From Ptychodera flava (taxonomy: Eukaryota > Hemichordata > Enteropneusta > Ptychoderidae), in assembly GCF_041260155.1 (NCBI RefSeq), contig NW_027248369.1, positions 1,019,560 to 1,083,559 of the forward strand: a stretch of DNA of 64,000 nt, in the 5' to 3' direction. Of the stretch, positions 1 to 64,000 are shown one piece after another (position 1 is the stretch's first letter; each line of letters starts with the position of its first letter). Made by a program: the position numbers and the translations under genes. The notes under the pieces were generated by a model. That model was not told the DNA's origin. It searched no databases and was given only the letters and a program-made list of their open reading frames with translations.

Positions 1-315
1 AAATGGCCGCCTGGCGGCCATATTGGATCGTATCACAAAAAAAATCAATGTACATATCTATGACATTGGTCAATGTCCTTGTACCAACTTTGAATAAAAT
101 CGGTTGAAACATGTCTGAGTTATGGCTCTATACATGAAAAAATCGTAATAAAATGGCCGCCTGGCGGCCATATTGGATCGTATCACAAAACAAATCGACG
201 TGCATCTGTATGATAAATGAAGTAATCCTTGTACCAAGTTTGAATGAAATCGCTCTTTGCATCTCTGAGATATCTGCGTGAACGGACGGACGCACGGACG
301 GACGCACGCACGCAC

Positions 316-346
<31 letters not shown>

Positions 347-360
347 GACATGACCAAACC
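1..360. repeat. Two 150-bp tandem units followed by a GCAC/GGAC microsatellite
   Basis: The same 40-bp block (aatggccgcctggcggcc and on) opens at 1 and again at 151, giving a period of about 150 bp. A purine/pyrimidine-regular run of cgga and cgca units fills roughly 286-350. Nothing here looks coding; short open frames in this stretch are arginine/cysteine-rich products of the microsatellite. Confidence 0.8.
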
Positions 361-619
361 TATAAGTCCCCCGGACGGTGTCCGTGGGGACTAAAAAGAT
401 GAACAAGAATTTATATTGTGGCAGTTTATCACTTTCTGCTTACAACTTTTTTGTCTTTTGTCCAAAAAAATGGAAAAGAACAGATTACCATTCTGTAAAG
501 CAAGTATTTTTCGCCATTATTACAATGTTAACGTAATGTAATTGTATATGGTCACTTTTTATGGTTTGCGATTGCTTCCTGCTTGCACATACTTCTGTCT
601 GGCAAATTACAATTAGCTT

Positions 620-1440
620 TTACCAGTCACTATCGGAGTCTTCCAAATCTGAAATATCAGAATCCATATCCATAGTGTCATCTTCTTCTGACTCCGTAGC
701 TTCTGGCAACACTTCCGCAACATCACGTTCTATGATTTCTTCTAGAAGAGTAGGAAGGATAGCTCCTTCAGTCCAGACTGGTTCGATGAGTTCTCCTGGC
801 CTCCTTGTCCATCCATGGGCAATCGGAGGAGGGATGTCAGGTATGAGGATGTGTGCCATTTTCCACTGTGCTACACGGTAGTTTGCACGTTTAATGTGTG
901 GGATTAGTGACTGTTTGCAAGGTGGTATCTTGGACAGATCTACCTTAGATTTCCTCGTGATAAGCTCACCTTCACCAACCATCTTCTTCAGCATTACAGC
1001 TCGAACAGCATTCACACTATGCATTCTTGGGAAACCATACATGTAGCACACAAACTGTTCCAGACCATCAACAAGCTCATCATCTACTTCCAAATTATCA
1101 CCCGGTCGAGCAAAAATTCATGATATCTTGGTTTTTTGTCTAACTTCTTTATTGGAAGAATCTTCCCCTTACCCTTAAAACAGCAGTTGCAGTCCTCACC
1201 AGTAAAGCAGTAAATTCCCAATAATGATTCGCAATAACCTGGGCCAAGGTCGAAAGCCAGGTCAGATATATTTATAAGTCGTCTCTTAGCTCCACTGCCA
1301 GTGTCAAAGTATACTACCAGAGGAGCTAACTGGTGAGAATAATAAAGCAAAATAAAGAAAATGTCACTGTCTGGGGAATGAACAACTGCATTCTTGTATC
1401 CATTCTCCTTGGCATAGAACAGGTACAGGACAAGGAACAT
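620..1440 (-). pseudogene. XPG/FEN-like (PIN-type) protein fragment, C-terminal half
   Basis: Two overlapping frames on the minus strand read as consecutive parts of one protein. The first (1440-1084) has HSPDSDIFFILLYYSHQL, then GAKRRLINISDLA and GKGKILPIKKL. The second (1093-620) has GLEQFVCYMYGFPR, LPPC-type KIPPCKQSL, and an acidic tail. This order matches a very common family of uncharacterised invertebrate proteins whose core resembles the XPG-I/FEN nuclease fold (acidic residues in a PDSD motif). The frame changes between 1084 and 1093, so as it stands the gene is broken. The family call comes from memory of the motif order, not from a search. Confidence 0.5.
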
Positions 1441-1462
1441 CTTAAAATCAACAGGCTTCCTT

Positions 1463-1783
1463 GTGTTTTTCCTTGTGTTTCAAAATGATGAGAACAAAAG
1501 TCAAATGTTCAAGATAATGCTTCGTGTGTGGAGTAGTAAGGAAGCAGCAAGAAGACTAGACGGGAGGGAAATGATACTTGTTGTTGAAGGTGTAGCATAC
1601 CAATTCATTAGTGCAGAAGATGGTGAAACTGTAGAGCAGGTGGAAATATGTGGCTTAAGATCCACGCAAGAAGAGACAGACAGCAGGGTTCATTCCCCAG
1701 ACAGTGACATTTTCTTTATTTTGCTTTATTATTCTCACCAGTTGCCTTCAAAATGCAAATTTGCATATTTCTTTACAATTTGA
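1463..1783 (+). pseudogene. XPG/FEN-like fragment, upstream part, in inverted orientation
   Basis: This plus-strand frame contains GLRSTQEETDSRV, which in the family precedes the HSPDSDIFF motif, and then repeats HSPDSDIFFILLYYSHQL. The DNA at about 1690-1742 is the reverse complement of about 1330-1385. The upstream half of the gene has therefore been flipped relative to the downstream half, with a shared 55-bp inverted duplication at the join. Confidence 0.5.
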
Positions 1784-2215
1784 ACAAATCTCAATAGATC
1801 ATCCCTACGGACATATGTACCAAATATCAAAGCTATCTGACTGGTAGTTTTGAAGGAGATTTTTAAAGATTTTTTACCAAAAATGACAAAAATTGCCTTA
1901 AAAATACAAATATGCAAATTTCACCATGATTTGAACAAATCTGACTGAAGTCACCCTAAGTAAACTGCATATCAAATTTCAAAGCAATCGGACAAGCGGT
2001 TTCAGAGAAGAAGATTTTTTTACCAAAAACACCAAAAATTGCCCCAAAAATACAAATATGCAAATTTCACCACGATTTGAACAAACTTAAGTGAGGTCAC
2101 CCCAAGTGAACTGCATATAAATTTCAAAGCAATTGGACTTGCGGTTTCTGAGGAGAAGGCAATTGTTGATGGACGACAACAACGACGATGGACGACGGAC
2201 GACGACAGACGACGA
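1745..2215. repeat. Three degenerate tandem units of about 150 bp
   Basis: Blocks starting near 1747, 1905 and 2052 share caaatatgcaaatttcacc, tttgaacaaa and agcaatcggacaagcggttt-like segments in the same order. A short gacgacg-rich run (2170-2218) follows. No coding signal was seen. Confidence 0.75.
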
Positions 2216-2432
2216 CGGAAAATCAACCTATTTGACAAGCTCCGCGTCGCTGACAGCGGAGCTGAAAAGTGACCATATACAATTACATTACGTTAACATT
2301 GTAATAATGGCGAAAAATACTTGCTTTACAGAATGGTAATCTGTTCTTTTCCATTTTTTGGACAAAAGACAAAACAGTTGTAAGCAGAAAGTGATAAACT
2401 GCCACAATATAAATTCTTATTCATCTTTTTTG

Positions 2433-3240
2433 TTTTTTTTACTGTTAACCTTTGATATATTTCGAATTTAGCTTTACATAGTAGTTAGAATAGAAGTGTA
2501 TTCATTTTGGTCTGAAAAAGTTTGGCCAAACCCACCCCCCCTCCTTTGGAGCCATTTTGACACTACTTAATTATGAAAACTTCAGAATGAGAACATTTGG
2601 TAAAGTGTTCTTGTTTTTTCATACCAAAGTTCTCATTTTATGATGTTTTAAAATGATTAAGTTTTTCGTTTGCTGTTATGTTCCGTATTAGGGGAGACTT
2701 TAATGGAAAATTAACCACTTTGGCAGCCATTTTGGACACATTTTGAATACCATTTTTAATTGAAATTATGCAAATGGAGCAAGTTTGTTATCAATAAATG
2801 TCTTTTGATCCAACTAATCCAATCCAATTGAAATTATTGTTTTGTTATGTTTTGCTGAGTTTTTATAAGACATTTAAATTAAAAAAGCCATTTTGGCGGC
2901 CATCTTGGACGCCATTTTGAATATATAATTAGGAAATGCAATTATTTAGGCATATAAACATTTATTGTGCCCTGACACATTCGTCTCACTTTTTTTTTTT
3001 AATATTAAGTCCTTTATATGAAGTTTTAATGCAATTTACTGAAAACCCCCTATTTCGAGCGGCCATTTTGGACGCCATCTTGAATATCCGGCTTGCAGCC
3101 ACTTTTTGTTTTTGGGAACATCTCGATTGTGTTTTTGGGTCGTCTAAGGAACCTAAAAAAGTTGGTTTGGTTTAGTTCGGGGGGGGGGGGGGGGTGCAAA
3201 GGGGGTGGTCCTAGCTCCCCGAGTATCCAAATATGGCTTT
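2433..3240. repeat. Degenerate repeat with recurring gccattttg motif; G-run
   Basis: The motif gccattttgga or a close variant recurs near 2545, 2730, 2890 and 3062, which suggests an old tandem array with a unit of roughly 165-180 bp. A 16-base G-run lies at 3179-3194. No gene is supported here. Confidence 0.55.
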
Positions 3241-3249
3241 AGCATATTT

Positions 3250-6200
3250 ATGTGACATAGCTGTTTTTGTTTTCACCTGTCAGGTGTTATTATGATGTAA
3301 TTTAAATCACTCAATTTCTTATCAATTAGGTATGGCCCAAAGTAACGAGCATGGAGTGGTTTGCCAGGAATTGGAAGTAGAACAAGAACTTTTTGACCTG
3401 GTTCAAACTTCCGTTTTGAGGTGCTTTTATCATATTTGATTTCATTGACTGCTGAGATGACTCAAGATTTTCTCTGGCTAATTCACATGCTTTAGAGAGT
3501 TTTGTACGAAAATCCGACACATATTGCAAAATATTCAGACAATCATCATCGTCTGATAGGAATTTCTCTTAACGAGCTTAAGTGGGCCACGGACTGTATG
3601 TCCAAATATAAGCTCAATTGGCTAAAACCAAGAGACTCTTGAATTGACTCTCTAACGGCAAAGAGCAAAAAATGAATTCCTTCATCCCACTGCTTCTCTG
3701 TGTCAAAACAGTAGGTCCTAATCATGTTTTTCAAAGTTTGATGAAATCGCTCAAGAGCACCCTGACTTTCTGGATGATAGGCGGATGACCTATACTGTTT
3801 AATGCCTAGCTGATCCATTACTTGTTGAAAAATACCAGACATAAAGTTGGAGCCTTGATCGGACTGGACACTTTAGGGAGGCCGAATAAAGTGAAAAATT
3901 TGACTAAAGCTCTCACTATAGTCTTTGTCTTTATATTTCTCAGTGGTATGGCTTCGGGGAACCGAGTTGATGTACACATAATTGTCAACATGTACTCATT
4001 TCCTGATCTTGTTTTTGGTAGGGGCCCAACACAGTCTATTAGTATCCTACTAAATGGTTCTTGAAATGCAGGAATTGGCTGTAAAGGGGCCTTTGGAATG
4101 GTCTGATTTGGCTTTCCTACCATTTGACATGTGTGACAAGTTTTACAGAAATGTGTTACATCCTGCCTGAGAATTTTATGATAAGTTTTCCTTACTCCCG
4201 AATGACCAGCCCAGGGCGTTTCATGGGCCAGGCGCAATATTTCAGCACGATAGGGCTTTGGAACCACAATTTTTGATGTTTTATAGCCCAATCGTCATCA
4301 ACCAAAACATCTGGAGGTCTCCATTTACGCATGAGAATACCAGATTTTGTATAATAGGAAACAGAGTTATCTGAAGTTTTACCTTCATCATCTACCCTGT
4401 CAAACAAAGACAAAATATCTGGGTCTTTGTGTTGTTCTGCAATGAGATTTGATCTAGAAAATGTCTGACTTTGGTCAGCAGAAGTTTTACTGGAAGTTTC
4501 AAATCCACGAGGGATAACGGAATGATCCGTGTCAAACACCTGACTGAGAAAGGTGTCATTTAAGTCAACATATGTGACATTATTTTTGAGAGTGTTTTGA
4601 TTCTCAGAAGTTTTCTTTGACATGGCTCAAGTAATAGCACATGAAGGAAATATCAGGTATCTCTTGTTCAATTGGCTCTGGATCCTGATCTAAACTATGA
4701 TTATCAGTCACAAGTGGATTAGTAATGACCTTGTCCCCAGCAAGGTCGTTTCCAAGAAGAAGGTGAATCCCTTCAAAAGGCAAAAAAGGCCTAATACCTA
4801 AAGTCACAGGTCCAGAAACAAAGTCCGAAGACAAATAGACATTATGAAGAGAAACAGGAATGTAGTCATTACAATCTACTCCCTTAATAAGAACCTTAGA
4901 ACCTGAAAATGACTTTACAGAAAACGGCAGGGTATCTGCCAACAAAAGAGACTGGGACGCCCTGGTATCTCTTAAAATTTTGACAGGGGTAGCGGAAGAG
5001 AAATCACTAGAAAGTGATATAAAACCATTATGAATAAATGGCTCGAAAATACCCATAATGCTATCTTGAGAAGAATTGACCTTGACCTCATTAATTGGGG
5101 ATGAGAGGGGTTTAACCTCAGAAAATGTGTTGCACACATTATTAGACTCTAATTGAGTTGATGAAGAAATAAAGCCGGTGGGCTTAGATCCACTTTGACC
5201 ACTTTGACCTTCACGTTTTCTTTTCAATTTGAAACAATCTGACATTAAATGGCCGTCTTTCTTACAATAATTACAAGAAAGTGTACCAAACTGTTTGTCA
5301 GAAGGATATTGAGACTTGGGATCTGATGATGTGGGAGTGTTACTTGAACTCTGTGAACTGCTGTCATTTGATTTTCTACTCTCCTTTGAGAAATTCTTGG
5401 ATGAAAAGGAGGAGTTAAATTTACCTGCGTTGTTTCTGTTTGAAACGGACTGGGATGGTTTGCTGAGAAAGGAAGATTTGTGGGTCAATGAATAATCATC
5501 GGCCAAACGTGCAGCAACCTCCAATGTATCTGCCTTTTGTTCATTGATAAACATCTTGATGTCACTCCGGATGCACCTTTTAAATTCCTCAATCAAAACA
5601 AGTTGTCGTATTTGTCATAATTCTGACTGACCTTTTCAGAAGAACACCAACGATCAAACAGTTGTTCTTTTGTTCGAGCAAATTCAACATAAGTTTGATC
5701 CTCGCCTTCTCACAATCCCTAAATTTCTGACGGTAAGCTTCAGGCACCAATTCATAGCCCTTGAGAATTAATTCCTTCACAGAATCATAATTTGAAGCCT
5801 GCTCTACTGACAACTGAATGTAAATTTCTCTGGCTTTACCCACCAAAGCACTCTGCAAAAGCATAGACCAGGACTCCTTAGGCCAATTCAGACTCTGAGC
5901 AATTTCTCAAAATGAAGGAAATATTTATCAACATCCTTTTCTTGGAAAGGGGGAACTAACCTGAAATGCTTAGTGATGTCAAACTTGTCTGAAGGGAAGA
6001 ATTTTCCTGACTGTCCAAGCTCTAAACGTTTTATTTCTACCTGTAATCGCTGTTCTTCTAATCGCAATTCTTTTTCTTTCTGTCTTTCTTCCATTTCTAA
6101 CTGCATTGTATTTTTTTCTTTTCTAATGCCTGTCTCTCTTTTCTATTTGTAATTCTTTGTCTTTCATTTGTAATTCTTTTTCTCTCTGTCTTTCTTCCAT

Positions 6201-7163
6201 TGCTAACTTTTCACGTGCCAAATCTGCCTGTATTTCTAACTCTAATTTTCTGAGTTCAAAGGAAGACTCAGGTTCAAAATCTTTTAAGGCAGACTCCTCA
6301 AAATGGCCAGAATTAACTAAATGTTTTGCAATCTTGAACTGTATTTCTCGCTTGCGCATAGATCTTTTGACATCTACTTTAAGGAAATTTGCCAGTGCTA
6401 TGAGGTTGTCTTTTCTGAGGGAATTAAATGTGTCCTGATCAAGGTCATCCATAAATTCGTCTGGCTTGAATTCCGCCATGATTGAATTTCGCTGAGTTCA
6501 CAGTATACAGAAGTTTTGAAAAGGCAGGCAAAACGTTGTCAAACGGCTCAAATATTCGTCTCCCGAACGAGCCCCCAATTTGTTACGTGCAGAGAAAACG
6601 AACAAAAGGGTGAACTCAGCAGTTAATGTTTAAACAAAATTTATTACGGAAATAAAACTAATTACTAAGTCAGGGATAGAGTATAAGCTTAAAAAGTGTA
6701 CAGACTACTTATCTCAGCTGAGACGGCAAAGCTCCAGTCTCAGAGTTGTAACAGTCAGTTGGATGAATGAACAGTCCTTGCAGGCTTGAAGCTGCACAAA
6801 GTCCACAGTATAAATCCAGCGTTGGCAGTGAAGGTCTTGAAAAGTCTTGAGAATGACTACTGCTGGAGTTTAGTAACACACAAGGGACACGATCCCAAAA
6901 GTCTGCCTGGAAGCTGTGCTATCCCAGTATTTATACTCATGTACTTACATAAGCATATAAGAACAATCTAGAACTTTTATTGACATGCTAATTACTGTTC
7001 TAAAATTATCTCTCTTACACAACTAACTAAATTTCCAGAACATTCCAAACATGACTAATTGAATTCAAGGTTGTGAGGTCATTAAGGGCAGTGACCTTGA
7101 GAATGTTCTAGACTAATTGAACTCAGGTCATGATGAGTGTCGGGGGAAATGACCTACATAACA
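3250..7163 (-). mobile_element. Fossil Ty3/gypsy-type LTR retroelement
   Basis: Read on the minus strand, the parts seen in order are one LTR (6581-7163), a gag-like region rich in charged coiled-coil sequence, a CCHC zinc-knuckle region, a retropepsin-like region, and an integrase region with its HHCC and core parts ending near 3260. The element is broken, with several breaks, and only one LTR is recognised. The primer-binding region beside the LTR begins TTGGGGGCTCG. Age cannot be estimated without a second LTR, but the coding text is still easily recognisable, so it is not among the oldest repeats here. Confidence 0.85.
6581..7163 (-). repeat. Long terminal repeat of the 3.2-7.2 kb fossil
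   Basis: On the minus strand the segment begins TGTTATGTAGG and ends CACGTAACA, giving the imperfect TGTTA/TAACA ends typical of LTRs. It is followed at once by the primer-binding region. The matching LTR on the other side was not found. Confidence 0.6.
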
Positions 7164-7189
7164 AGAACAAGGGTCTCAAATTGGCGCAT

Positions 7190-7720
7190 TGTAATCAGTA
7201 AGCGTGTCTTAAGTTGTACGTACCAAAATACCTGTAAAGTTGTCGTAATTTACACAAAATTTTAGCGAATATGAACTATGAAAATTCCAGTAAACTGAAA
7301 AAATAACACAGAACGGAGGCAAACGAATGCAGGGTCTCCACTGCAATCGTGCAGTGAACGTTATCGATCGATATTCTTTTGTCGGAAATTGATACATTGT
7401 TGTGTTGCATACTTGCCTGTCGTTCCCGGCTCACAGTGGCGGCAAACTAGGCCAAAGCACGCCAAAATACACTGAAACGTAAAAGTATCACAAAAACTGA
7501 AAAAAGTGTCGTCAATTTCATTTAAGTACAAGAAACCAACAGAAACCTTGATGTTATGGTAAATAAGTCAAAATATACGGGTTATTTTGGAAATATTCAT
7601 GGCGTGACCTGAATTACACGAGCAGCACCCAAGCAGATTTCGATCGATAATCTATTGAAAATAAATTGATACAATGTTCGCCGTTGTCAATAGCGACCGG
7701 CCGATAGCGCTGTGCGGTAG
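7190..7720 (+). repeat. Dispersed repeat, copy 1 (second copy at 12.93-13.51 kb)
   Basis: The stretch from aagcgtgtcttaagtt through cgatcgatattcttttgtcgg to the cattcatggcgtgacctg block is clearly related to 12930-13510 and, for its last part, to 14485-14570. The copies share phrases such as tcggaaattgatacaatgttgtgttgc with scattered differences. The family is unknown. Confidence 0.65.
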
Positions 7721-7799
7721 GAATTATGCTTCGCGGAGTACTGGACACTCAGACATGCTTTTGGGCCGCAGTGTAGTATATATCACTATGTGCCTTGTC

Positions 7800-8120
7800 A
7801 TATTTTCTCAGTGTATTTTTTGCTTTATTGACAGCATATTCAAGTTTTCCATTTGCTTCGCTATGTTGTGGAATATTTCCCACATGGTCCATGTCTCATT
7901 CCTTTGCAAAAGGGCTGCAAATTTAAATGAGATGTATTGTGGGCCATTGTTTGATACAAGTGTCTCTGGTATACCATAACATGCAAAATGATATTTGTTT
8001 GCTCTGATTACCATAGCAGACTTTGCATTTGGAAAGGTCGTAGTGTTATTGTTATACTGAACAGTTGCTAGGTATTCTTCATATGAGCTTTTAAATGTAG
8101 CCAGTGTAAATTAATTATAA
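7800..8120 (-). mobile_element. Fossil fragment of a retroelement integrase
   Basis: The minus strand carries a short integrase-core phrase (YGIPETLVSNNGPQY) typical of Ty3/gypsy-like elements. It is a small broken piece with no LTR nearby. Confidence 0.55.
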
Positions 8121-8479
8121 TAGGAGCGGTGTAATCATATCTGCGTGTACTCTGACTAGGTGGGCTGTAGCATTTTGAACGGATTGCAGACAATTTAGTT
8201 GGTCATTTTTAATAGTCAAGTCTGGAAGTAAAAAATGCATGGATGAGCTTCTAAATAGTTGACGTTTCGAGTAGTATACGAATTTTTCTCATTCTTAGCA
8301 GAGAGAAATATGCATTCTATATAGCTGACTGATATGGTGACATATGAAGCCGTGCCTAATGACACCAAGATTCCAAATGAAAGGAGAGGGAGTGATGTTA
8401 AGTTCACCAATCCTGAGGCTTTTCAGTTCTGCTACGTTGTCTTATAAGCCTGATGAAAATGAAAATCTTCAGTCTTGTT

Positions 8480-9280
8480 AGCTTTCAGGACCGGAATGTT
8501 AGTTCTCAGCTATCTATGAATATCGTAAACGCACTGGCACTGACTTTGTCAAGTTTATTACAGATACTATGCATCTGTTTATAACAGCGTACATCATGAC
8601 ACTCTACAATATGCTCTAGTGGACCACTGGTGCTTTGTAGAGTGTAAATAAAATAGGCCCGAGCACGGATCCCTGTTGAACGCCATTTTTTATCTGTGAA
8701 TTAGGAGATAGTATACTTCCAACCTTGACATATTAATTGCGATCGGCAAGATATGATCGTTACCACAAATACTGTACCAGTAATGCCAATAAAGATATGA
8801 GGCGATGTCATAATTACATGGTGGGTCTTATCAAATGTGACGGACAAATCAAGCATGACAAGAAGAACATCTTTATTTGATTCACGGCAAGCATGGTCCC
8901 ATTATGTACGCGTCTGAGAGTAGTATCAGTGTTATGGTTTACACTACATGCACTTTGACATCTTGTGAACAGCTGCAACCTTTTGGGGTGATCGTGTAAG
9001 TGTTATACAGCTATTCGGTCAAAAACTTTGAACAGGAAAGGTAAATAGGACACTTGTCTGTAGTTCTTCTAGAAAATCTTATCAAGATATGATTGTTTTT
9101 CAACAATGGCTGAGTTGTAGCTGATTTCAAGTTACTTGAAACGATATCGGATGAAAGTGATGTGTTGAAAAGTTGAGGGAGCAAAGGGTGCAAGCAGATC
9201 GATATTATTTTGGATAAACTTCCATGACATCACGTCAGGGTCACATGATTTTGACGACGACTTCTATATTAGTGTAGTAA
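8480..9280 (-). mobile_element. Decayed LINE reverse-transcriptase fragment
   Basis: Minus-strand pieces in order are the LKSATTQPLLK segment near 9130, VMLDLSVTFDKTHH near 8860 (the A-box Asp region), and NGVQQGSVLGPILF near 8680, which is the hallmark GVPQGSVLGPILF motif of Jockey/CR1/L2-type LINEs. Stops and frame changes are frequent, so it is an old dead copy. No endonuclease or 3' tail was recognised. Confidence 0.75.
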
Positions 9281-10272
9281 CATCGTCAAGTGACACTATA
9301 TCAAAACCGATGACGGTATGACTAAGTGACACATCGTCAGTTTCCAGGCTTCAGAGCATTCACCAAGGCCTTCCTTAAGTTTCGAACCTTGGGCTCACAA
9401 AAGTTCAGAAGTTTTGATGGCATATTCTTCAGAAGTATATTTGATGGTAATTCTAATTAGTTGCCTTCATATGTGACAGTTGAGCAAAAATATCAAACAG
9501 TCTCGTGTTGTCTTCTTCTGCTTGTACAACATTCATTGATCGTGCCATTTGAATACAATTTTAATTTTCATGACGGAAACCATTGCCATTGACACCGGTG
9601 ATCATATAATAAATTCAATATTTGCCGTTATAGACGTCAAGTACATTTATGCTGTAAGTTTGATGATCAATCTTGTTATCATACATATAAATAAAATTGT
9701 CATTTTTATGGCACAAACTGTTGCCATAAAATTATACATTGACCAAGTGAATGCCATATTTGTGATGAAGACACATAAAATGCCATTATTATGGATCGCT
9801 CTTTTGATATCAGGGCTCCACAATTACCCTCTTCTGTAAGTTTCAGGAAAATTTGAAACCGTATTATTATGATTATGATTATGATTATGATTATTATTAT
9901 TATTATTATTATATTATTATTACAAGCTTGGTTGGATTTTCGAGAAACATATTTAATTTCTGGCCATCAAACTGTTGCAATTGAAACAGGCCATTTGAAC
10001 TAAAGATCACTTTAGCTTATTATAATCCATCAAGGGACATTTTTGAGTGTTTTGTTGCCTTCTAAGCCATTTTCGATGAAATATGCCAATAAGATATTTT
10101 AAACGTTGAATGGTTGCCATGGAAATATTGGCCATCAAAAGGGGTATCATTTTTGTTTGTTTCGACCGAAAAAGCCACTATGCTGAAATTTTCATGAAAA
10201 TGGACGTGTTATTATTCGCGTTATGATAGTAATGTATTAATGCATTTATTTATTATTATTATTATTATTATG

Positions 10273-10311
<39 letters not shown>

Positions 10312-10478
10312 GTGGTTGCTGTAGTTGTTATTTTGGTTCTTGTGGTAATTTTTGCCTTATTGCGACAGTTGTAGGTGACAAAAATATAAAGAAAATGAAG
10401 CAATATTTTTAATGTATCAATCGTTTTTTCTGCTTATGGTTGTAATAAGCTAATACAAGCACTTTTCTTTATTTACAG
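9281..10478. other. No gene seen; ATT microsatellites
   Basis: The stretch is AT-rich. Trinucleotide runs (att/gat) lie at about 9865-9925 and 10247-10312. Open frames here have no recognisable domain. Confidence 0.6.
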
Positions 10479-10919
10479 TTCTGGTAATGCTGAGAAAAGT
10501 GATATTGAAGTATCTTCTGATCAAGCAATTGTGGAGAAGAAATCGTTTTCACGCAGTCAAAAAAACGATTTCGTAACAACTATCCTTAAGGAGCGTTGTA
10601 CCACGAAGTCAATTACAGCACTTAAGAAATATGTGAATGATTTAGAACAGCGCAGAAATTGTGAGGTAGTAGGTATTTTCGCTTATTTGCCAGATAAAAA
10701 GATAGATGACGAGTTCAGTGCTTATTTGGTTGCTCACGGGATCTTAAGTGACAAAAATGTCCTGAGCATTTGCTGAAACTACTAGAGGCACCTAAAAGCT
10801 GGCATGACACAATTGTGGTTATTGAACGCAAATACAAGACTTTTGACATAAGCTACATTCCTGTTAAAGATATTGAATCAGCAACGGAAGAATTTAACTG
10901 TAATTGTGTTCTGGCCTAG
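10479..10919 (+). CDS. Terminal coding exon of an unrecognised gene, one frame break
   Basis: A pyrimidine-rich tract ending tttatttacag gives a strong splice acceptor at 10478. The open frame from 10480 reads SGNAEKSDIEV, then KSFSRSQKNDF, RRNCEVVGIFAYLP and AYLVAHGIL. The frame closes at 10773-10775, but the adjacent frame continues with LLKLLEAPKSWHDTIVV and YKTFDISYIPVKDI to a stop at 10917-10919. The switch lies at the CC of 10761-10762, where one extra C would give a continuous exon of about 147 codons. Composition is protein-like (charged, few repeats). I do not recognise the family. No upstream exon was found, so it may be a decayed or transposed last exon, or a real gene with a base-calling error. 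Confidence 0.5.
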
Positions 10920-12360
10920 AGTAAACGCACGTGGATGAGAATTTCAAGTCATTTGAAATCAGGAGAAAAGAGTGCGTAGACTAGTCCAGTACATATCTAG
11001 ATATTGTGTGAACAAATAATTGACATGTATGAGATAAACCCTTGTTTAATTCAGATGATGTTATCTGCTTATCAAAAGATATTTAGCTGGGGTAGCAATT
11101 CTTTTCATTGCAAATGCTTATTTTGTATAAACGGAACAGAAATAGAATTTAAGCACTTTGTGTAGTTACATATCATAAATGACAAACTTTCATTAAGAAC
11201 CTTTTCGCATATTGTATTCACTTTTATTTGATACTTGATGCCTAAAATATTCTGCGTGTACGAGATTTGTGATCCGCTAATCTATTGTATGGTCTGCATT
11301 CTCTAAAATAATTTTTTTCGAATAAGTGATCATTTTGAAACTGGTGTGGGACCTAGAAATTTGTCTCACATTGCATGAGATCTTCAAAACATAGTGCTTA
11401 TGATAACACAGAACAATACACAAGTGAACTGCCCAAAACGTTCATAATGTAACTTTAAATGTTCCGGAGGGAGATAACGATTGCAGGATTTCACTTGAGT
11501 TGTGGACACATTTTCTTACTTTTATAAAGAGTGTTTTCCTTGGTTCATTCTTCCTGTAAATGTTTGAACAAGAGGTCTAGCGATTTCGTCTCATACGATT
11601 ACTGCAGGCCAAAAGCCATTAATTTTGTTCCATAATAGCGTGTCACTTTTTTGCCACAAATACGTCGACTACGCGTGCAGAGCGTCAAATCCGTCTTCAA
11701 GGCTATGTTTATAATTTCGCCGAGTTTTCTCACTGCACAATTAATATTGATGAAAAAGTTGCAGAATCAAAATATGTTGACTTTTCCATTATGATATTTC
11801 GGCAATCATTTCGTGGAGGAATTTCGACAATACCTATGCGATTATTATTACTGTGCAATAATAGGTGAAAATTCAGTCAACAGCGAAACGATCGTACACT
11901 CGTCATTTCATAAAAACAAGAGAGAAACAGCAAAATAAAACAATAGAGTTTTATTTACCTTCATGAGATGTGTTATTTCAAATATTGTAAGAAATTACAG
12001 CGAAATAAAAAAGTTTAAGGAACGGGTTTCTTGATGTATTTTTTTCATTTTGTGACGCGTCGAATATGCTCGATTTCCCATAGAAAACAACGGCGTTTGA
12101 TACACTGAACAGATTACACATTTTTCGGCGATGCAAGTTCCTTAATTCTGAACGAGTGGTGATGAAAAGTGGCAGGTGATCCTCTGATTGATATACAAAA
12201 TTCGCATTGTTTTAGATATTTGAATTTCATCACAAAACTTGTTTTATTTGTATTTTATTCATTCCCATCACTAAAATATATTGTAACACACCTCATCCGC
12301 AGTCTGTATTCTAATTCGCCAGTTGATAGTCACGTGGGATGCATTCTTTTTGTGCTGATC
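10920..12360. other. No feature recognised
   Basis: AT-rich single-copy-looking DNA without open frames of note, splice-bounded coding text or clear repeats. Confidence 0.5.
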
Positions 12361-12367
12361 CACGTAA

Positions 12368-12444
12368 ACGACGTCATCAGGCATCATTTGTTGGAACTGT
12401 TGCCTGCCAGGCATCAGTTCCGAAAAATGATGCCCGCTGACGTC
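12368..12444. repeat. Imperfect 77-bp palindrome
   Basis: gacgtcatcaggcatcattt at the left is mirrored by aaatgatgcccgctgacgtc at the right around a gcctgccaggc centre. It lies in otherwise featureless DNA. Its outer bases form a CRE-like TGACGTC, but I see no gene next to it. Confidence 0.6.
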
Positions 12445-12929
12445 AAAAACGACATTGACGCATGCGCGAACCGGAATGTAAACAAAGATGTCGTCTGCGG
12501 CCAATCGAAACGATAGTTGAGAATTTTTTTGGTTTATCCTACTTTCTGAAGAAGAATTGAATGCTTTGGTTTCCAACAAGGACTCGAAACGGACGAAAAC
12601 TATAATCAAAGGTGCATTGAACGTTTTGCAGAAGTATTGCGATGCTGTTAGGAAAAACGTTTTCTTACTGAACCACTCCAACATATTACATCATAGGCCT
12701 ACATGAGACAAGTTTTGTGTATAGTACGTTCTTATGCATGGCTGCGGATGAGATGTGTTACAAAACACATATTGACTGGCCATGAGGGCAACAGCATACG
12801 TCTTTAACCCCTCGGGCCTGTGAGTCACCCCCAAAAACAGACTGTTTCCCTCGGCCGTATACTGTTGCCGTCAATAATTTGGCTATCTGACGGCTTGTTC
12901 ATATGCAGACAAGGGTCATAAGTTTCCGC

Positions 12930-14640
12930 ATTTTATTCAGTGAGCGTCTCTTAAGTTTCACAGAACGTGATTAAAACTTAATTGATGATGAAGTAATGCC
13001 GATTTAATATACAAATATCACCTCATCTGCTTTTCTCTTTACATTACTCACTTATGAGTAATTTGCAATATCGCAACATTCAGCTAAATTGCTCTTAACA
13101 CTTTTGAGAAATTTGAAAAATATAAAAGTCAAATTATCCCAAATTAGTTCAAATCGTGTTCCGACCAAATACTTGTTAAGTTGTTGTCTTGTATACCCAC
13201 TTTGGGCGAATATGAACGCTGAAAATTGCACTAATTTGGAAAATTAACATAGAACCGTGGCGGACGGGCACAGATCAACTGTTTTGGTATAGTGAACGTG
13301 ACCGATCGATATTATTTTATCGGAAATTGATACAATGTTGTGTTGCCCACTTGCATATCTTTCCCAGCTGAGAATAACGTGAAACTTGGCCACAGTGCAC
13401 AAAAATATGCTGAAACATGAAATCATCACCAAAACTGGAAAAAGGTACCGAAGATTCAATTTGAGTACACGAAACCAACATATATGTTGATCTTATGGTA
13501 TATAGTCATTGTATCATATCATGCTACTATGAGACATTATGATTGGACGAGAACTCATTCCTCCGATGCTAAAACACTGTTTTAGCACTGATAACGGTGG
13601 TGAAACGGCCCCTAAACCAGTTTGTTCGAAAGTTGCCCGGTTGTCGATGCATTTGAAAGTACCAATCTAAACCATAGAGCCTCGAGAAAAACCGAAACAG
13701 TCAACGTTATTTTAATGACCGAAGTTCAAATTTTGATACACAGATAAAGTATGGTTCTGTAACTCACCTCTTGGTGAAAATAAGTTGAGAGCGATGATGA
13801 AAGACATCTCTCAAACTGCACATTTGGATGTTATGTAAATAATTGCATTAGGCATCAGTACAGCGGCGCACGGTGCACTTGGGCAGCAGTAGTCAAGAAG
13901 CGAGAATCATCATCGCGCGCATCATTTCAAACTGTGCGCGTCAACTCTTATTTTTCCTGTTTTTCATTTGCCCGTATGGAAAAAAGGGGGAATGTATCAA
14001 ATTCCACCAACATTGAAAAAAAAACAATAAAAAAATCGCGTCGCCGCATCATTTTTGGCACATGTAGATGACCAGAAACATTTTTTTTTGCCCTAACAGT
14101 ATGTCAGATATTATTTTCCAAAGTCTAGGCTGTAACAGACCAGGGTGTTCTAACCATGTATACCAAGAAGTTCAAAATGGCAATGGGCATGACTCCTGGC
14201 AACTGAGACGAAAGATGGCATCAAATGCAATGAGGGGTGTCCGCGGTCAGTTCTCGATGCATCGTGCAACACACTCTGCACAACTGTTCATCACAGTTGC
14301 AGTCATTCCACGTCTGAATTATTTCAAAAGTGCTTGTTTTCTAGTACAATTGATGTTTGAAGTATCCAAAAAAAATTGCTCAAATATTGCTCAAAATAGC
14401 ACTCACCTATTGGCTTGTGATATATGTCGCACATTGTACCAAAATCTCGTGTATACCCTCGTGTGGCGGGGGTTATTGCTTAATATATACATTCATGACG
14501 TGACCTGAAAACATCAGCCCCACAGCAAAATTTGATCGATATTCTTTTGAAAAAAATACACGTTTTGTTCCTTCTCCGAATTGCTACAAATATATAACTA
14601 TAACAATACTAAGCCATACTACTTGTATATTGTGTGTGGC
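12930..14640 (+). repeat. Dispersed repeat, copy 2, split by an insertion
   Basis: 12930-13510 matches 7190-7570, and 14470-14580 matches 7580-7690, in the same order and strand. The roughly 960 bp between them (13510-14470) has no counterpart in copy 1 and is probably inserted sequence of unknown type. Confidence 0.5.
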
Positions 14641-15400
14641 TAAGATACCACCGTCTGCTTTATTACAACAGTAGGAGTACATTGGTCTATTTCATGGAAT
14701 TGTAAGATCTGAAAAACTGACTTTCATATTAACTTCAAAAGTGTCTGATTGGCCATCATTGGCTTTAATGCAATGATGAATAAAGAAGTACACAACTAAA
14801 ACTGAGGTCCTGATTCATCAGGCCAGAATTTGATTAACTCAACTTGACTGAGGTTGATAAATCTAAAGTGTTCACTAATGCATTCAAAAGCGAATCAATT
14901 GTATGAACTTGCCTTGAAATATGCCTACAGCTACATTCTGCTGATATAAAGTAGTGTCGAACATCTGCAAGCACACCTGCCCAATAAATGTTATTTTCAC
15001 TTTGTAACATCCCATAAAGAGTGACTCTCCTCATGCTTGAGACTAATGAACAACGGCCTCCGTGTCTCTCTATACAACACATAGTACATATACTACAAGT
15101 GGCGCTCGGGTGACCCCAATGACCCGAGCACGTTCGATATAGGCCACAAGAACCACTGCGATATCATAGCTATGTAGTGACCTAGTACCTGTGAATTTGC
15201 TCTAGTTTCTGTCCCCTAAAATGCCAAGTCTAATTTTGGTGAATGGTGCAGAAATTGACCCCTTCAGTGAACATACAGAGAACACACTGTAAGTGGTTGT
15301 TGTATGATAATTTGAAGTACTTGAAAATGTTTGATCATATAGACGGTCAGTGGAAATTGTTTGAGGGTATCGAGCGCGGATCTGATAAAAATAAATTCAA
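14641..15400. other. No gene seen; one repeat end at 15110-15180
   Basis: The segment gacccgagcacgttcgatat through cactgcgatatcatagcta resembles the end of the terminal-inverted-repeat element at 26.8-28.1 kb and is probably a solo or truncated copy. The rest is unassigned. Confidence 0.45.
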
Positions 15401-15620
15401 TCACACTTTCTCCACTCCAGCTCCACCCCCGTTATTTGCGAATGGCAGCCTAGGCCTGTCATTGTCGGATTGCTTAGGATTCCTGGGGGGATTTGTCTCC
15501 ATTGTACTAGTCTCGGTCAAACCGAGACTACGACTCCACATAAGAGGGGACATGGTGCTTCGCTACCTTTCGGACTAGAGAAACTTCAAAATGAATAAAT
15601 ATGATGTCGAACAACGAGTT
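15400..15620 (+). repeat. Dispersed repeat shared with 50.49-50.70 kb
   Basis: Both places contain tttgcgaatg(g)cagcctaggcc, a tcggatt block, cctgg.gggatttgtctc, cataagagggg and acctttcggact. The similarity is strong but the sequence beyond it differs on both sides, so it is a repeat rather than part of the large duplication. Confidence 0.65.
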
Positions 15621-15789
15621 TTATAGTTTTATCAATACAGTCACATATATACTGTTTCATGCAGTCACTGATCATGCCCCCCAAAGAATTTTCTCTTTCT
15701 CTTCAGCCATTTTGGTTTGGTGTCAGCCACGGCCGCCGGCCACAAACAGAAAAAAGGCTATTTCAGGGAGTCATGTCTGTAAGAAAATT

Positions 15790-18700
15790 TAATTGACTCG
15801 TCTATTTCTCCTGGTGAATGGTTTTCTCACTTTAAGCAGTTGGGTAATTTTTCTTGTAAAGAAACTGATAACGTTTCTAAACGTATTCTATCTGAATTAA
15901 CGAAAATGGAAGCGGCCAATGGATATGATGTGAATTTTATTCTTAATTCCATATTTACAGAATCAGAAATATTAAAGCTTTAGGTAAATTAAATCGGAGA
16001 AATCCCCAGATGTCGATTGTATTTTGAATGAAATTCTAAAATATGGTGGTTCTTCCATACTTACTCCATTGTGTTCATTATTCAATGTCATCCTTAGATC
16101 AGGAACATTTCCAAATGCTTGGACAAAAATATATTTGTCCCTGTGTTCAAATCAGGTGATACATGTGATCCGTCAAATTACAGACTCTGAGGGATTTCTA
16201 TAATTAGTTGCCTTACAAATATGTTTACCTCAGAACTCTATGTTGAATAATAGGCTTATGAACGTTCTTAATAGCAATGATATTCTTTCGCCATTTTAGT
16301 CTAGTTTCAGAGCAAAGAGGAGAACTGCAGATAATCTAAGTTTGCGTTCTGCTATCGATCAGCATATCTATGCAAAATTTTATCAGTCAAGCTATAGTCC
16401 CAGTCGTAGGTACCTTTCACTGGAAACAATGCTTGATATACTTTCATTATATTTACATATATTTACGTAATATGGAACGAGATGCTAATTGCATACGTAG
16501 CGTATATCTTTGTATATGGAACATTCCAATACGTTGATATGCGTAGCGTATATCTATGCAGATCATGAGTATACGTAATGCAGATCTTTGCACAGCAAGT
16601 ATACACTGTAGTTTTGCATGTTATTAGTATACATACGTGTATTCTGACCGTATTTGACACATGTACAGAATCAGTATATGTGTATATATTGTTCTATATC
16701 AAGCATCTTGCCAAGTGTTGATTGTTGTTTTGTAGATTTTCAGAAAGCATTTGACAGGGTTTGGCGTACAGGTTTACTTGGGAAACTACAGAAATATGGC
16801 ATTAATGGTAATTTTTGTAGCTTAATAAAGTCCATGTACGACAACATTAAGTATTGTGTGAAAAGTAACAACTGCTTTACTGAAGAATTTGACTCCAAGT
16901 TAGGAGTTAAGCAAGGGTGTAATTTAAGTCCAACTTTGTTTAATATTTCATACATGATCTTCCCAGTACATTTGGTTTTCAGTGAGGACTGTGCTATCAA
17001 ACTTGGTAAACTCCTTATCAATTGTCTAATGTATGCTGATGATCTTTTATTGATTTCAGAATCTGAAACAGGCTTACAAAGCGGCCTAGCTAAACTTCAT
17101 AGATTTTGTCGTGAATGAAAATTACCTATTAACATAAAGAAAACGAAAGTTGTTGTGTTCGACAAAAGTAATCATCTTGTAAAAGAAGTTACACTCACAT
17201 ACAATGGAGTGACTCTTGACTTAGTGAAAGAGTATTGTTACGTTGGTTTTGTCATTACCCAAAATGGTAAATTTAAAGGTAATTTTCACAATCTTAAATT
17301 GAAGGCAATGAAAGCTCTTTTCAGCCTTCGTAAGGGCCTTTAAACTGTTAACTTTCTGTACTAAGTTGCATTATCACTCTTTGGTAGTTTAACTGTACCT
17401 ATTATAGACATATGGCTTTGAAGTATTGGGACATGAAATCAATGACAAGTGTAACTTTTTCAACGATGTTAGTATATTATCTTATTATATATATTTATCC
17501 TTGGTGTCTATCTATCTATCTATCTATCTAGAAAATTTGTATAGCGCCTAATATCCAAAGTTAAACAATGCTCAGTGGCGCTTAGAGTTACAATGAAAAT
17601 GCTCTCTGGAAGATGTAAGTTTTTAAGCGTCTTTTGAAAATGTTGACATTAGGAGAGGTTTTTATGTCCAGGGGCAAAGAGTTCCAAAGGACAGGAGCTG
17701 CTACAGAGAAGGAGCGGCGACCATAGGTAGTCAGATTCCATCTAGGTGTGTGCAGAAGGCATTTATCAGATGAACGAAGAACACGTGATGAGGCACAAGT
17801 GTTCTTAAATTCCTGAGATATTGTGGAGCTTGTCCATTTAGGGCTTTGTAAATAATCAGCAAAAGTTTGTATACAATGCGATGATGTACTGGAAGCTAGT
17901 GAAGTTGCATAAGTATGGGGGTATGTGGTCAGATTTCCTGGTCTTTGTAACAATTCTAGCTGCTGTGTTTTGGGCACGTTGTAACCGCTGTAATTGTGTA
18001 TCGGGCAAGCCTTTAAACATGCACCGTCTGATGGTGTTGTTGGAGAGCTAGGTAGATATCCAATTCAGTTTATGGTGATAAAGCACATGCTTAAACACTG
18101 GCATAGATTGGTTTTATCAGATGACATCTTACTGAGATCTGCTTATACATCCAGGTTGAATTCAGATTTGTCTAATTATTTACAAGCATATTTAACTCTT
18201 ACAGTGGGAGCGATATATGGTCTTGTGTTTGCAATATCAATTCCACAGTTAATAATGTATATGATAGTTTATGTGAAATGTATGAACAAATATGGCTGAG
18301 AAACATTCATAATAATACAAGGAAGTGTTGAATGCAGAGGAATAAGCTCCGAACTAACATACTTTTTAAGACAAAATTTGAATTTTAAAGTTACCTGATA
18401 GATATAAGATCTTTTACCTATAGGAGGTGGCTGACAAAACTAAGCATTTCGGATCGTAACCTGCAAATAGAACTGGGTAGAAGTTCAATTCAAAAAGTTC
18501 CTGCAAATGAAAGATTCTGCAAATATTATAAGTCTTTAGTTGAGGATGAATTTCACTTTGTAATTGAATGTCCAAAATATAGAACTTATCGAGGTAGTAT
18601 ATTTTCATCCACAGGTTTGTATAATCCTGGCTTTCGTGATTTGAATGACAGAGAAAAGTTCATGTATATGTACTCACAAAGATAAACTACCTCTTGCTAA

Positions 18701-18810
18701 ATTTATTTCTTGTACTTTAGTTCCTCCCCCAGCAGCAGCTTCATCCAGTGTTTGCTGAGTTTTGTAATTTTTGTCTTACCACACTCCTTGAGTGTGTTGT
18801 TTAGCAATAA
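15790..18810 (+). mobile_element. Decayed LINE (reverse transcriptase and C-terminal region)
   Basis: Plus-strand parts in order: an N-terminal RT region in several frames (15800-16330); the RT core at 16720-17115 with VDFQKAFDRVW, GVKQGCNLSPTLFN and the catalytic YADDLLL; a thumb-like piece at 17155-17340; and a C-terminal region at 18400-18690 with KYYKSLVEDEFHFVIECPKY, the Cys/His-type tail common in L1/Nimb-like LINEs of aquatic animals. Two stretches interrupt it: an AT-rich tacgtagcg-type block (16440-16690) and a minus-strand LINE end (17465-17990). Many stops and shifts show it is dead. Confidence 0.8.
17465..17990 (-). mobile_element. 3' end of a CR1/L2-like LINE nested in the older LINE
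   Basis: The minus-strand frame 17977-17588 ends YGRRSFSVAAPVLWNSLP, LDIKTSPNVNIFKRRLKTYIF, the standard C-terminus of CR1/L2/Jockey-type ORF2. It is followed by a short 3' region and a (tatc)n tail at 17508-17530, which marks the 3' end of the insert. The host LINE resumes on the plus strand after about 18000. The piece keeps only about 130 residues, so it is strongly 5'-truncated, as LINE inserts often are. Confidence 0.75.
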
Positions 18811-18997
18811 AATAAATTTTTATGATTTTTTTAAAGTTGTGTAGAATAGAAAGGAAGCCCAGCCGATCAAATACCATTTCATCTTGAAATTGCGACATAT
18901 GCCAGGTCACATCTCTGTTATGTTTTTCTAAAGGAATTCCTTTGTGGAAGATTCAAGAAAACGACAACAGTAGAACAACAAGTTTCTTTCATTTCTG

Positions 18998-19133
18998 CAC
19001 AGTCACTTGTGATCTATTCCGCTCTCGGACTATGCGCCCCATAGACGTGTGTACATATGTTTTTTCTCAGGCATATGTACACACGTCTATTGGGCGCATA
19101 GTCCAAGAGTGGAATAGATCACAGGGGACTGTG
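18998..19133. mobile_element. Hairpin (foldback) element in duplication copy A
   Basis: Arms of about 55 bp (left CACAGTCACTTGTGATC, right ending GATCACAGGGGACTGTG) face each other around a short loop. ATTTCTG flanks both sides (18991-18997 and 19134-19140; 9 bp if CA is counted). Copy B has the uninterrupted site near 51692, so this is a genuine insertion. Confidence 0.85.
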
Positions 19134-20198
19134 ATTTCTGCAAGTGATGGGCGCATTGCCTATGTGGTGAGCATATTTCTGCCGTTGACTGCGCTGTGCT
19201 GAGGGGCAACACACTTTTGTGTACCATACGGGTCGCCTACGTGTCCGTCCTCAGGGGTGGGTGGGTAGGTGTTTTGTTGTATTGCTAATAAAGGTTTATT
19301 CTACCAAACTTCGGTGTTTTGGTCTTGCACTGCCATTGACAATCTTGCGTAAACGTTTTATCAGCATGCTGCATTATTATCTGACCAGTTTGATTGCCTA
19401 ATTCGTCAAAGCAAGCAAGGGTAGTAATTTAGTCTATTATCTGATGAGTTTGAGTGCCTAATTTGACAAAGTATGCAAGGGTAAATTACTAATCTGTGGA
19501 CGCTGTCACAACATTATCACCGGATTAACTTTGACAAAATATTTCTGTGCAACATGCACTAATTGTATCATTATGAGGTAAGTCATGATACAATTCAACA
19601 AGGTGATGTTGGGGACTTTGACTGGAGTCATCTAATTCATATATTTGCAATGACAATGACATTGTAAACAAATATGAAGAACAACAAATCTGTCTGAGCG
19701 TCCTTCACTTTTGTTTACCATCGATGATATAGACTGGGCTCTTTCTGCCCTCTATGACCAAATGTTAATGGGTGATAAAACAGAAGCAGACTTTATTTGT
19801 TAGGCTGCCTAAGGTTGCACAGTGGGTTCAGGTTTTTGTTTTTCTGTCACTCAGTCATAATCCTGCTGTAGATGCTACTCTTTAGAACTTGTACACGAGG
19901 TTCATTGTGACATCTGTTGGCTAGGAGATTCGTAGGAATATTTGGGTTGAGGTGAAGGAGCTGGTCAAACTTGGCAACGGTATTTTCTAATACAGTCTAC
20001 GCACTGAAGAAGCTAGTGGAGCAACTAAAATATAGAAAATATTGGCTAAACAGCTTACAAGTATGATTCATGAACAAAGAGGAGGCCCTACACATTTAAA
20101 CTGTGTAGTGTACTTTTAACACTTTCAAACACCATGCATGGTTTGGGCAACATCCATTGTTATACAATGGTCACAGTGAACCTGTCTACCGGGGACTG

Positions 20199-20274
20199 TA
20201 GCCTAGAATCTTATTCGTCCACTTGCCTCTTGGTAGGAGGTACAGAGCAAGCGGACAAATAGGATTCTAGGCTA
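20199..20274. mobile_element. 76-bp hairpin element, 9-bp target duplication
   Basis: The ends TAGCCTAGAATC and GATTCTAGGCTA are perfect inverses, and the arms continue through ccacttgc/gcaagcgg with few mismatches. CGGGGACTG is repeated directly at 20190-20198 and 20275-20283. Copy B (near 53112) shows the empty site with a single such block. Confidence 0.9.
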
Positions 20275-20471
20275 CGGGGACTGGGGTACAGGTTAAATTA
20301 TATCAATAACACGCAAGTCCAAAGAAATGTCATTTAAATGTGAAAAGTAAAATGTCACAAATTTTATTTAAAATAATGAGAAAGCAATGACCACATATCT
20401 GACAATTTATGTCATTAAAAAATTCTGAAGAATTATCAATTGGATTTGATATTGACTGACTGTGTATTACA

Positions 20472-21150
20472 TAGTGAAATAAGAACACATGAGAGCTTTG
20501 GCAATATCACGATTTATTGCCTGCCCAAGGATGGTGGTCATGATCGAAATACTGATGATGCCCGAGCCGTAATCATCAGTATTTCGATCATGACCACCAG
20601 CCCGAGGGTAGGCAAAAATCGTGATATTGCCCAAGCTCTCATATGTTATTATTTTTATTACACCGAACAAGCAAACATGCAAAGAAACACAAACACAAAG
20701 ACTTCTTCGAGTACAGTTCGCTTTCTGAGTCCGGACCTCAGCGTAAATGTTGTCAGTGCCGAATCTAGGGTTGCCGCTGAAAGTTTTGCCGATTTCCTCG
20801 GTGGCGTATCCAAATTTGTTGCTTGCATAGTCGCTGAACACAGAAATTGCATTCATTGTTGCCATTTTCGTTCGTTTGCTGTTTACTTGCATCAAAGTAT
20901 CGTGTAACTGTGCCGGTGACAGCTCTGCATGACGTTTCGAAGCCATATTTGCCGACTGCAAAAGTACAACAAGCGAACGACAATTTGTTTTGCGCAGAAA
21001 GGATGCGCAGTAAGTAAAATGACGTCATCCATGTAATATCAAATGCAGAGGCATCATCACATTCGCAGAGGGCATCATCACGTTCTTTTACATGTCACGT
21101 GAGTCGTGTTTAACCAATGGCATGCACGCTGAATGAGTGAGGTGTAATAA
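20472..21150 (-). mobile_element. 679-bp insert with hairpin and a protein-like open frame
   Basis: Copy B reads straight through from tgtattaca to caagatgtgc (53292-53313), while copy A has this extra block. Its left third is a palindrome (about 20490-20647, arms near 70 bp). On the minus strand an ATG at 20946 starts MASKRHAELSPAQLH, then TLMQVNSKRTKMATMNAI and FSDYASNKFGY. This resembles, loosely, the N-terminal phrase of Crypton-derived tyrosine-recombinase-like proteins, but the similarity is too short to rely on. It may be the promoter and first exon of some gene or element carried by the insert. Confidence 0.55.
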
Positions 21151-21189
21151 TACAAGATGTGCTATTGAATGCTAACAAATGTAACTTTG

Positions 21190-21430
21190 GTTGAAAATAT
21201 ATCTTACAGTACTTGAAGATTGCTCTCGCAAATGGAAATGAGAAAAATGTTCCAGTACTTCTCAAATGACACAGTGACATTGAGTGAACTCCTAAGAAAA
21301 ATTGTACAACACCATTGGGAATGAAAGGACTAGCTCAGGTCGTAGAATTCTATTCTGTACTGAGGAATACAATGATGTCCCTCCCTGGCATGATTTTTAT
21401 CTACAATCCCCATTGTTGACAACCAATAAT
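21190..21430 (+). pseudogene. Decayed copy of the unrecognised exon at 53.35-53.60 kb
   Basis: The DNA matches 53352-53603 (tgacacagtgacattgagtg and many more shared runs), but small indels break the frame in several places, for example before ggactagctcagg and at ccctggcatgattttt. The intact version in copy B reads as protein. This copy appears no longer to be under selection. Confidence 0.6.
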
Positions 21431-22639
21431 AAATAAGAATACCAGTCTCGACTTCCTTTTTCTGTTTAAACACATGGCTCCTTTCACCCTACTGAAACCA
21501 ATATGGCTTCATTATTGAGGGTGGTATCAAAATTGGTGGTATCAGACTGTACTTGTCGTGTGTGTATGTGTGTTTGTGTGTCTGTCTGTCAGAGTACACC
21601 AATGTCATACAGGAACATATATGGCTTACACTTACACTACAAATTTTACTGAATGATAGATACTTTAATGATTTTTTTTCATTATTTTTGTTTCGGAAAT
21701 TCAAGAACATTTTCTTGCTCTACTCCCGCGAGCATGTAGAGAAACTCAATATTCAGTTTGTCCACTTAACCTGTACATGGTAAACTACATTTTATCATTT
21801 ACAAATGAACTCTAGTCCGGACTCAAATTCCAATGTAAACAATACCAGTACATTTTATATGTAGAGATGCTGTATTTGCAAGCTGGATAGTGGGTGTCTG
21901 CAAACATGCTTTGAGGAGTAAAACGAGAACTTGCAATTGACACAAAGTGAAAAAATCTTCAAAAGTTACAACTGCTGTCCCTAATTGCAGTCAATGATTG
22001 CCTCCAGGAATTATTTTCCACAGCATGGTACATAAAACATTTCATTTGATGAGAAAAAAATTCTACTCCCAGTAAGGAGTATCTATTGATGTATGTTGGT
22101 GATTCACGGCTTTATTTTTTCCTTCAGTTGCACCACAGATTTAGATATGAGTGTTAGACATCCCTTGAAACTGAAATGGTCAATCTGTGATTTGATCACA
22201 AGGAGCAGTTAGGCTAGGAGACTGCCATCTATAGTTTGATCAAGCATATGGATGGAGGGAGCAATGCACAGCACGTAATCAGACAATGCGAGAGAATCCA
22301 GAGCCTGATTTTCAAGTGAGGGGCTTTTGGCCTGATTGTGTTATCAATTATCTGTTCCCTTCCACTAATTGCAAAACCACTCAACATCCGTAAACAAATT
22401 TCAAAATGCTCCTTGTGGGCAGTCATGTTGCATTTATCAAAGGAACTGCCAAATTCTATATTATTACACATCAACAAAGTTTTTCAAGTTTCATTACCTA
22501 CATATTGCTTCAACTAAACAAGGGTCACAGGATATTTTAGAAATACTGCCAGCTGACTTCGTTTTATAAATTTAGGAAATAATTTCCAAATTGGATGACC
22601 TAATGTACATACAACATATTATACTATATCATCCCTTAA

Positions 22640-22796
22640 AGGTATACTGTCAACCTGTTCAAATTGGCCACTGTTACCACGGACAGACAAAATCTATCAA
22701 ATCACAAAACAGTGCCATCACAGGGCATTTTGAATACCAAGGAACGCCCCTTTGACCATATATGGACATATTTAGATTACAGGTGACTGTATACCC
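22640..22796. mobile_element. piggyBac-like MITE with TTAA sites (copy A)
   Basis: AGGTATACTGTCA at the left and its near inverse TGACTGTATACCC at the right are bounded by TTAA at 22636-22639 and 22797-22800. The orthologous element is at 54790-54920. Being present in both copies, it inserted before the duplication. Confidence 0.7.
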
Positions 22797-24867
22797 TTAA
22801 CATACTGAAAAGCTCGTGTGTGTGCCCTGGATATTTCAGTGTAAGAGAGAGTAGAGGGCTTTTGCTTATATTAAGATATCCAACATATAACAACAATCCT
22901 GACAGCTAACAAGTCAAAGATTATTAATGACAGTGGCACTGAGAAAGCTTGACCGTACAGTACACTTCAATGCTCATTTTGTGAGTTGCTCAGCTAGGAT
23001 TGGAAAACTGGTCACGACACTAATGTTCTTGGATTTATACCAACATGACCACAGCTGTATCCACTGATGTTGAATCGCTATATACAATAGAGGTGTTCAC
23101 AAATAATGTTGATGTTAGAGCTCTACTGATGTGGGAAAATAAACAATTTATCCGTAAACATAGATCACATTTTTGGAAAAAAACGCATGCAAGAACACTG
23201 AAAACAACTGCATTGGCCTACTGTCGCCGCTTCAGTAAACACTGGAAAAGACATATGGCTCAGGACTACAGGCTCACACAACAGCCACACATGCGACACT
23301 GACAACATATTTTTAGGATATCCAGAAGCAGAGTTCGATGTTGCAATCCTGCAGCTTTATTATTATTACAAAACCTGCCACTGTGAACGGTGCTTTTAAC
23401 AGGTAAGTATAATGAGTGCTCTGAAGCCATGTACCTTCATGGATCAGCGAGTTACTTCAGGTGACTGAAATATACACATATAACAGGATTGTAAGATGTA
23501 TCTCGGTAAGTACAGCTCTTAGGGCACTACAGGGTAACCCCAGGGGTCTCCCGGGTAAGAGCAATCTGTTTTTATGTTACTAACTATAGGAAGGAATATA
23601 TTTCCACAACAAGATAAACAAATTATACATTTTTATGAAAATTTGTTGCCCCTGTGATTTTCCAAGCTGTGGACAACATTGAACCCTATACATCATGGGT
23701 TTGAATTCCCCTGCAATTTACATCCCATTTGTAGACTATTACAAGTAATGCAGAGTTTAAAAAAAATTGCTTTGGTCAAGCATTATCGTTATCTGTATGT
23801 ACATACTTCTGAAATTTCCCGATCCTTGAAGCCTTCATTAAAAGGTACATGTAGCCTAGTCCTGTCTGTTTGTAACAATTTTGTACATCTTATTGGCGAT
23901 GCCAAAAAAGGACAATATGTGGGCCAAAAAATATTGGCAAAATGTTTGAATTTGAAAAAAAAGAGGAAAGTTTCTGAACACAGCCTTAGGAATCCGACAT
24001 TTGATCACCATATTTTTTGATACGACGGAAGTTGTGTTGTTACAATGATGATACCATTCTGAGTCGTCCACATGTTAGACTACAGTATACTGTGATGTGC
24101 CCTCACTGGGGTTAGAAAGTGTATAGAGGGAAGAAGGTCTGCAAGTAAGACTTAGAAATTCAGTAGGCAATCACAATTCAGTGGACAATCAAAATGCAAA
24201 TTTATCCAAAAACATTACTACTTTTTTATCTGTTTTGTGTGATCTGCACATATTTGCAAAGTCAAATACTGACTGGCAGACAGTATCACTTCCCATCTGC
24301 CAAGTCAGTAAAAAGCGGTATTGAGCCAAAACCAGACTAATCTTCACCCATTTAGCTTTAATAGCTTATAGCAGCTTTAGTCTGTAAAAATCAGGTTTAC
24401 AGTATCTGTGTTTTCAGGGGCATGTGATGTTCAATTTAATGTAAACAAATGCAACATACGGGACCTGTTGTGCTTCACTAGTTTTTAACCAACTTGACTT
24501 GATGGAGAATGTGATTGGCAGGATTAGGGCTAGAAGAGGGTACTAAGGACAATGCTATACCCCTTTTTCCTGCCAGACAGTATCACTTCCCCATCACCCA
24601 AGTCAGTGAAATGCGATATTGAGCCAAACATGACATACTGTTATTTTAACCTACTTGGCTTGGTCTGTTATAGCATCTTTAGTCAAACAAATGAAGTTTA
24701 CAGTCTTTAAGTATTCAACACTTTTAAAATGTACAGTATTGTGTAAAATACAATATGCGGAATATGTTGTGTTTCATGATTTAACCATCACCTGATGGGG
24801 AAATTGGACTTGACAGGAAAAGGATACATGTTTTGCATCACATCACATAGCAAAATGCACGACACCA

Positions 24868-24870
24868 GAC

Positions 24871-24933
<63 letters not shown>
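24868..24933. repeat. (GA)n microsatellite
   Basis: An uninterrupted ga run found in copy A only. Copy B has no such run at the matching place (near 56700). Confidence 0.95.
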
Positions 24934-24938
<5 letters not shown>

Positions 24939-26834
24939 CAGAAAGTCTTATTTGAAAAAGAAATCATTCCATTCTGAACATCAATGTATCAACCAGTTGA
25001 TTCTGCTTTGAAAACACCTGCATTATCCCAACAGATCAAGCAATCTACGTACAAGGGAAAACAAACAAATCTGTGTAACGATTAGTAAACACAGTCAAGG
25101 ATGGCGTATCTCTGGTACTGAAACAATGACCTGTATAATGCAAACTACAGAGAAAAAGGTCTCATGATTCTATCACTGTGATCTGTACAAAGTTGGCTCT
25201 CTTGTAAAAATTCGTGACGCACTGAGACGACATTGCTAGATACTGTTTGACATTAACGATATCTTGAAGAACATAAATTGACGAGAAGAAAAGATTTAAA
25301 ATACTGCGTAAAATAAAATAAGACATAACCAAAGTGTGAATATCTGGTACATTAGCGTGGCAAGCTACAAGTTTGGTCCAGTTTACAGTCCAAATCAATA
25401 TCTATATACAGATAAACTATGACCAGGATTGGCTGTCAGTATTAATGTCCACCTATCAGGATTCATCTTGAAAATATAACAGCCAATCACAATCAGTCTT
25501 TCATATTTTCAAGGGACATCACTCAGCTGGTACTTGTTGAGACTACTGCTTCAATTCCGTGTTGCTGTAGCTGTGCTCGCAAAAGGGCGTTTTCCTGTTT
25601 GTATTCTTCTACTTGCTGTCGGAGCAGTTCCGCGTCCACCGACAACCTCTCCGTTTCTTTCAGACTCTCTGCCATTCTGGCGTTGGCCTTGCGTAATTCG
25701 TGGATGTAGTCGCACGTTTTCGCCAGGATTCCTCCCTTGCTCTGTGAAGATACAGAGGCCTGATAAATATGTGAGTGGTTCTAGCATTGTAAGGATAAAA
25801 TGTCACAAATAAAGGAAGTACATCATCCTCATACACATATAACTGTCAACAAATATTGCATATGTAACTAAGAACTGAAAACATGAATGGTACTTGTAAA
25901 AGAAGGAATAAAATGTAATGCAACATTATCTTCAACCCCTTTCACCACTGTGGTTTGGCCTAAACTTATTGTCATCGATCCTCAGCGTGGACGTAATTAC
26001 AAGGAAGAGGGCCGAGCAGGTTGAAGACTAATTGCTTTTTTATGTATATGTATACTGTATCTAAACTTACAGCAACTGTAATGCAAATGTTTTGAAAAAA
26101 ATATATGACCAAAAGGATGATGTATCACAGTAAGGACATTCATGATATCTCAAACAAAATCTGAAATACATACCAGAAATAAGAGAGACCAACTCACATT
26201 CACATACACGGTACGACTCCTTTTACTAGATCTTTTCTTTTGTGAACTTTTCCCAATAGCCATGCTTGAGTGAAAATCAAATATTTATTTTTGCCCAAAT
26301 AGTTGGCACAGAAGCAACAATTGGGATTTCAAATATTGGTAAATTATTGGTAATATATTTCCCCGATATCAAAAATTTTGCACAGTGACCCTTAATGTTT
26401 TCACATTTTCTTGAGGAAAGCTTTCGCAAAGTTTTGAATCTTTCAAGGCGAGTACTACCTTAACACTGGCTGGGGTTTTATTCTGATGAAGTTAAATCTA
26501 CTAATAATATATGAATCATGTTGTCAAAGAGGATTTCTTAATATACAAAATCTCCCAAAATTCAAACATTTACAATTTTATTGGATGTCATTCTGTGAAT
26601 GAATGTAGCTATTGATGTAATTTTACTAGTACATTTTCCTGTTTGTAACACAGTTACTTGTTCTACTCCAAAACTCATGCCCTAAAGTGTTTGCATTAAT
26701 CTTGTCAATGCCCTCTGTATTGTTCAACCTACTTTGATAAAAGAATTTAAGTCTCAGCTAGCATTCGCTTATAACTGGACATCGCAACGTCACATACACT
26801 ACATAATATTGGTAATGCTGATACCTTCTTGTCT

Positions 26835-28105
26835 AGCTGTGATATCGCAGCGGTACTTATGGCGTATATCGAACGCGCTCGGGTAAGGGTCATCGTCACA
26901 GTTCCGGTGCGAGCCAACGCACGGTCTTTTTGGCAGTTTACTACGACAACGACAGGTGTCTTAGCTTTAGCTCGCAATAAATAAAATAGATAAAGCTTGG
27001 AATAAATCACATTGTACCTACTGTATCATAGACTATCTACGACTCATCTTCTACTCCTCCTAACAAACCCGACTGTGACAACATGCATTTTCGACTGTTT
27101 TTCGGTGAGCCGCCGATGTTTTCTGCTCGATTTGAACTTTTTTACCTCCAAAATATTCAGTGTGTTGTATGCACGACCGGGCAAACATCGCAGAAACTGT
27201 CAACGGCCTACGGGAAAATAGTCAAAAATACGCGTTCTTATTGTCAAGGTAGTTATCAGGCGTACAGAATGAGTCTCAGATAGTCAATGATAAAGATGAT
27301 ACAAGTTTATTAATTCAAAGGCTAATATGAGTTCATTATTTTGAGAGCTAAATCTACGACACCGGTCGGTGGCATAGAAAACCGCAAAAAAAAAAAGCCG
27401 ATGCGCACAGTACAATACATTACCAACAATTCTCTTTGATTTGTATCCTTGAAAGTTACTTTTCTAAAACCTTTATTATTTCTACATGTAAGCACTAGTG
27501 TGCAGCATCAGAATAATTGTTAAATAATATCCAGTAAAAGTACGTTTAGAAATTTCAGTGAACGTTTCAAAATAACCGCTAAACAATCATAAAAGTCACA
27601 TTCTTTAGGTACTACAAATGCCATGCTTTTTGGGTAGCAAATTATGACGTACTGAAGGATTCATTCTCTGAGAAAACTTCGCATGCAAATTTCTTTTGTC
27701 ACTTCCATTGCAAAAAATTAATATCCTTTTGTTTCATAAAACAGGTGCATCTAGTCTCCCTACTTTCCATCACATTATTCTGTATGGCTGAAGACACAAT
27801 CTGTGGCAAATATCTCCTCTCTCAATTATGCATAATTTCCACATTATTTTAAATGAGAATTGAGAAGAATGGTGTGAATAAAAGTACGTTTTCAAAATTT
27901 TGATAGATAGTCTGTGAATTTGTCTACACATGGGAGATATGGTAGACTTCACTCAAGTATCTCCCAGGATACAAAGCATAATGAATTCTGGGAAATCTAC
28001 TGTAACTGTGATGCGTTGGCTCGCGGCAGAACTGTGGCGATGACCCTTGACACAAGCGCGTTTGATATACGCCACAAGTACCGCTGCGATAGCACAGCTA
28101 CGTCA
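26835..28105. mobile_element. Terminal-inverted-repeat element in the USF copy A intron
   Basis: AGCTGTGATATCGCAGCGG at 26835 and the inverse form gcgatagcacagct ending at 28099 start arms of about 100 bp that both include gcgtatat.gaacgcgc and ccaacgca. TGTCTAG occurs on both outer flanks. Copy B has the uninterrupted sequence near 58560 (cttgtctccatcaac). No transposase was recognised; open frames inside have no known domain. It inserted after the duplication or was lost cleanly from copy B. Confidence 0.75.
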
Positions 28106-28184
28106 TGTCTAGATCAACATAATTTGTACTGACGAAAACAGAAAGTGTACTTGCTTTCTGAAATAAAAATACTTGTATCAACAG

Positions 28185-28335
28185 TATTCATAATCATAAA
28201 TTTATAAATTAATTTATTTAATTTATTATTTTTTATGAAACAAGCAACACTTCTGCTGGGCTCGAACCCAGTACCTTTAGCATATGAGGCGCTACTTATT
28301 ACCTGTACTCCAACGAGAAAAGTTATATCCTTACA
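28185..28335 (-). mobile_element. tRNA-derived SINE-like insert
   Basis: On the minus strand the phrase TACTGGGTTCGAGCCCAG gives a T-arm with a perfect stem (B-box-like). A weak A-box-like stretch lies about 35 bases upstream, and an AT-rich tail sits at the other end. It is absent from copy B at the matching intron position, so it is a recent insert. It does not fold into a full cloverleaf that I can defend, so I call a SINE remnant and not a tRNA gene. Confidence 0.5.
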
Positions 28336-29059
28336 GCCTATTTATCCTAAAATAGTAATATTGATTTGAAAATAATCAGCAAAAGTTACAGCTACTGCTA
28401 ATGGCCCATTAAACTTTACTGCTTTGTTGGAATTGAAGAGATCATAATAAACTCACCTGTCCCTGTTTGGAATGATCCTGAGCACATTCTGGTACAATTT
28501 TTGAAAGTTTGACAATCCAGTTGTTAATTTATCTCTCCTTCGCCTCTCTACCTCATTGTGAGTAGCTCGCCTCCTTTCATCCCTGGCTGTCCTGGGTCCA
28601 TCTATCTTACCTCTGAAATACAGCAAATAACAATGATTTGTACTGATAATACTTAGTTCCCATTTTACTAAGAGCAAGCAATGGTAACTTTAAATAAGTT
28701 TTTCACTTTACCGTATTTGTTCTGATTATCAACTACAGTTTCAGTATTCAGCATTGTTAGTATACAGCCTGTCACGTTTTCTTGATAAGCGATTTCTAGA
28801 GTAGAATTCTAATGTAATCAGCAACACTTCCATTTTACATGATTTTTACATGAATAAACACTGTTGACAAGCTAAATACTTGGTGTTTCACTACTTTGAG
28901 AAGTAAGACAGGAAACTATATTTGACATACAACACAATATAGTGAAGAAGAAAATCACTTTAAGGTACAGTTACTGTCCTGTGATATTGAAACAGCAAGA
29001 AGCAGAAACATTGTATATATCATGTGCAACTGCTCTAGGCCTACCCTGACATTGTTAAC

Positions 29060-31600
29060 ATGCTCAAGGCCATACAGGGACACAGGGGGCGCTTCTTGGA
29101 GAGCTTTCTCTCAACATGGGCTCCTAATTTATCGGCTATTATACGAGAAATCAATTAGATTGTCTATGAATTTTGGTAGCATGAAAACGTAAAGGTACTG
29201 TGATTGCATTGGTGAAACTCTGGACGAAATGGGCATAACTGTACAGTTAGAGAAGATTTTTTGGAAATGGTTCGAGAAAAGAGGAGGAAACTGTGGCCGA
29301 TTTTGGACCAAGCAATTAAAGATGGCAAACGAGCAATAATGCGCTATGACAAAGTAATCCTTGAAGGTGATATCTACGTGTATGATACTAAAGCTCAGTA
29401 AGTTGTACAGTTGAAGAAAAGATAGCGAGGGGGCCAAGGCGATAGAAACATCAACTCAAACCAAACAAGACTGCATGACCATCCTCAGAATACAACGACA
29501 TAACTTATGAGAAACTTAGCGATAATGATTTTGGTAATTTTATCAATATTTTATGTTGGAATATCAATAACTTGAAGACGAAATGGTCAAATCCATATTT
29601 TATAACGTATCTTAAGCAATTCCGTATTGTATGCCTCACAGAAACATGGGCTACAGCTTCAGATCAATTTTCATTACATGGGTTTAAATCAATTTCTAAA
29701 GTTCGTTCTAAAAGATCTCACTTCGGAAGATATTCTGGTGGTTTGTTGCTGTTATATTCAAATGATTATGTTTTGTCTATTTCAGAATTGTCTAGTCAAT
29801 CTGATGATGTAATGTGGGTTAGAATGATAACAGTAGATGATATCTTACTTTTAATAGGTGTTGTTTATATCTCAACAGAAGGTTCATTCATCTTATGCTG
29901 ACGATTCTACGGTTGAGATGATATGAGAATTATGCTATGTATACACAACGTTTTTCCGATCATCATTGTTTTATGTGTGGGATTTTAATGCACGAACAGC
30001 AACGGATATAGATCATTTGTATTTTGATAATATGACCTTATTACCATGTGATGAATACCATGCAACAGACGATATCTTGCATTTAAGGAATTCATGTGAT
30101 GCAACGGTAATCGTTATGGGCGATGTCTGTTACAGTTTTGTAAGACATCTGGATTGAGAATCATGAATGATCGTTTTTCAGATGAGAGTGGTCACTTTAC
30201 ATGCATAAAAAGTGCAGGTGCCAGTGTAGTAGATTACCTACTGTGTAATTCGACTGCCATAAAAGAGATTGTGCATTTTTTATTGATGATAGAATAGAAT
30301 CTGATCATCAACCATTGGTTTTTCGTTTATGTCAGAATAGTACTGTAACTTTAAATTCTTACACTAACTCTACAAATGTACATGTTGTTAATGATCACAG
30401 TGTCTCTGCTTTAACGAAAATAGGTTGGAGTGATGATGAAAGTTTTGAGTTTTATCATAATGATTATTGGAATAGTACAAGAGCTGACAGATTTTACGAA
30501 AAATGTTTCAGATGCACTTGTAAATAATGATTACGACTCCAGTCTTGCTGTACTTCTCGAAATGCTGTATACAGCTGCATCTAGAATGAAAGTGGAATGT
30601 AATGTTGCCAAGTATAAAGGTATTTATTTACGTAAAAGTTGGTATGATAAAGAATATGTCGACGCCAAAGTCAAAGCGACAAAAGCATCGAACGAATTCA
30701 GACGTACTAGATCAAAAGATTCATTGGCAGTTTTAAAAATGTGTAAGTCTAACTACAGCAAACTGTTGTTAATTAAAAGGAAAGTACACGAAAGAAATGA
30801 AAAGAAGAAATTAATGAATGCTGTACGGAGTCTAATTCTAAAAGATTCTGGTCCCTCCTGAAAATAATTCGGGGCCCTTCACCTAACATTTCAACAGACT
30901 GGTTCTCACATTTCCATGGTTTGTTTAACTTCGTGAATGATTTCTGGTGAAAGTGATGAATTTTATTGTGAGATTAAAAATATTGTAGATGAGTTTGATC
31001 CCCTATTTGGTGAGAGTGGTTGTGATCATATTGATTGTAGTCTGCTTGATGAAGAAATTACATTTGATGAAGTTGAAAAAGTATTTTGAATTTAAAATGT
31101 GGAAATGCACCAGGTTATGATGGTATTCCAGCGGAATTACCTAAAAACTCTCCTAGAAAGTTCAAAGAATTACTTGTTGTTTGTTGAATAAATTGTTTCT
31201 TTGCAGTTATTTTTCGTCAGAGTGGGCTTTAGGTTCGATAGTTCCATTGCATAAAAAGGGAGACCCTGACAATGTAAATAATTACCGTGGTATAACTCTT
31301 ATTTCTTTACTTGGAAAGTGCTTTCATCAATTTTGTACAGTAGAGTACAGATATGGGTTGAGAAAAATTGTCCCTTTCTGAAAACTAAGCTTGTTTTCGT
31401 AAGGGTTATAGTTGTATTCATAATATGTTTATACTTGAGACAATTATTAATCGATATTTTTTTTTCGAAGTCGTTTGTAAGTGCCTTTGTTGACTTTGAG
31501 AAGGCCTTCGATCGTATGAATCATTTTTTGTTTGATGAAGTATGGCCTTCATGGTAATTTCTATAGAACACTTAAATCTATATACAAACACATCCGTGCA
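29060..31600 (+). mobile_element. Decayed LINE, copy 1
   Basis: The ORF1 C-terminal end is at 29260-29403 (DFLEMVREKRRKLWPIL, then GKRAIMRYDKVILEGD), a transposase_22-like domain. ORF2 follows with an APE endonuclease: ILCWNINNLKTKW at 29545, LTETWA near 29634, and a SDHQP motif near 30300. RT pieces follow: KKGDPDNVNNYRGITLIS near 31255 and FVDFEKAFDRMNH near 31485. Frames are interrupted several times, and the RT stops before its catalytic YADD box, so the copy is 3'-incomplete. The clade looks L1/Nimb-like but is not settled. Confidence 0.8.
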
Positions 31601-32129
31601 CATGTCTAAGTTCCGTCATATCGCACACCACCAGCACGAGGCACTCAAACATAAACCCTTTCTTCAGGGTCGATTCACCAATTTCTCGCAATGTATTCCG
31701 CAAAAATAACAATTATACACTCATTTACTATATAATAGCACTAACAACGGTAGATCTTGCGTGTGAAGTTAATTGCCTTCATTTCCTTTACAGTCTTCCC
31801 ACTCGAGTGGCAACTTAACGTTTCGACCCGTTTCTGCTATACACAAAGCTGAAGTTCAGCCTTTTCATGCGTTTTTGTGTTATGTTTCGTCAAATAGATG
31901 ACATGTCACATATCGTGTTATTGAATGATAAAAACGTTTGTTGCTGTTATACGAAGTCTGTTTTTTGAGAAGAGACTAACTAAATACCTTTTGATTTGTT
32001 GTTTCATCATTATGGGCATATTTCTGCTTGTTCACCCATTCTTGCCTTCCTTGTTGCAAGAAAATACTGTGACCATTAATTGGCCTGCATCTGTACATCT
32101 AGATCTTAGAAAGCACTTTTACTGTCTTG
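31601..32129. other. Spacer between the two LINE copies
   Basis: No coding domain was recognised. It may be LINE untranslated sequence or unrelated DNA. Confidence 0.4.
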
Positions 32130-35100
32130 ACATCCATGCTATACGGTAGTTTCATTGGTTTAACTAGTACGTTCTGAATTTTGTATGTGGGAAACGAATA
32201 GAAAACTGAATTTATAATTTTATAGTTTTCAAGTGATCAGAGATGCGAAAAGATGAAACGATCGCAACTTCCACAGTAAGGGGTTTATACAATACAGGTA
32301 CAAGGGAGCTGCAACCTTCTAGTAAAATCTCAAAAAAACTTCAAGATTTTAAAGAATTTTGCAGATTTTTTACACGTTTGTTTTCTGGTGTTTCTTTATT
32401 TTTCAAACTACTCTGTAGAAGTTTCCGTATCTGTTTTCTTTTAATTTTTTTATGTTTTTGACCACCCCCGCCAATATCTCCCTTACTACGATAGTTCGGT
32501 GAGCACGTTCGGCAGTGCTGCAGAAAGCGCGTTCTGTTCTGACAAAAGATTCACCGATATTTGTCACTGAAGATTTACCTCCTGTTGTTAGACAGGCTCG
32601 CAAGAAACTCATACCTTTCCTTGTCAAGGCTAGAGATGAAGGTAAACGAGCATTTCTATCGTATGATAAATTGCTTATTGACGGCAGAAAGTACAAACTT
32701 GATTCTGGAAGTAATGAGCTAACTCCTATCTAGTGGTGTGGCCAGGCTATCATCGCCAAAAATCGACAGAGTGTGAGTCAGTGTCAAGATGAACACTTAC
32801 ATGCAAGAACTGCTGAAAATACACATTCAATTACTGCTTGGAACGCCAGGGGTTTGAAAAAATACACAAATGACATCGGACTGAAACAGTATTTCTCTGC
32901 ATTTTCTATAGCTTGTATAACAGAAACTTGGGCAAGATCCAATGATGATTTTTGTGACTGGCTGCCAAACTACAAATGTTATTCGTCCTCGAGAAAACGT
33001 AAGGGAAATTATGGAAGATTTTCTGGTGGTGTGTGTATTTATGTTGCTAATTTTATTTCTCGTTTTGTAAGACGCATTTTCAAAGATAACGAGAACTCTG
33101 TGTTTTGTTCGTTAGCAGAAATGCTTTTAATACACCCCGTGATTTAATTGTGTGTGGCGTGTAGATCTCACCAGAGGGCGCCCAATTTATAGAGAGGGTG
33201 ATTAGATGGCATTATTCGTTTGGAAAATTGTGTTATGGACATTTGTTCTCGGTTTGAAAGTGTTGATTTTATATTTCTTGGCGACTTTAATGCTAGAGTT
33301 GGGGACTTGCAAGATTTGAAGATGAGCACTTACTGGTGATACGAATGCCACAGGTACTTCCCAGCCTGGCTATGAAATTGACCACTTTGATTTACCTCGA
33401 AAATCACGGGACAGTACTGTAAATAGATTTGGTCAATCCCTAATTGAATTCTGTTATAAACAACATGTACACATAGTAAACGGGCGTTTACCGGTGACAG
33501 GAAGGGGACTACACCTGCTATACAAATAACGGAGCAAGTTTGATTGATTATGTAATCATTAGCACGTCCTTGTTTCAATTCGTTGATGACTTCAGAGTTG
33601 AAACGTTAGACATTTCCGATCATTTACCTATTCAATGCTGCTTTTGTTTCCCAATGAGTATGACACTACAACTGACGGAGATATCAGTACAGATGTTATG
33701 CACTCAATGTATGGAAGAAATTTCGTTGGAATTCGCTTTTATCTGACACCTTCAAACACAAATTACAAGACGAAGGTTTTGAATTTTTGTATAGAATTTT
33801 CAGTCAAGCTGTTCAGGACAAGGATTTGAACAAAGCTGTAACGACTTTGACTGATATATTCACAAGAGCTGGGGAGGACATGATGACTCAAGTGGAAAGA
33901 GACGTACAACAGACATACCCTCTAACAAACCATGGTGGGACAAGGAGTGTTCTCGCGCTAGAGACCGGAAGTTCGAACTTTTAAATACATTTCGTAAATC
34001 AAATAAGGGAGAAGACTTAACAAAGTACTCTGATTCCAGAAAACTATTTAAAGAATTATGTAAAATGAAAGCGGAAAACTATAAGAAGAAACAACGGGAC
34101 ACTTTATTACATCACGCGAACGATCATACGAAATTCTGGAAGACAATTAAAGAAATAAGAAGCAATAAGTCGGTATCTACCGCTGATAACATCACAACAA
34201 ATGCATGGTTTGATTATTTTAACACGCTACTAAATAATTCAGTTGTTGTCCAGGATGCCGTTTTTGAACGGAAAATTGCCCTTGATTTAGCAGACCACGA
34301 TGCTTTTTGTGCTGCCTGCGACGATAATACTCCTTCGGACATTAACAGAGCTATTACTATCGGGGAAGTTTCGAAGTGTATCGACGCCTTACAGAACTCT
34401 AAGTCTCCTGATCCTGATGGACTTGTGAACGAAATGTTCAAGAACTGTAATGATGTCTTGAAACACTGTTTTTGTGAACTGTTTAATTTGATTCTTGCTT
34501 TAGGTGTATTCCCAGAGAGTTGGGGTAAAGGTATTATTTATCCCCTTCACAAAAAGGTAGTTTTACAGACGTCAACAATTTTCGTGGCATTTCCCTTTTA
34601 TCATGTATGAGCAAAATGTTTACTAAAATTATTAACGAGCGTCTGGTCAAATGGGTAGAGGAACAGCATATCATTGTTGAATCACAAGCTGGTTTCCGTA
34701 AGGGCTACAGTACGATTGACAATATCTTCACGTTACAGTCTATTGTACAAAAGTATCTTTCTCAAAGAAGAGGCCGCATGTACTGTTTATTTATAGATTT
34801 CTCTAAAGCCTTCGATCGGGTGACTCACAGGTACTTGTGGCATAGACTGATATCCTATGGCTTACATGGGAATGACTTAAAGTCCTTAGATCCATGTATA
34901 ATAACATCGAGTCAAGTGTTCTGTGTAATGGCGGACTAACCGATTATTTTAACTGTAATGTGGGAACCAGACAAGGGTGCATGCTCAGTCCTCTATTATT
35001 TAGTCTTTTTATCAACGAACTTGCGTCATATATGTATATAGAAAATGGGGGATTTCAATTAATTCGAACTTTGACAACGTTGGAATTCTCATGTTCGCTG

Positions 35101-35590
35101 ATGATGTAACGGATGTTGCCGATCTGCCTATAAAATTACAGAGAAAGCTGAACAAACTTGATATTTTTTTGTAATCAGTGGGGCATGTCGGTCAATTTAG
35201 ACAAGTCCAAAATCATGGTATTTAGAAACGGTGGGATATTGAGGGGATATGAAAAATGGTTCTACATGGGTTCTCCAGTAAATGTTGTCAAACATTACAA
35301 CTACTTGGGTATGCTAATGTCATCACGACTTTCATGGTCACCAGCTAAAAGTAATGAAAGGAAACAAATTGTTTTCAAGAAATTAGGAGGGCTCCCCCTC
35401 TCACAAGCATTTAAACTCTTTGACACATGTGTTGCTCCGGTAATTTGTTACGGAGCTGAAATATGGGGCTTTGAATACTCACCTGTTATCAGGTTCGTTT
35501 TTGACAGAGTTAGTCACTGTTGACTGAAACTGATCCTGGTCCGCCAGATTTGATTGATAATGTCAGTCAGTCAGTCAGTCAAAATAAGCA
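32130..35590 (+). mobile_element. LINE copy 2, nearly full length but broken
   Basis: Order on the plus strand: a 5' segment (32130-32505) that recurs alone at 44.48 kb; the ORF1 C-terminal domain (32515-32733) with IFVTEDLPPVVRQARKK and GKRAFLSYDKLLIDGRKY; an APE endonuclease from 32773 with WNARGLKKYTND, CITETWARS, GRFSGGV and SDHLPI (33618); then RT with SKSPDPDGL (34400), QAGFRKGYSTIDN (34688), FIDFSKAFDRVTHRYL (34792), GTRQGCMLSPLLFSLF (34965) and FADD (35095). A C-terminal region with KHYNYLGMLMS and CYGAEIWGFE follows. A few frame changes separate the blocks. It ends near a (gtca)n run at 35560-35582. It is much better preserved than the copy at 15.8 kb. Confidence 0.85.
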
Positions 35591-35744
35591 TAGATGTAAT
35601 AGACGTAACTTCCATGAAATTAAACTAGAAACTGGTCAGTGCTACATAGCCATCTCACTGTCTCATCTGTTTGTGTAGTTTGTGTACTCCTACAGTTCCT
35701 ATAATATGAGCATTGTGTTCGTGGGATAACTTTACTTTCGCAGC

Positions 35745-36615
35745 GAAGAAAAACGTATTTTGCTCTCTCGAAACATATTTTGTCATCTCAAAAGAAAGTT
35801 TTGCACTCTAACACCTGAAACTGCGCCTCACAAAAGAGTTACGGTATAAATGAACTTTTTATACTCGCCCTCACAGTTGTACGACTAGAAATTAGATTAA
35901 AATTGATTAGTATAAAAAAAAACCTTCACCCAGGAAAAATATTGGTCCCGTAAAAGTGAAACAGTCCCTTAAAAACTAAAGCATTTTCTTTTTAAAATAA
36001 AGACTTTCGTGTAATATAATTTTCGAAACCAACAGATTACTTCAGAGTATTAAAACTTATTTGGGAAGAAAAATGTTCATGAAAGTTTAGTCTTGAGTTT
36101 GAAAAAACTAAATATGGCTCTTGAAATTTAATTTTGTCTTCCCTGAAATGAACATTTGAAAAGCATTAGGAGTGTGTTCTAAATAACCACAGAACTATTA
36201 ATATCCACAAAACAAAAAAAATCTCGTCATGGTTTAAATGGTCAGTCTTCAGAAGTAAATTTTGTTTTAAGTATTTAAACCTACCCTTGTAAAATGCAAA
36301 GGAAAGATTACTTTTAAATGATAAACATTATCGTTGCAAAGCATAACTTCTTACAGAAAATTAAAGTTTACTTACATATAATAGAAGTTGCGTCTACCAG
36401 AAATAGTTTTGTTCTTGTAATAAGAGTTGTGCCCACTAAAATTACAGTTGCAATGTCAAGATTAGAAAGTTTAGTCCGTCAAAATAGAGTTTTGTGCCTC
36501 ATAATAAGAGTTGCATCGGACAAATTTAAGTTTGTGCTTGGGAAATAAACTTTCATAAATAACAAAGATATTATCTACAAAAACAGAGTTTACATTTCAA
36601 AATAATATAATTCCA
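35745..36615. repeat. Degenerate tandem array with 19-22 nt period
   Basis: Successive units begin with agtt/attt/actt and carry an A-rich end, for example agttgcgtctaccagaaat, agttttgttcttgtaataag, agttgtgcccactaaaatta, agtttagtccgtcaaaatag and agttgcatcggacaaattta. About 40 units fit, each differing from the others but keeping the spacing. No coding signal was seen. Confidence 0.65.
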
Positions 36616-37476
36616 TGTGACGTTTAGGGCCCCCGTAGACTAGGCATTTTTTGCCAAATGCTTTTGATGAATACAGTGATGTGTATCATTAATTGCTTGG
36701 TTTCCAACACATGTAACAAGCATCATTGTGATTAAAGAATTTTTTAAAATCCTAAAACTGATAGAAATGTATAACATGCCCCGACATGGGTGCAAATCAG
36801 TTCACTGATTTGAGTAGGAACACCAGGCGGGATAGCGAGCCGCGTGAACGATGTACTGACCGGTTTCCATCGTTACCCGATTCGGTGAAGCCCTACGCGT
36901 TTTTCGACGTCAAAGTAGATGCATAACGCTATATGCGCGCACTGCTATTTTGGTGCTGGTCGATTATGGTAAAATTGTTTGAGTACACCTTGTATGTAAC
37001 TAAATGTCACATAGGTTTAACTGTGAAGAGGCATGTAATAAATATTACTACCTGAATACATGGGTTTATGTGCCCTCGCTGCAGGAGACTCTTTGCTCTC
37101 CTAGCGTCGAGCAAATGGCCATCTGCTCTTTGACATATAAAGCCATGTATTTAGACAATAATATACAATATCAATGCTTCGATTATTAAATCTATGAGTG
37201 GCAACTTGAAGCTGAATCTTTGTCTTGTTGTGAGCCGCCGCATGAAATCAAAGGGTAATGTGCATAATATCCCAAAATATCTATCAAGGGAAGACCCTTT
37301 ATAAGTACTTTTACTCATCATATCACAGAAGAAAAGTCCTTTATCGTCTAAATATATAAATTGTTGTGAAATACGGATATTGTTAATAAAATCAGAATGG
37401 TATTTGATCAGGGTTCAGCTTCCTTTCTGTTCTGAACTACTTGAAAAATCACTAAAACGGCCCGACACAGTAGTAT
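36616..37476. other. No feature recognised
   Basis: AT-rich DNA up to the TA target site of the transposon at 37479. Nothing coding is supported. Confidence 0.5.
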
Positions 37477-37478
37477 TA

Positions 37479-37720
37479 CAGCGAGCGCGAATAGAAACTG
37501 GACACCTAATTAGCAAAGTACCCAGCTGTATTGCGAGGCATATTGCTATTTCCCTTTGTAATTCGCCAGTGACTTTGTTAACTTGTCAGCGATATCGTTT
37601 TATGTTTCAGTCAGCTGCAGACACTTTGAGATGTTGCAATAAAGCTTATCTGGGTTTGAGTAATTCAGTATAGGGGTGGCTGCTTGTTGCTTGGTGGGAT
37701 TCAAAACGAGTGAAGATAAT
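37479..37720 (+). repeat. Left terminal inverted repeat of the transposon
   Basis: Matches the reverse complement of 43065-43307 with very few differences, beginning CAGCGAGCG next to a TA target. An open frame in each arm (AHIAISLCNSPVTLLTCQR) is a by-product of this identity and not a gene. Confidence 0.9.
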
Positions 37721-38673
37721 AATGATATTCAGGTGAATATCAGAAACTTCACTAAAAAATAAAGATATTTGTAAGCTACACTTGTGGTCTCATTTAGTGC
37801 TCTCTTGAATTTCAATAAAATCCCCTTTTGTTTGTGTCTACTTCTTGTATTGTGAATGAGTCAACTGTGGTTTCTTCCAAATAGAGTGGCTGGCGCAACA
37901 TTCGCGAGGTGAATGGCGGCAAAATTTTTATGTCCAGGCTCTCACATCTGGCCACATTCGTGGTATCCACGCAAACAACAATAAAGGAGTTTATGCTTGA
38001 GTCCAGGAGAAGTGATCATTTCAGCACAATTTTGTAACTTTTGAATTGCATAGAGAGTGCAACCGGCGATTGTGGAGGTAAAAAGAGATGCTGCGATGCG
38101 ATGCGCACCATGAAAGTTTTGTAGAGGTTTAACACAATATCCAGAATAACTGAATGCGTGCCTTCAGTAACACAGTCTCTCTTATTGAGGATCCGTATCA
38201 TGAATAAGTATAGCGTACGCGCACCTAAATTTTGCATTTTCTTACAGGTTTTAATGTCAAACCACAGTAAAAAGGGTCCATACATTTATATCGGTTATAG
38301 AGACAATTTACCCAGCTATACCCAGTGACTTTCCGCTTTCACACACGACCAAACGGCCGTCGGCAAGTCTCACCATTCCTTATCTGGAATAAACTATTTT
38401 GTGATTAGGTCGAACGCGTTTCCAGCGGCACCGTCTCTCAGGATAAAATCAATTTAGAAATACCACAAGTATTTTACCTAAGTGAAGACAATTATAACTT
38501 AGAAATGTAAGTGGAAATTGCACATTGACGTAATGTGATTTAATCCTTAAATTGACGCTAAATGTACTGAAGTCTAGTGCGGACGCCCCTCCAAAGAAAA
38601 TGCATCCGTCTCCGTTTTGTCACATGACACTAAATACTGTTGCATCTTTCAAATAAAACTTCAACTGACAGAG

Positions 38674-39675
38674 ATGTCGACCCGTCTCAATATCGATATG
38701 CGACTGAAAATTATTGATTTGTCTACGGCTGGAAACAGTGTGCGTCAGATCGCTGAACAGCTGAATACGCCAAAGTCTACGGTTCAGAACGTGTTAACCC
38801 TCTTTACCAGGACAGGTTCCGTTTTGCGGCAGAAGATACCTGGAGCTCCCCGATCAAAATGCTTGCCGGACGTAGTTGAATTTGTCGAATTTCTCAAATT
38901 CAAAAAAGCATCGATCACTGCCTCTGAGATACGGGCAGAACTCCTTCGTGAAAGCATTTGCACGGAAGAGACTCTCCCAGCATGCAGAACGATATACGAA
39001 ATTCTCAGGAGAGATCTGAATTACTCATACAAGAAGATACAAAGTATTCCTGCTGAACAGCTGACTGAACGGAATTTACAGAGGATTATGCTGTATATTG
39101 ATGCAGTCACCCAACTGGACCCTCTCAGCGTTCATTTTTTCGATGAGGCAGGCATCAAAAGGACAACCGCTAACAGACAATACGGGCATAGTTCAATAGG
39201 CCAGCGTGCGTTTGAAGTTCAGCGTTACACATCAGACGTGAATTTTACTTTAAACCTCCTTCACTGCGCGCGAGGAGTGAGTTACTTCAGTATTCTTGAC
39301 GGCCCTTCAAACGGATTAGAAATGGTGCACTTTTTCGAGGAGGCCCTAGAAATGGTAGATGACCAAGGTCAACAGATTTTATCACCAGGCGATACTGTGG
39401 TAATGGACAACTGTGGTTTCCACCACGGGCGCTTTGCAGAGACAAACTTGCGCCAACTACTGAATGACCGGAGAGTGGATCTGATATTTCAACCCCCTTA
39501 CAGTCCCGAAATGAATACGTGTGAACTTTGTTTTCGCTACGTGAAATGGTACCTTCAACAGCATGATATATTTGCTACGCAATTTACAGAAACTGCTATC
39601 ATAGACGGAGTTTCAGAAATTACACCGATAATGTCTCGGAATTTCTTTAGACTATGCGGCTTCCCGTTGTTTTGA
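38674..39675 (+). CDS. IS630/Tc1-type DDE transposase, 333 aa
   Basis: It should cut and paste its own element at TA sites. Residues 1-60 form a paired-like helix-turn-helix (STAGNSVRQIAEQLNTPKST), followed by a second HTH region. The catalytic core shows the first Asp in VHFFDEAG, the second in TVVMDNCGFHH, and the Glu in PPYSPEMNTCE. Counting gives 38 residues between the second Asp and the Glu, a DD38E-type spacing. The usual LNPIE context is MNTCE here. The frame is uninterrupted. I chose ATG 38674 (MSTRLNID) over an upstream in-frame start because the family begins close to the HTH. It lies about 1.2 kb inside the left terminal repeat and is convergent with the accessory frames. Confidence 0.9.
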   Translation: MSTRLNIDMRLKIIDLSTAGNSVRQIAEQLNTPKSTVQNVLTLFTRTGSVLRQKIPGAPRSKCLPDVVEFVEFLKFKKASITASEIRAELLRESICTEETLPACRTIYEILRRDLNYSYKKIQSIPAEQLTERNLQRIMLYIDAVTQLDPLSVHFFDEAGIKRTTANRQYGHSSIGQRAFEVQRYTSDVNFTLNLLHCARGVSYFSILDGPSNGLEMVHFFEEALEMVDDQGQQILSPGDTVVMDNCGFHHGRFAETNLRQLLNDRRVDLIFQPPYSPEMNTCELCFRYVKWYLQQHDIFATQFTETAIIDGVSEITPIMSRNFFRLCGFPLF

Positions 39676-40729
39676 CTCTGATCATTCATCGGCCTTGGGA
39701 CCGAGCATCACGCGAATGATTACTAATCAGCTGTACATGGCATGCAGTATTTTACACATGCGTTTATGTTTTTCTGTTGCTGTGGGCGCAAATTTGTACT
39801 CATTAACTCAGATTTGCCCACAAAAACTTACCAAATCACCTATCTATCTTTGAACTTTGTGACATTCTGATGGTCCCGTAATCAACCGAGCGGAATACAG
39901 CTGATCTGCGGACTTGAAGTCAGCTGGACTAATACATGTCAACGTTGTCAGAGTTTCTCTCACGCTCAAACTTTTCTTTAAACATAGGTTTGGATTATGT
40001 AGTTGTTTTCTAGATTGATATGCAAAACTGGCATGACACTGATGTTCCTAATCCATGTTTTGAAGCGTTCTCCTCGGCAATACTGAGACTTGTATCAAAC
40101 TACCGTTATACTCTGTAACGCGATATAGAATAAACGTTGTTGACAAAAGTGAGACTTAGTTGTGCACCTGTATTTCGTTACACTCAATACATCCACTGGT
40201 TTTCACATTCAGTATTACAACACATCAATTGAATATTCTTGTAAAATGCAGTATTTTAATAACAAAGGAAAAATGTCATCCTAAGACATGGCACATCTGA
40301 AAGGAAAAGTTTGTTGTAGGTAAATATAATCTTCATGAATAAACTCAATACAATTGGCCATGGGTTTTTTTAAATAACAAATAGAACATTTTTTTTGGAA
40401 ACATAATAATTTAACAGCAATGCAATGTGAAACGTTTGGGTACGCTTATTATGATGAAAAGCTCAGATGGAATTATTTACGATGTAAATAAGCTTTGTAT
40501 CAAACGGCCAAAATACGACGAATTTACCGGTAGAACAGCAAAAGTAGTCTGTTGTGCACACTCGCTGACAAGATATGTACCGGAAGTAGCTGAATCACAT
40601 GAGATAATGAACGTGGAGTGCAGTATTTTTATGCACTTTTTCAGCAGTCCAAGAATGCCAAAATATAAATGCATACTGCTTGACAAGTCCGCGAGATCAT
40701 GTACCGGTAAATCCAAACTTCAATGAGAG
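39676..40729. other. Gap between convergent transposon genes
   Basis: Probably the two 3' untranslated regions. A plus-strand frame at 40427-40726 reads fairly like protein (KVVCCAHSLTRYVPEV) but has no start context or family match that I can support. Confidence 0.45.
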
Positions 40730-41529
40730 TCATGTGTCTGTCGCGTTCTTCTTCGACGTCCCAGTTTGTAGGCCTAATAGCAAAGCAGCTTCGAAGAGTG
40801 CATCCATATTTGACATGTGTTGTTCAGCATGACGATCTGTTGCTATCGGGGATGGCCGGTGGCAGCTGGTGTCGGTAGAAATTGCTGCTGCGGCCGTGAC
40901 TTGTTGAGTTGGTGGTGCCCTAGCTTGAATATCTGTACTACCAGATATTTGACGTAACCCGGCGTCAATCACATGAGTTGGCATATTTTCGCGCGTTTCC
41001 GAAAGCATCTCTGATGACGATATGTTGTGCGGTCGAGATAGAGAGTCTACAGGTGTAAACTGCCCGCTCGTTCTGTTTCCTGTATCTTGGAATGTAGCGA
41101 CTTGGTACGACGGAGATAATCCCATTCCATAATATGGGAAATTTGGGCCTTGAGTTGACGATACGTGTTGGGAGGATAAAATGGATGGCGAAACTGTTGG
41201 GCATATACATGGTCAGGCAAAAGTTGTGCCGGTGCGCGTGTGTAACCTGGATCTGGAGTTAACGAGGGCTGGAAATGGAAAGGATAAATTGGCGGAGGAT
41301 AATAAAACATGTCGCGGTAACTTTCCCGGCGATTTGCGCGAGCGATACCCTTCAGCTGATGAGGTGTAATGTCATCATCTTCCGACTGCGAAGATTCGAC
41401 GTTCTCTGCTTCACGATCTGCACAACGCCCAATCCTCTTACGGCATTTCCGAATCCTTTCTTGCTTGTGATGTCCACTGGAGTTAGCGCACTCCGTATCG
41501 GAGAGGTCCGAAGTTTGATGACTTTTCAT
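40730..41529 (-). CDS. Transposon accessory frame 3: Pro/Tyr-rich protein, one frame break
   Basis: From ATG 41529 the frame reads MKSHQTSDLSDTECANSSG, a basic stretch (KCRKRIGRCADRE), an acidic stretch (SSQSEDDD) and a Pro/Tyr-rich part (MFYYPPPIYPFHFQP). Around CCC at 41172-41170 the natural reading moves to the next frame: one more C would give HPFYPPQHVSSTQGPN and on to MGLSPSYQV, ending SNMDALFEAALLLGLQ at a stop at 40732-40730. The total would be about 267 aa. The C-terminal helix looks amphipathic. No domain was recognised. It lies 166 bp downstream of the PB1-containing frame on the same strand, with a possible intron between them. Confidence 0.6.
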
Positions 41530-41695
41530 TGTTTGCACCGGAGACGCTTTGTGAAAAACGAAATGAAATAAAAGGAGATTAAAATAATCAATAAACAAGC
41601 AAATAATACATTTATACATATTATGAACGACTTTATGTCGCACTGCTCACTACATTCATGAAGTACAATTTATTGTTGAATTCAACTCAAAATGA

Positions 41696-42817
41696 CTATA
41701 TATGTTTACTTACCATTGATAAGAATATCGTATATTTTTGTACAACTTTCCTTTCCTCTGTCGAGCATCCGCTGTATTCACTGTTCATGGAGCGCAACTG
41801 TTCTTTGATGGCCCTGGAAAATATTGTACGATCATTTTCGGCGTTAGACAGTGCGGGAAGGTTCTTTACTTGGTTATTGAAGGCTTTCCTCAGAATGCTT
41901 AGGTCACGTTGAAGGTCAGTTTTGCCTGTCGTTGTTCGACGATTGTATTTATCAGGGAAGGCAGCGAGGAGCCGTGGGGTGATGGTTGTTGTGAAAACAC
42001 TGGTAGATCGACTTTGAAAGTCATGCAACTGCTTTAGTTCGTTTTCTTTCGATGTTATTACTTTTGTTAGTTGGCTTTCCCGCTCCTTTAGTTTTTTTAG
42101 ACGTGCCATGTAGTCATGTTTGTGCTTATCCGATCTTCCGCAGAAAATGTAACCTCTGCAAGGCTCACCGAGTGGACAGCCCTCGCTGTTCCTATTGCCG
42201 GTAGCCCTGTGTCCGCGGCGGTGACAAATGTTGCAAGTACTTCTGAGATTAGTTCCCACGGGTTTGGCTTCGGTAACTACTCTGTCCATTTCTTGCTTCT
42301 GTGCTATCACTGCCACTTTTTCACTTTTGAGAAATTCTATTTCCTTACACATCTCTTCCTCTTTCTTATCTTTCCATCGTTTGCTTTTCGACTTGACGGT
42401 CTCTAACTCATGATCAAGTTGTAGTTGTTGTCTTGCTCGTATCCGTCTTTCGCCATCTCCGCCTGCACTGTTGTCATTACTAGACTCATCCCGATCTCTT
42501 TTTCGGCCTTGTAAAACCATAGCTGGTGAACACCCTTCGCTGACCATAAGTTTTAATCGAACGAAGTCCGCATTATGAACTGGTGCAGCGCATCGGTACA
42601 TATCTTGAAGATCATATTCATTATCACTGAGAGTGATGACAGTCTTCTCATCGTTGACGTACTGTAACTGAAAAGCTACATTCTTGAGCGATGGTATGTT
42701 TTGAGTGATGAAAGACGTCAATTGGGAATATTGTTTGAGTTGTTCTTTGGCGTACACCTGACGGGTTCTGCCGCGGTAAAGTATTTGAAATTGGTACATA
42801 ATGTTAACTGTGTTCAT
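41696..42817 (-). CDS. Transposon accessory protein: PB1-like domain, coiled coil and zinc motif
   Basis: This frame is open for 373 residues from ATG 42817. Residues 10-95 look like a PB1 domain: a basic strand (FQILYRGRTRQVY) and an acidic OPCA-like loop (YVNDEKTVITLSDNEYDL). A nuclear-signal-like KRDRDES region and a long charged coiled coil follow. Next comes a Cys/His cluster, CNICHRRGHRATGN then GCPLGEPCRGYIFCG and KHKHD, probably binding zinc. A second helical region ends the protein. A good splice donor (ATG|GTAAGT, 41714/41713) lies just before the stop, so the true C-terminus may be in another exon; the nearest acceptor (41546) does not keep the frame of the next set. Similar Cys/His proteins are, from memory, common uncharacterised proteins in marine invertebrates. 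A partner of the transposase is an inference. Confidence 0.75.
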   Translation of the reverse strand: MNTVNIMYQFQILYRGRTRQVYAKEQLKQYSQLTSFITQNIPSLKNVAFQLQYVNDEKTVITLSDNEYDLQDMYRCAAPVHNADFVRLKLMVSEGCSPAMVLQGRKRDRDESSNDNSAGGDGERRIRARQQLQLDHELETVKSKSKRWKDKKEEEMCKEIEFLKSEKVAVIAQKQEMDRVVTEAKPVGTNLRSTCNICHRRGHRATGNRNSEGCPLGEPCRGYIFCGRSDKHKHDYMARLKKLKERESQLTKVITSKENELKQLHDFQSRSTSVFTTTITPRLLAAFPDKYNRRTTTGKTDLQRDLSILRKAFNNQVKNLPALSNAENDRTIFSRAIKEQLRSMNSEYSGCSTEERKVVQKYTIFLSMVSKHI

Positions 42818-43064
42818 TTGAAACTTCACTTCGCGAGGGTGAAACCGCTCAGCTAACTACCTGGAAGTTTTGTGCCGCCAAGAAGTCGTGTGACCACTCA
42901 TTGGCCGTCCTCTATGGAAGATACCACTCATTCACAAACTTGCAACGAACATCATGCACATTTTATCGAAATTCGATGAGCAGTAAATGAGACCAAAAGT
43001 GTAGTTTGAAGAAATATTTTTATTTATCAGTGAAGTTTCACTCCAGTAGTGTATGATTCGGATA

Positions 43065-43307
43065 TTTTATCTTCACTCGTTTTGAATCCCACCAAGCAAC
43101 AAGCAGCCACCCCTATACTGAATTACTCAAACCCAGATAAGCTTTATTGCAACATCTCAAAGTGTCTGCAGCTGACTGTAACATAAAACGATATCGCTGA
43201 CAAGTTAACAAAGTCACTGGCGAATTACAAAGGGATATAGCAATATGCCTCGCAATACAGCTGGGTACTTTGCTAATTAGGTGTCCAGTTTCTATTCGCG
43301 CTCGCTG
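43065..43307 (-). repeat. Right terminal inverted repeat of the transposon
   Basis: Inverse of 37479-37720, ending ctcgctg followed by the TA target at 43308-43309. Confidence 0.9.
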
Positions 43308-43421
43308 TAACTGTCCTTTTCGCTCTCCATGATCCAGTATACATAGCATGGAAAAGTTATTGAACCATAGCGGAAATGCGCCTGCGCCTGTTCCATTCCT
43401 GCCGCTTGCTGTGCTGGCAAT

Positions 43422-43592
43422 CGGAATTCCGCGAAAGGAAATTACGTATTTGCATTGTTATTCTGACATCAAATTTCCACGAAACGAAACGAAGGGCTCT
43501 GGAGCACTCTTAATAGCGTTTGCTGACACCCGGGAAATAAAGTTGCTTCAGTCCACAATATCTGGCGTAGAATTTAACAAAGATAACCGAAA
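43422..43592 (+). promoter_or_regulatory. Copy of the cGAS-like gene promoter (orphan)
   Basis: CGGAATTCCG at 43422-43431, an NF-kB-like palindrome, is followed by gaaaggaaattacg and, at 43481-43494, GAAACGAAACGAAG, which fits the GAAANNGAAA form of IRF/ISRE sites. The rest, including tatctggcgtag and agataaccgaaaatgggtgct, closely matches the minus-strand promoter at 51150-50977. Binding is inferred from motif shape only. Confidence 0.6.
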
Positions 43593-43613
43593 ATGGGTGC
43601 TACAAAATTAAAG
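43593..43613 (+). pseudogene. Orphan first coding exon (MGATKLK) of a cGAS-like paralogue
   Basis: Seven codons from ATG 43593 are followed by a gttagt splice donor. They parallel MGASKSK at 50976-50956, with the same phase-0 donor and the same upstream sequence. No exon like the second exon of the complete gene was found on the plus strand downstream in this window, so the copy seems to lack its enzyme body. The second residue, Gly, and the Ser/Thr-Lys context fit N-myristoylation in both copies. Confidence 0.6.
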
Positions 43614-43852
43614 GTTAGTTCACTTCAAGGAAAAATGCTTCACAGGTCATGACTTAAGCCTGTCATTATAAGTAGCAGCGGTACTGTAGCTCGAGCTGCT
43701 ATACTACATCTAATGATGACGTGCTCAGCCTCCGTCATGTCATTTGCTGCTGCTCAGTGCTTTCCTGTTAATGTTCGTCAAGTTTCGACAAAACACTGTT
43801 ACATAGTAGCCTTTATACCATATGGACCCACACTTCAGGCAGCCATTCATAT

Positions 43853-44000
43853 CAATCTGATTAAAATCAGATGTAGAGTACGGCGACGTCTTCTTATGCG
43901 TACGCGGTATTCTCTCGCTGTCGCCCCTCGCTATTCGAGAGAATACCGCGTACGCATAAGAAGACGTCGCCGAACTCTACATCTGATTTTAATCAGATTG
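43853..44000. mobile_element. 148-bp hairpin element, 10-bp target duplication
   Basis: CAATCTGATTAAAATCAGAT at the left end is the inverse of the right end, and the arms continue through gacgtcttcttatgcgtacg with near-perfect pairing. CCATTCATAT flanks it at 43843-43852 and 44001-44010. It would lie in the first intron of the orphan cGAS-like copy. Confidence 0.85.
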
Positions 44001-44224
44001 CCATTCATATGTACAGATGCAAGAATGACAAAGATACGTCTTAGTAGGCGACTGCCAGTGTACAATGAATACTCTAAGACATATTCATGACTCAAAGTAC
44101 AAGCTACAAAAACAGCCAAGCATGCAACATTGATAGTTTTTTCCACGTTCTACGCAGCAGTGTCCGACGCGGCGTCGCGCGCGTGCAGCTAAAGCTTATG
44201 TATAGGATAAAGCCCGAGTACGAG

Positions 44225-44323
44225 GGCTCTTCTTGTATATAAAGTCCAACCAAACGATAAAATGTCGAGGCCGCAGGCCGAGACATTTTATCGTAGGGTT
44301 GGACTTTATATACCAAAAGAGCC
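44225..44323. mobile_element. 99-bp hairpin element, 10-bp target duplication
   Basis: ggctcttcttgtatataaag pairs with ctttatataccaaaagagcc, and the arms meet at a gaggccgcaggcc loop. CGAGTACGAG is repeated at 44215-44224 and 44324-44333. Confidence 0.8.
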
Positions 44324-44474
44324 CGAGTACGAGGGTTTGATCCGACTTAAAAGCTATCAACATGAACTTTGGGAGAGAACGAGTTTTTGACTAAATCAAA
44401 TATGATTTGTTTGACTAAATCAAATATGATATGCCGCGATTTGAAGAAATCTATCTAACTTCACCCTAAAGACA

Positions 44475-44835
44475 TCCATACTATAGTTTCATTGGTGACC
44501 TGGTACTTCTGAATTTCGTATGTGGGAAACGATAGAAAACTGAATTTATAATTTTAAGTTTTCAAGTGATCAGAGATACAAAAAGATGAAACGATCGCAA
44601 CTTCCAGTTTAAGGGGTACAAACAATACAGGTACTGGGGAGCTGCTTTCTTCTGGTAAATCTCAAAAACTTCAAGATATTTAAGAATTTTGCTGATTTTT
44701 TACACGTTTGTTTTCTGATGGTTTTGTTTTTCAAACTACTCTGTAGATGTTTCCGTATCCGCTTGCTTTATTATTTATTTATTTTTTTTGGTTGACCACA
44801 CCTGCCAATATCTCACTTACTACGACAGTTAGGTG
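44475..44835 (+). repeat. Solo copy of the 5' segment of LINE copy 2
   Basis: The stretch from tagtttcattgg through gatcagagat.c.aaaagatg and ttacacgtttgttttctg to ctacgacagtt matches 32140-32505 with modest divergence. In LINE copy 2 it leads into ORF1; here it ends before ORF1. Confidence 0.75.
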
Positions 44836-44839
44836 AGAT

Positions 44840-45095
44840 TAATAGTCAAGGGGCGGGGACACCAAGTGAACCAGAACATTTCACAACATACCGGTATGTA
44901 ATTTTTTGTCAATTTGAGGAGTCAATAGTCTATTTTGGTCAGACAACTAAGTCAAAATTCTGTATTTTCAACAAAAAGTGCTTTGGTTATACATTATGCT
45001 TGAGAGTATAACAGGGTATGAAATGTATACATTACGTCAACAACGTCTCAGTCCCAAGTTTTCAACATCATCTCGGTCCAAAGTCGAATTGAGAC
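44840..45095 (+). repeat. Dispersed repeat shared with 51.84-52.10 kb
   Basis: Both copies begin ggtgagattaa.agtc.aag, contain a ggggacacaagtg-like block and end near cttggtccaaagtcgaa or ctcggtccaaagtcgaa. The identity of the repeat is unknown. Confidence 0.6.
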
Positions 45096-45127
45096 AGAAA
45101 GAGTAGGTCAAAACCATGGTACATACC

Positions 45128-45129
<2 letters not shown>

Positions 45130-45202
<73 letters not shown>
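45130..45202. repeat. (TA)n microsatellite
   Basis: A continuous ta run of about 72 bp. Confidence 0.95.
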
Positions 45203-45205
<3 letters not shown>

Positions 45206-46750
45206 GACATTACTGCTGAACTGTGCTGAGGTTTTAAAAACAGTCTGTCTGCGCACAACAGAGAAAAACTAAGAAGCTACTGACTCAAAAGTTGGAAATG
45301 ATCTATGCTATACTTGATGTAAGAATGGCAGCTAACATTCATCGTAGTCCTCCTTGGCCAAAGGAAGTTGAAAAAACGTTCGGTTAGGCTAAATATAGTA
45401 GGTATTGTGGCGTTGTTAAAGTTCGTAGGAGAGAAATTAACACTTTTCAACAGCACAACTACTATGGATAAGATGTCAACATTCATAATGTAGCTAAAAA
45501 TTGTCACTCTGCCTGCCAATCTGCAGCATTCCTTTGCAGGGGCCTCATGGACTTGCTCAAGTCTTTCCAGACTCGTTTTCTACGACATAACAAGAGTCTA
45601 TACACTCAAGGTCGGCTAAAATTCCAGGACTTTATTTACAATGTTCAAGGAATTTTAGAGTTCCAAAATAGCTTTCCAGACTTGATTTTTAAAATGCATC
45701 ATTAACATTAAATACCATTTTAATATTAATCATTTAAATTTTAATCATTGTTATTGTATCACCCGTCGATATTTAACATTGTTAATAAATTACCCTCTTC
45801 AACTTCTGAAGACTGCACTTCATTTTTAGTGACTTTTCCATGACTTTTAACAAGGATTTAAAATTCAACGACTTTCAAGGAGCTCATGGATTCTGATAAC
45901 CGATTTGAAGTATTTTATTCAAACTTGGTACATTTAACAGACAATATTTCATGAAGTATGCAGACACATCAGTCTGCCTCATAATACCATGCAATATGTC
46001 CATAGTACCTGGCAGACATTTTGTCATATTCCTATTTTTCATATTCATGTCTAAAGCCATTACTCAGACCTTCCATGTCCGATTTTATTCAAACTAGGCA
46101 CAAATACAATGCACAGTATATGTGTATGCACAAGAAACTTCTTCAGTGTTATGATGTACATGGCTTCATGGCTGCTGTTTTGCCATGATCTCATTGCATT
46201 CAGACTTGGCCCATACGAAACACCTAATAACACATACACATCAATTTCCCTCACCAGATGATGTAATATAGCAAACCCATGTCCTGAGCATCTGTTTTCA
46301 AAGTGAGATGCAGGTATGATAGTATAAAATGTATGATGTCAACAAGCACTGCATAAAATCCACAAAGGCTGCCTGGAGGCAATTTACAAACTTTTTAATG
46401 TTCAGAGTACCTCCACAAAAAAGGTCCATTTTCATTTTGTTCCAACTTGGCAAAATCAATCACAATTCTTGGTACACAAGCTTGTCATTTTATTTTGCAT
46501 CACACTCGATAGGACAAAAGGCATAATTTTTAAAGAAATATCTGAAGTTCTAAACCATATCACACCTACACTGCTGTGAAAAAACGGACAATGCACCCTG
46601 GCTCACATGTACATGTCTATTGGTTTCACAATGCAATTAAAGATGGCTGCTTTGAGTAAATCTATTAAAGTTTGCAAAGAGAGTTAAGTTTATGTACTGG
46701 CATACTAGCATAAAGTTGATCATGACTTGTCAACAACTATTCATTAATAT
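45203..46750. other. No feature recognised
   Basis: AT-rich DNA with scattered short open frames but no domain, splice-bounded coding text or clear repeat. Confidence 0.5.
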
Positions 46751-46898
46751 AGAGGTTATCCCTCGATATCACCTCTTGGTGGGGTCGTATTGCTGCAAGT
46801 GCAGTTGTGGGCCGCATCCGACTCGGTGTGATGCGGCCCACAACTGCACGAGCAGCATTACGACCCCTACCAAGAGGTGATATCGAGGGATAACCTCT
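46751..46898. mobile_element. 148-bp hairpin element
   Basis: agaggttatccctcgatatc is mirrored by gatatcgagggataacctct, and the pairing runs through the gggccgcatc/gatgcggccc centre with few gaps. The flanks (attaatat and ttatcatat) do not give a clean target duplication, so the duplication has either diverged or was never present. Confidence 0.8.
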
Positions 46899-47416
46899 TT
46901 ATCATATACCTATGCCCACGTTATTGAATGAATAAATCTCGTATATTAAAATATGATACGTTTCACTGTGGTTTTTCTTGATGGACTACATTTGTTTGCG
47001 TCATCTTGCTAAGGCGGATTGATATACTAGCGTCTGACGTAATCTATCAGCTGGCTCATTGACAATTATTTTACGGTTGAGCAGAGAAATGCTTGAACTC
47101 TGTCATCAAACATGTAGGATATCTACCGAATCCGTACGGTACATGCAAGTGTTGTGTTTGGTATTATTTTCCAGAACGCATTTACCATGAATACATGATA
47201 TTTTTGAAAGTTGTGCTTTTGAATTTGCCGGTCCTCCGACATGTCCGATAGCACTTTTGCTTGTCGTCTGCGCGTCTGTGCTAATGCACGGACGGAACAG
47301 CTGGTCTGTCATCGATCTGTCAGTGCCCGTACGGTGTGATGCTCTGCTCTTTAATTTGTTCAAATTGGTAGCACTACTAGCAGGTTAATTCGATATCGAC
47401 ACATGTGTTTTATTTA

Positions 47417-47507
47417 GTTACCCCGCATTTCCCTATGCTTCAAAACCCTGCCACTTTGGAGATCGGACATGATATCGTAGTCAAAGTCAAAATCATAGAC
47501 GGGCACC
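47417..47507 (-). CDS. Possible first exon of an unrecognised gene
   Basis: ATG 47507 in a strong context (aaaccATGG) starts MVPVYDFDFDYDIMSDLQSG and stays open to a stop at 47417. The acidic/aromatic opening looks protein-like, and a block of octamer motifs lies 45-195 bp upstream. There is no clear splice donor or downstream exon, so this is weak. Confidence 0.25.
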
Positions 47508-47550
47508 ATGGTTTGTTTTGATTAGGGCGCCACCATGTAAGTAGTCCGGT

Positions 47551-47704
47551 ATGCAAATCAACAGGCCGTATCAGGCTTGTTATGTAAATCAACAGGTCTT
47601 ATCACTTTTTCATATGCAAATATTCAATTGAATGAAGAAAGACGCGCTGATCATTCCTTTCATATGCAAATCAACAAGGCGTATCACTTTATTGACATGC
47701 AAAT
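47551..47704. promoter_or_regulatory. Cluster of octamer (ATGCAAAT) motifs in a short tandem repeat
   Basis: ATGCAAAT occurs at 47551, 47614, 47664 and 47697, and ATGTAAAT at 47582. Most are followed by caaca(g/a)g and a tatcactt block at about 32-bp spacing. The octamer is the classic POU-factor site, but the repetition may simply reflect a minisatellite. Confidence 0.5.
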
Positions 47705-48195
47705 CAACATGATAAATCATGTCACTGAACTCAGTACAGACACAATACAGGGCATAGGTTATGATAATGGCCTAGTTATTGGTGGCTGACCGGAACATCC
47801 GACCTAGACGAATTTCAGACAACCCATCCCCCTAAGTCAATATTTTCAAGCCCAATTTTCTGATCATTGGCACAAGGGGCCTTGGACGTCCCGGGTCATC
47901 TCGTCCCTGGCTGCGTTTTCCGGTAAGCTGTTATTGATGAGGACTATGTCATCAATTGTTTTCTGTATTTAGGGAAATATGCTGGCCAAAGACTTGTAAG
48001 AAGCTTTTGTGTATTCTTCGCTGAAGTCACTTAAACCCTTCTCTTCTGAGATTAAAAAATAACATCAAGGCTTCACAATCCTAATTACCTCTAAATTCTA
48101 CAAACTTGTTCACAGAAGATGCAGACTGGCAGAGAAGTGTCAGGTTTTAGGAATTTGAAATTCTGTTCCCAGGGTCATTCTTTTCTGATGTAATT

Positions 48196-50976
48196 CTATA
48201 AACGTTGTGAAATTCTGATGAACTCGTCCTCACCCTTCCTGACAATGCCTTGCAATCGCCGTGTGATGTTTTCATGGAGAACAGTATTTTGGACAAAATG
48301 GTCAATTAGGTTGTGACTTTGCATGAAGTACATCGGTAAATTTCCATTTTGCAGATATTGGAGTAGGTCATTCAGAAATGTGGTTAAATAATCACCAGTG
48401 TCTGTCCAGTATCCTGGATATTTATCCAGCATATGGAGAAACACTGTCTTTAAATAATAGGAATCTAATCTTGCCAATGGCGCATCTTTCTTACAAAATG
48501 CTTTTGCTATCTTTAGAACCTTCCTTTTCTCTTCACCAGCTCTATAAATTTTTGCCTTCTCTTGATCAGAGAAGGACACTCTCCATTTTCCGATGGCGCC
48601 CTCTGAAGTGTCATACTTGTTTGGCTTAGCAACATAGTACCTGAAACACAACAAGTGAATTTTACATTAGTGTTTAAAAAAGTTGGTTAAGAAGTCTCCA
48701 GCTGATGACTTATGCAGAGTTTTGCATTTACAAAGCACCCTAATATGTTTGCAACTAGCACAGATCAAAATGAGCTGAGGATCCCTAAGAAGCTGCTTAA
48801 TAATCTTGCAGGACAATTTTCATAACAACTACCAAATAAATTAGGGTTTGCATGGAAGGTACCAGTACTCAGACAGCCTGGAAACTCCCCGCCAATCTCA
48901 AACATGTTTTTTTGTTTCTGTATTCCAATTTAAGCTACCGGTATATGTTGTGAATGGCAGAAATTGTATGGAGCAATTTATAGAGCTGTATTAGATTCAC
49001 AATATGCTGTAAGTCTCTGACCATCATATCTTTTATTGCAACAGATCACCCAATTATTGATAATGAACTTGAACTTTAAACCCCGGGTTCCAGATTGCCT
49101 TGTCAACCTTGTATGCATTTAAATGTATTTAATTTGTCTCTCAGCTTAGAGGAAAAGCCAAAAATTAGGCAAATAATTTCATAACTGATTTAATTACCTC
49201 ATGATTAGCATTTGCAGTCAAAATGAGCGGTTGGAAATTTCTCCATTTGAAAACTTTCATAATACCATAATATTTCTGGTTTACCTGTCTCCGTCCTTGA
49301 CAGCTGGGACCAAATCAATCTTCAAGTACTGTTGACTGTAATCAGTGTCTCTGTACTTTGCCATGACTTTCATGGCTGGCCCATCTTGTCCAATCCACAC
49401 TTCCATGTCATCGAAACCAATAGAATTGACAGCTCTTTGCAGAACACTATGGAAACCATTCATAACTTTTTGTGAATGCAATATATAGCCATCTCCTCTC
49501 AGTTCAGAAAATGGAGAACTTTCTTCTGCTGAACATAAAAATCTATATGCTGTTTTATCCTCGCTGGAAGATGATCCAAAAAGGGTAAATAGAAGGAAAG
49601 TCCCCAACTTGACCTTTTGAGGTGATGGCTCATATCAAAGGGCAGCATAATATCAAATTCATCTGGTTTACAGACTTTGAGATCTTCATACGAACTTCCG
49701 GTATACTTCCAGTTCTGGTCCAAGGCCACTTTGTACCTTTCTCTCAGCAATGTTGTAAGTTTGGGTTTCAAAGTGCGCTCAATTTTCTCAACCACGGTCT
49801 TTGCTCTTTCCATACGGCTCTCGGAAATCTCTACATCATTGGCATAAAACTCATCCATGGCTGTATGCAACTATTAAAATTAGATAAAAGTGTACAAATA
49901 ATACAATAATATGAAAAATATAAATGCCTGCTAAATTGCTCTTTTGATAAAAAGAAAATGAGTTGTCCATGTAACATGAACAAACTCTTTATAAGAATAT
50001 TTAAATATGCTCACAGAAACTTCTCTCTTGTTTCAGTGTTGCAGCTGGGAATTTTAAATCAGGGGACACTGTATCCCATTACTGCTTACTTTGGGCGACA
50101 TTTTGCACATTTTGGGGACAACATGCGTCAGTTGTCTATACAATTTTGCATTATTTTGTAACAAATTAGTTGCACTGAATAAAATTCAAGCTAACAGGAA
50201 CGTGTCACTATGCTGGAATTTCAGGCATTTGTAGTAGTGTACCATATCTGCTATCAATTAGAGTTCAGACGGGCAAAAGTCAAGCAACTTATGATATCAA
50301 ATGCAGCGTTTTAATTACTTTGAATCATAGCTAGCTCTGAAAGCATGTACTAGTGAAATCCTCAAAATAATTATGCAAAACGAAGGTCATCGTCAGACAC
50401 ATATTGTACTTGTAGACTACACCCAACACAGTTGGTTCATGAGTGCACCGAGGTGACTCGCAGTACTCAAGAATGCGGGACAACATATTCCAATCACGAT
50501 TCCTCCAGCTCCCCCCCCCCCCCCCCCCCCCCCGCTTTATTTGCGAATGCAGCCTAGGCCTTCCGTCGTCGGATTTGTTGGGATTCCTGGAAGGATTTGT
50601 CTCAACTGGACATAAGAGGGGTCAGGGTGCTTCGTTACCTTTCGGACTTGAGAAACTTCAAATTGAGATAAATATGAACATTGTGTCGAACGGACAAATC
50701 TACAGAACAAGTTGTGTGTGAAATGTATGGGGTGAGAACACCGCCAAAATTATCTTGAAATCTTAAATGATGAGATAGGCCTAAGTTTAAATAAAGATTT
50801 CAAGATAATTTTGGCGGTGTTCTCACCCCATAGAAATGTGGGTATGGTAATTAGGCTAAGCCTACACTGATTGTCGAAACTGGAGTATGAGCAGCAGCCA
50901 CGGACTTATAGAGGCTGCAGCTACCTCATTATAAAATCATGACATGTGAGCTTACCTTTGATTTTGAAGCACCCAT
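48196..50976 (-). CDS. cGAS-like receptor (Mab-21-domain nucleotidyltransferase), 3 exons
   Basis: This enzyme family makes cyclic dinucleotides from nucleotides on sensing nucleic acid and signals through STING. Exon 1 (50976-50956) encodes MGASKSK with a GTAAGC donor. Exon 2 (49870-49285) begins LHTAMDEFYANDVEI and carries the active site: TGSSYEDLKVCKPDEFDIML aligns with the human cGAS GS motif and E-F-D pair, and YLKIDLVPAV supplies the third acidic residue. Exon 3 (48640-48196, phase-2 junction) has KWRVSFSDQEK, LDSYYLKTVFLHM and ends RISQRL. Total is about 350 aa, the size of the cGAS core. The vertebrate zinc ribbon is missing, as in invertebrate cGLRs. The frame slips by one base at the AAAA run (49618-49615 on the plus strand); one more A reads HHLKKVKLGTF. 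That is either an assembly error or a disabling change. The Gly-2 start suggests N-myristoylation and membrane anchoring. Confidence 0.85.
50490..50700 (+). repeat. Dispersed repeat (partner of 15.40-15.62 kb) with C-run
   Basis: Same repeat as at 15400. A run of about 23 C lies at 50511-50533. It sits in the first intron of the cGAS-like gene. Confidence 0.65.
50726..50832. mobile_element. 107-bp hairpin element in cGAS-like intron 1
   Basis: tatggggtgagaacaccgcc is the inverse of ggcggtgttctcaccccata, and the arms reach about 40 bp. GAAATG flanks both sides (50720-50725 and 50833-50838), a shorter duplication than at the other hairpins. Confidence 0.8.
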
Positions 50977-51150
50977 TTTCAGTTATCCTTGTTTAAATCC
51001 TACGCCAGATATTGTGGGCTGAATCCACTTTGTGTCCGGTCCCCGGGTGTCGGCAACAGCTGCTACAGCAGACTCTTTCGTTTTCGTTTCGTGGAAATTT
51101 GATGTCGGAATACAGTGCACATGCGCGTAATTTCATTTCGCGGAATTCCG
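50977..51150 (-). promoter_or_regulatory. Promoter region of the cGAS-like gene with NF-kB- and IRF-like motifs
   Basis: On the minus strand CGGAATTCCG (51150-51141) is followed by cgaaatgaaattacgcg and, at 51093-51074, CCACGAAACGAAAACGAAAG, a good ISRE-like series about 100 bp before the ATG. The same layout is at 43422-43592. The conserved upstream sequence supports a real promoter; the factor names are inference. Confidence 0.55.
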
Positions 51151-51504
51151 ACTCTGCCATGTCTCTGTCTGTAGTGAGGGGATGGTGGCAAAAACGGAGA
51201 CCTAGTATGGAAATCCGGTTGGGTGGTTCTCTGCCCGGCCAGCTGAACTGGCCTCACTTGAACTCACCACTGAACAGCGCAGCCAGCGGCACAACTAGGG
51301 CAGGCAAACAGTTTGTATCGATCCGAGCTCTCTATCTCTGGTCGATGGTCGATCTGTAAATGTGAGATGCGGCGCCCCCCCCCCCCCCCCGAAAAAAACC
51401 AAAACAAACAAACAAGAGTATAGGTGTATGTCAGGCAAAAAGGCGCAATTCCATGCAAAGTACCGCAGAGCGTACTGGAAAGATAACCCTGTTGTGCCTG
51501 GCCC
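51151..51504. other. No gene seen
   Basis: Upstream of the cGAS-like promoter. A C-run of about 15 bases lies near 51376-51390. No coding domain was recognised. Confidence 0.5.
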
Positions 51505-53351
51505 GTATTTAATGATTTTTTTTTTAAAGCTGTGCAGAATAGAAAGGAAGCTCAACCATTTTATCTTGATATTGTGACATATGCGAGATCACATCTCTGT
51601 TTGGCTATGTTTTTCTAAAAGGATTCTCACACAAATTCCTTTGTCGAAGATTCAAAATAACGACAACAGTAGAATAACATATTCTTTCATTTCTGCAAGT
51701 AAAAGGCGCAATGCCTATGTGGTGAGCATGTTTTCTCCGTTGGCTGCGCTGTGCTGAGGGCAACAAACTTTTCTTAACTAGTATACAAAGCAATATGCTG
51801 GAACATGCATACACTTTAATAGCTGTACTACTACTACTGTTATTAGGTGAGATTAAAAGTCCAAGAGAGAGGGGATGGGGACATCAAGTGTAGCCTGGAC
51901 AGTTCACACGATAAACTTTGCAATTTTCTGTTGATTGGAGGGGTCAAATTTTGTCAAACGTCTACAATTTTGGCCAGATACCTAGGTAAACATTATGTAT
52001 TTTCTTTTTAAGGTTATACATGCCAGAGTGAATAACGGGGATCTAAAGAAAACATTCTGTCAACAATGTCTTGGTCCAAAGTCGAAAAGCGTGGATTAAA
52101 ATCATTTTAAATATGTCTACGTATCTGACCTGAGGCAGTGCACCCCCCACCCCCCCCTACCCCCCGCATTAAAACTCTTTGGAGATACTGACATGATAAA
52201 ACATAAAAGACCCCTGGCGGTAAATGTTTGCCTGGACAAGGGGGATTTTTCGCTCTGCATTGATTGCAATGATTATGATTTGCTTTCACCTGAAAGTTCC
52301 ACTCCCAACCAGAATCAACAAAAGAACAATGAAATGCAGTCATGTTGATGATCTTACAATATCAGTAAGACTTATCGATGATTTTTGCTTTCATGATGTT
52401 GTTGTTGTTGTTGTTGAAAGTACATGTACAAGATCACGATACAGTGGGATCCTGTTAGAAAATTGTATCCCTATGAGGTAAGCCTCCATGTATAGAAAGC
52501 ATATTTGAAGATGTCATGATACAATTCAACAAGGTGATGCTGGGGAACTTGGACTGTAGCCTTCTGATTCCTATATTTGCAATGACAATGGTATTGTAAA
52601 CAATATATGAAGAACAACAAATCTATCTGAGTGTCGTTCAGTTTTGTTTACCACCGATGATGGCAAAGGCTGTTTCTGCGCTCAATGGACATGTCACAAT
52701 GGATGAGAGAACAGAAGCAGACTTTATTTGTAAGGCTGCCTAGGGCTGCATAGCTGGTACCAGTTTATGATTTTCTGTCACTCAGTCCGGGTACTGCTCT
52801 GGATGTTACTCTTGTGTTCTATGTCCATTGTCACCTCTGTTGGCGAGGAGGTTGGTAGGAATTTTGGGGTTTTGGTGAAGTTAGTCAAACTTTGGCAATG
52901 GTTTTTATAATACAGAGTACACAGTCAAGGAGCTAGTGGAGCAACGAAAATATAGAAAATGTTGGCTGAACAGCTTACAAGTATAATTTATGAACAAAGA
53001 GGAGGCCAACACACATTTAAACTGACCAATGTACTTTTTTAACACTCAAACACCATGCATGTTTTGGTCCACATCCATTGTTTACAATGGTGAGAGTGGA
53101 CCTGTTTACCGGGGACTAGGGTACAGGTTAAATTATAATCAATAACACGTCAGTCCAAATGTCATTTAAATGTGAAAAGTAAAATGTCACAATTTTTATT
53201 TAAAATAATGAGAAAACAATGACCACATATCTGACAATTTATGTCATTAAAAAATTCTGAAGAATTGTCAATTGGATTTGATATTCACTGACTGTGTATT
53301 ACAATTGCACAAGATGTGCCATTGTAATGCTAACAAACAAGACTTCGGTTG

Positions 53352-53599
53352 AAAATATATCTTACAATTACTTGAAGATTGCTCTCGCAAATGAAAAAGA
53401 AAAACACAAAATGTTCCAGTACTTCTCAAATGACACAGTGACATTGAGTGAACTCCTGAAGGAAAATGCTACAACACCATTAGGAAAGAAAGAACTAGCT
53501 CAGGTCGTAGAATTTTATTCTGTACTCAGGAATACCATGATGTCCCTCCCTGATGAATTTTATCTACCATCCACTATCGTTGACAACCATAATAAATAA
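53352..53599 (+). CDS. Probable last exon of an unrecognised gene
   Basis: The frame (open from 53294) reads YLKIALANEKEKHKMFQYF, SNDTVTLSELLKENATTPLG, KKELAQVVEFYSVLRN and PDEFYLPSTIVDNHNK, stopping at 53597-53599. An AATAAA overlaps the stop region and may be the poly(A) signal. Composition looks coding, and the duplicated copy at 21.2 kb has collected indels. I do not recognise the family. The exact acceptor and upstream exons were not found; the USF gene is on the other strand 3.7 kb away and points toward it. Confidence 0.45.
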
Positions 53600-54789
53600 G
53601 AATATCAGTCTCAACTTCCTTTTTCTGTTTAACACACATGGCTCCTTTCACCCTGCGTGAAACCAATATGGCTCCATTATTGAGGGTGGTATCAAAATTG
53701 GTGGTATCTGACTGTACTTGTTGTGTATGTGTGTGTTTGTCTGTCACAGTATACAATGTCATACAGGAACATATATGGTTTACACTTTATACACTACAAA
53801 TTTTACTGAATGAAGAAACTTTTAATGATTTTTTTTCATTATTTTTGTTTTGAATTTCAATAACAGTTTCTTGTTCTACTCCCGCCAGCATGTTGAGAAA
53901 CTCAATATTCATTTTGGTAACTCAGCCTGTACATGTGTGAACTACATTTTTATCATTTACAAATGAACTCTGGTCTGGACTGACATTCCGATTTAAACAC
54001 TACCAGTATATTTTATGTAGAGATGCTGGATTGGCTAGCTAGATAGTGAATGTTTGCATACATGCTTTGTGGAGTAAAACGAGAACTTGTAATTGAGACA
54101 AAAGTGAAAAAATCTTCAAAAGTTACAACGGCTGTCCCTAATTGCGGCCTATGATTACTCCACAGAATGATTTTCACTGTGCATGGGTACACAAAACATT
54201 TCATTTGATGAGGACAAATTTTCCACTCCCAGTAAGGAGTATCTATTGATGTATTTTGGTGAATTTCACGGTTTCATTTTTCCATTCAGTCATTACCACA
54301 GATTTAGATATAAAGCTGTTTAGATATCACTTGAGACTGAAATGGTCAATCCGTGATTTGATCACACAGGGCTGTTAGGCTAAGATTAGAAACTGCCATC
54401 TATAGTTTGATCAAGCATAGGGATGCAGGGAGCAATGCACAGCACATTATCAGACAATGCGAGAGAATCCACAGCCTGAATTTTGTGCAAAACCGCTCGA
54501 CATCCGTAAACAAATTTGAAATGCTCCTTACTGGCAGTCACGTAGCATTTATCAAAGGAACTGCCAAATTCTACATTATTACACATCAACAAAGTTTTTC
54601 AAGTTTCATTTCCTACATATTGCTTCAACTAAACAAGGGTCACAGGTTATTTTAAAATTACTGCCAGCTGACTTCATTTGATAAATTTATTAAAAAATTC
54701 CAAATGGGCTAACCTAATGTACATACAACACATTCTGTTATCATAAAATAAAGAGTTCACTTTTTCATGAACTTATACTACATCATTAA

Positions 54790-54920
54790 AGGTATACTGA
54801 TCAACCTGTTCCAATTTGGCCAATTTTAAAAACAGCGCCATCACATGGGCATTTTGAATGCCAAGGAAAGCCCCTTTTACCATATATGGGCATATTTAGA
54901 TTACAGGTGACTGTATACCT
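54790..54920. mobile_element. piggyBac-like MITE with TTAA sites (copy B)
   Basis: AGGTATACTGATCA and ctgtatacct ends are bounded by TTAA at 54786-54789 and 54921-54924. Orthologue of the element at 22640, 26 bp shorter inside. Confidence 0.7.
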
Positions 54921-57301
54921 TTAACACACTGAATAAGCTGTATGTGTGCCCTGGGTATTTCAGTGTAAGAGAGAGTAGAGGGCTTTTACTTTAAAGACAT
55001 CCAACATATAACAATAATTCTGACACTAACAAGTCAAAGATTATCAATGACAGTGGCAATGAGAAAGCTTAACCGTACAGTGCACTTCAATGCTCATTTT
55101 GTGAGTTGCTCAGCTGGGATTGGAAATCTGGTCAAGACACTGATGTTCTTGGATCCATACCAACAAGACCACAGCTGTCTCTACTGATGTTGAATCGCTA
55201 TATACAATAGAGGTGTTCACAAATCATGTTGATGTTAGAACTCTACTGAATATGGAAAAAAAAACAATTTATCCATAAACACAGATCACATTTTTGGAAA
55301 AAACGCATGCAAGAACACTTAAAACAACTGCATTGGCCACTGTCACTGCTTCAGTGAATACTGGAAAAGACATTGTAATGGCCCAGGCTCCACCAACAGC
55401 CACACATGCAACACTGACAACAATTTGTTAGGATTTCCAGAAGCAGAGTTCGATGTTGCAATCCTGCAGCTTTTATTTACAAAACCTGCCACAGTGAACA
55501 GTGCTTTTACAGGTAAGTAAAATCAGAGCTCTGAAGCCATGCCTTCATGGATCTGCGAGTTACTTCAGCCGACTGAAATATACACATATAACAGGATTGT
55601 AAGATGTATCTCGGTAAGTACAGCTCTTAGGGCACTACAGGGAACCCCAGGGGTCTCCCGGGTAAGAGCAATCTGTTTTTATGTTACTAACTATAGGAAG
55701 GAATATATTTCCACAACAAGATAAACAAATTATACATTTTTATGAAAATTTGTTGCCCTGTGATTTTCCAAGCTGTGGACAACATTGAACCCTATACATC
55801 ATGGGTTTGAATTCCCCTGCAATTTACATCCCATTTGTAGACTATTACAAGTAATGCAGAGTTTAAAAAAAATTGCTTTGGTCAAGCATTATCATTATCA
55901 GTATGTACATTCTTCTGGAAATTTCCCAAAACTTGAAGCATTCATTAAAAGAAGCACTCAGGACTGTTTTTTTGTAACAATTTTGTACATCTTATTTTGA
56001 TGCAATCAACTAATATTTGACCCTGAAATAATTGGCCAAATGTTAGAATTTGTTAAAGGAGTATGGTTTCAGTGCACAACCCTAAGACTCTGACATTCAT
56101 TTTTAACTACATTTTATTTTAAGTTGGTGTGATTGATGGCGTGTTTTATACTGAATGATACCATTCACTTGAAACAGCAAGACTGCACCATGCTGTAGAA
56201 AGTGTTTAGCCTAGATAGACAAAGTCCTGCTAGTCCAAAATAAACATTTGGTGGGCAATCATAATTTAAACTTCTCTGAAAACATTACTTTTTTATCTGT
56301 CTAGTGAAATTTGCACACATGTTGCCAAGTCAAATATTGACCATTAGCGGTACAATAACATATTTAACCCTTTATCTGCCAGACAGTATCTTTTCCCATC
56401 TGCCAAGTCAGTAAAAAGCGGTATTGAGCCTAATTCAGTCTTATCTTCACCTTCTTGGCTTCATACAATACAGCAGCTTTAGCCCTTGCAAATCATGTCT
56501 ACAGAATCTCTGTTTTCAGGGGCCTTTGATGTTCAATTTATTGTTAAAAAAGCATCATACGGGACCTGTTATGCTTCACTAGTTTTAACCAACTTGACTT
56601 GATGGTGACATGTGATTGGCAGGATGAGGGTCAAAAGAGGGTACTGAGGATAATGCTGTGTATTTGCATCGCATCACATAATAAAATTTAGGGCACCGAG
56701 GACAACACTTAACACAAAGTCTGGTTTGAAAAAAAATTCATTCCATTCTGAACATCAATGTATCAACCAGTTGATTCTGCTTTGAAAAACATCTGCATTA
56801 TCTCAACAGATCAAAGCAATCTACATACAAGGGAAAACAAACAAATCTGTGTAGCAATTGGTAAAATCAGTCAAGGATTAGCATATCTCTGGTACTGAAA
56901 CAATCACCTGTTAAATGCAAACTACAGAGAGAAAAGCTTCTCATGATTCTATCACTGTGATCTGTACAAAGTTTGTTCCCTTGTAAAAATTTGTGACGCA
57001 CTGGACGACATTGCTAGATACAGTTTGACATCAAAGATATCTTGAAGAAAATAAATTGATGAGAAGAAAAGATTTAAAATACTGCGTAAAATAAAATAAG
57101 ACATAACCAAAGTGTGAATACCTGGTACATTAGCGTGGCAAGCTACAAGTTTGGTCCAGTTTTACAGTCCAAAGCAATATCTATATACAGATAAACTATG
57201 ACCAGGATTGGCTGTCAGTATTAATGTCCACCTATCAGGAATCATCTTGAAAATATAACAGCCAATCACAATCAGTCTTTCATATTTTCAAGGGACATCA
57301 C

Positions 57302-60300
57302 TCAGCTGGTACTTGTTGAGACCACTGCTTCAATTCCGTGTTGCTGTAGCTGTGCTCGCAAAAGGGCGTTTTCCTGTTTGTATTCTTCTACTTGCTGTCG
57401 GAGCAGTTTCTGCTCCACCGACAACCTCTCCGTTTCTTTCAGACTCTCTGCCATTCTGGCGTTGGCCGTGCGTAATTCGTGGATGTAGTCGCACGTTTTC
57501 GCCAGGATTCCTCCCTTGCTCTGTGAAGATACAGAGGCCTGATAAATATGTGAGTGGTTCTAGCATTGTAAGGATAAAATGTCACAAATAAAGGAAGTAC
57601 ACCGTCCTCATACACATACTACTGTCAACAAATATTGCATATGTAACAAGAACTGAAAACATGAATGGTACTGGTAAAAAAAGGAATAAAATGTAATGGA
57701 AGATGATCTTCAACCCCTTTCACCATTGTGGTTTGGCCCAAACTTATTGTCATCAATATTTAGCATGGACCTAACTACAAGGAAAAGGGGTGAACAGGTT
57801 GAAGACTTACTGCTCTGAACAGACAAATATTTGTAAAAAAAACATGACCAAAGGATGATATGTCACAGGAATGACATTCAGAATACGAAAGACACATATG
57901 CAGTACCACTCTGTCTACTAGACATTTTGTGGTGCACTTTTCCAAAGGTTATGTTTATGTAAAAATCAAATATTTATTTTTGCCGTAAATAGTAGGCATA
58001 GGAGAAGCAGCCATTTGGATTTGTAATTTCATTCCCTAATATAAAAAACTTTGTACGGTAACCCCTAATGTTTTAAAGTTTTCTTGAGGAAAGTTTTATC
58101 AAAAGTTTTGAATCTTTCAGGCATTTACTACTATATTACTGGGTGGGGTTTTCTTCTAATGAAAAGTTAAATCTACCAAAATAACACATAAATTGTGTTG
58201 TCAAAGAGGAGATTTTGTTCAAAATCTCCTAAAATTCAATACAATACAATACAATACAATACAATTTTATTGGATGTTATTCTGTGAATGAATTCTTCCT
58301 TAAAACTCAAGTACATGTACCGGTAGCTTTTGATGTATTTTCCTAGAACATTTTCCTGTTTGTAACAAAGTTACTTGTTCCACTCAAAAATCATGTCAAA
58401 AAGTGTTGCATTCAGCTTGCCAATGCTCTCTGTAGCGTGTTACCATCATTGTCCAAACTGAGTTTTGATAAACGAATTTACGGCTTAACCTGCATTCAGT
58501 TAGCCACAAACATTGCAAAGTCACATACACTACATAATATTGATACGGCTAACACTTTCTTGTCTCCATCAACATAATTTGTCGTGAAGAAAATCGAAAG
58601 TGTACTTGTTTTCTGGAACAAAAATACTGGTAGTATATCAAATGTTACCCTGTTACTGTCTGTTCAACCTAGAAAATAGTAATATTGTGGTGACAAAAAA
58701 TCATCAAAAATTACGCTACTGCTACTGGCCTTTTAAACTTTACTGCTGGGTGAAATTGAAAAGATCATAATAAACTCACCTGTCCCTGTTTGGAATGATC
58801 CTGAGCACATTCTGGTACAATTTTTGAAAGTTTGACAATCCAGTTGTTAATTTTGTCTCTCCTTCGCCTCTCTACCTCATTGTGAGTAGCTCGCCTCCTT
58901 TCATCCCTGGCTGTCCTCGGTCCATCTATCTTACCTCTGGAATACAGCAAATAACAATGATTTGTTCAAAAATGCATTGATAATACTTTTAGAAGGGAAG
59001 TGTTTCAACATGCTTTGGGGAGTATAACAAGAAACTGTAGTTGACATACAAAACAAAAATATTTAAAAAATCCCTTAAGGTTACAAGCTACTGTTACTGT
59101 CCTGTAATATTGAGACAGCAAACAGAAGATACATCTATGCAAGTGCTCTATGCTGATATTGTTAATGTTATATACACGGTCCACATAATCTCAAAGCCAC
59201 TTAAAATTTAAGGACTTTTTTCATTGATGTAACAGGAGTTGTTAAGGTCCCAAATACCATTTTCAGTGTATCACTTTTTACAATACTGTACATCATTTTT
59301 ACATATCACTGTACGTACAGTTTTTACAAATCATGACAGATCAAAATGTGATTTCAAAACACAGTGGATTGGGATTTCAAAAACCAGTGAATGGCTTATC
59401 ATTTTCCTGGACTTTGTAGACTTTCCAGAAGGTTTTAAAATTCAAGGACTTTTCAAAGAGCTTGCAAAACTTGACACGTACTATAGTTTGATCAAGATAA
59501 GTGTATACACATGAATCAAAATGTCATGATTAAGTAAAACATTCACAACTCTATACTCTTTGGTTAAGGCTATGGATTGGAAGGGTGACTTCGTGGAATT
59601 GAAAATACTAGTATGCATGTGTATTCCAGGACACTGGGTGTGACTTAATTTATAAAAGTAAATTTCGCATTAAACGTTTTGTGATGTAGCAATGAAATTT
59701 TGGACACGGTGATATGATTGATTTACACAGTCATTTAAAGCCTCTATTGAGTTTCTACTTTACTGCATAAAACTATATTTTGTCACTCAAACCCTTGGCA
59801 TCCTTCTCAAATGAAACTATCTGGATGACACTGTAGGTGATGATGTCAATTTCCTCTATGATAAGGAAACGTTACTGGATGGAAATTTTAACTGTGTGAG
59901 TTATGCCATATTGTTGATTGAGTACAGGTGTCTTGTGGCGTCACTACTGTTATGGTCCAAATCAAGTGCAAATGTACAAGATTTATTGCGCCCAAGGACA
60001 CTAATGTTTAGAAAGTGTGATATTTTTTTCACACCAATTTTGAGGATTATGACAAAAGTTCAAAGGTGAAGAAATGACAATTCACACAGAGATCATAAAG
60101 GAACTGCGCAATGCAAACTACAACCCCAACCATGACTGAAGGTGCAGTGTAAGTTACCACTGTGAACTCAATGATGAAGTAACCCCCACGCCCCCACAAC
60201 TGACCAGGCATGCGTCTCAAACTTGCAAAGTGTTGTCACAGCTACTATATCAAGTCTTGTTACCTAATAACAAGTAATATTATCATCCACTATGGGAAAA

Positions 60301-60592
60301 GACAGGCAATCTCCTAACCCGAGTGTATTGTCGATAAAGTCAACTGCACAATATGATTGGTTAAAAACAAGGTTTTGTTGGAGAACGAATAGCACCTTCA
60401 GTTGTGGTTTGGCTTGCAGTTGGTGGGGGAGTAGCCATAGATGACTGAATCTTTGTGTCCAAAAAAAATAATGTGCGTGAAAACAATAGTCAGGTACTTA
60501 CGGACTAAATTGCTGTGTCCTTGGTGCAATGGATCTCTGTGCACCACTGGCGAGCACATCTTGTGGTGACATCATCACATAAAATTGACCAA
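57302..60592 (-). CDS. USF: USF-type bHLH-leucine-zipper transcription factor, C-terminal exons (copy B)
   Basis: Three exons join in frame. The exon at 60592-60502 encodes GQFYVMMSPQDVLASGAQRS then IAPRTQQFSP, the USF-specific region (USR) almost word for word. The exon at 58936-58780 encodes KIDGPRTARDERRRATHNEV, ERRRRDKINNWIVKLSKIV and QDHSKQGQ: basic region with H-E-R plus helix 1 and loop. The exon at 57520-57302 encodes SKGGILAKTCDYIHELRTA, helix 2 and the zipper, with stop TGA at 57304-57302. Splice sites are GT/AG with phases 2 and 0. USF binds CACGTG E-boxes as a dimer in the nucleus. Exons coding the N-terminal activation region must lie upstream (beyond 60592); I could not identify them. 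The coding sequence seen is intact, so this looks like the working copy. Confidence 0.92.
58233..58264. repeat. (CAATA)n microsatellite
   Basis: Six or so acaat units; copy A has only one at the matching place (26570). Confidence 0.9.
59173..60501. other. USF intron, nothing else recognised
   Basis: Lies between the USR exon and the bHLH exon of copy B. No exon, repeat or domain was identified. Confidence 0.5.
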
Positions 60593-61600
60593 CTGAAAAA
60601 GATGTACATTTTTTTTATAAATCTGCCTCATTTTGTCTTCTTTCGCCATCATGTCAATAAAGATAAACTGATGAGGGGATGGTTTGTGGATGAAAGTAAG
60701 ATACTGTAAGGAATTGGTTTCTATTTTCAGTTTATAGTTTAACCATGTGACTACTGTTTTACACGAACACAGTTCTTCCATCATGGTTCTGAAAATGACA
60801 CACCTGGTTTCACAGAGAAGACCAATATTTATACACGTACCCCCGGTACATAGAAAAGATTGACAGAAACATATTCCTTGTGTGATTATCTTTTTCAATC
60901 TTATACTTTGATGTTATTTTCATTCACTGGCTAGTAAAACATCAATGTTTGACACAGCTGTATTGTCTACAGGCAATCAGAAACATTCAATGTTTTATCC
61001 CAAAGTCATCACAGAAATGTATGAAATGACAGGTAGCTACATGTACTCTAAAACATTTCATTGAGTGAAGTGGCTCAGAAAACTGTTCCTGGTATATGCA
61101 GACCACTGACAAAAGACAGAGAACTTCAAGGAGACGATTCTGCTTGGAGATAGCCATGCAGTATTTCTATGCAACATGCACTAAGGAATATTGATAAATT
61201 TTGTCTAATGTAAATGCTCATTATAAACATTCAGCAATTATACATGTTCAACGACATAAAAACTGAGTTAGAAACTTACAAATTATTGTAACAACTGAAG
61301 TAAAAAACAATTGATACCGGCTGCAGCTACATTGCTTTGTGAAAAGATCTGAGAGTTTGAAGTGTCAAGACAGATTTGACATTGTACAAGCATTCTAGAA
61401 CATAGATAGCTGCAACACAGCAGCTCAAGATTTTGGCAGGGGTTGTGGGCTGAACAGCAAAACCAGGATGTTTGACCCACAACCTAAGTCAAAACCTCAA
61501 GTTACGATTTTGTGGCTAGAACACAGTATGATGTGAAGTAATTCGTACGAAATATGTTTGTATATGGAATGGACGAGAATGGCAGACAGTGTTCTCCCCA
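60593..61600. other. Upstream of the USR exon; no exon recognised
   Basis: Should hold further USF introns or exons if the gene extends this way. I searched the minus strand for USF N-terminal phrases and splice-bounded frames of the right phase and found none that I can support. Confidence 0.4.
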
Positions 61601-61608
61601 GGCCATTT

Positions 61609-61690
61609 TAGCGTAGCGGTCCCCGCTACGCTTTCGCCTCTCCCCGCTACGCTTTGATTCTCCCCGCTACGCTTTAAAATATTCCCGCCA
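61609..61690. repeat. Short tandem repeat ccccgctacgcttt
   Basis: The phrase ccccgctacgctt occurs at three places with about 20-30 bp spacing before an attcccgcc block. Function unknown. Confidence 0.7.
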
Positions 61691-61947
61691 TCCTTTAGTT
61701 CACACGCTCTGCGTAGCTACCAGCTGTTGCATGCATTGTCTACACATAGCGCTCACTGCAACTTTCAACCTGGTGAAAGAGTGGAAGGTGTGAAGTATGG
61801 TATGCGTCCGATAAGTTGTCCATAAGTGTTGAGAGGAACGTTAAAACAATAGAAGAATCGGCTGGGTTGTTCATAAGTTTTCATTCTACAACGACTGTTA
61901 CGACCACAAAGACCTAGTATACATCGAGGACAAGTATTCACAGAGCT

Positions 61948-62548
61948 TAGCCCTGCGTACGATGCTGTGTGTTCCGCTACAGCTAATAGCCCCGCTCACC
62001 ACAGCCCTGCAAAGACCCGTACGTAGAGTTGGTGACTTGAATCCATTTTTGGACTTGACGTAAAAAGCCAAATTACTGCCGAAATTCAGCGTTCTTGGGC
62101 CCAAGTCGTATCCCTGCCTACCTCAGCTACTCGATCGCTTCCAAAAATGCCAGTCTTTTATTCTTTTTTGGTAAATAACCGTCGATGTCGGCAACTCTCT
62201 CGCTAGCCCTGCGTACGTACGCAGTGTACGCTGTGTGTTAGGAACGCACACAGGGAATGCACAGCGTACACTGCGTACGTACGCAGGGCTAGCGAGAGAG
62301 TTGCCGACATCGACGGTTATTTACGAAAAAAGAATAAAAGACTGGCATTTTTGGAAGCGATCGAGTAGCTGAGGTAGGCAGGGATACGACTTGGGCCCAA
62401 GAACGCTGAATTTCGGCAGTAATTTGGCTTTTTACGTCAAGTCCAAAAATGGATTTGAAGTCACCAACTCTACGTACGGGTCTTTGCAGGGCTGTGGTGA
62501 GCGGGGCTATTAGCTGTAGCGGAACACACAGCATCGTACGCAGGGCTA
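61948..62548. mobile_element. 601-bp near-perfect palindrome with 9-bp target duplication
   Basis: TAGCCCTGCGTACGATG at the left is the exact inverse of the right end, and the two arms of about 290 bp pair almost perfectly around a short spacer near 62240. CACAGAGCT is repeated at 61939-61947 and 62549-62557. The ends resemble those of the 63509 and 20199 hairpins (TAGC...GCTA). The target duplication argues for a real insertion and not a sequencing hairpin artefact. Confidence 0.85.
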
Positions 62549-62739
62549 CACAGAGCTCAGAGTTAGGCGGTGTAGCACTAGCGGGGCCTTTGATCACATT
62601 CCCATGCTTTGATCAACAAAATGGACCGCAAAAGAAACAAAAGAAGCAGTTGACTAGTGAGGTGATTATGATTTTACAACGATGATCTTTTTTTGTCCGA
62701 GTACGATCACGATCGCGATCGCGTTCACATTGCATAAAT

Positions 62740-62780
62740 CCAATATGGCGGCGGCCATGTTGGCCGACGTGTTTATAACG
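62740..62780. promoter_or_regulatory. YY1-like motif, possible promoter
   Basis: aatatggcggcggccatgtt contains AATATGGCGGC, a close fit to the YY1 core often found at animal start sites. No coding exon could be tied to it, so it is only a hint. Confidence 0.2.
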
Positions 62781-62958
62781 TGTTGACATTGATCCTGGCG
62801 TCGCGTGTGTGGTTCCACTCTGACACGTTCTCTGAAAGATTTTACACCTGATTTTCAAGTGATTCTAGTCGTACTTAGTTCATATATTGTGATCATCTTA
62901 GTGGTATTTTTAAAATCAAGAATCGAACAACGATGTTCAGTGGCAGTGGTAGTTATGC

Positions 62959-62977
62959 GGGGGGGGGGGGGGGGGTG
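62959..62977. repeat. G-run
   Basis: An unbroken run of about 18 G in otherwise mixed sequence. Confidence 0.8.
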
Positions 62978-63388
62978 GCCGCTGGTTGAAATTGATCCCC
63001 GTGATGAAACATTATTTCGCGGTGTTTGTCGCTCAAAAATGATATAAAACTCAGTTACATTTGAATTGTGTAAAGCTTAAACTTGTGAATTTTCCTCTTT
63101 GTTGGCAATTTTGACAATTTTATTGGCAATATATGTATGTATTAATGGAACTCCAATATCAGACGAACCTTTCTTGCTTTCAATCTGAACTTGCTGTTAC
63201 TGTTGTGAATCATAAGTATCCGCTGACCTCCCTCCGAGCTCAGACATTTTCTCCGTTCTGTGACGGAGCAGGTCGTACAATTTGCATAGTTCATTGCGCA
63301 TGCTAAGTAGACATTGCCAATATAATCTACAAGATTTTTTCGCTTTACCTTGTGAAAGAACCTTGTTTTACGGGCCGGGGTACCAGTC

Positions 63389-63478
63389 AACTCGCCCGAT
63401 TCCAACTCGCCCGATACCAACTCGCCCGATTCCAACTCGCCCGATGCCAACTCGGCCGATACCAACTCGGCCGATATT
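63389..63478. repeat. 14-bp minisatellite, six units
   Basis: Units of the form actcgcccgattcc recur six times with small changes (gcccgat, ggccgat). They read as PTRPI on one strand and GRVGI on the other, which is why open frames cross it. Confidence 0.9.
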
Positions 63479-63508
63479 ATTTTGCAATTTTATGAGTACC
63501 TGGTACGC

Positions 63509-63595
63509 TAGCTCTGCATGGCAGGGCTGTGTGTTTACCGGCGTTATACGGAGGCTGTATAAACGCCGGTAAACTAGCCCTGCCATGCAGAGCTA
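63509..63595. mobile_element. 87-bp hairpin element, 9-bp target duplication
   Basis: TAGCTCTGCATGGCAGGGCT pairs with AGCCCTGCCATGCAGAGCTA, with an inner accggcg/cgccggt stem. CTGGTACGC is repeated at 63500-63508 and 63596-63604. Confidence 0.88.
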
Positions 63596-63884
63596 CTGGT
63601 ACGCTTGCTGCGAATCCGTAGCCTTTGCCAATCGGGTAGCTTGGTCATTGGAGTGGAAGAATATGACAAGGAGTGGCAGGGCTCGTTTTTGCAGCAACTG
63701 GTACGCATAAAACGTTTTGTTTCTAACAACAAATATTTCTAACATAGAGAACCACAGGTGCGGCTTAAAATATGTGCAAACACGGAAAACCTTTTATTTG
63801 CGACTTTCACGTTTTGCAAATCTCTTGAAAGAATAAATTTCGTTTGGCTTCTTTACGTATAGGATAGTTACTGCGTACTGGCTC

Positions 63885-63886
<2 letters not shown>

Positions 63887-63958
<72 letters not shown>

Positions 63959-63960
63959 CT

Positions 63961-64000
<40 letters not shown>
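63887..64000. repeat. Poly-G tract, probably not real sequence
   Basis: About 112 of the last 114 bases are G, broken only by ct at 63959-63960. A natural tract this long would be extraordinary; no-signal or gap-edge artefacts commonly look like this. Confidence 0.85.

Follow-up and report, generated by a model that had tools for sequence, protein, structure and literature searches.

A 5.8-kb IS630/Tc1/mariner-group transposon with a Pax-type transposase and a probable convergent accessory gene

Members of the IS630/Tc1/mariner superfamily are thought to work with one protein and serve as the model for self-sufficient transposition. An element of 5,829 bp at positions 37479-43307 of the 64-kb window (the whole stretch of DNA analysed) raises the question of whether an animal member of this group may use a second one. 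What is observed is a pair of ends, each flanked by TA; a DDE transposase that is intact and bears a Pax-type paired domain; and a second frame, long and uninterrupted, that matches PB1. The best explanation, which we regard as reasonably probable, is that this is a cut-and-paste DNA transposon of an animal, belonging to the IS630/Tc1/mariner group and whole or almost whole, in which two genes converge, the second being a probable accessory. Two genes would be out of the ordinary here: in related elements the transposase is as a rule the only one. The surroundings are animal-type, with Mab-21 as an example.

Ends and target site

The inverted arms, 37476-37719 and 43067-43310, measure 244 nt including the flanking TTA/TAA, which leaves a terminal inverted repeat (TIR) of 241 bp without the flanks. 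The two arms differ by two mismatches, so the TA-flanked repeats of about 240 bp in the original prediction are borne out. The features of the ends are as follows.

37477..37478, left TA target-site duplication (read from the sequence)
37479..37719, + strand, left TIR of 241 bp, beginning CAGCGAGCGCG (compared with the inverse of 43067-43307)
37720..37821, + strand, inward extension of the left TIR, degenerate (gapped alignment and repeat pairs)
42960..43066, - strand, inward extension of the right TIR, degenerate (gapped alignment)
43067..43307, - strand, right TIR of 241 bp, the inverted copy of the start (repeat search and alignment)
43308..43309, right TA target-site duplication (read from the sequence)
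51467..51557, - strand, paralogous repeat resembling an empty site, with the flanks joined at one TA (72.5% identity)

The TA duplication and the TIRs are those of the IS630/Tc1/mariner group. Inward of the TIRs, about 100 bp more are still inverted, but diverged and gapped. Internal repeats of the Sleeping Beauty kind did not rise above shuffles within the TIR, so no IR/DR arrangement is seen. The empty-site-like repeat extends about 67 nt to the left and 17 nt to the right of the junction, and its alignment score of 24.5 compares with a maximum of 18 in 500 shuffles. TIR identity was dropped as a clock on general grounds; cut-and-paste transposition does not reset it, which makes it unusable for dating.

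The transposase

38674..39675, + strand, DDE transposase of 333 aa (Pfam, NCBIfam, catalytic triad)
40129..40134, + strand, candidate polyadenylation signal AATAAA of the transposase gene (motif only)

The transposase frame is intact from its ATG at 38674 to the stop codon at 39673-39675, and a second candidate AATAAA, likewise motif only, lies at 40338. The triad is D157, D245 and E284, with 87 residues between the two aspartates and 38 between the second aspartate and the glutamate, in agreement with the spacing originally predicted. Pfam searches returned DDE_3 (3.5e-18) and PAX (6.5e-13), the latter indicating a Pax-type paired domain at about residues 8-112. The protein is thus predicted to have the DDE/D domain and the N-terminal two-HTH paired domain of the IS630/Tc1/mariner group.

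Placement within the group is less simple. Against the Pax paired domain the DNA-binding part scores 49.2 bits, compared with 23 for Sleeping Beauty and 28.4 for the only one of five plasmid IS630 proteins that reached the PAX cut-off. HTH_Tnp_Tc3_2, which Sleeping Beauty matches at 77 bits, was not found in the transposase. A GAPR (G-x-P-R) motif at residues 57-60 may correspond to the GRPR-like motif that the group has between its two HTHs, a resemblance judged by eye. The transposase shares 20% identity with Sleeping Beauty and 23-29% with the five IS630 proteins, to which it is collinear over the full length; the DDE_3 family and a similar C-terminal end are also common to both. The IS630 family likewise targets TA, according to PMC7325037. 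The five IS630 proteins differ in lacking four extra residues between the second aspartate and the glutamate.

By identity the chosen bacterial IS630 proteins are closer to the transposase than Mos1 and Sleeping Beauty are. In a small tree, by contrast, it joins these two (support 0.96), apart from the five IS630, and an IS630 assignment from identity alone was therefore dropped. Its 115.8 bits against the NCBIfam IS630 model (cut-off 100) are not diagnostic against Tc1 either, since Sleeping Beauty also passes at 134; Mos1 scores 78.8 and the five IS630 168.8-217.7. Tc1-like TIRs begin CAG, and this element shares with Sleeping Beauty and Tc1-like elements a TIR starting CAG, the TA duplication, and a paired domain joined to a DDE domain. 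On its predicted domains, however, the transposase is not a typical Tc1 enzyme, given the Pax-type DNA-binding domain and the low identity to Sleeping Beauty. The original Tc1/IS630 label consequently holds at the level of the TA-flanked IS630/Tc1/mariner group, and a reading as plain Tc1 is weakened.

The second gene and its continuation

41714..42817, - strand, initial coding exon, 368 codons, of the second gene (Pfam PB1 above cut-off)
41547..41713, - strand, probable intron (donor and acceptor motifs, predicted only)
41050..41546, - strand, Pro-rich and acidic continuation, frame A (codon usage from about 41550)
40733..41212, - strand, Pro/Ser-rich tail in another frame, past a frame break (codon usage at about 41050-40740)

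The PB1 frame runs from an ATG at 42817 to the probable donor at 41714, convergent to the transposase. Measured from stop to stop (42856-41696) it spans 386 codons, a length reached by none of 1000 Markov-1 sequences of the element's length, whose longest stop-free run was 240 codons; the frame is therefore far beyond chance. Codon usage trained on the transposase alone ranks it highest of six (0.099, next 0.071), with margins that are small throughout. Pfam, applied to the four longer frames of the element, matched PB1 at about residues 10-81, with 25.4 bits for a 371-aa stretch and 28.5 bits for the first 99 residues (cut-off 23.6), while none of five shuffles matched; PB1 is the only family to clear the cut-off in the second protein. 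Nine Cys/His residues are clustered at C195, C198, H199, H203, C214, C220, C226, H232 and H234. A PB1-like domain with a Cys/His cluster on the opposite strand, as first proposed, thus stands at the level of sequence.

Structure prediction, suggested at the outset as a check, did not confirm PB1. Folded without relatives, the first 99 residues gave a weak model (pLDDT 65), in which strands (E) and helices (H) follow one another as E H E E H E. Its top PDB matches were DNA polymerase little-finger domains at E 0.014 or worse, and no PB1 appeared among the matches listed (50 of 516). By sequence, one PDB search returned no match and another four weak ones, none of them PB1. Around the Cys/His cluster, long helices are predicted at residues 121-183 and 229-286, in a whole-protein model with a mean pLDDT of 50.

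Copies and relatives were sought within the window and in viral contigs, phages, plasmids and bacterial genomes, non-animal collections whose blanks say little. The window yielded no second copy of the element, with two short weak DNA matches (31 and 26 nt, E 0.31). For the transposase, six stretches of viral contigs fitted the pattern and none was confirmed; its lineage motif had no match there and a relaxed motif one. Phages gave three weak, partial records (27-39% identity), and plasmids 797 records, all below 60% identity. The relaxed motif found 75 loci in bacterial genomes. At E 0.001, tblastn matched 40 of these with a top score of 46.6 bits; the best plasmid IS630 scored 95.5. Of 90 loci compared with the PB1 protein, none matched it. 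Its own candidates, four stretches in viral contigs and 18 in bacterial genomes, were not confirmed, and phages and plasmids gave none at E 1. Two zinc-motif patterns gave zero and six matches; the six were judged chance, since tblastn with the PB1 protein gave them no E value better than 0.14. No relative with the same gene pair emerged from the viral, bacterial, phage and plasmid collections.

The PB1/zinc gene could also have come from the host, as a gene or gene fragment picked up by this single copy (transduplication), the transposase alone then sufficing for the transposon. Only one copy is at hand and no related element is shown. One gene is usual in Tc1/mariner elements according to PMC8533490 and PMC12242761, as originally stated, although extra genes are described in ciliate TBE and Tec elements (PMC7325037, PMC12242761). 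A precedent exists in plant MUGB, a transposon-derived protein with PB1 for which capture is given as the likely origin (PMC8616336). Capture is nevertheless somewhat unlikely here: the PB1 frame is long, intact and convergent from the right TIR, and the protein has no paralogue in the window (tblastn, E 1).

The original prediction also counted a separate Pro-rich gene, which would make three. Coding on the minus strand is upheld for both the PB1/zinc and the Pro-rich parts, but the splice motifs suggest that the Pro-rich frames are more likely downstream exon(s) of the PB1 gene than a third gene. A donor, ATG/GTAAGT (8/9 of the consensus; the slash marks the junction), lies five codons before the stop of the PB1 exon, and an acceptor, TTTTTCACAAAG/CG, preceded by a pyrimidine tract, stands ahead of the Pro-rich frame. 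The frames themselves, at 41646-41047 (199 codons) and 41212-40730 (160 codons), are borderline and unremarkable, respectively, since 11 and 88 of the 1000 Markov-1 sequences reached these lengths; in codon usage both are top of six (0.074 and 0.043). An independent Pro-rich protein would be compatible with an accessory role for the PB1 protein. In its favour, an ATG belonging to the Pro-rich frame lies at 41529-41527, just past the proposed acceptor, and the strongest donor and acceptor are out of frame, with an in-frame join available only via a weaker donor four bases on. We consider three genes doubtful.

Frame A is probably coding only to about 41.2 kb, and the Pro-rich region is broken in frame near 41.1-41.2 kb, where inspection by eye for a programmed frameshift showed no classical slippery heptamer. 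The continuation at 41050..41546 matched no Pfam family above cut-off and no NCBIfam model. Together, the second gene and its tail take up some 70% of the element's right half.

It is very improbable that the PB1 gene is part of another element sitting inside a plain transposon. At 5.8 kb the element is long by the standards of the group (DD38E/Intruder elements are described at 1.5-1.7 kb in PMC7731502), but apart from the TIRs and their inward extensions it holds no repeat longer than 22 nt, and the TIRs alone appear in its self-comparison.

Known systems and a possible role for the second protein

DD38E/Intruder elements, known here from their description, have one ORF, TIRs up to 272 bp and a transposase of 341-379 aa, and lie close to DD34E/Tc1 (PMC7731502). 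They share the 38-residue spacing and resemble the present element in TIR and transposase length, but differ in overall size and in lacking its second long frame. Ciliate TBE and Tec are described as Tc1/mariner-group elements with three ORFs and extra proteins, TBE with a zinc-finger protein and Tec with one ORF on the opposite strand as well as long TIRs (PMC7325037, PMC12242761). They differ in being DD34E elements of ciliates, whereas this one is DD38E in animal-type surroundings; moreover, the TBE 57-kDa protein is described as a zinc-finger/kinase rather than PB1 protein, and the second Tec ORF as a recombinase. RAG-like (RAGL) transposons resemble the element in their convergent pair of transposase and accessory gene (PMC7204232).

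In the two-gene transposon favoured here, the paired domain would bind the 241-bp TIRs, and the DDE domain would cut at the ends and rejoin them at TA. Both genes read inward from the TIRs, and each TIR region may drive the gene next to it; a search of the two regions presumed to hold the promoters gave no TATA-like hexamer. Less certainly, the second gene, probably spliced to the Pro-rich tail, may encode an accessory protein of the transposon, which would assemble with itself by way of PB1 and the helices while its Cys/His cluster holds DNA or the transposase. Such a protein could thereby help to assemble the complex on the long ends, much as RAG2-like or TBE second proteins go along with their transposases. 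The RAGL transposase superfamily and accessory protein are not known to be related to those here.

More tentatively, the element may represent an undescribed animal lineage of the IS630/Tc1 group, with a Pax-like transposase dependent on a convergent gene for a PB1/zinc assembly protein. It would then form a RAG1/RAG2-like two-protein system and be a living relative of the element that founded Pax. If an animal member of the group did have a partner protein, it would offer a parallel to the RAG transposon and a way to ask what the second protein adds. The strongly Pax-like DNA-binding region is also relevant to how the paired domain arose from a transposase. By description rather than by sequence, it can be likened to oyster and acorn worm transposases with a PAIRED-like region, which are reported as an outgroup in Pax trees (PMC4901127).

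Ends and insertion site of the element

The element is a real and unusual transposon, with the following parts in window coordinates.

37479-43307: whole element, 5,829 bp; both ends start CAGCGAGCGCG, with TA on either side
38674-39675, + strand: transposase frame
42817 (ATG) to 41714/41713 (donor), - strand: first coding exon of the second gene (PB1 gene), 368 codons

Its terminal repeats (TIRs) span 241 bp with two mismatches, and inward of them about 100 bp more are still recognisable, though diverged and gapped. Both flanks are repetitive. The right flank (43421-43623) corresponds to a dispersed repeat at 51151-50946, 79% identical, about 7.5 kb away and in inverse orientation. The left-flank repeat (37396-37448) has two inverse copies, at 18878-18828 and 51557-51521, which share 81-84% identity with it along 53 and 37 nt. 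An empty site reconstructed from the flanks and one TA resembles the repeat at 51557-51467 across the junction (72.5% identity), with an alignment score of 24.5 against a maximum of 18 among 500 shuffles; the likeness covers about 67 nt to the left and a short stretch of about 17 nt to the right. This pattern fits an insertion into a dispersed repeat in which nothing but TA was duplicated, although the matching stretch right of the junction is short.

A transposase with a Pax-like region

The transposase has 333 aa and carries the catalytic residues D157, D245 and E284, with 38 residues between the last two. The original prediction of TA-flanked repeats of about 240 bp and a DDE transposase with this spacing is thus borne out. 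Pfam matches comprise DDE_3 (3.5e-18) and PAX (profile positions 21-125 of 125). Compared by sequence with solved structures, the protein matches Pax-8, Pax-6, Paired and Pax-5 at E values of 9e-9 to 4e-8, and the first subdomain of Sleeping Beauty is the next solved relative (6e-4). The Pax likeness reaches 49.2 bits here, versus 22.9 in Sleeping Beauty, barely above the cut-off of 22, and 28.4 in the best of five bacterial IS630 proteins, the other four having no match at E 1. A Tc3-type second HTH scores 77 bits in Sleeping Beauty and has no match in the element's transposase. Oyster and acorn worm transposases with a PAIRED-like region already served as an outgroup, according to an excerpt of PMC4901127; therefore, the Pax likeness by itself is not new.

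Over its full length, the transposase shows 23-29% identity with the five IS630 proteins; the values for Sleeping Beauty and Mos1 are 20% and 16%. Conversely, in a small unrooted tree with long branches the transposase joins Sleeping Beauty and Mos1 at a support of 0.96, separate from all five IS630 proteins. The IS630 set was chosen for good matches (797 plasmid records, 20 matches listed, eight retrieved, five used), and the eukaryotic set, Sleeping Beauty and Mos1 alone, was arbitrary. Because identity and tree conflict and the comparison proteins were selected in this way, the transposase is placed no more precisely than in the IS630/Tc1/mariner group.

The second gene

The first exon of the PB1 gene ends at a predicted donor, ATG|GTAAGT, that fits eight of nine consensus positions, and its open frame terminates five codons beyond. 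Pfam PB1 scores above cut-off (25.4 bits for the 371-aa stretch, 28.5 for residues 1-99), and none of five shuffled controls matched. C-terminal to it, residues 195-234 form the Cys/His cluster C-x2-C-H-x3-H-x10-C-x5-C-x5-C-x5-H-x-H, a region that neither Pfam (above cut-off) nor NCBIfam assigns to a family. A predicted model (mean pLDDT 50) places long helices on both sides of the cluster. The model of the 99 N-terminal residues (pLDDT 65) best matches DNA polymerase little-finger domains, with no PB1 entry among the 50 of 516 matches listed, and so predicted structure does not confirm PB1.

Downstream, a pyrimidine-rich candidate acceptor ends at 41547, directly ahead of a Pro/acidic-rich frame. 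Codon usage trained on the transposase and PB1 frames favours this frame at about 41550-41330 and another at about 41050-40740, with one tie; trained on the transposase alone, it ranks both Pro-rich frames top of six by small margins. The switch of frame near 41.2-41.1 kb may reflect an intron, decay or error. The strong donor is phase 0 and the acceptor at 41547 requires phase 1; in-frame alternatives are a weak donor four bases further or other phase-0 acceptors. We consider it likely that the PB1 exon and the Pro-rich part form one predicted spliced gene. Of the two accessory proteins originally proposed, the first has a Pfam PB1 match and the Cys/His cluster, with its fold left unconfirmed by structure prediction; the Pro-rich coding stands, yet is probably better read, given the consensus donor and the pyrimidine-rich acceptor, as part of the PB1 gene.

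Proposed function, precedents and neighbouring features

By analogy with the superfamily, the paired domain would bind the TIRs and the DDE domain would cut and join. The anatomy suggests that each inward-reading gene is driven by its own TIR region, and the PB1/zinc protein may help the transposase to form its complex at the long element ends. Candidate polyadenylation signals are AATAAA at 40129 and 40338 (+) and a variant at 40260 (-), the sole one found on that strand; the presumed promoter regions contain no TATA-like hexamer.

One ORF is typical of the IS630/Tc1/mariner group in excerpts of PMC8533490 and PMC12242761, with the three-ORF ciliate elements TBE and Tec as exceptions in that of PMC7325037. 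Among the open papers listed, titles and abstract openings yielded no animal transposon with PB1; plant MUGB (excerpt of PMC8616336) is a known case of PB1 in a transposon-derived protein.

Other features of the window are as follows.

620-1479, - strand: two overlapping frames (165 aa and 131 aa), of which one has an acidic tail; neither matches a Pfam family at E 0.001
3821-5614, - strand: integrase zinc-binding domain adjoining a frame with a CCHC-like motif (by eye); probably a decayed LTR element
16648-17115, 29479-29898 and 34529-34936, + strand: LINE-type retrotransposon pieces, with two reverse transcriptase matches and one weak endonuclease match below the Pfam cut-off
48199-48666, - strand: fragment, indicative of an animal genome, of a Mab-21 C-terminal domain (Pfam 7e-16)
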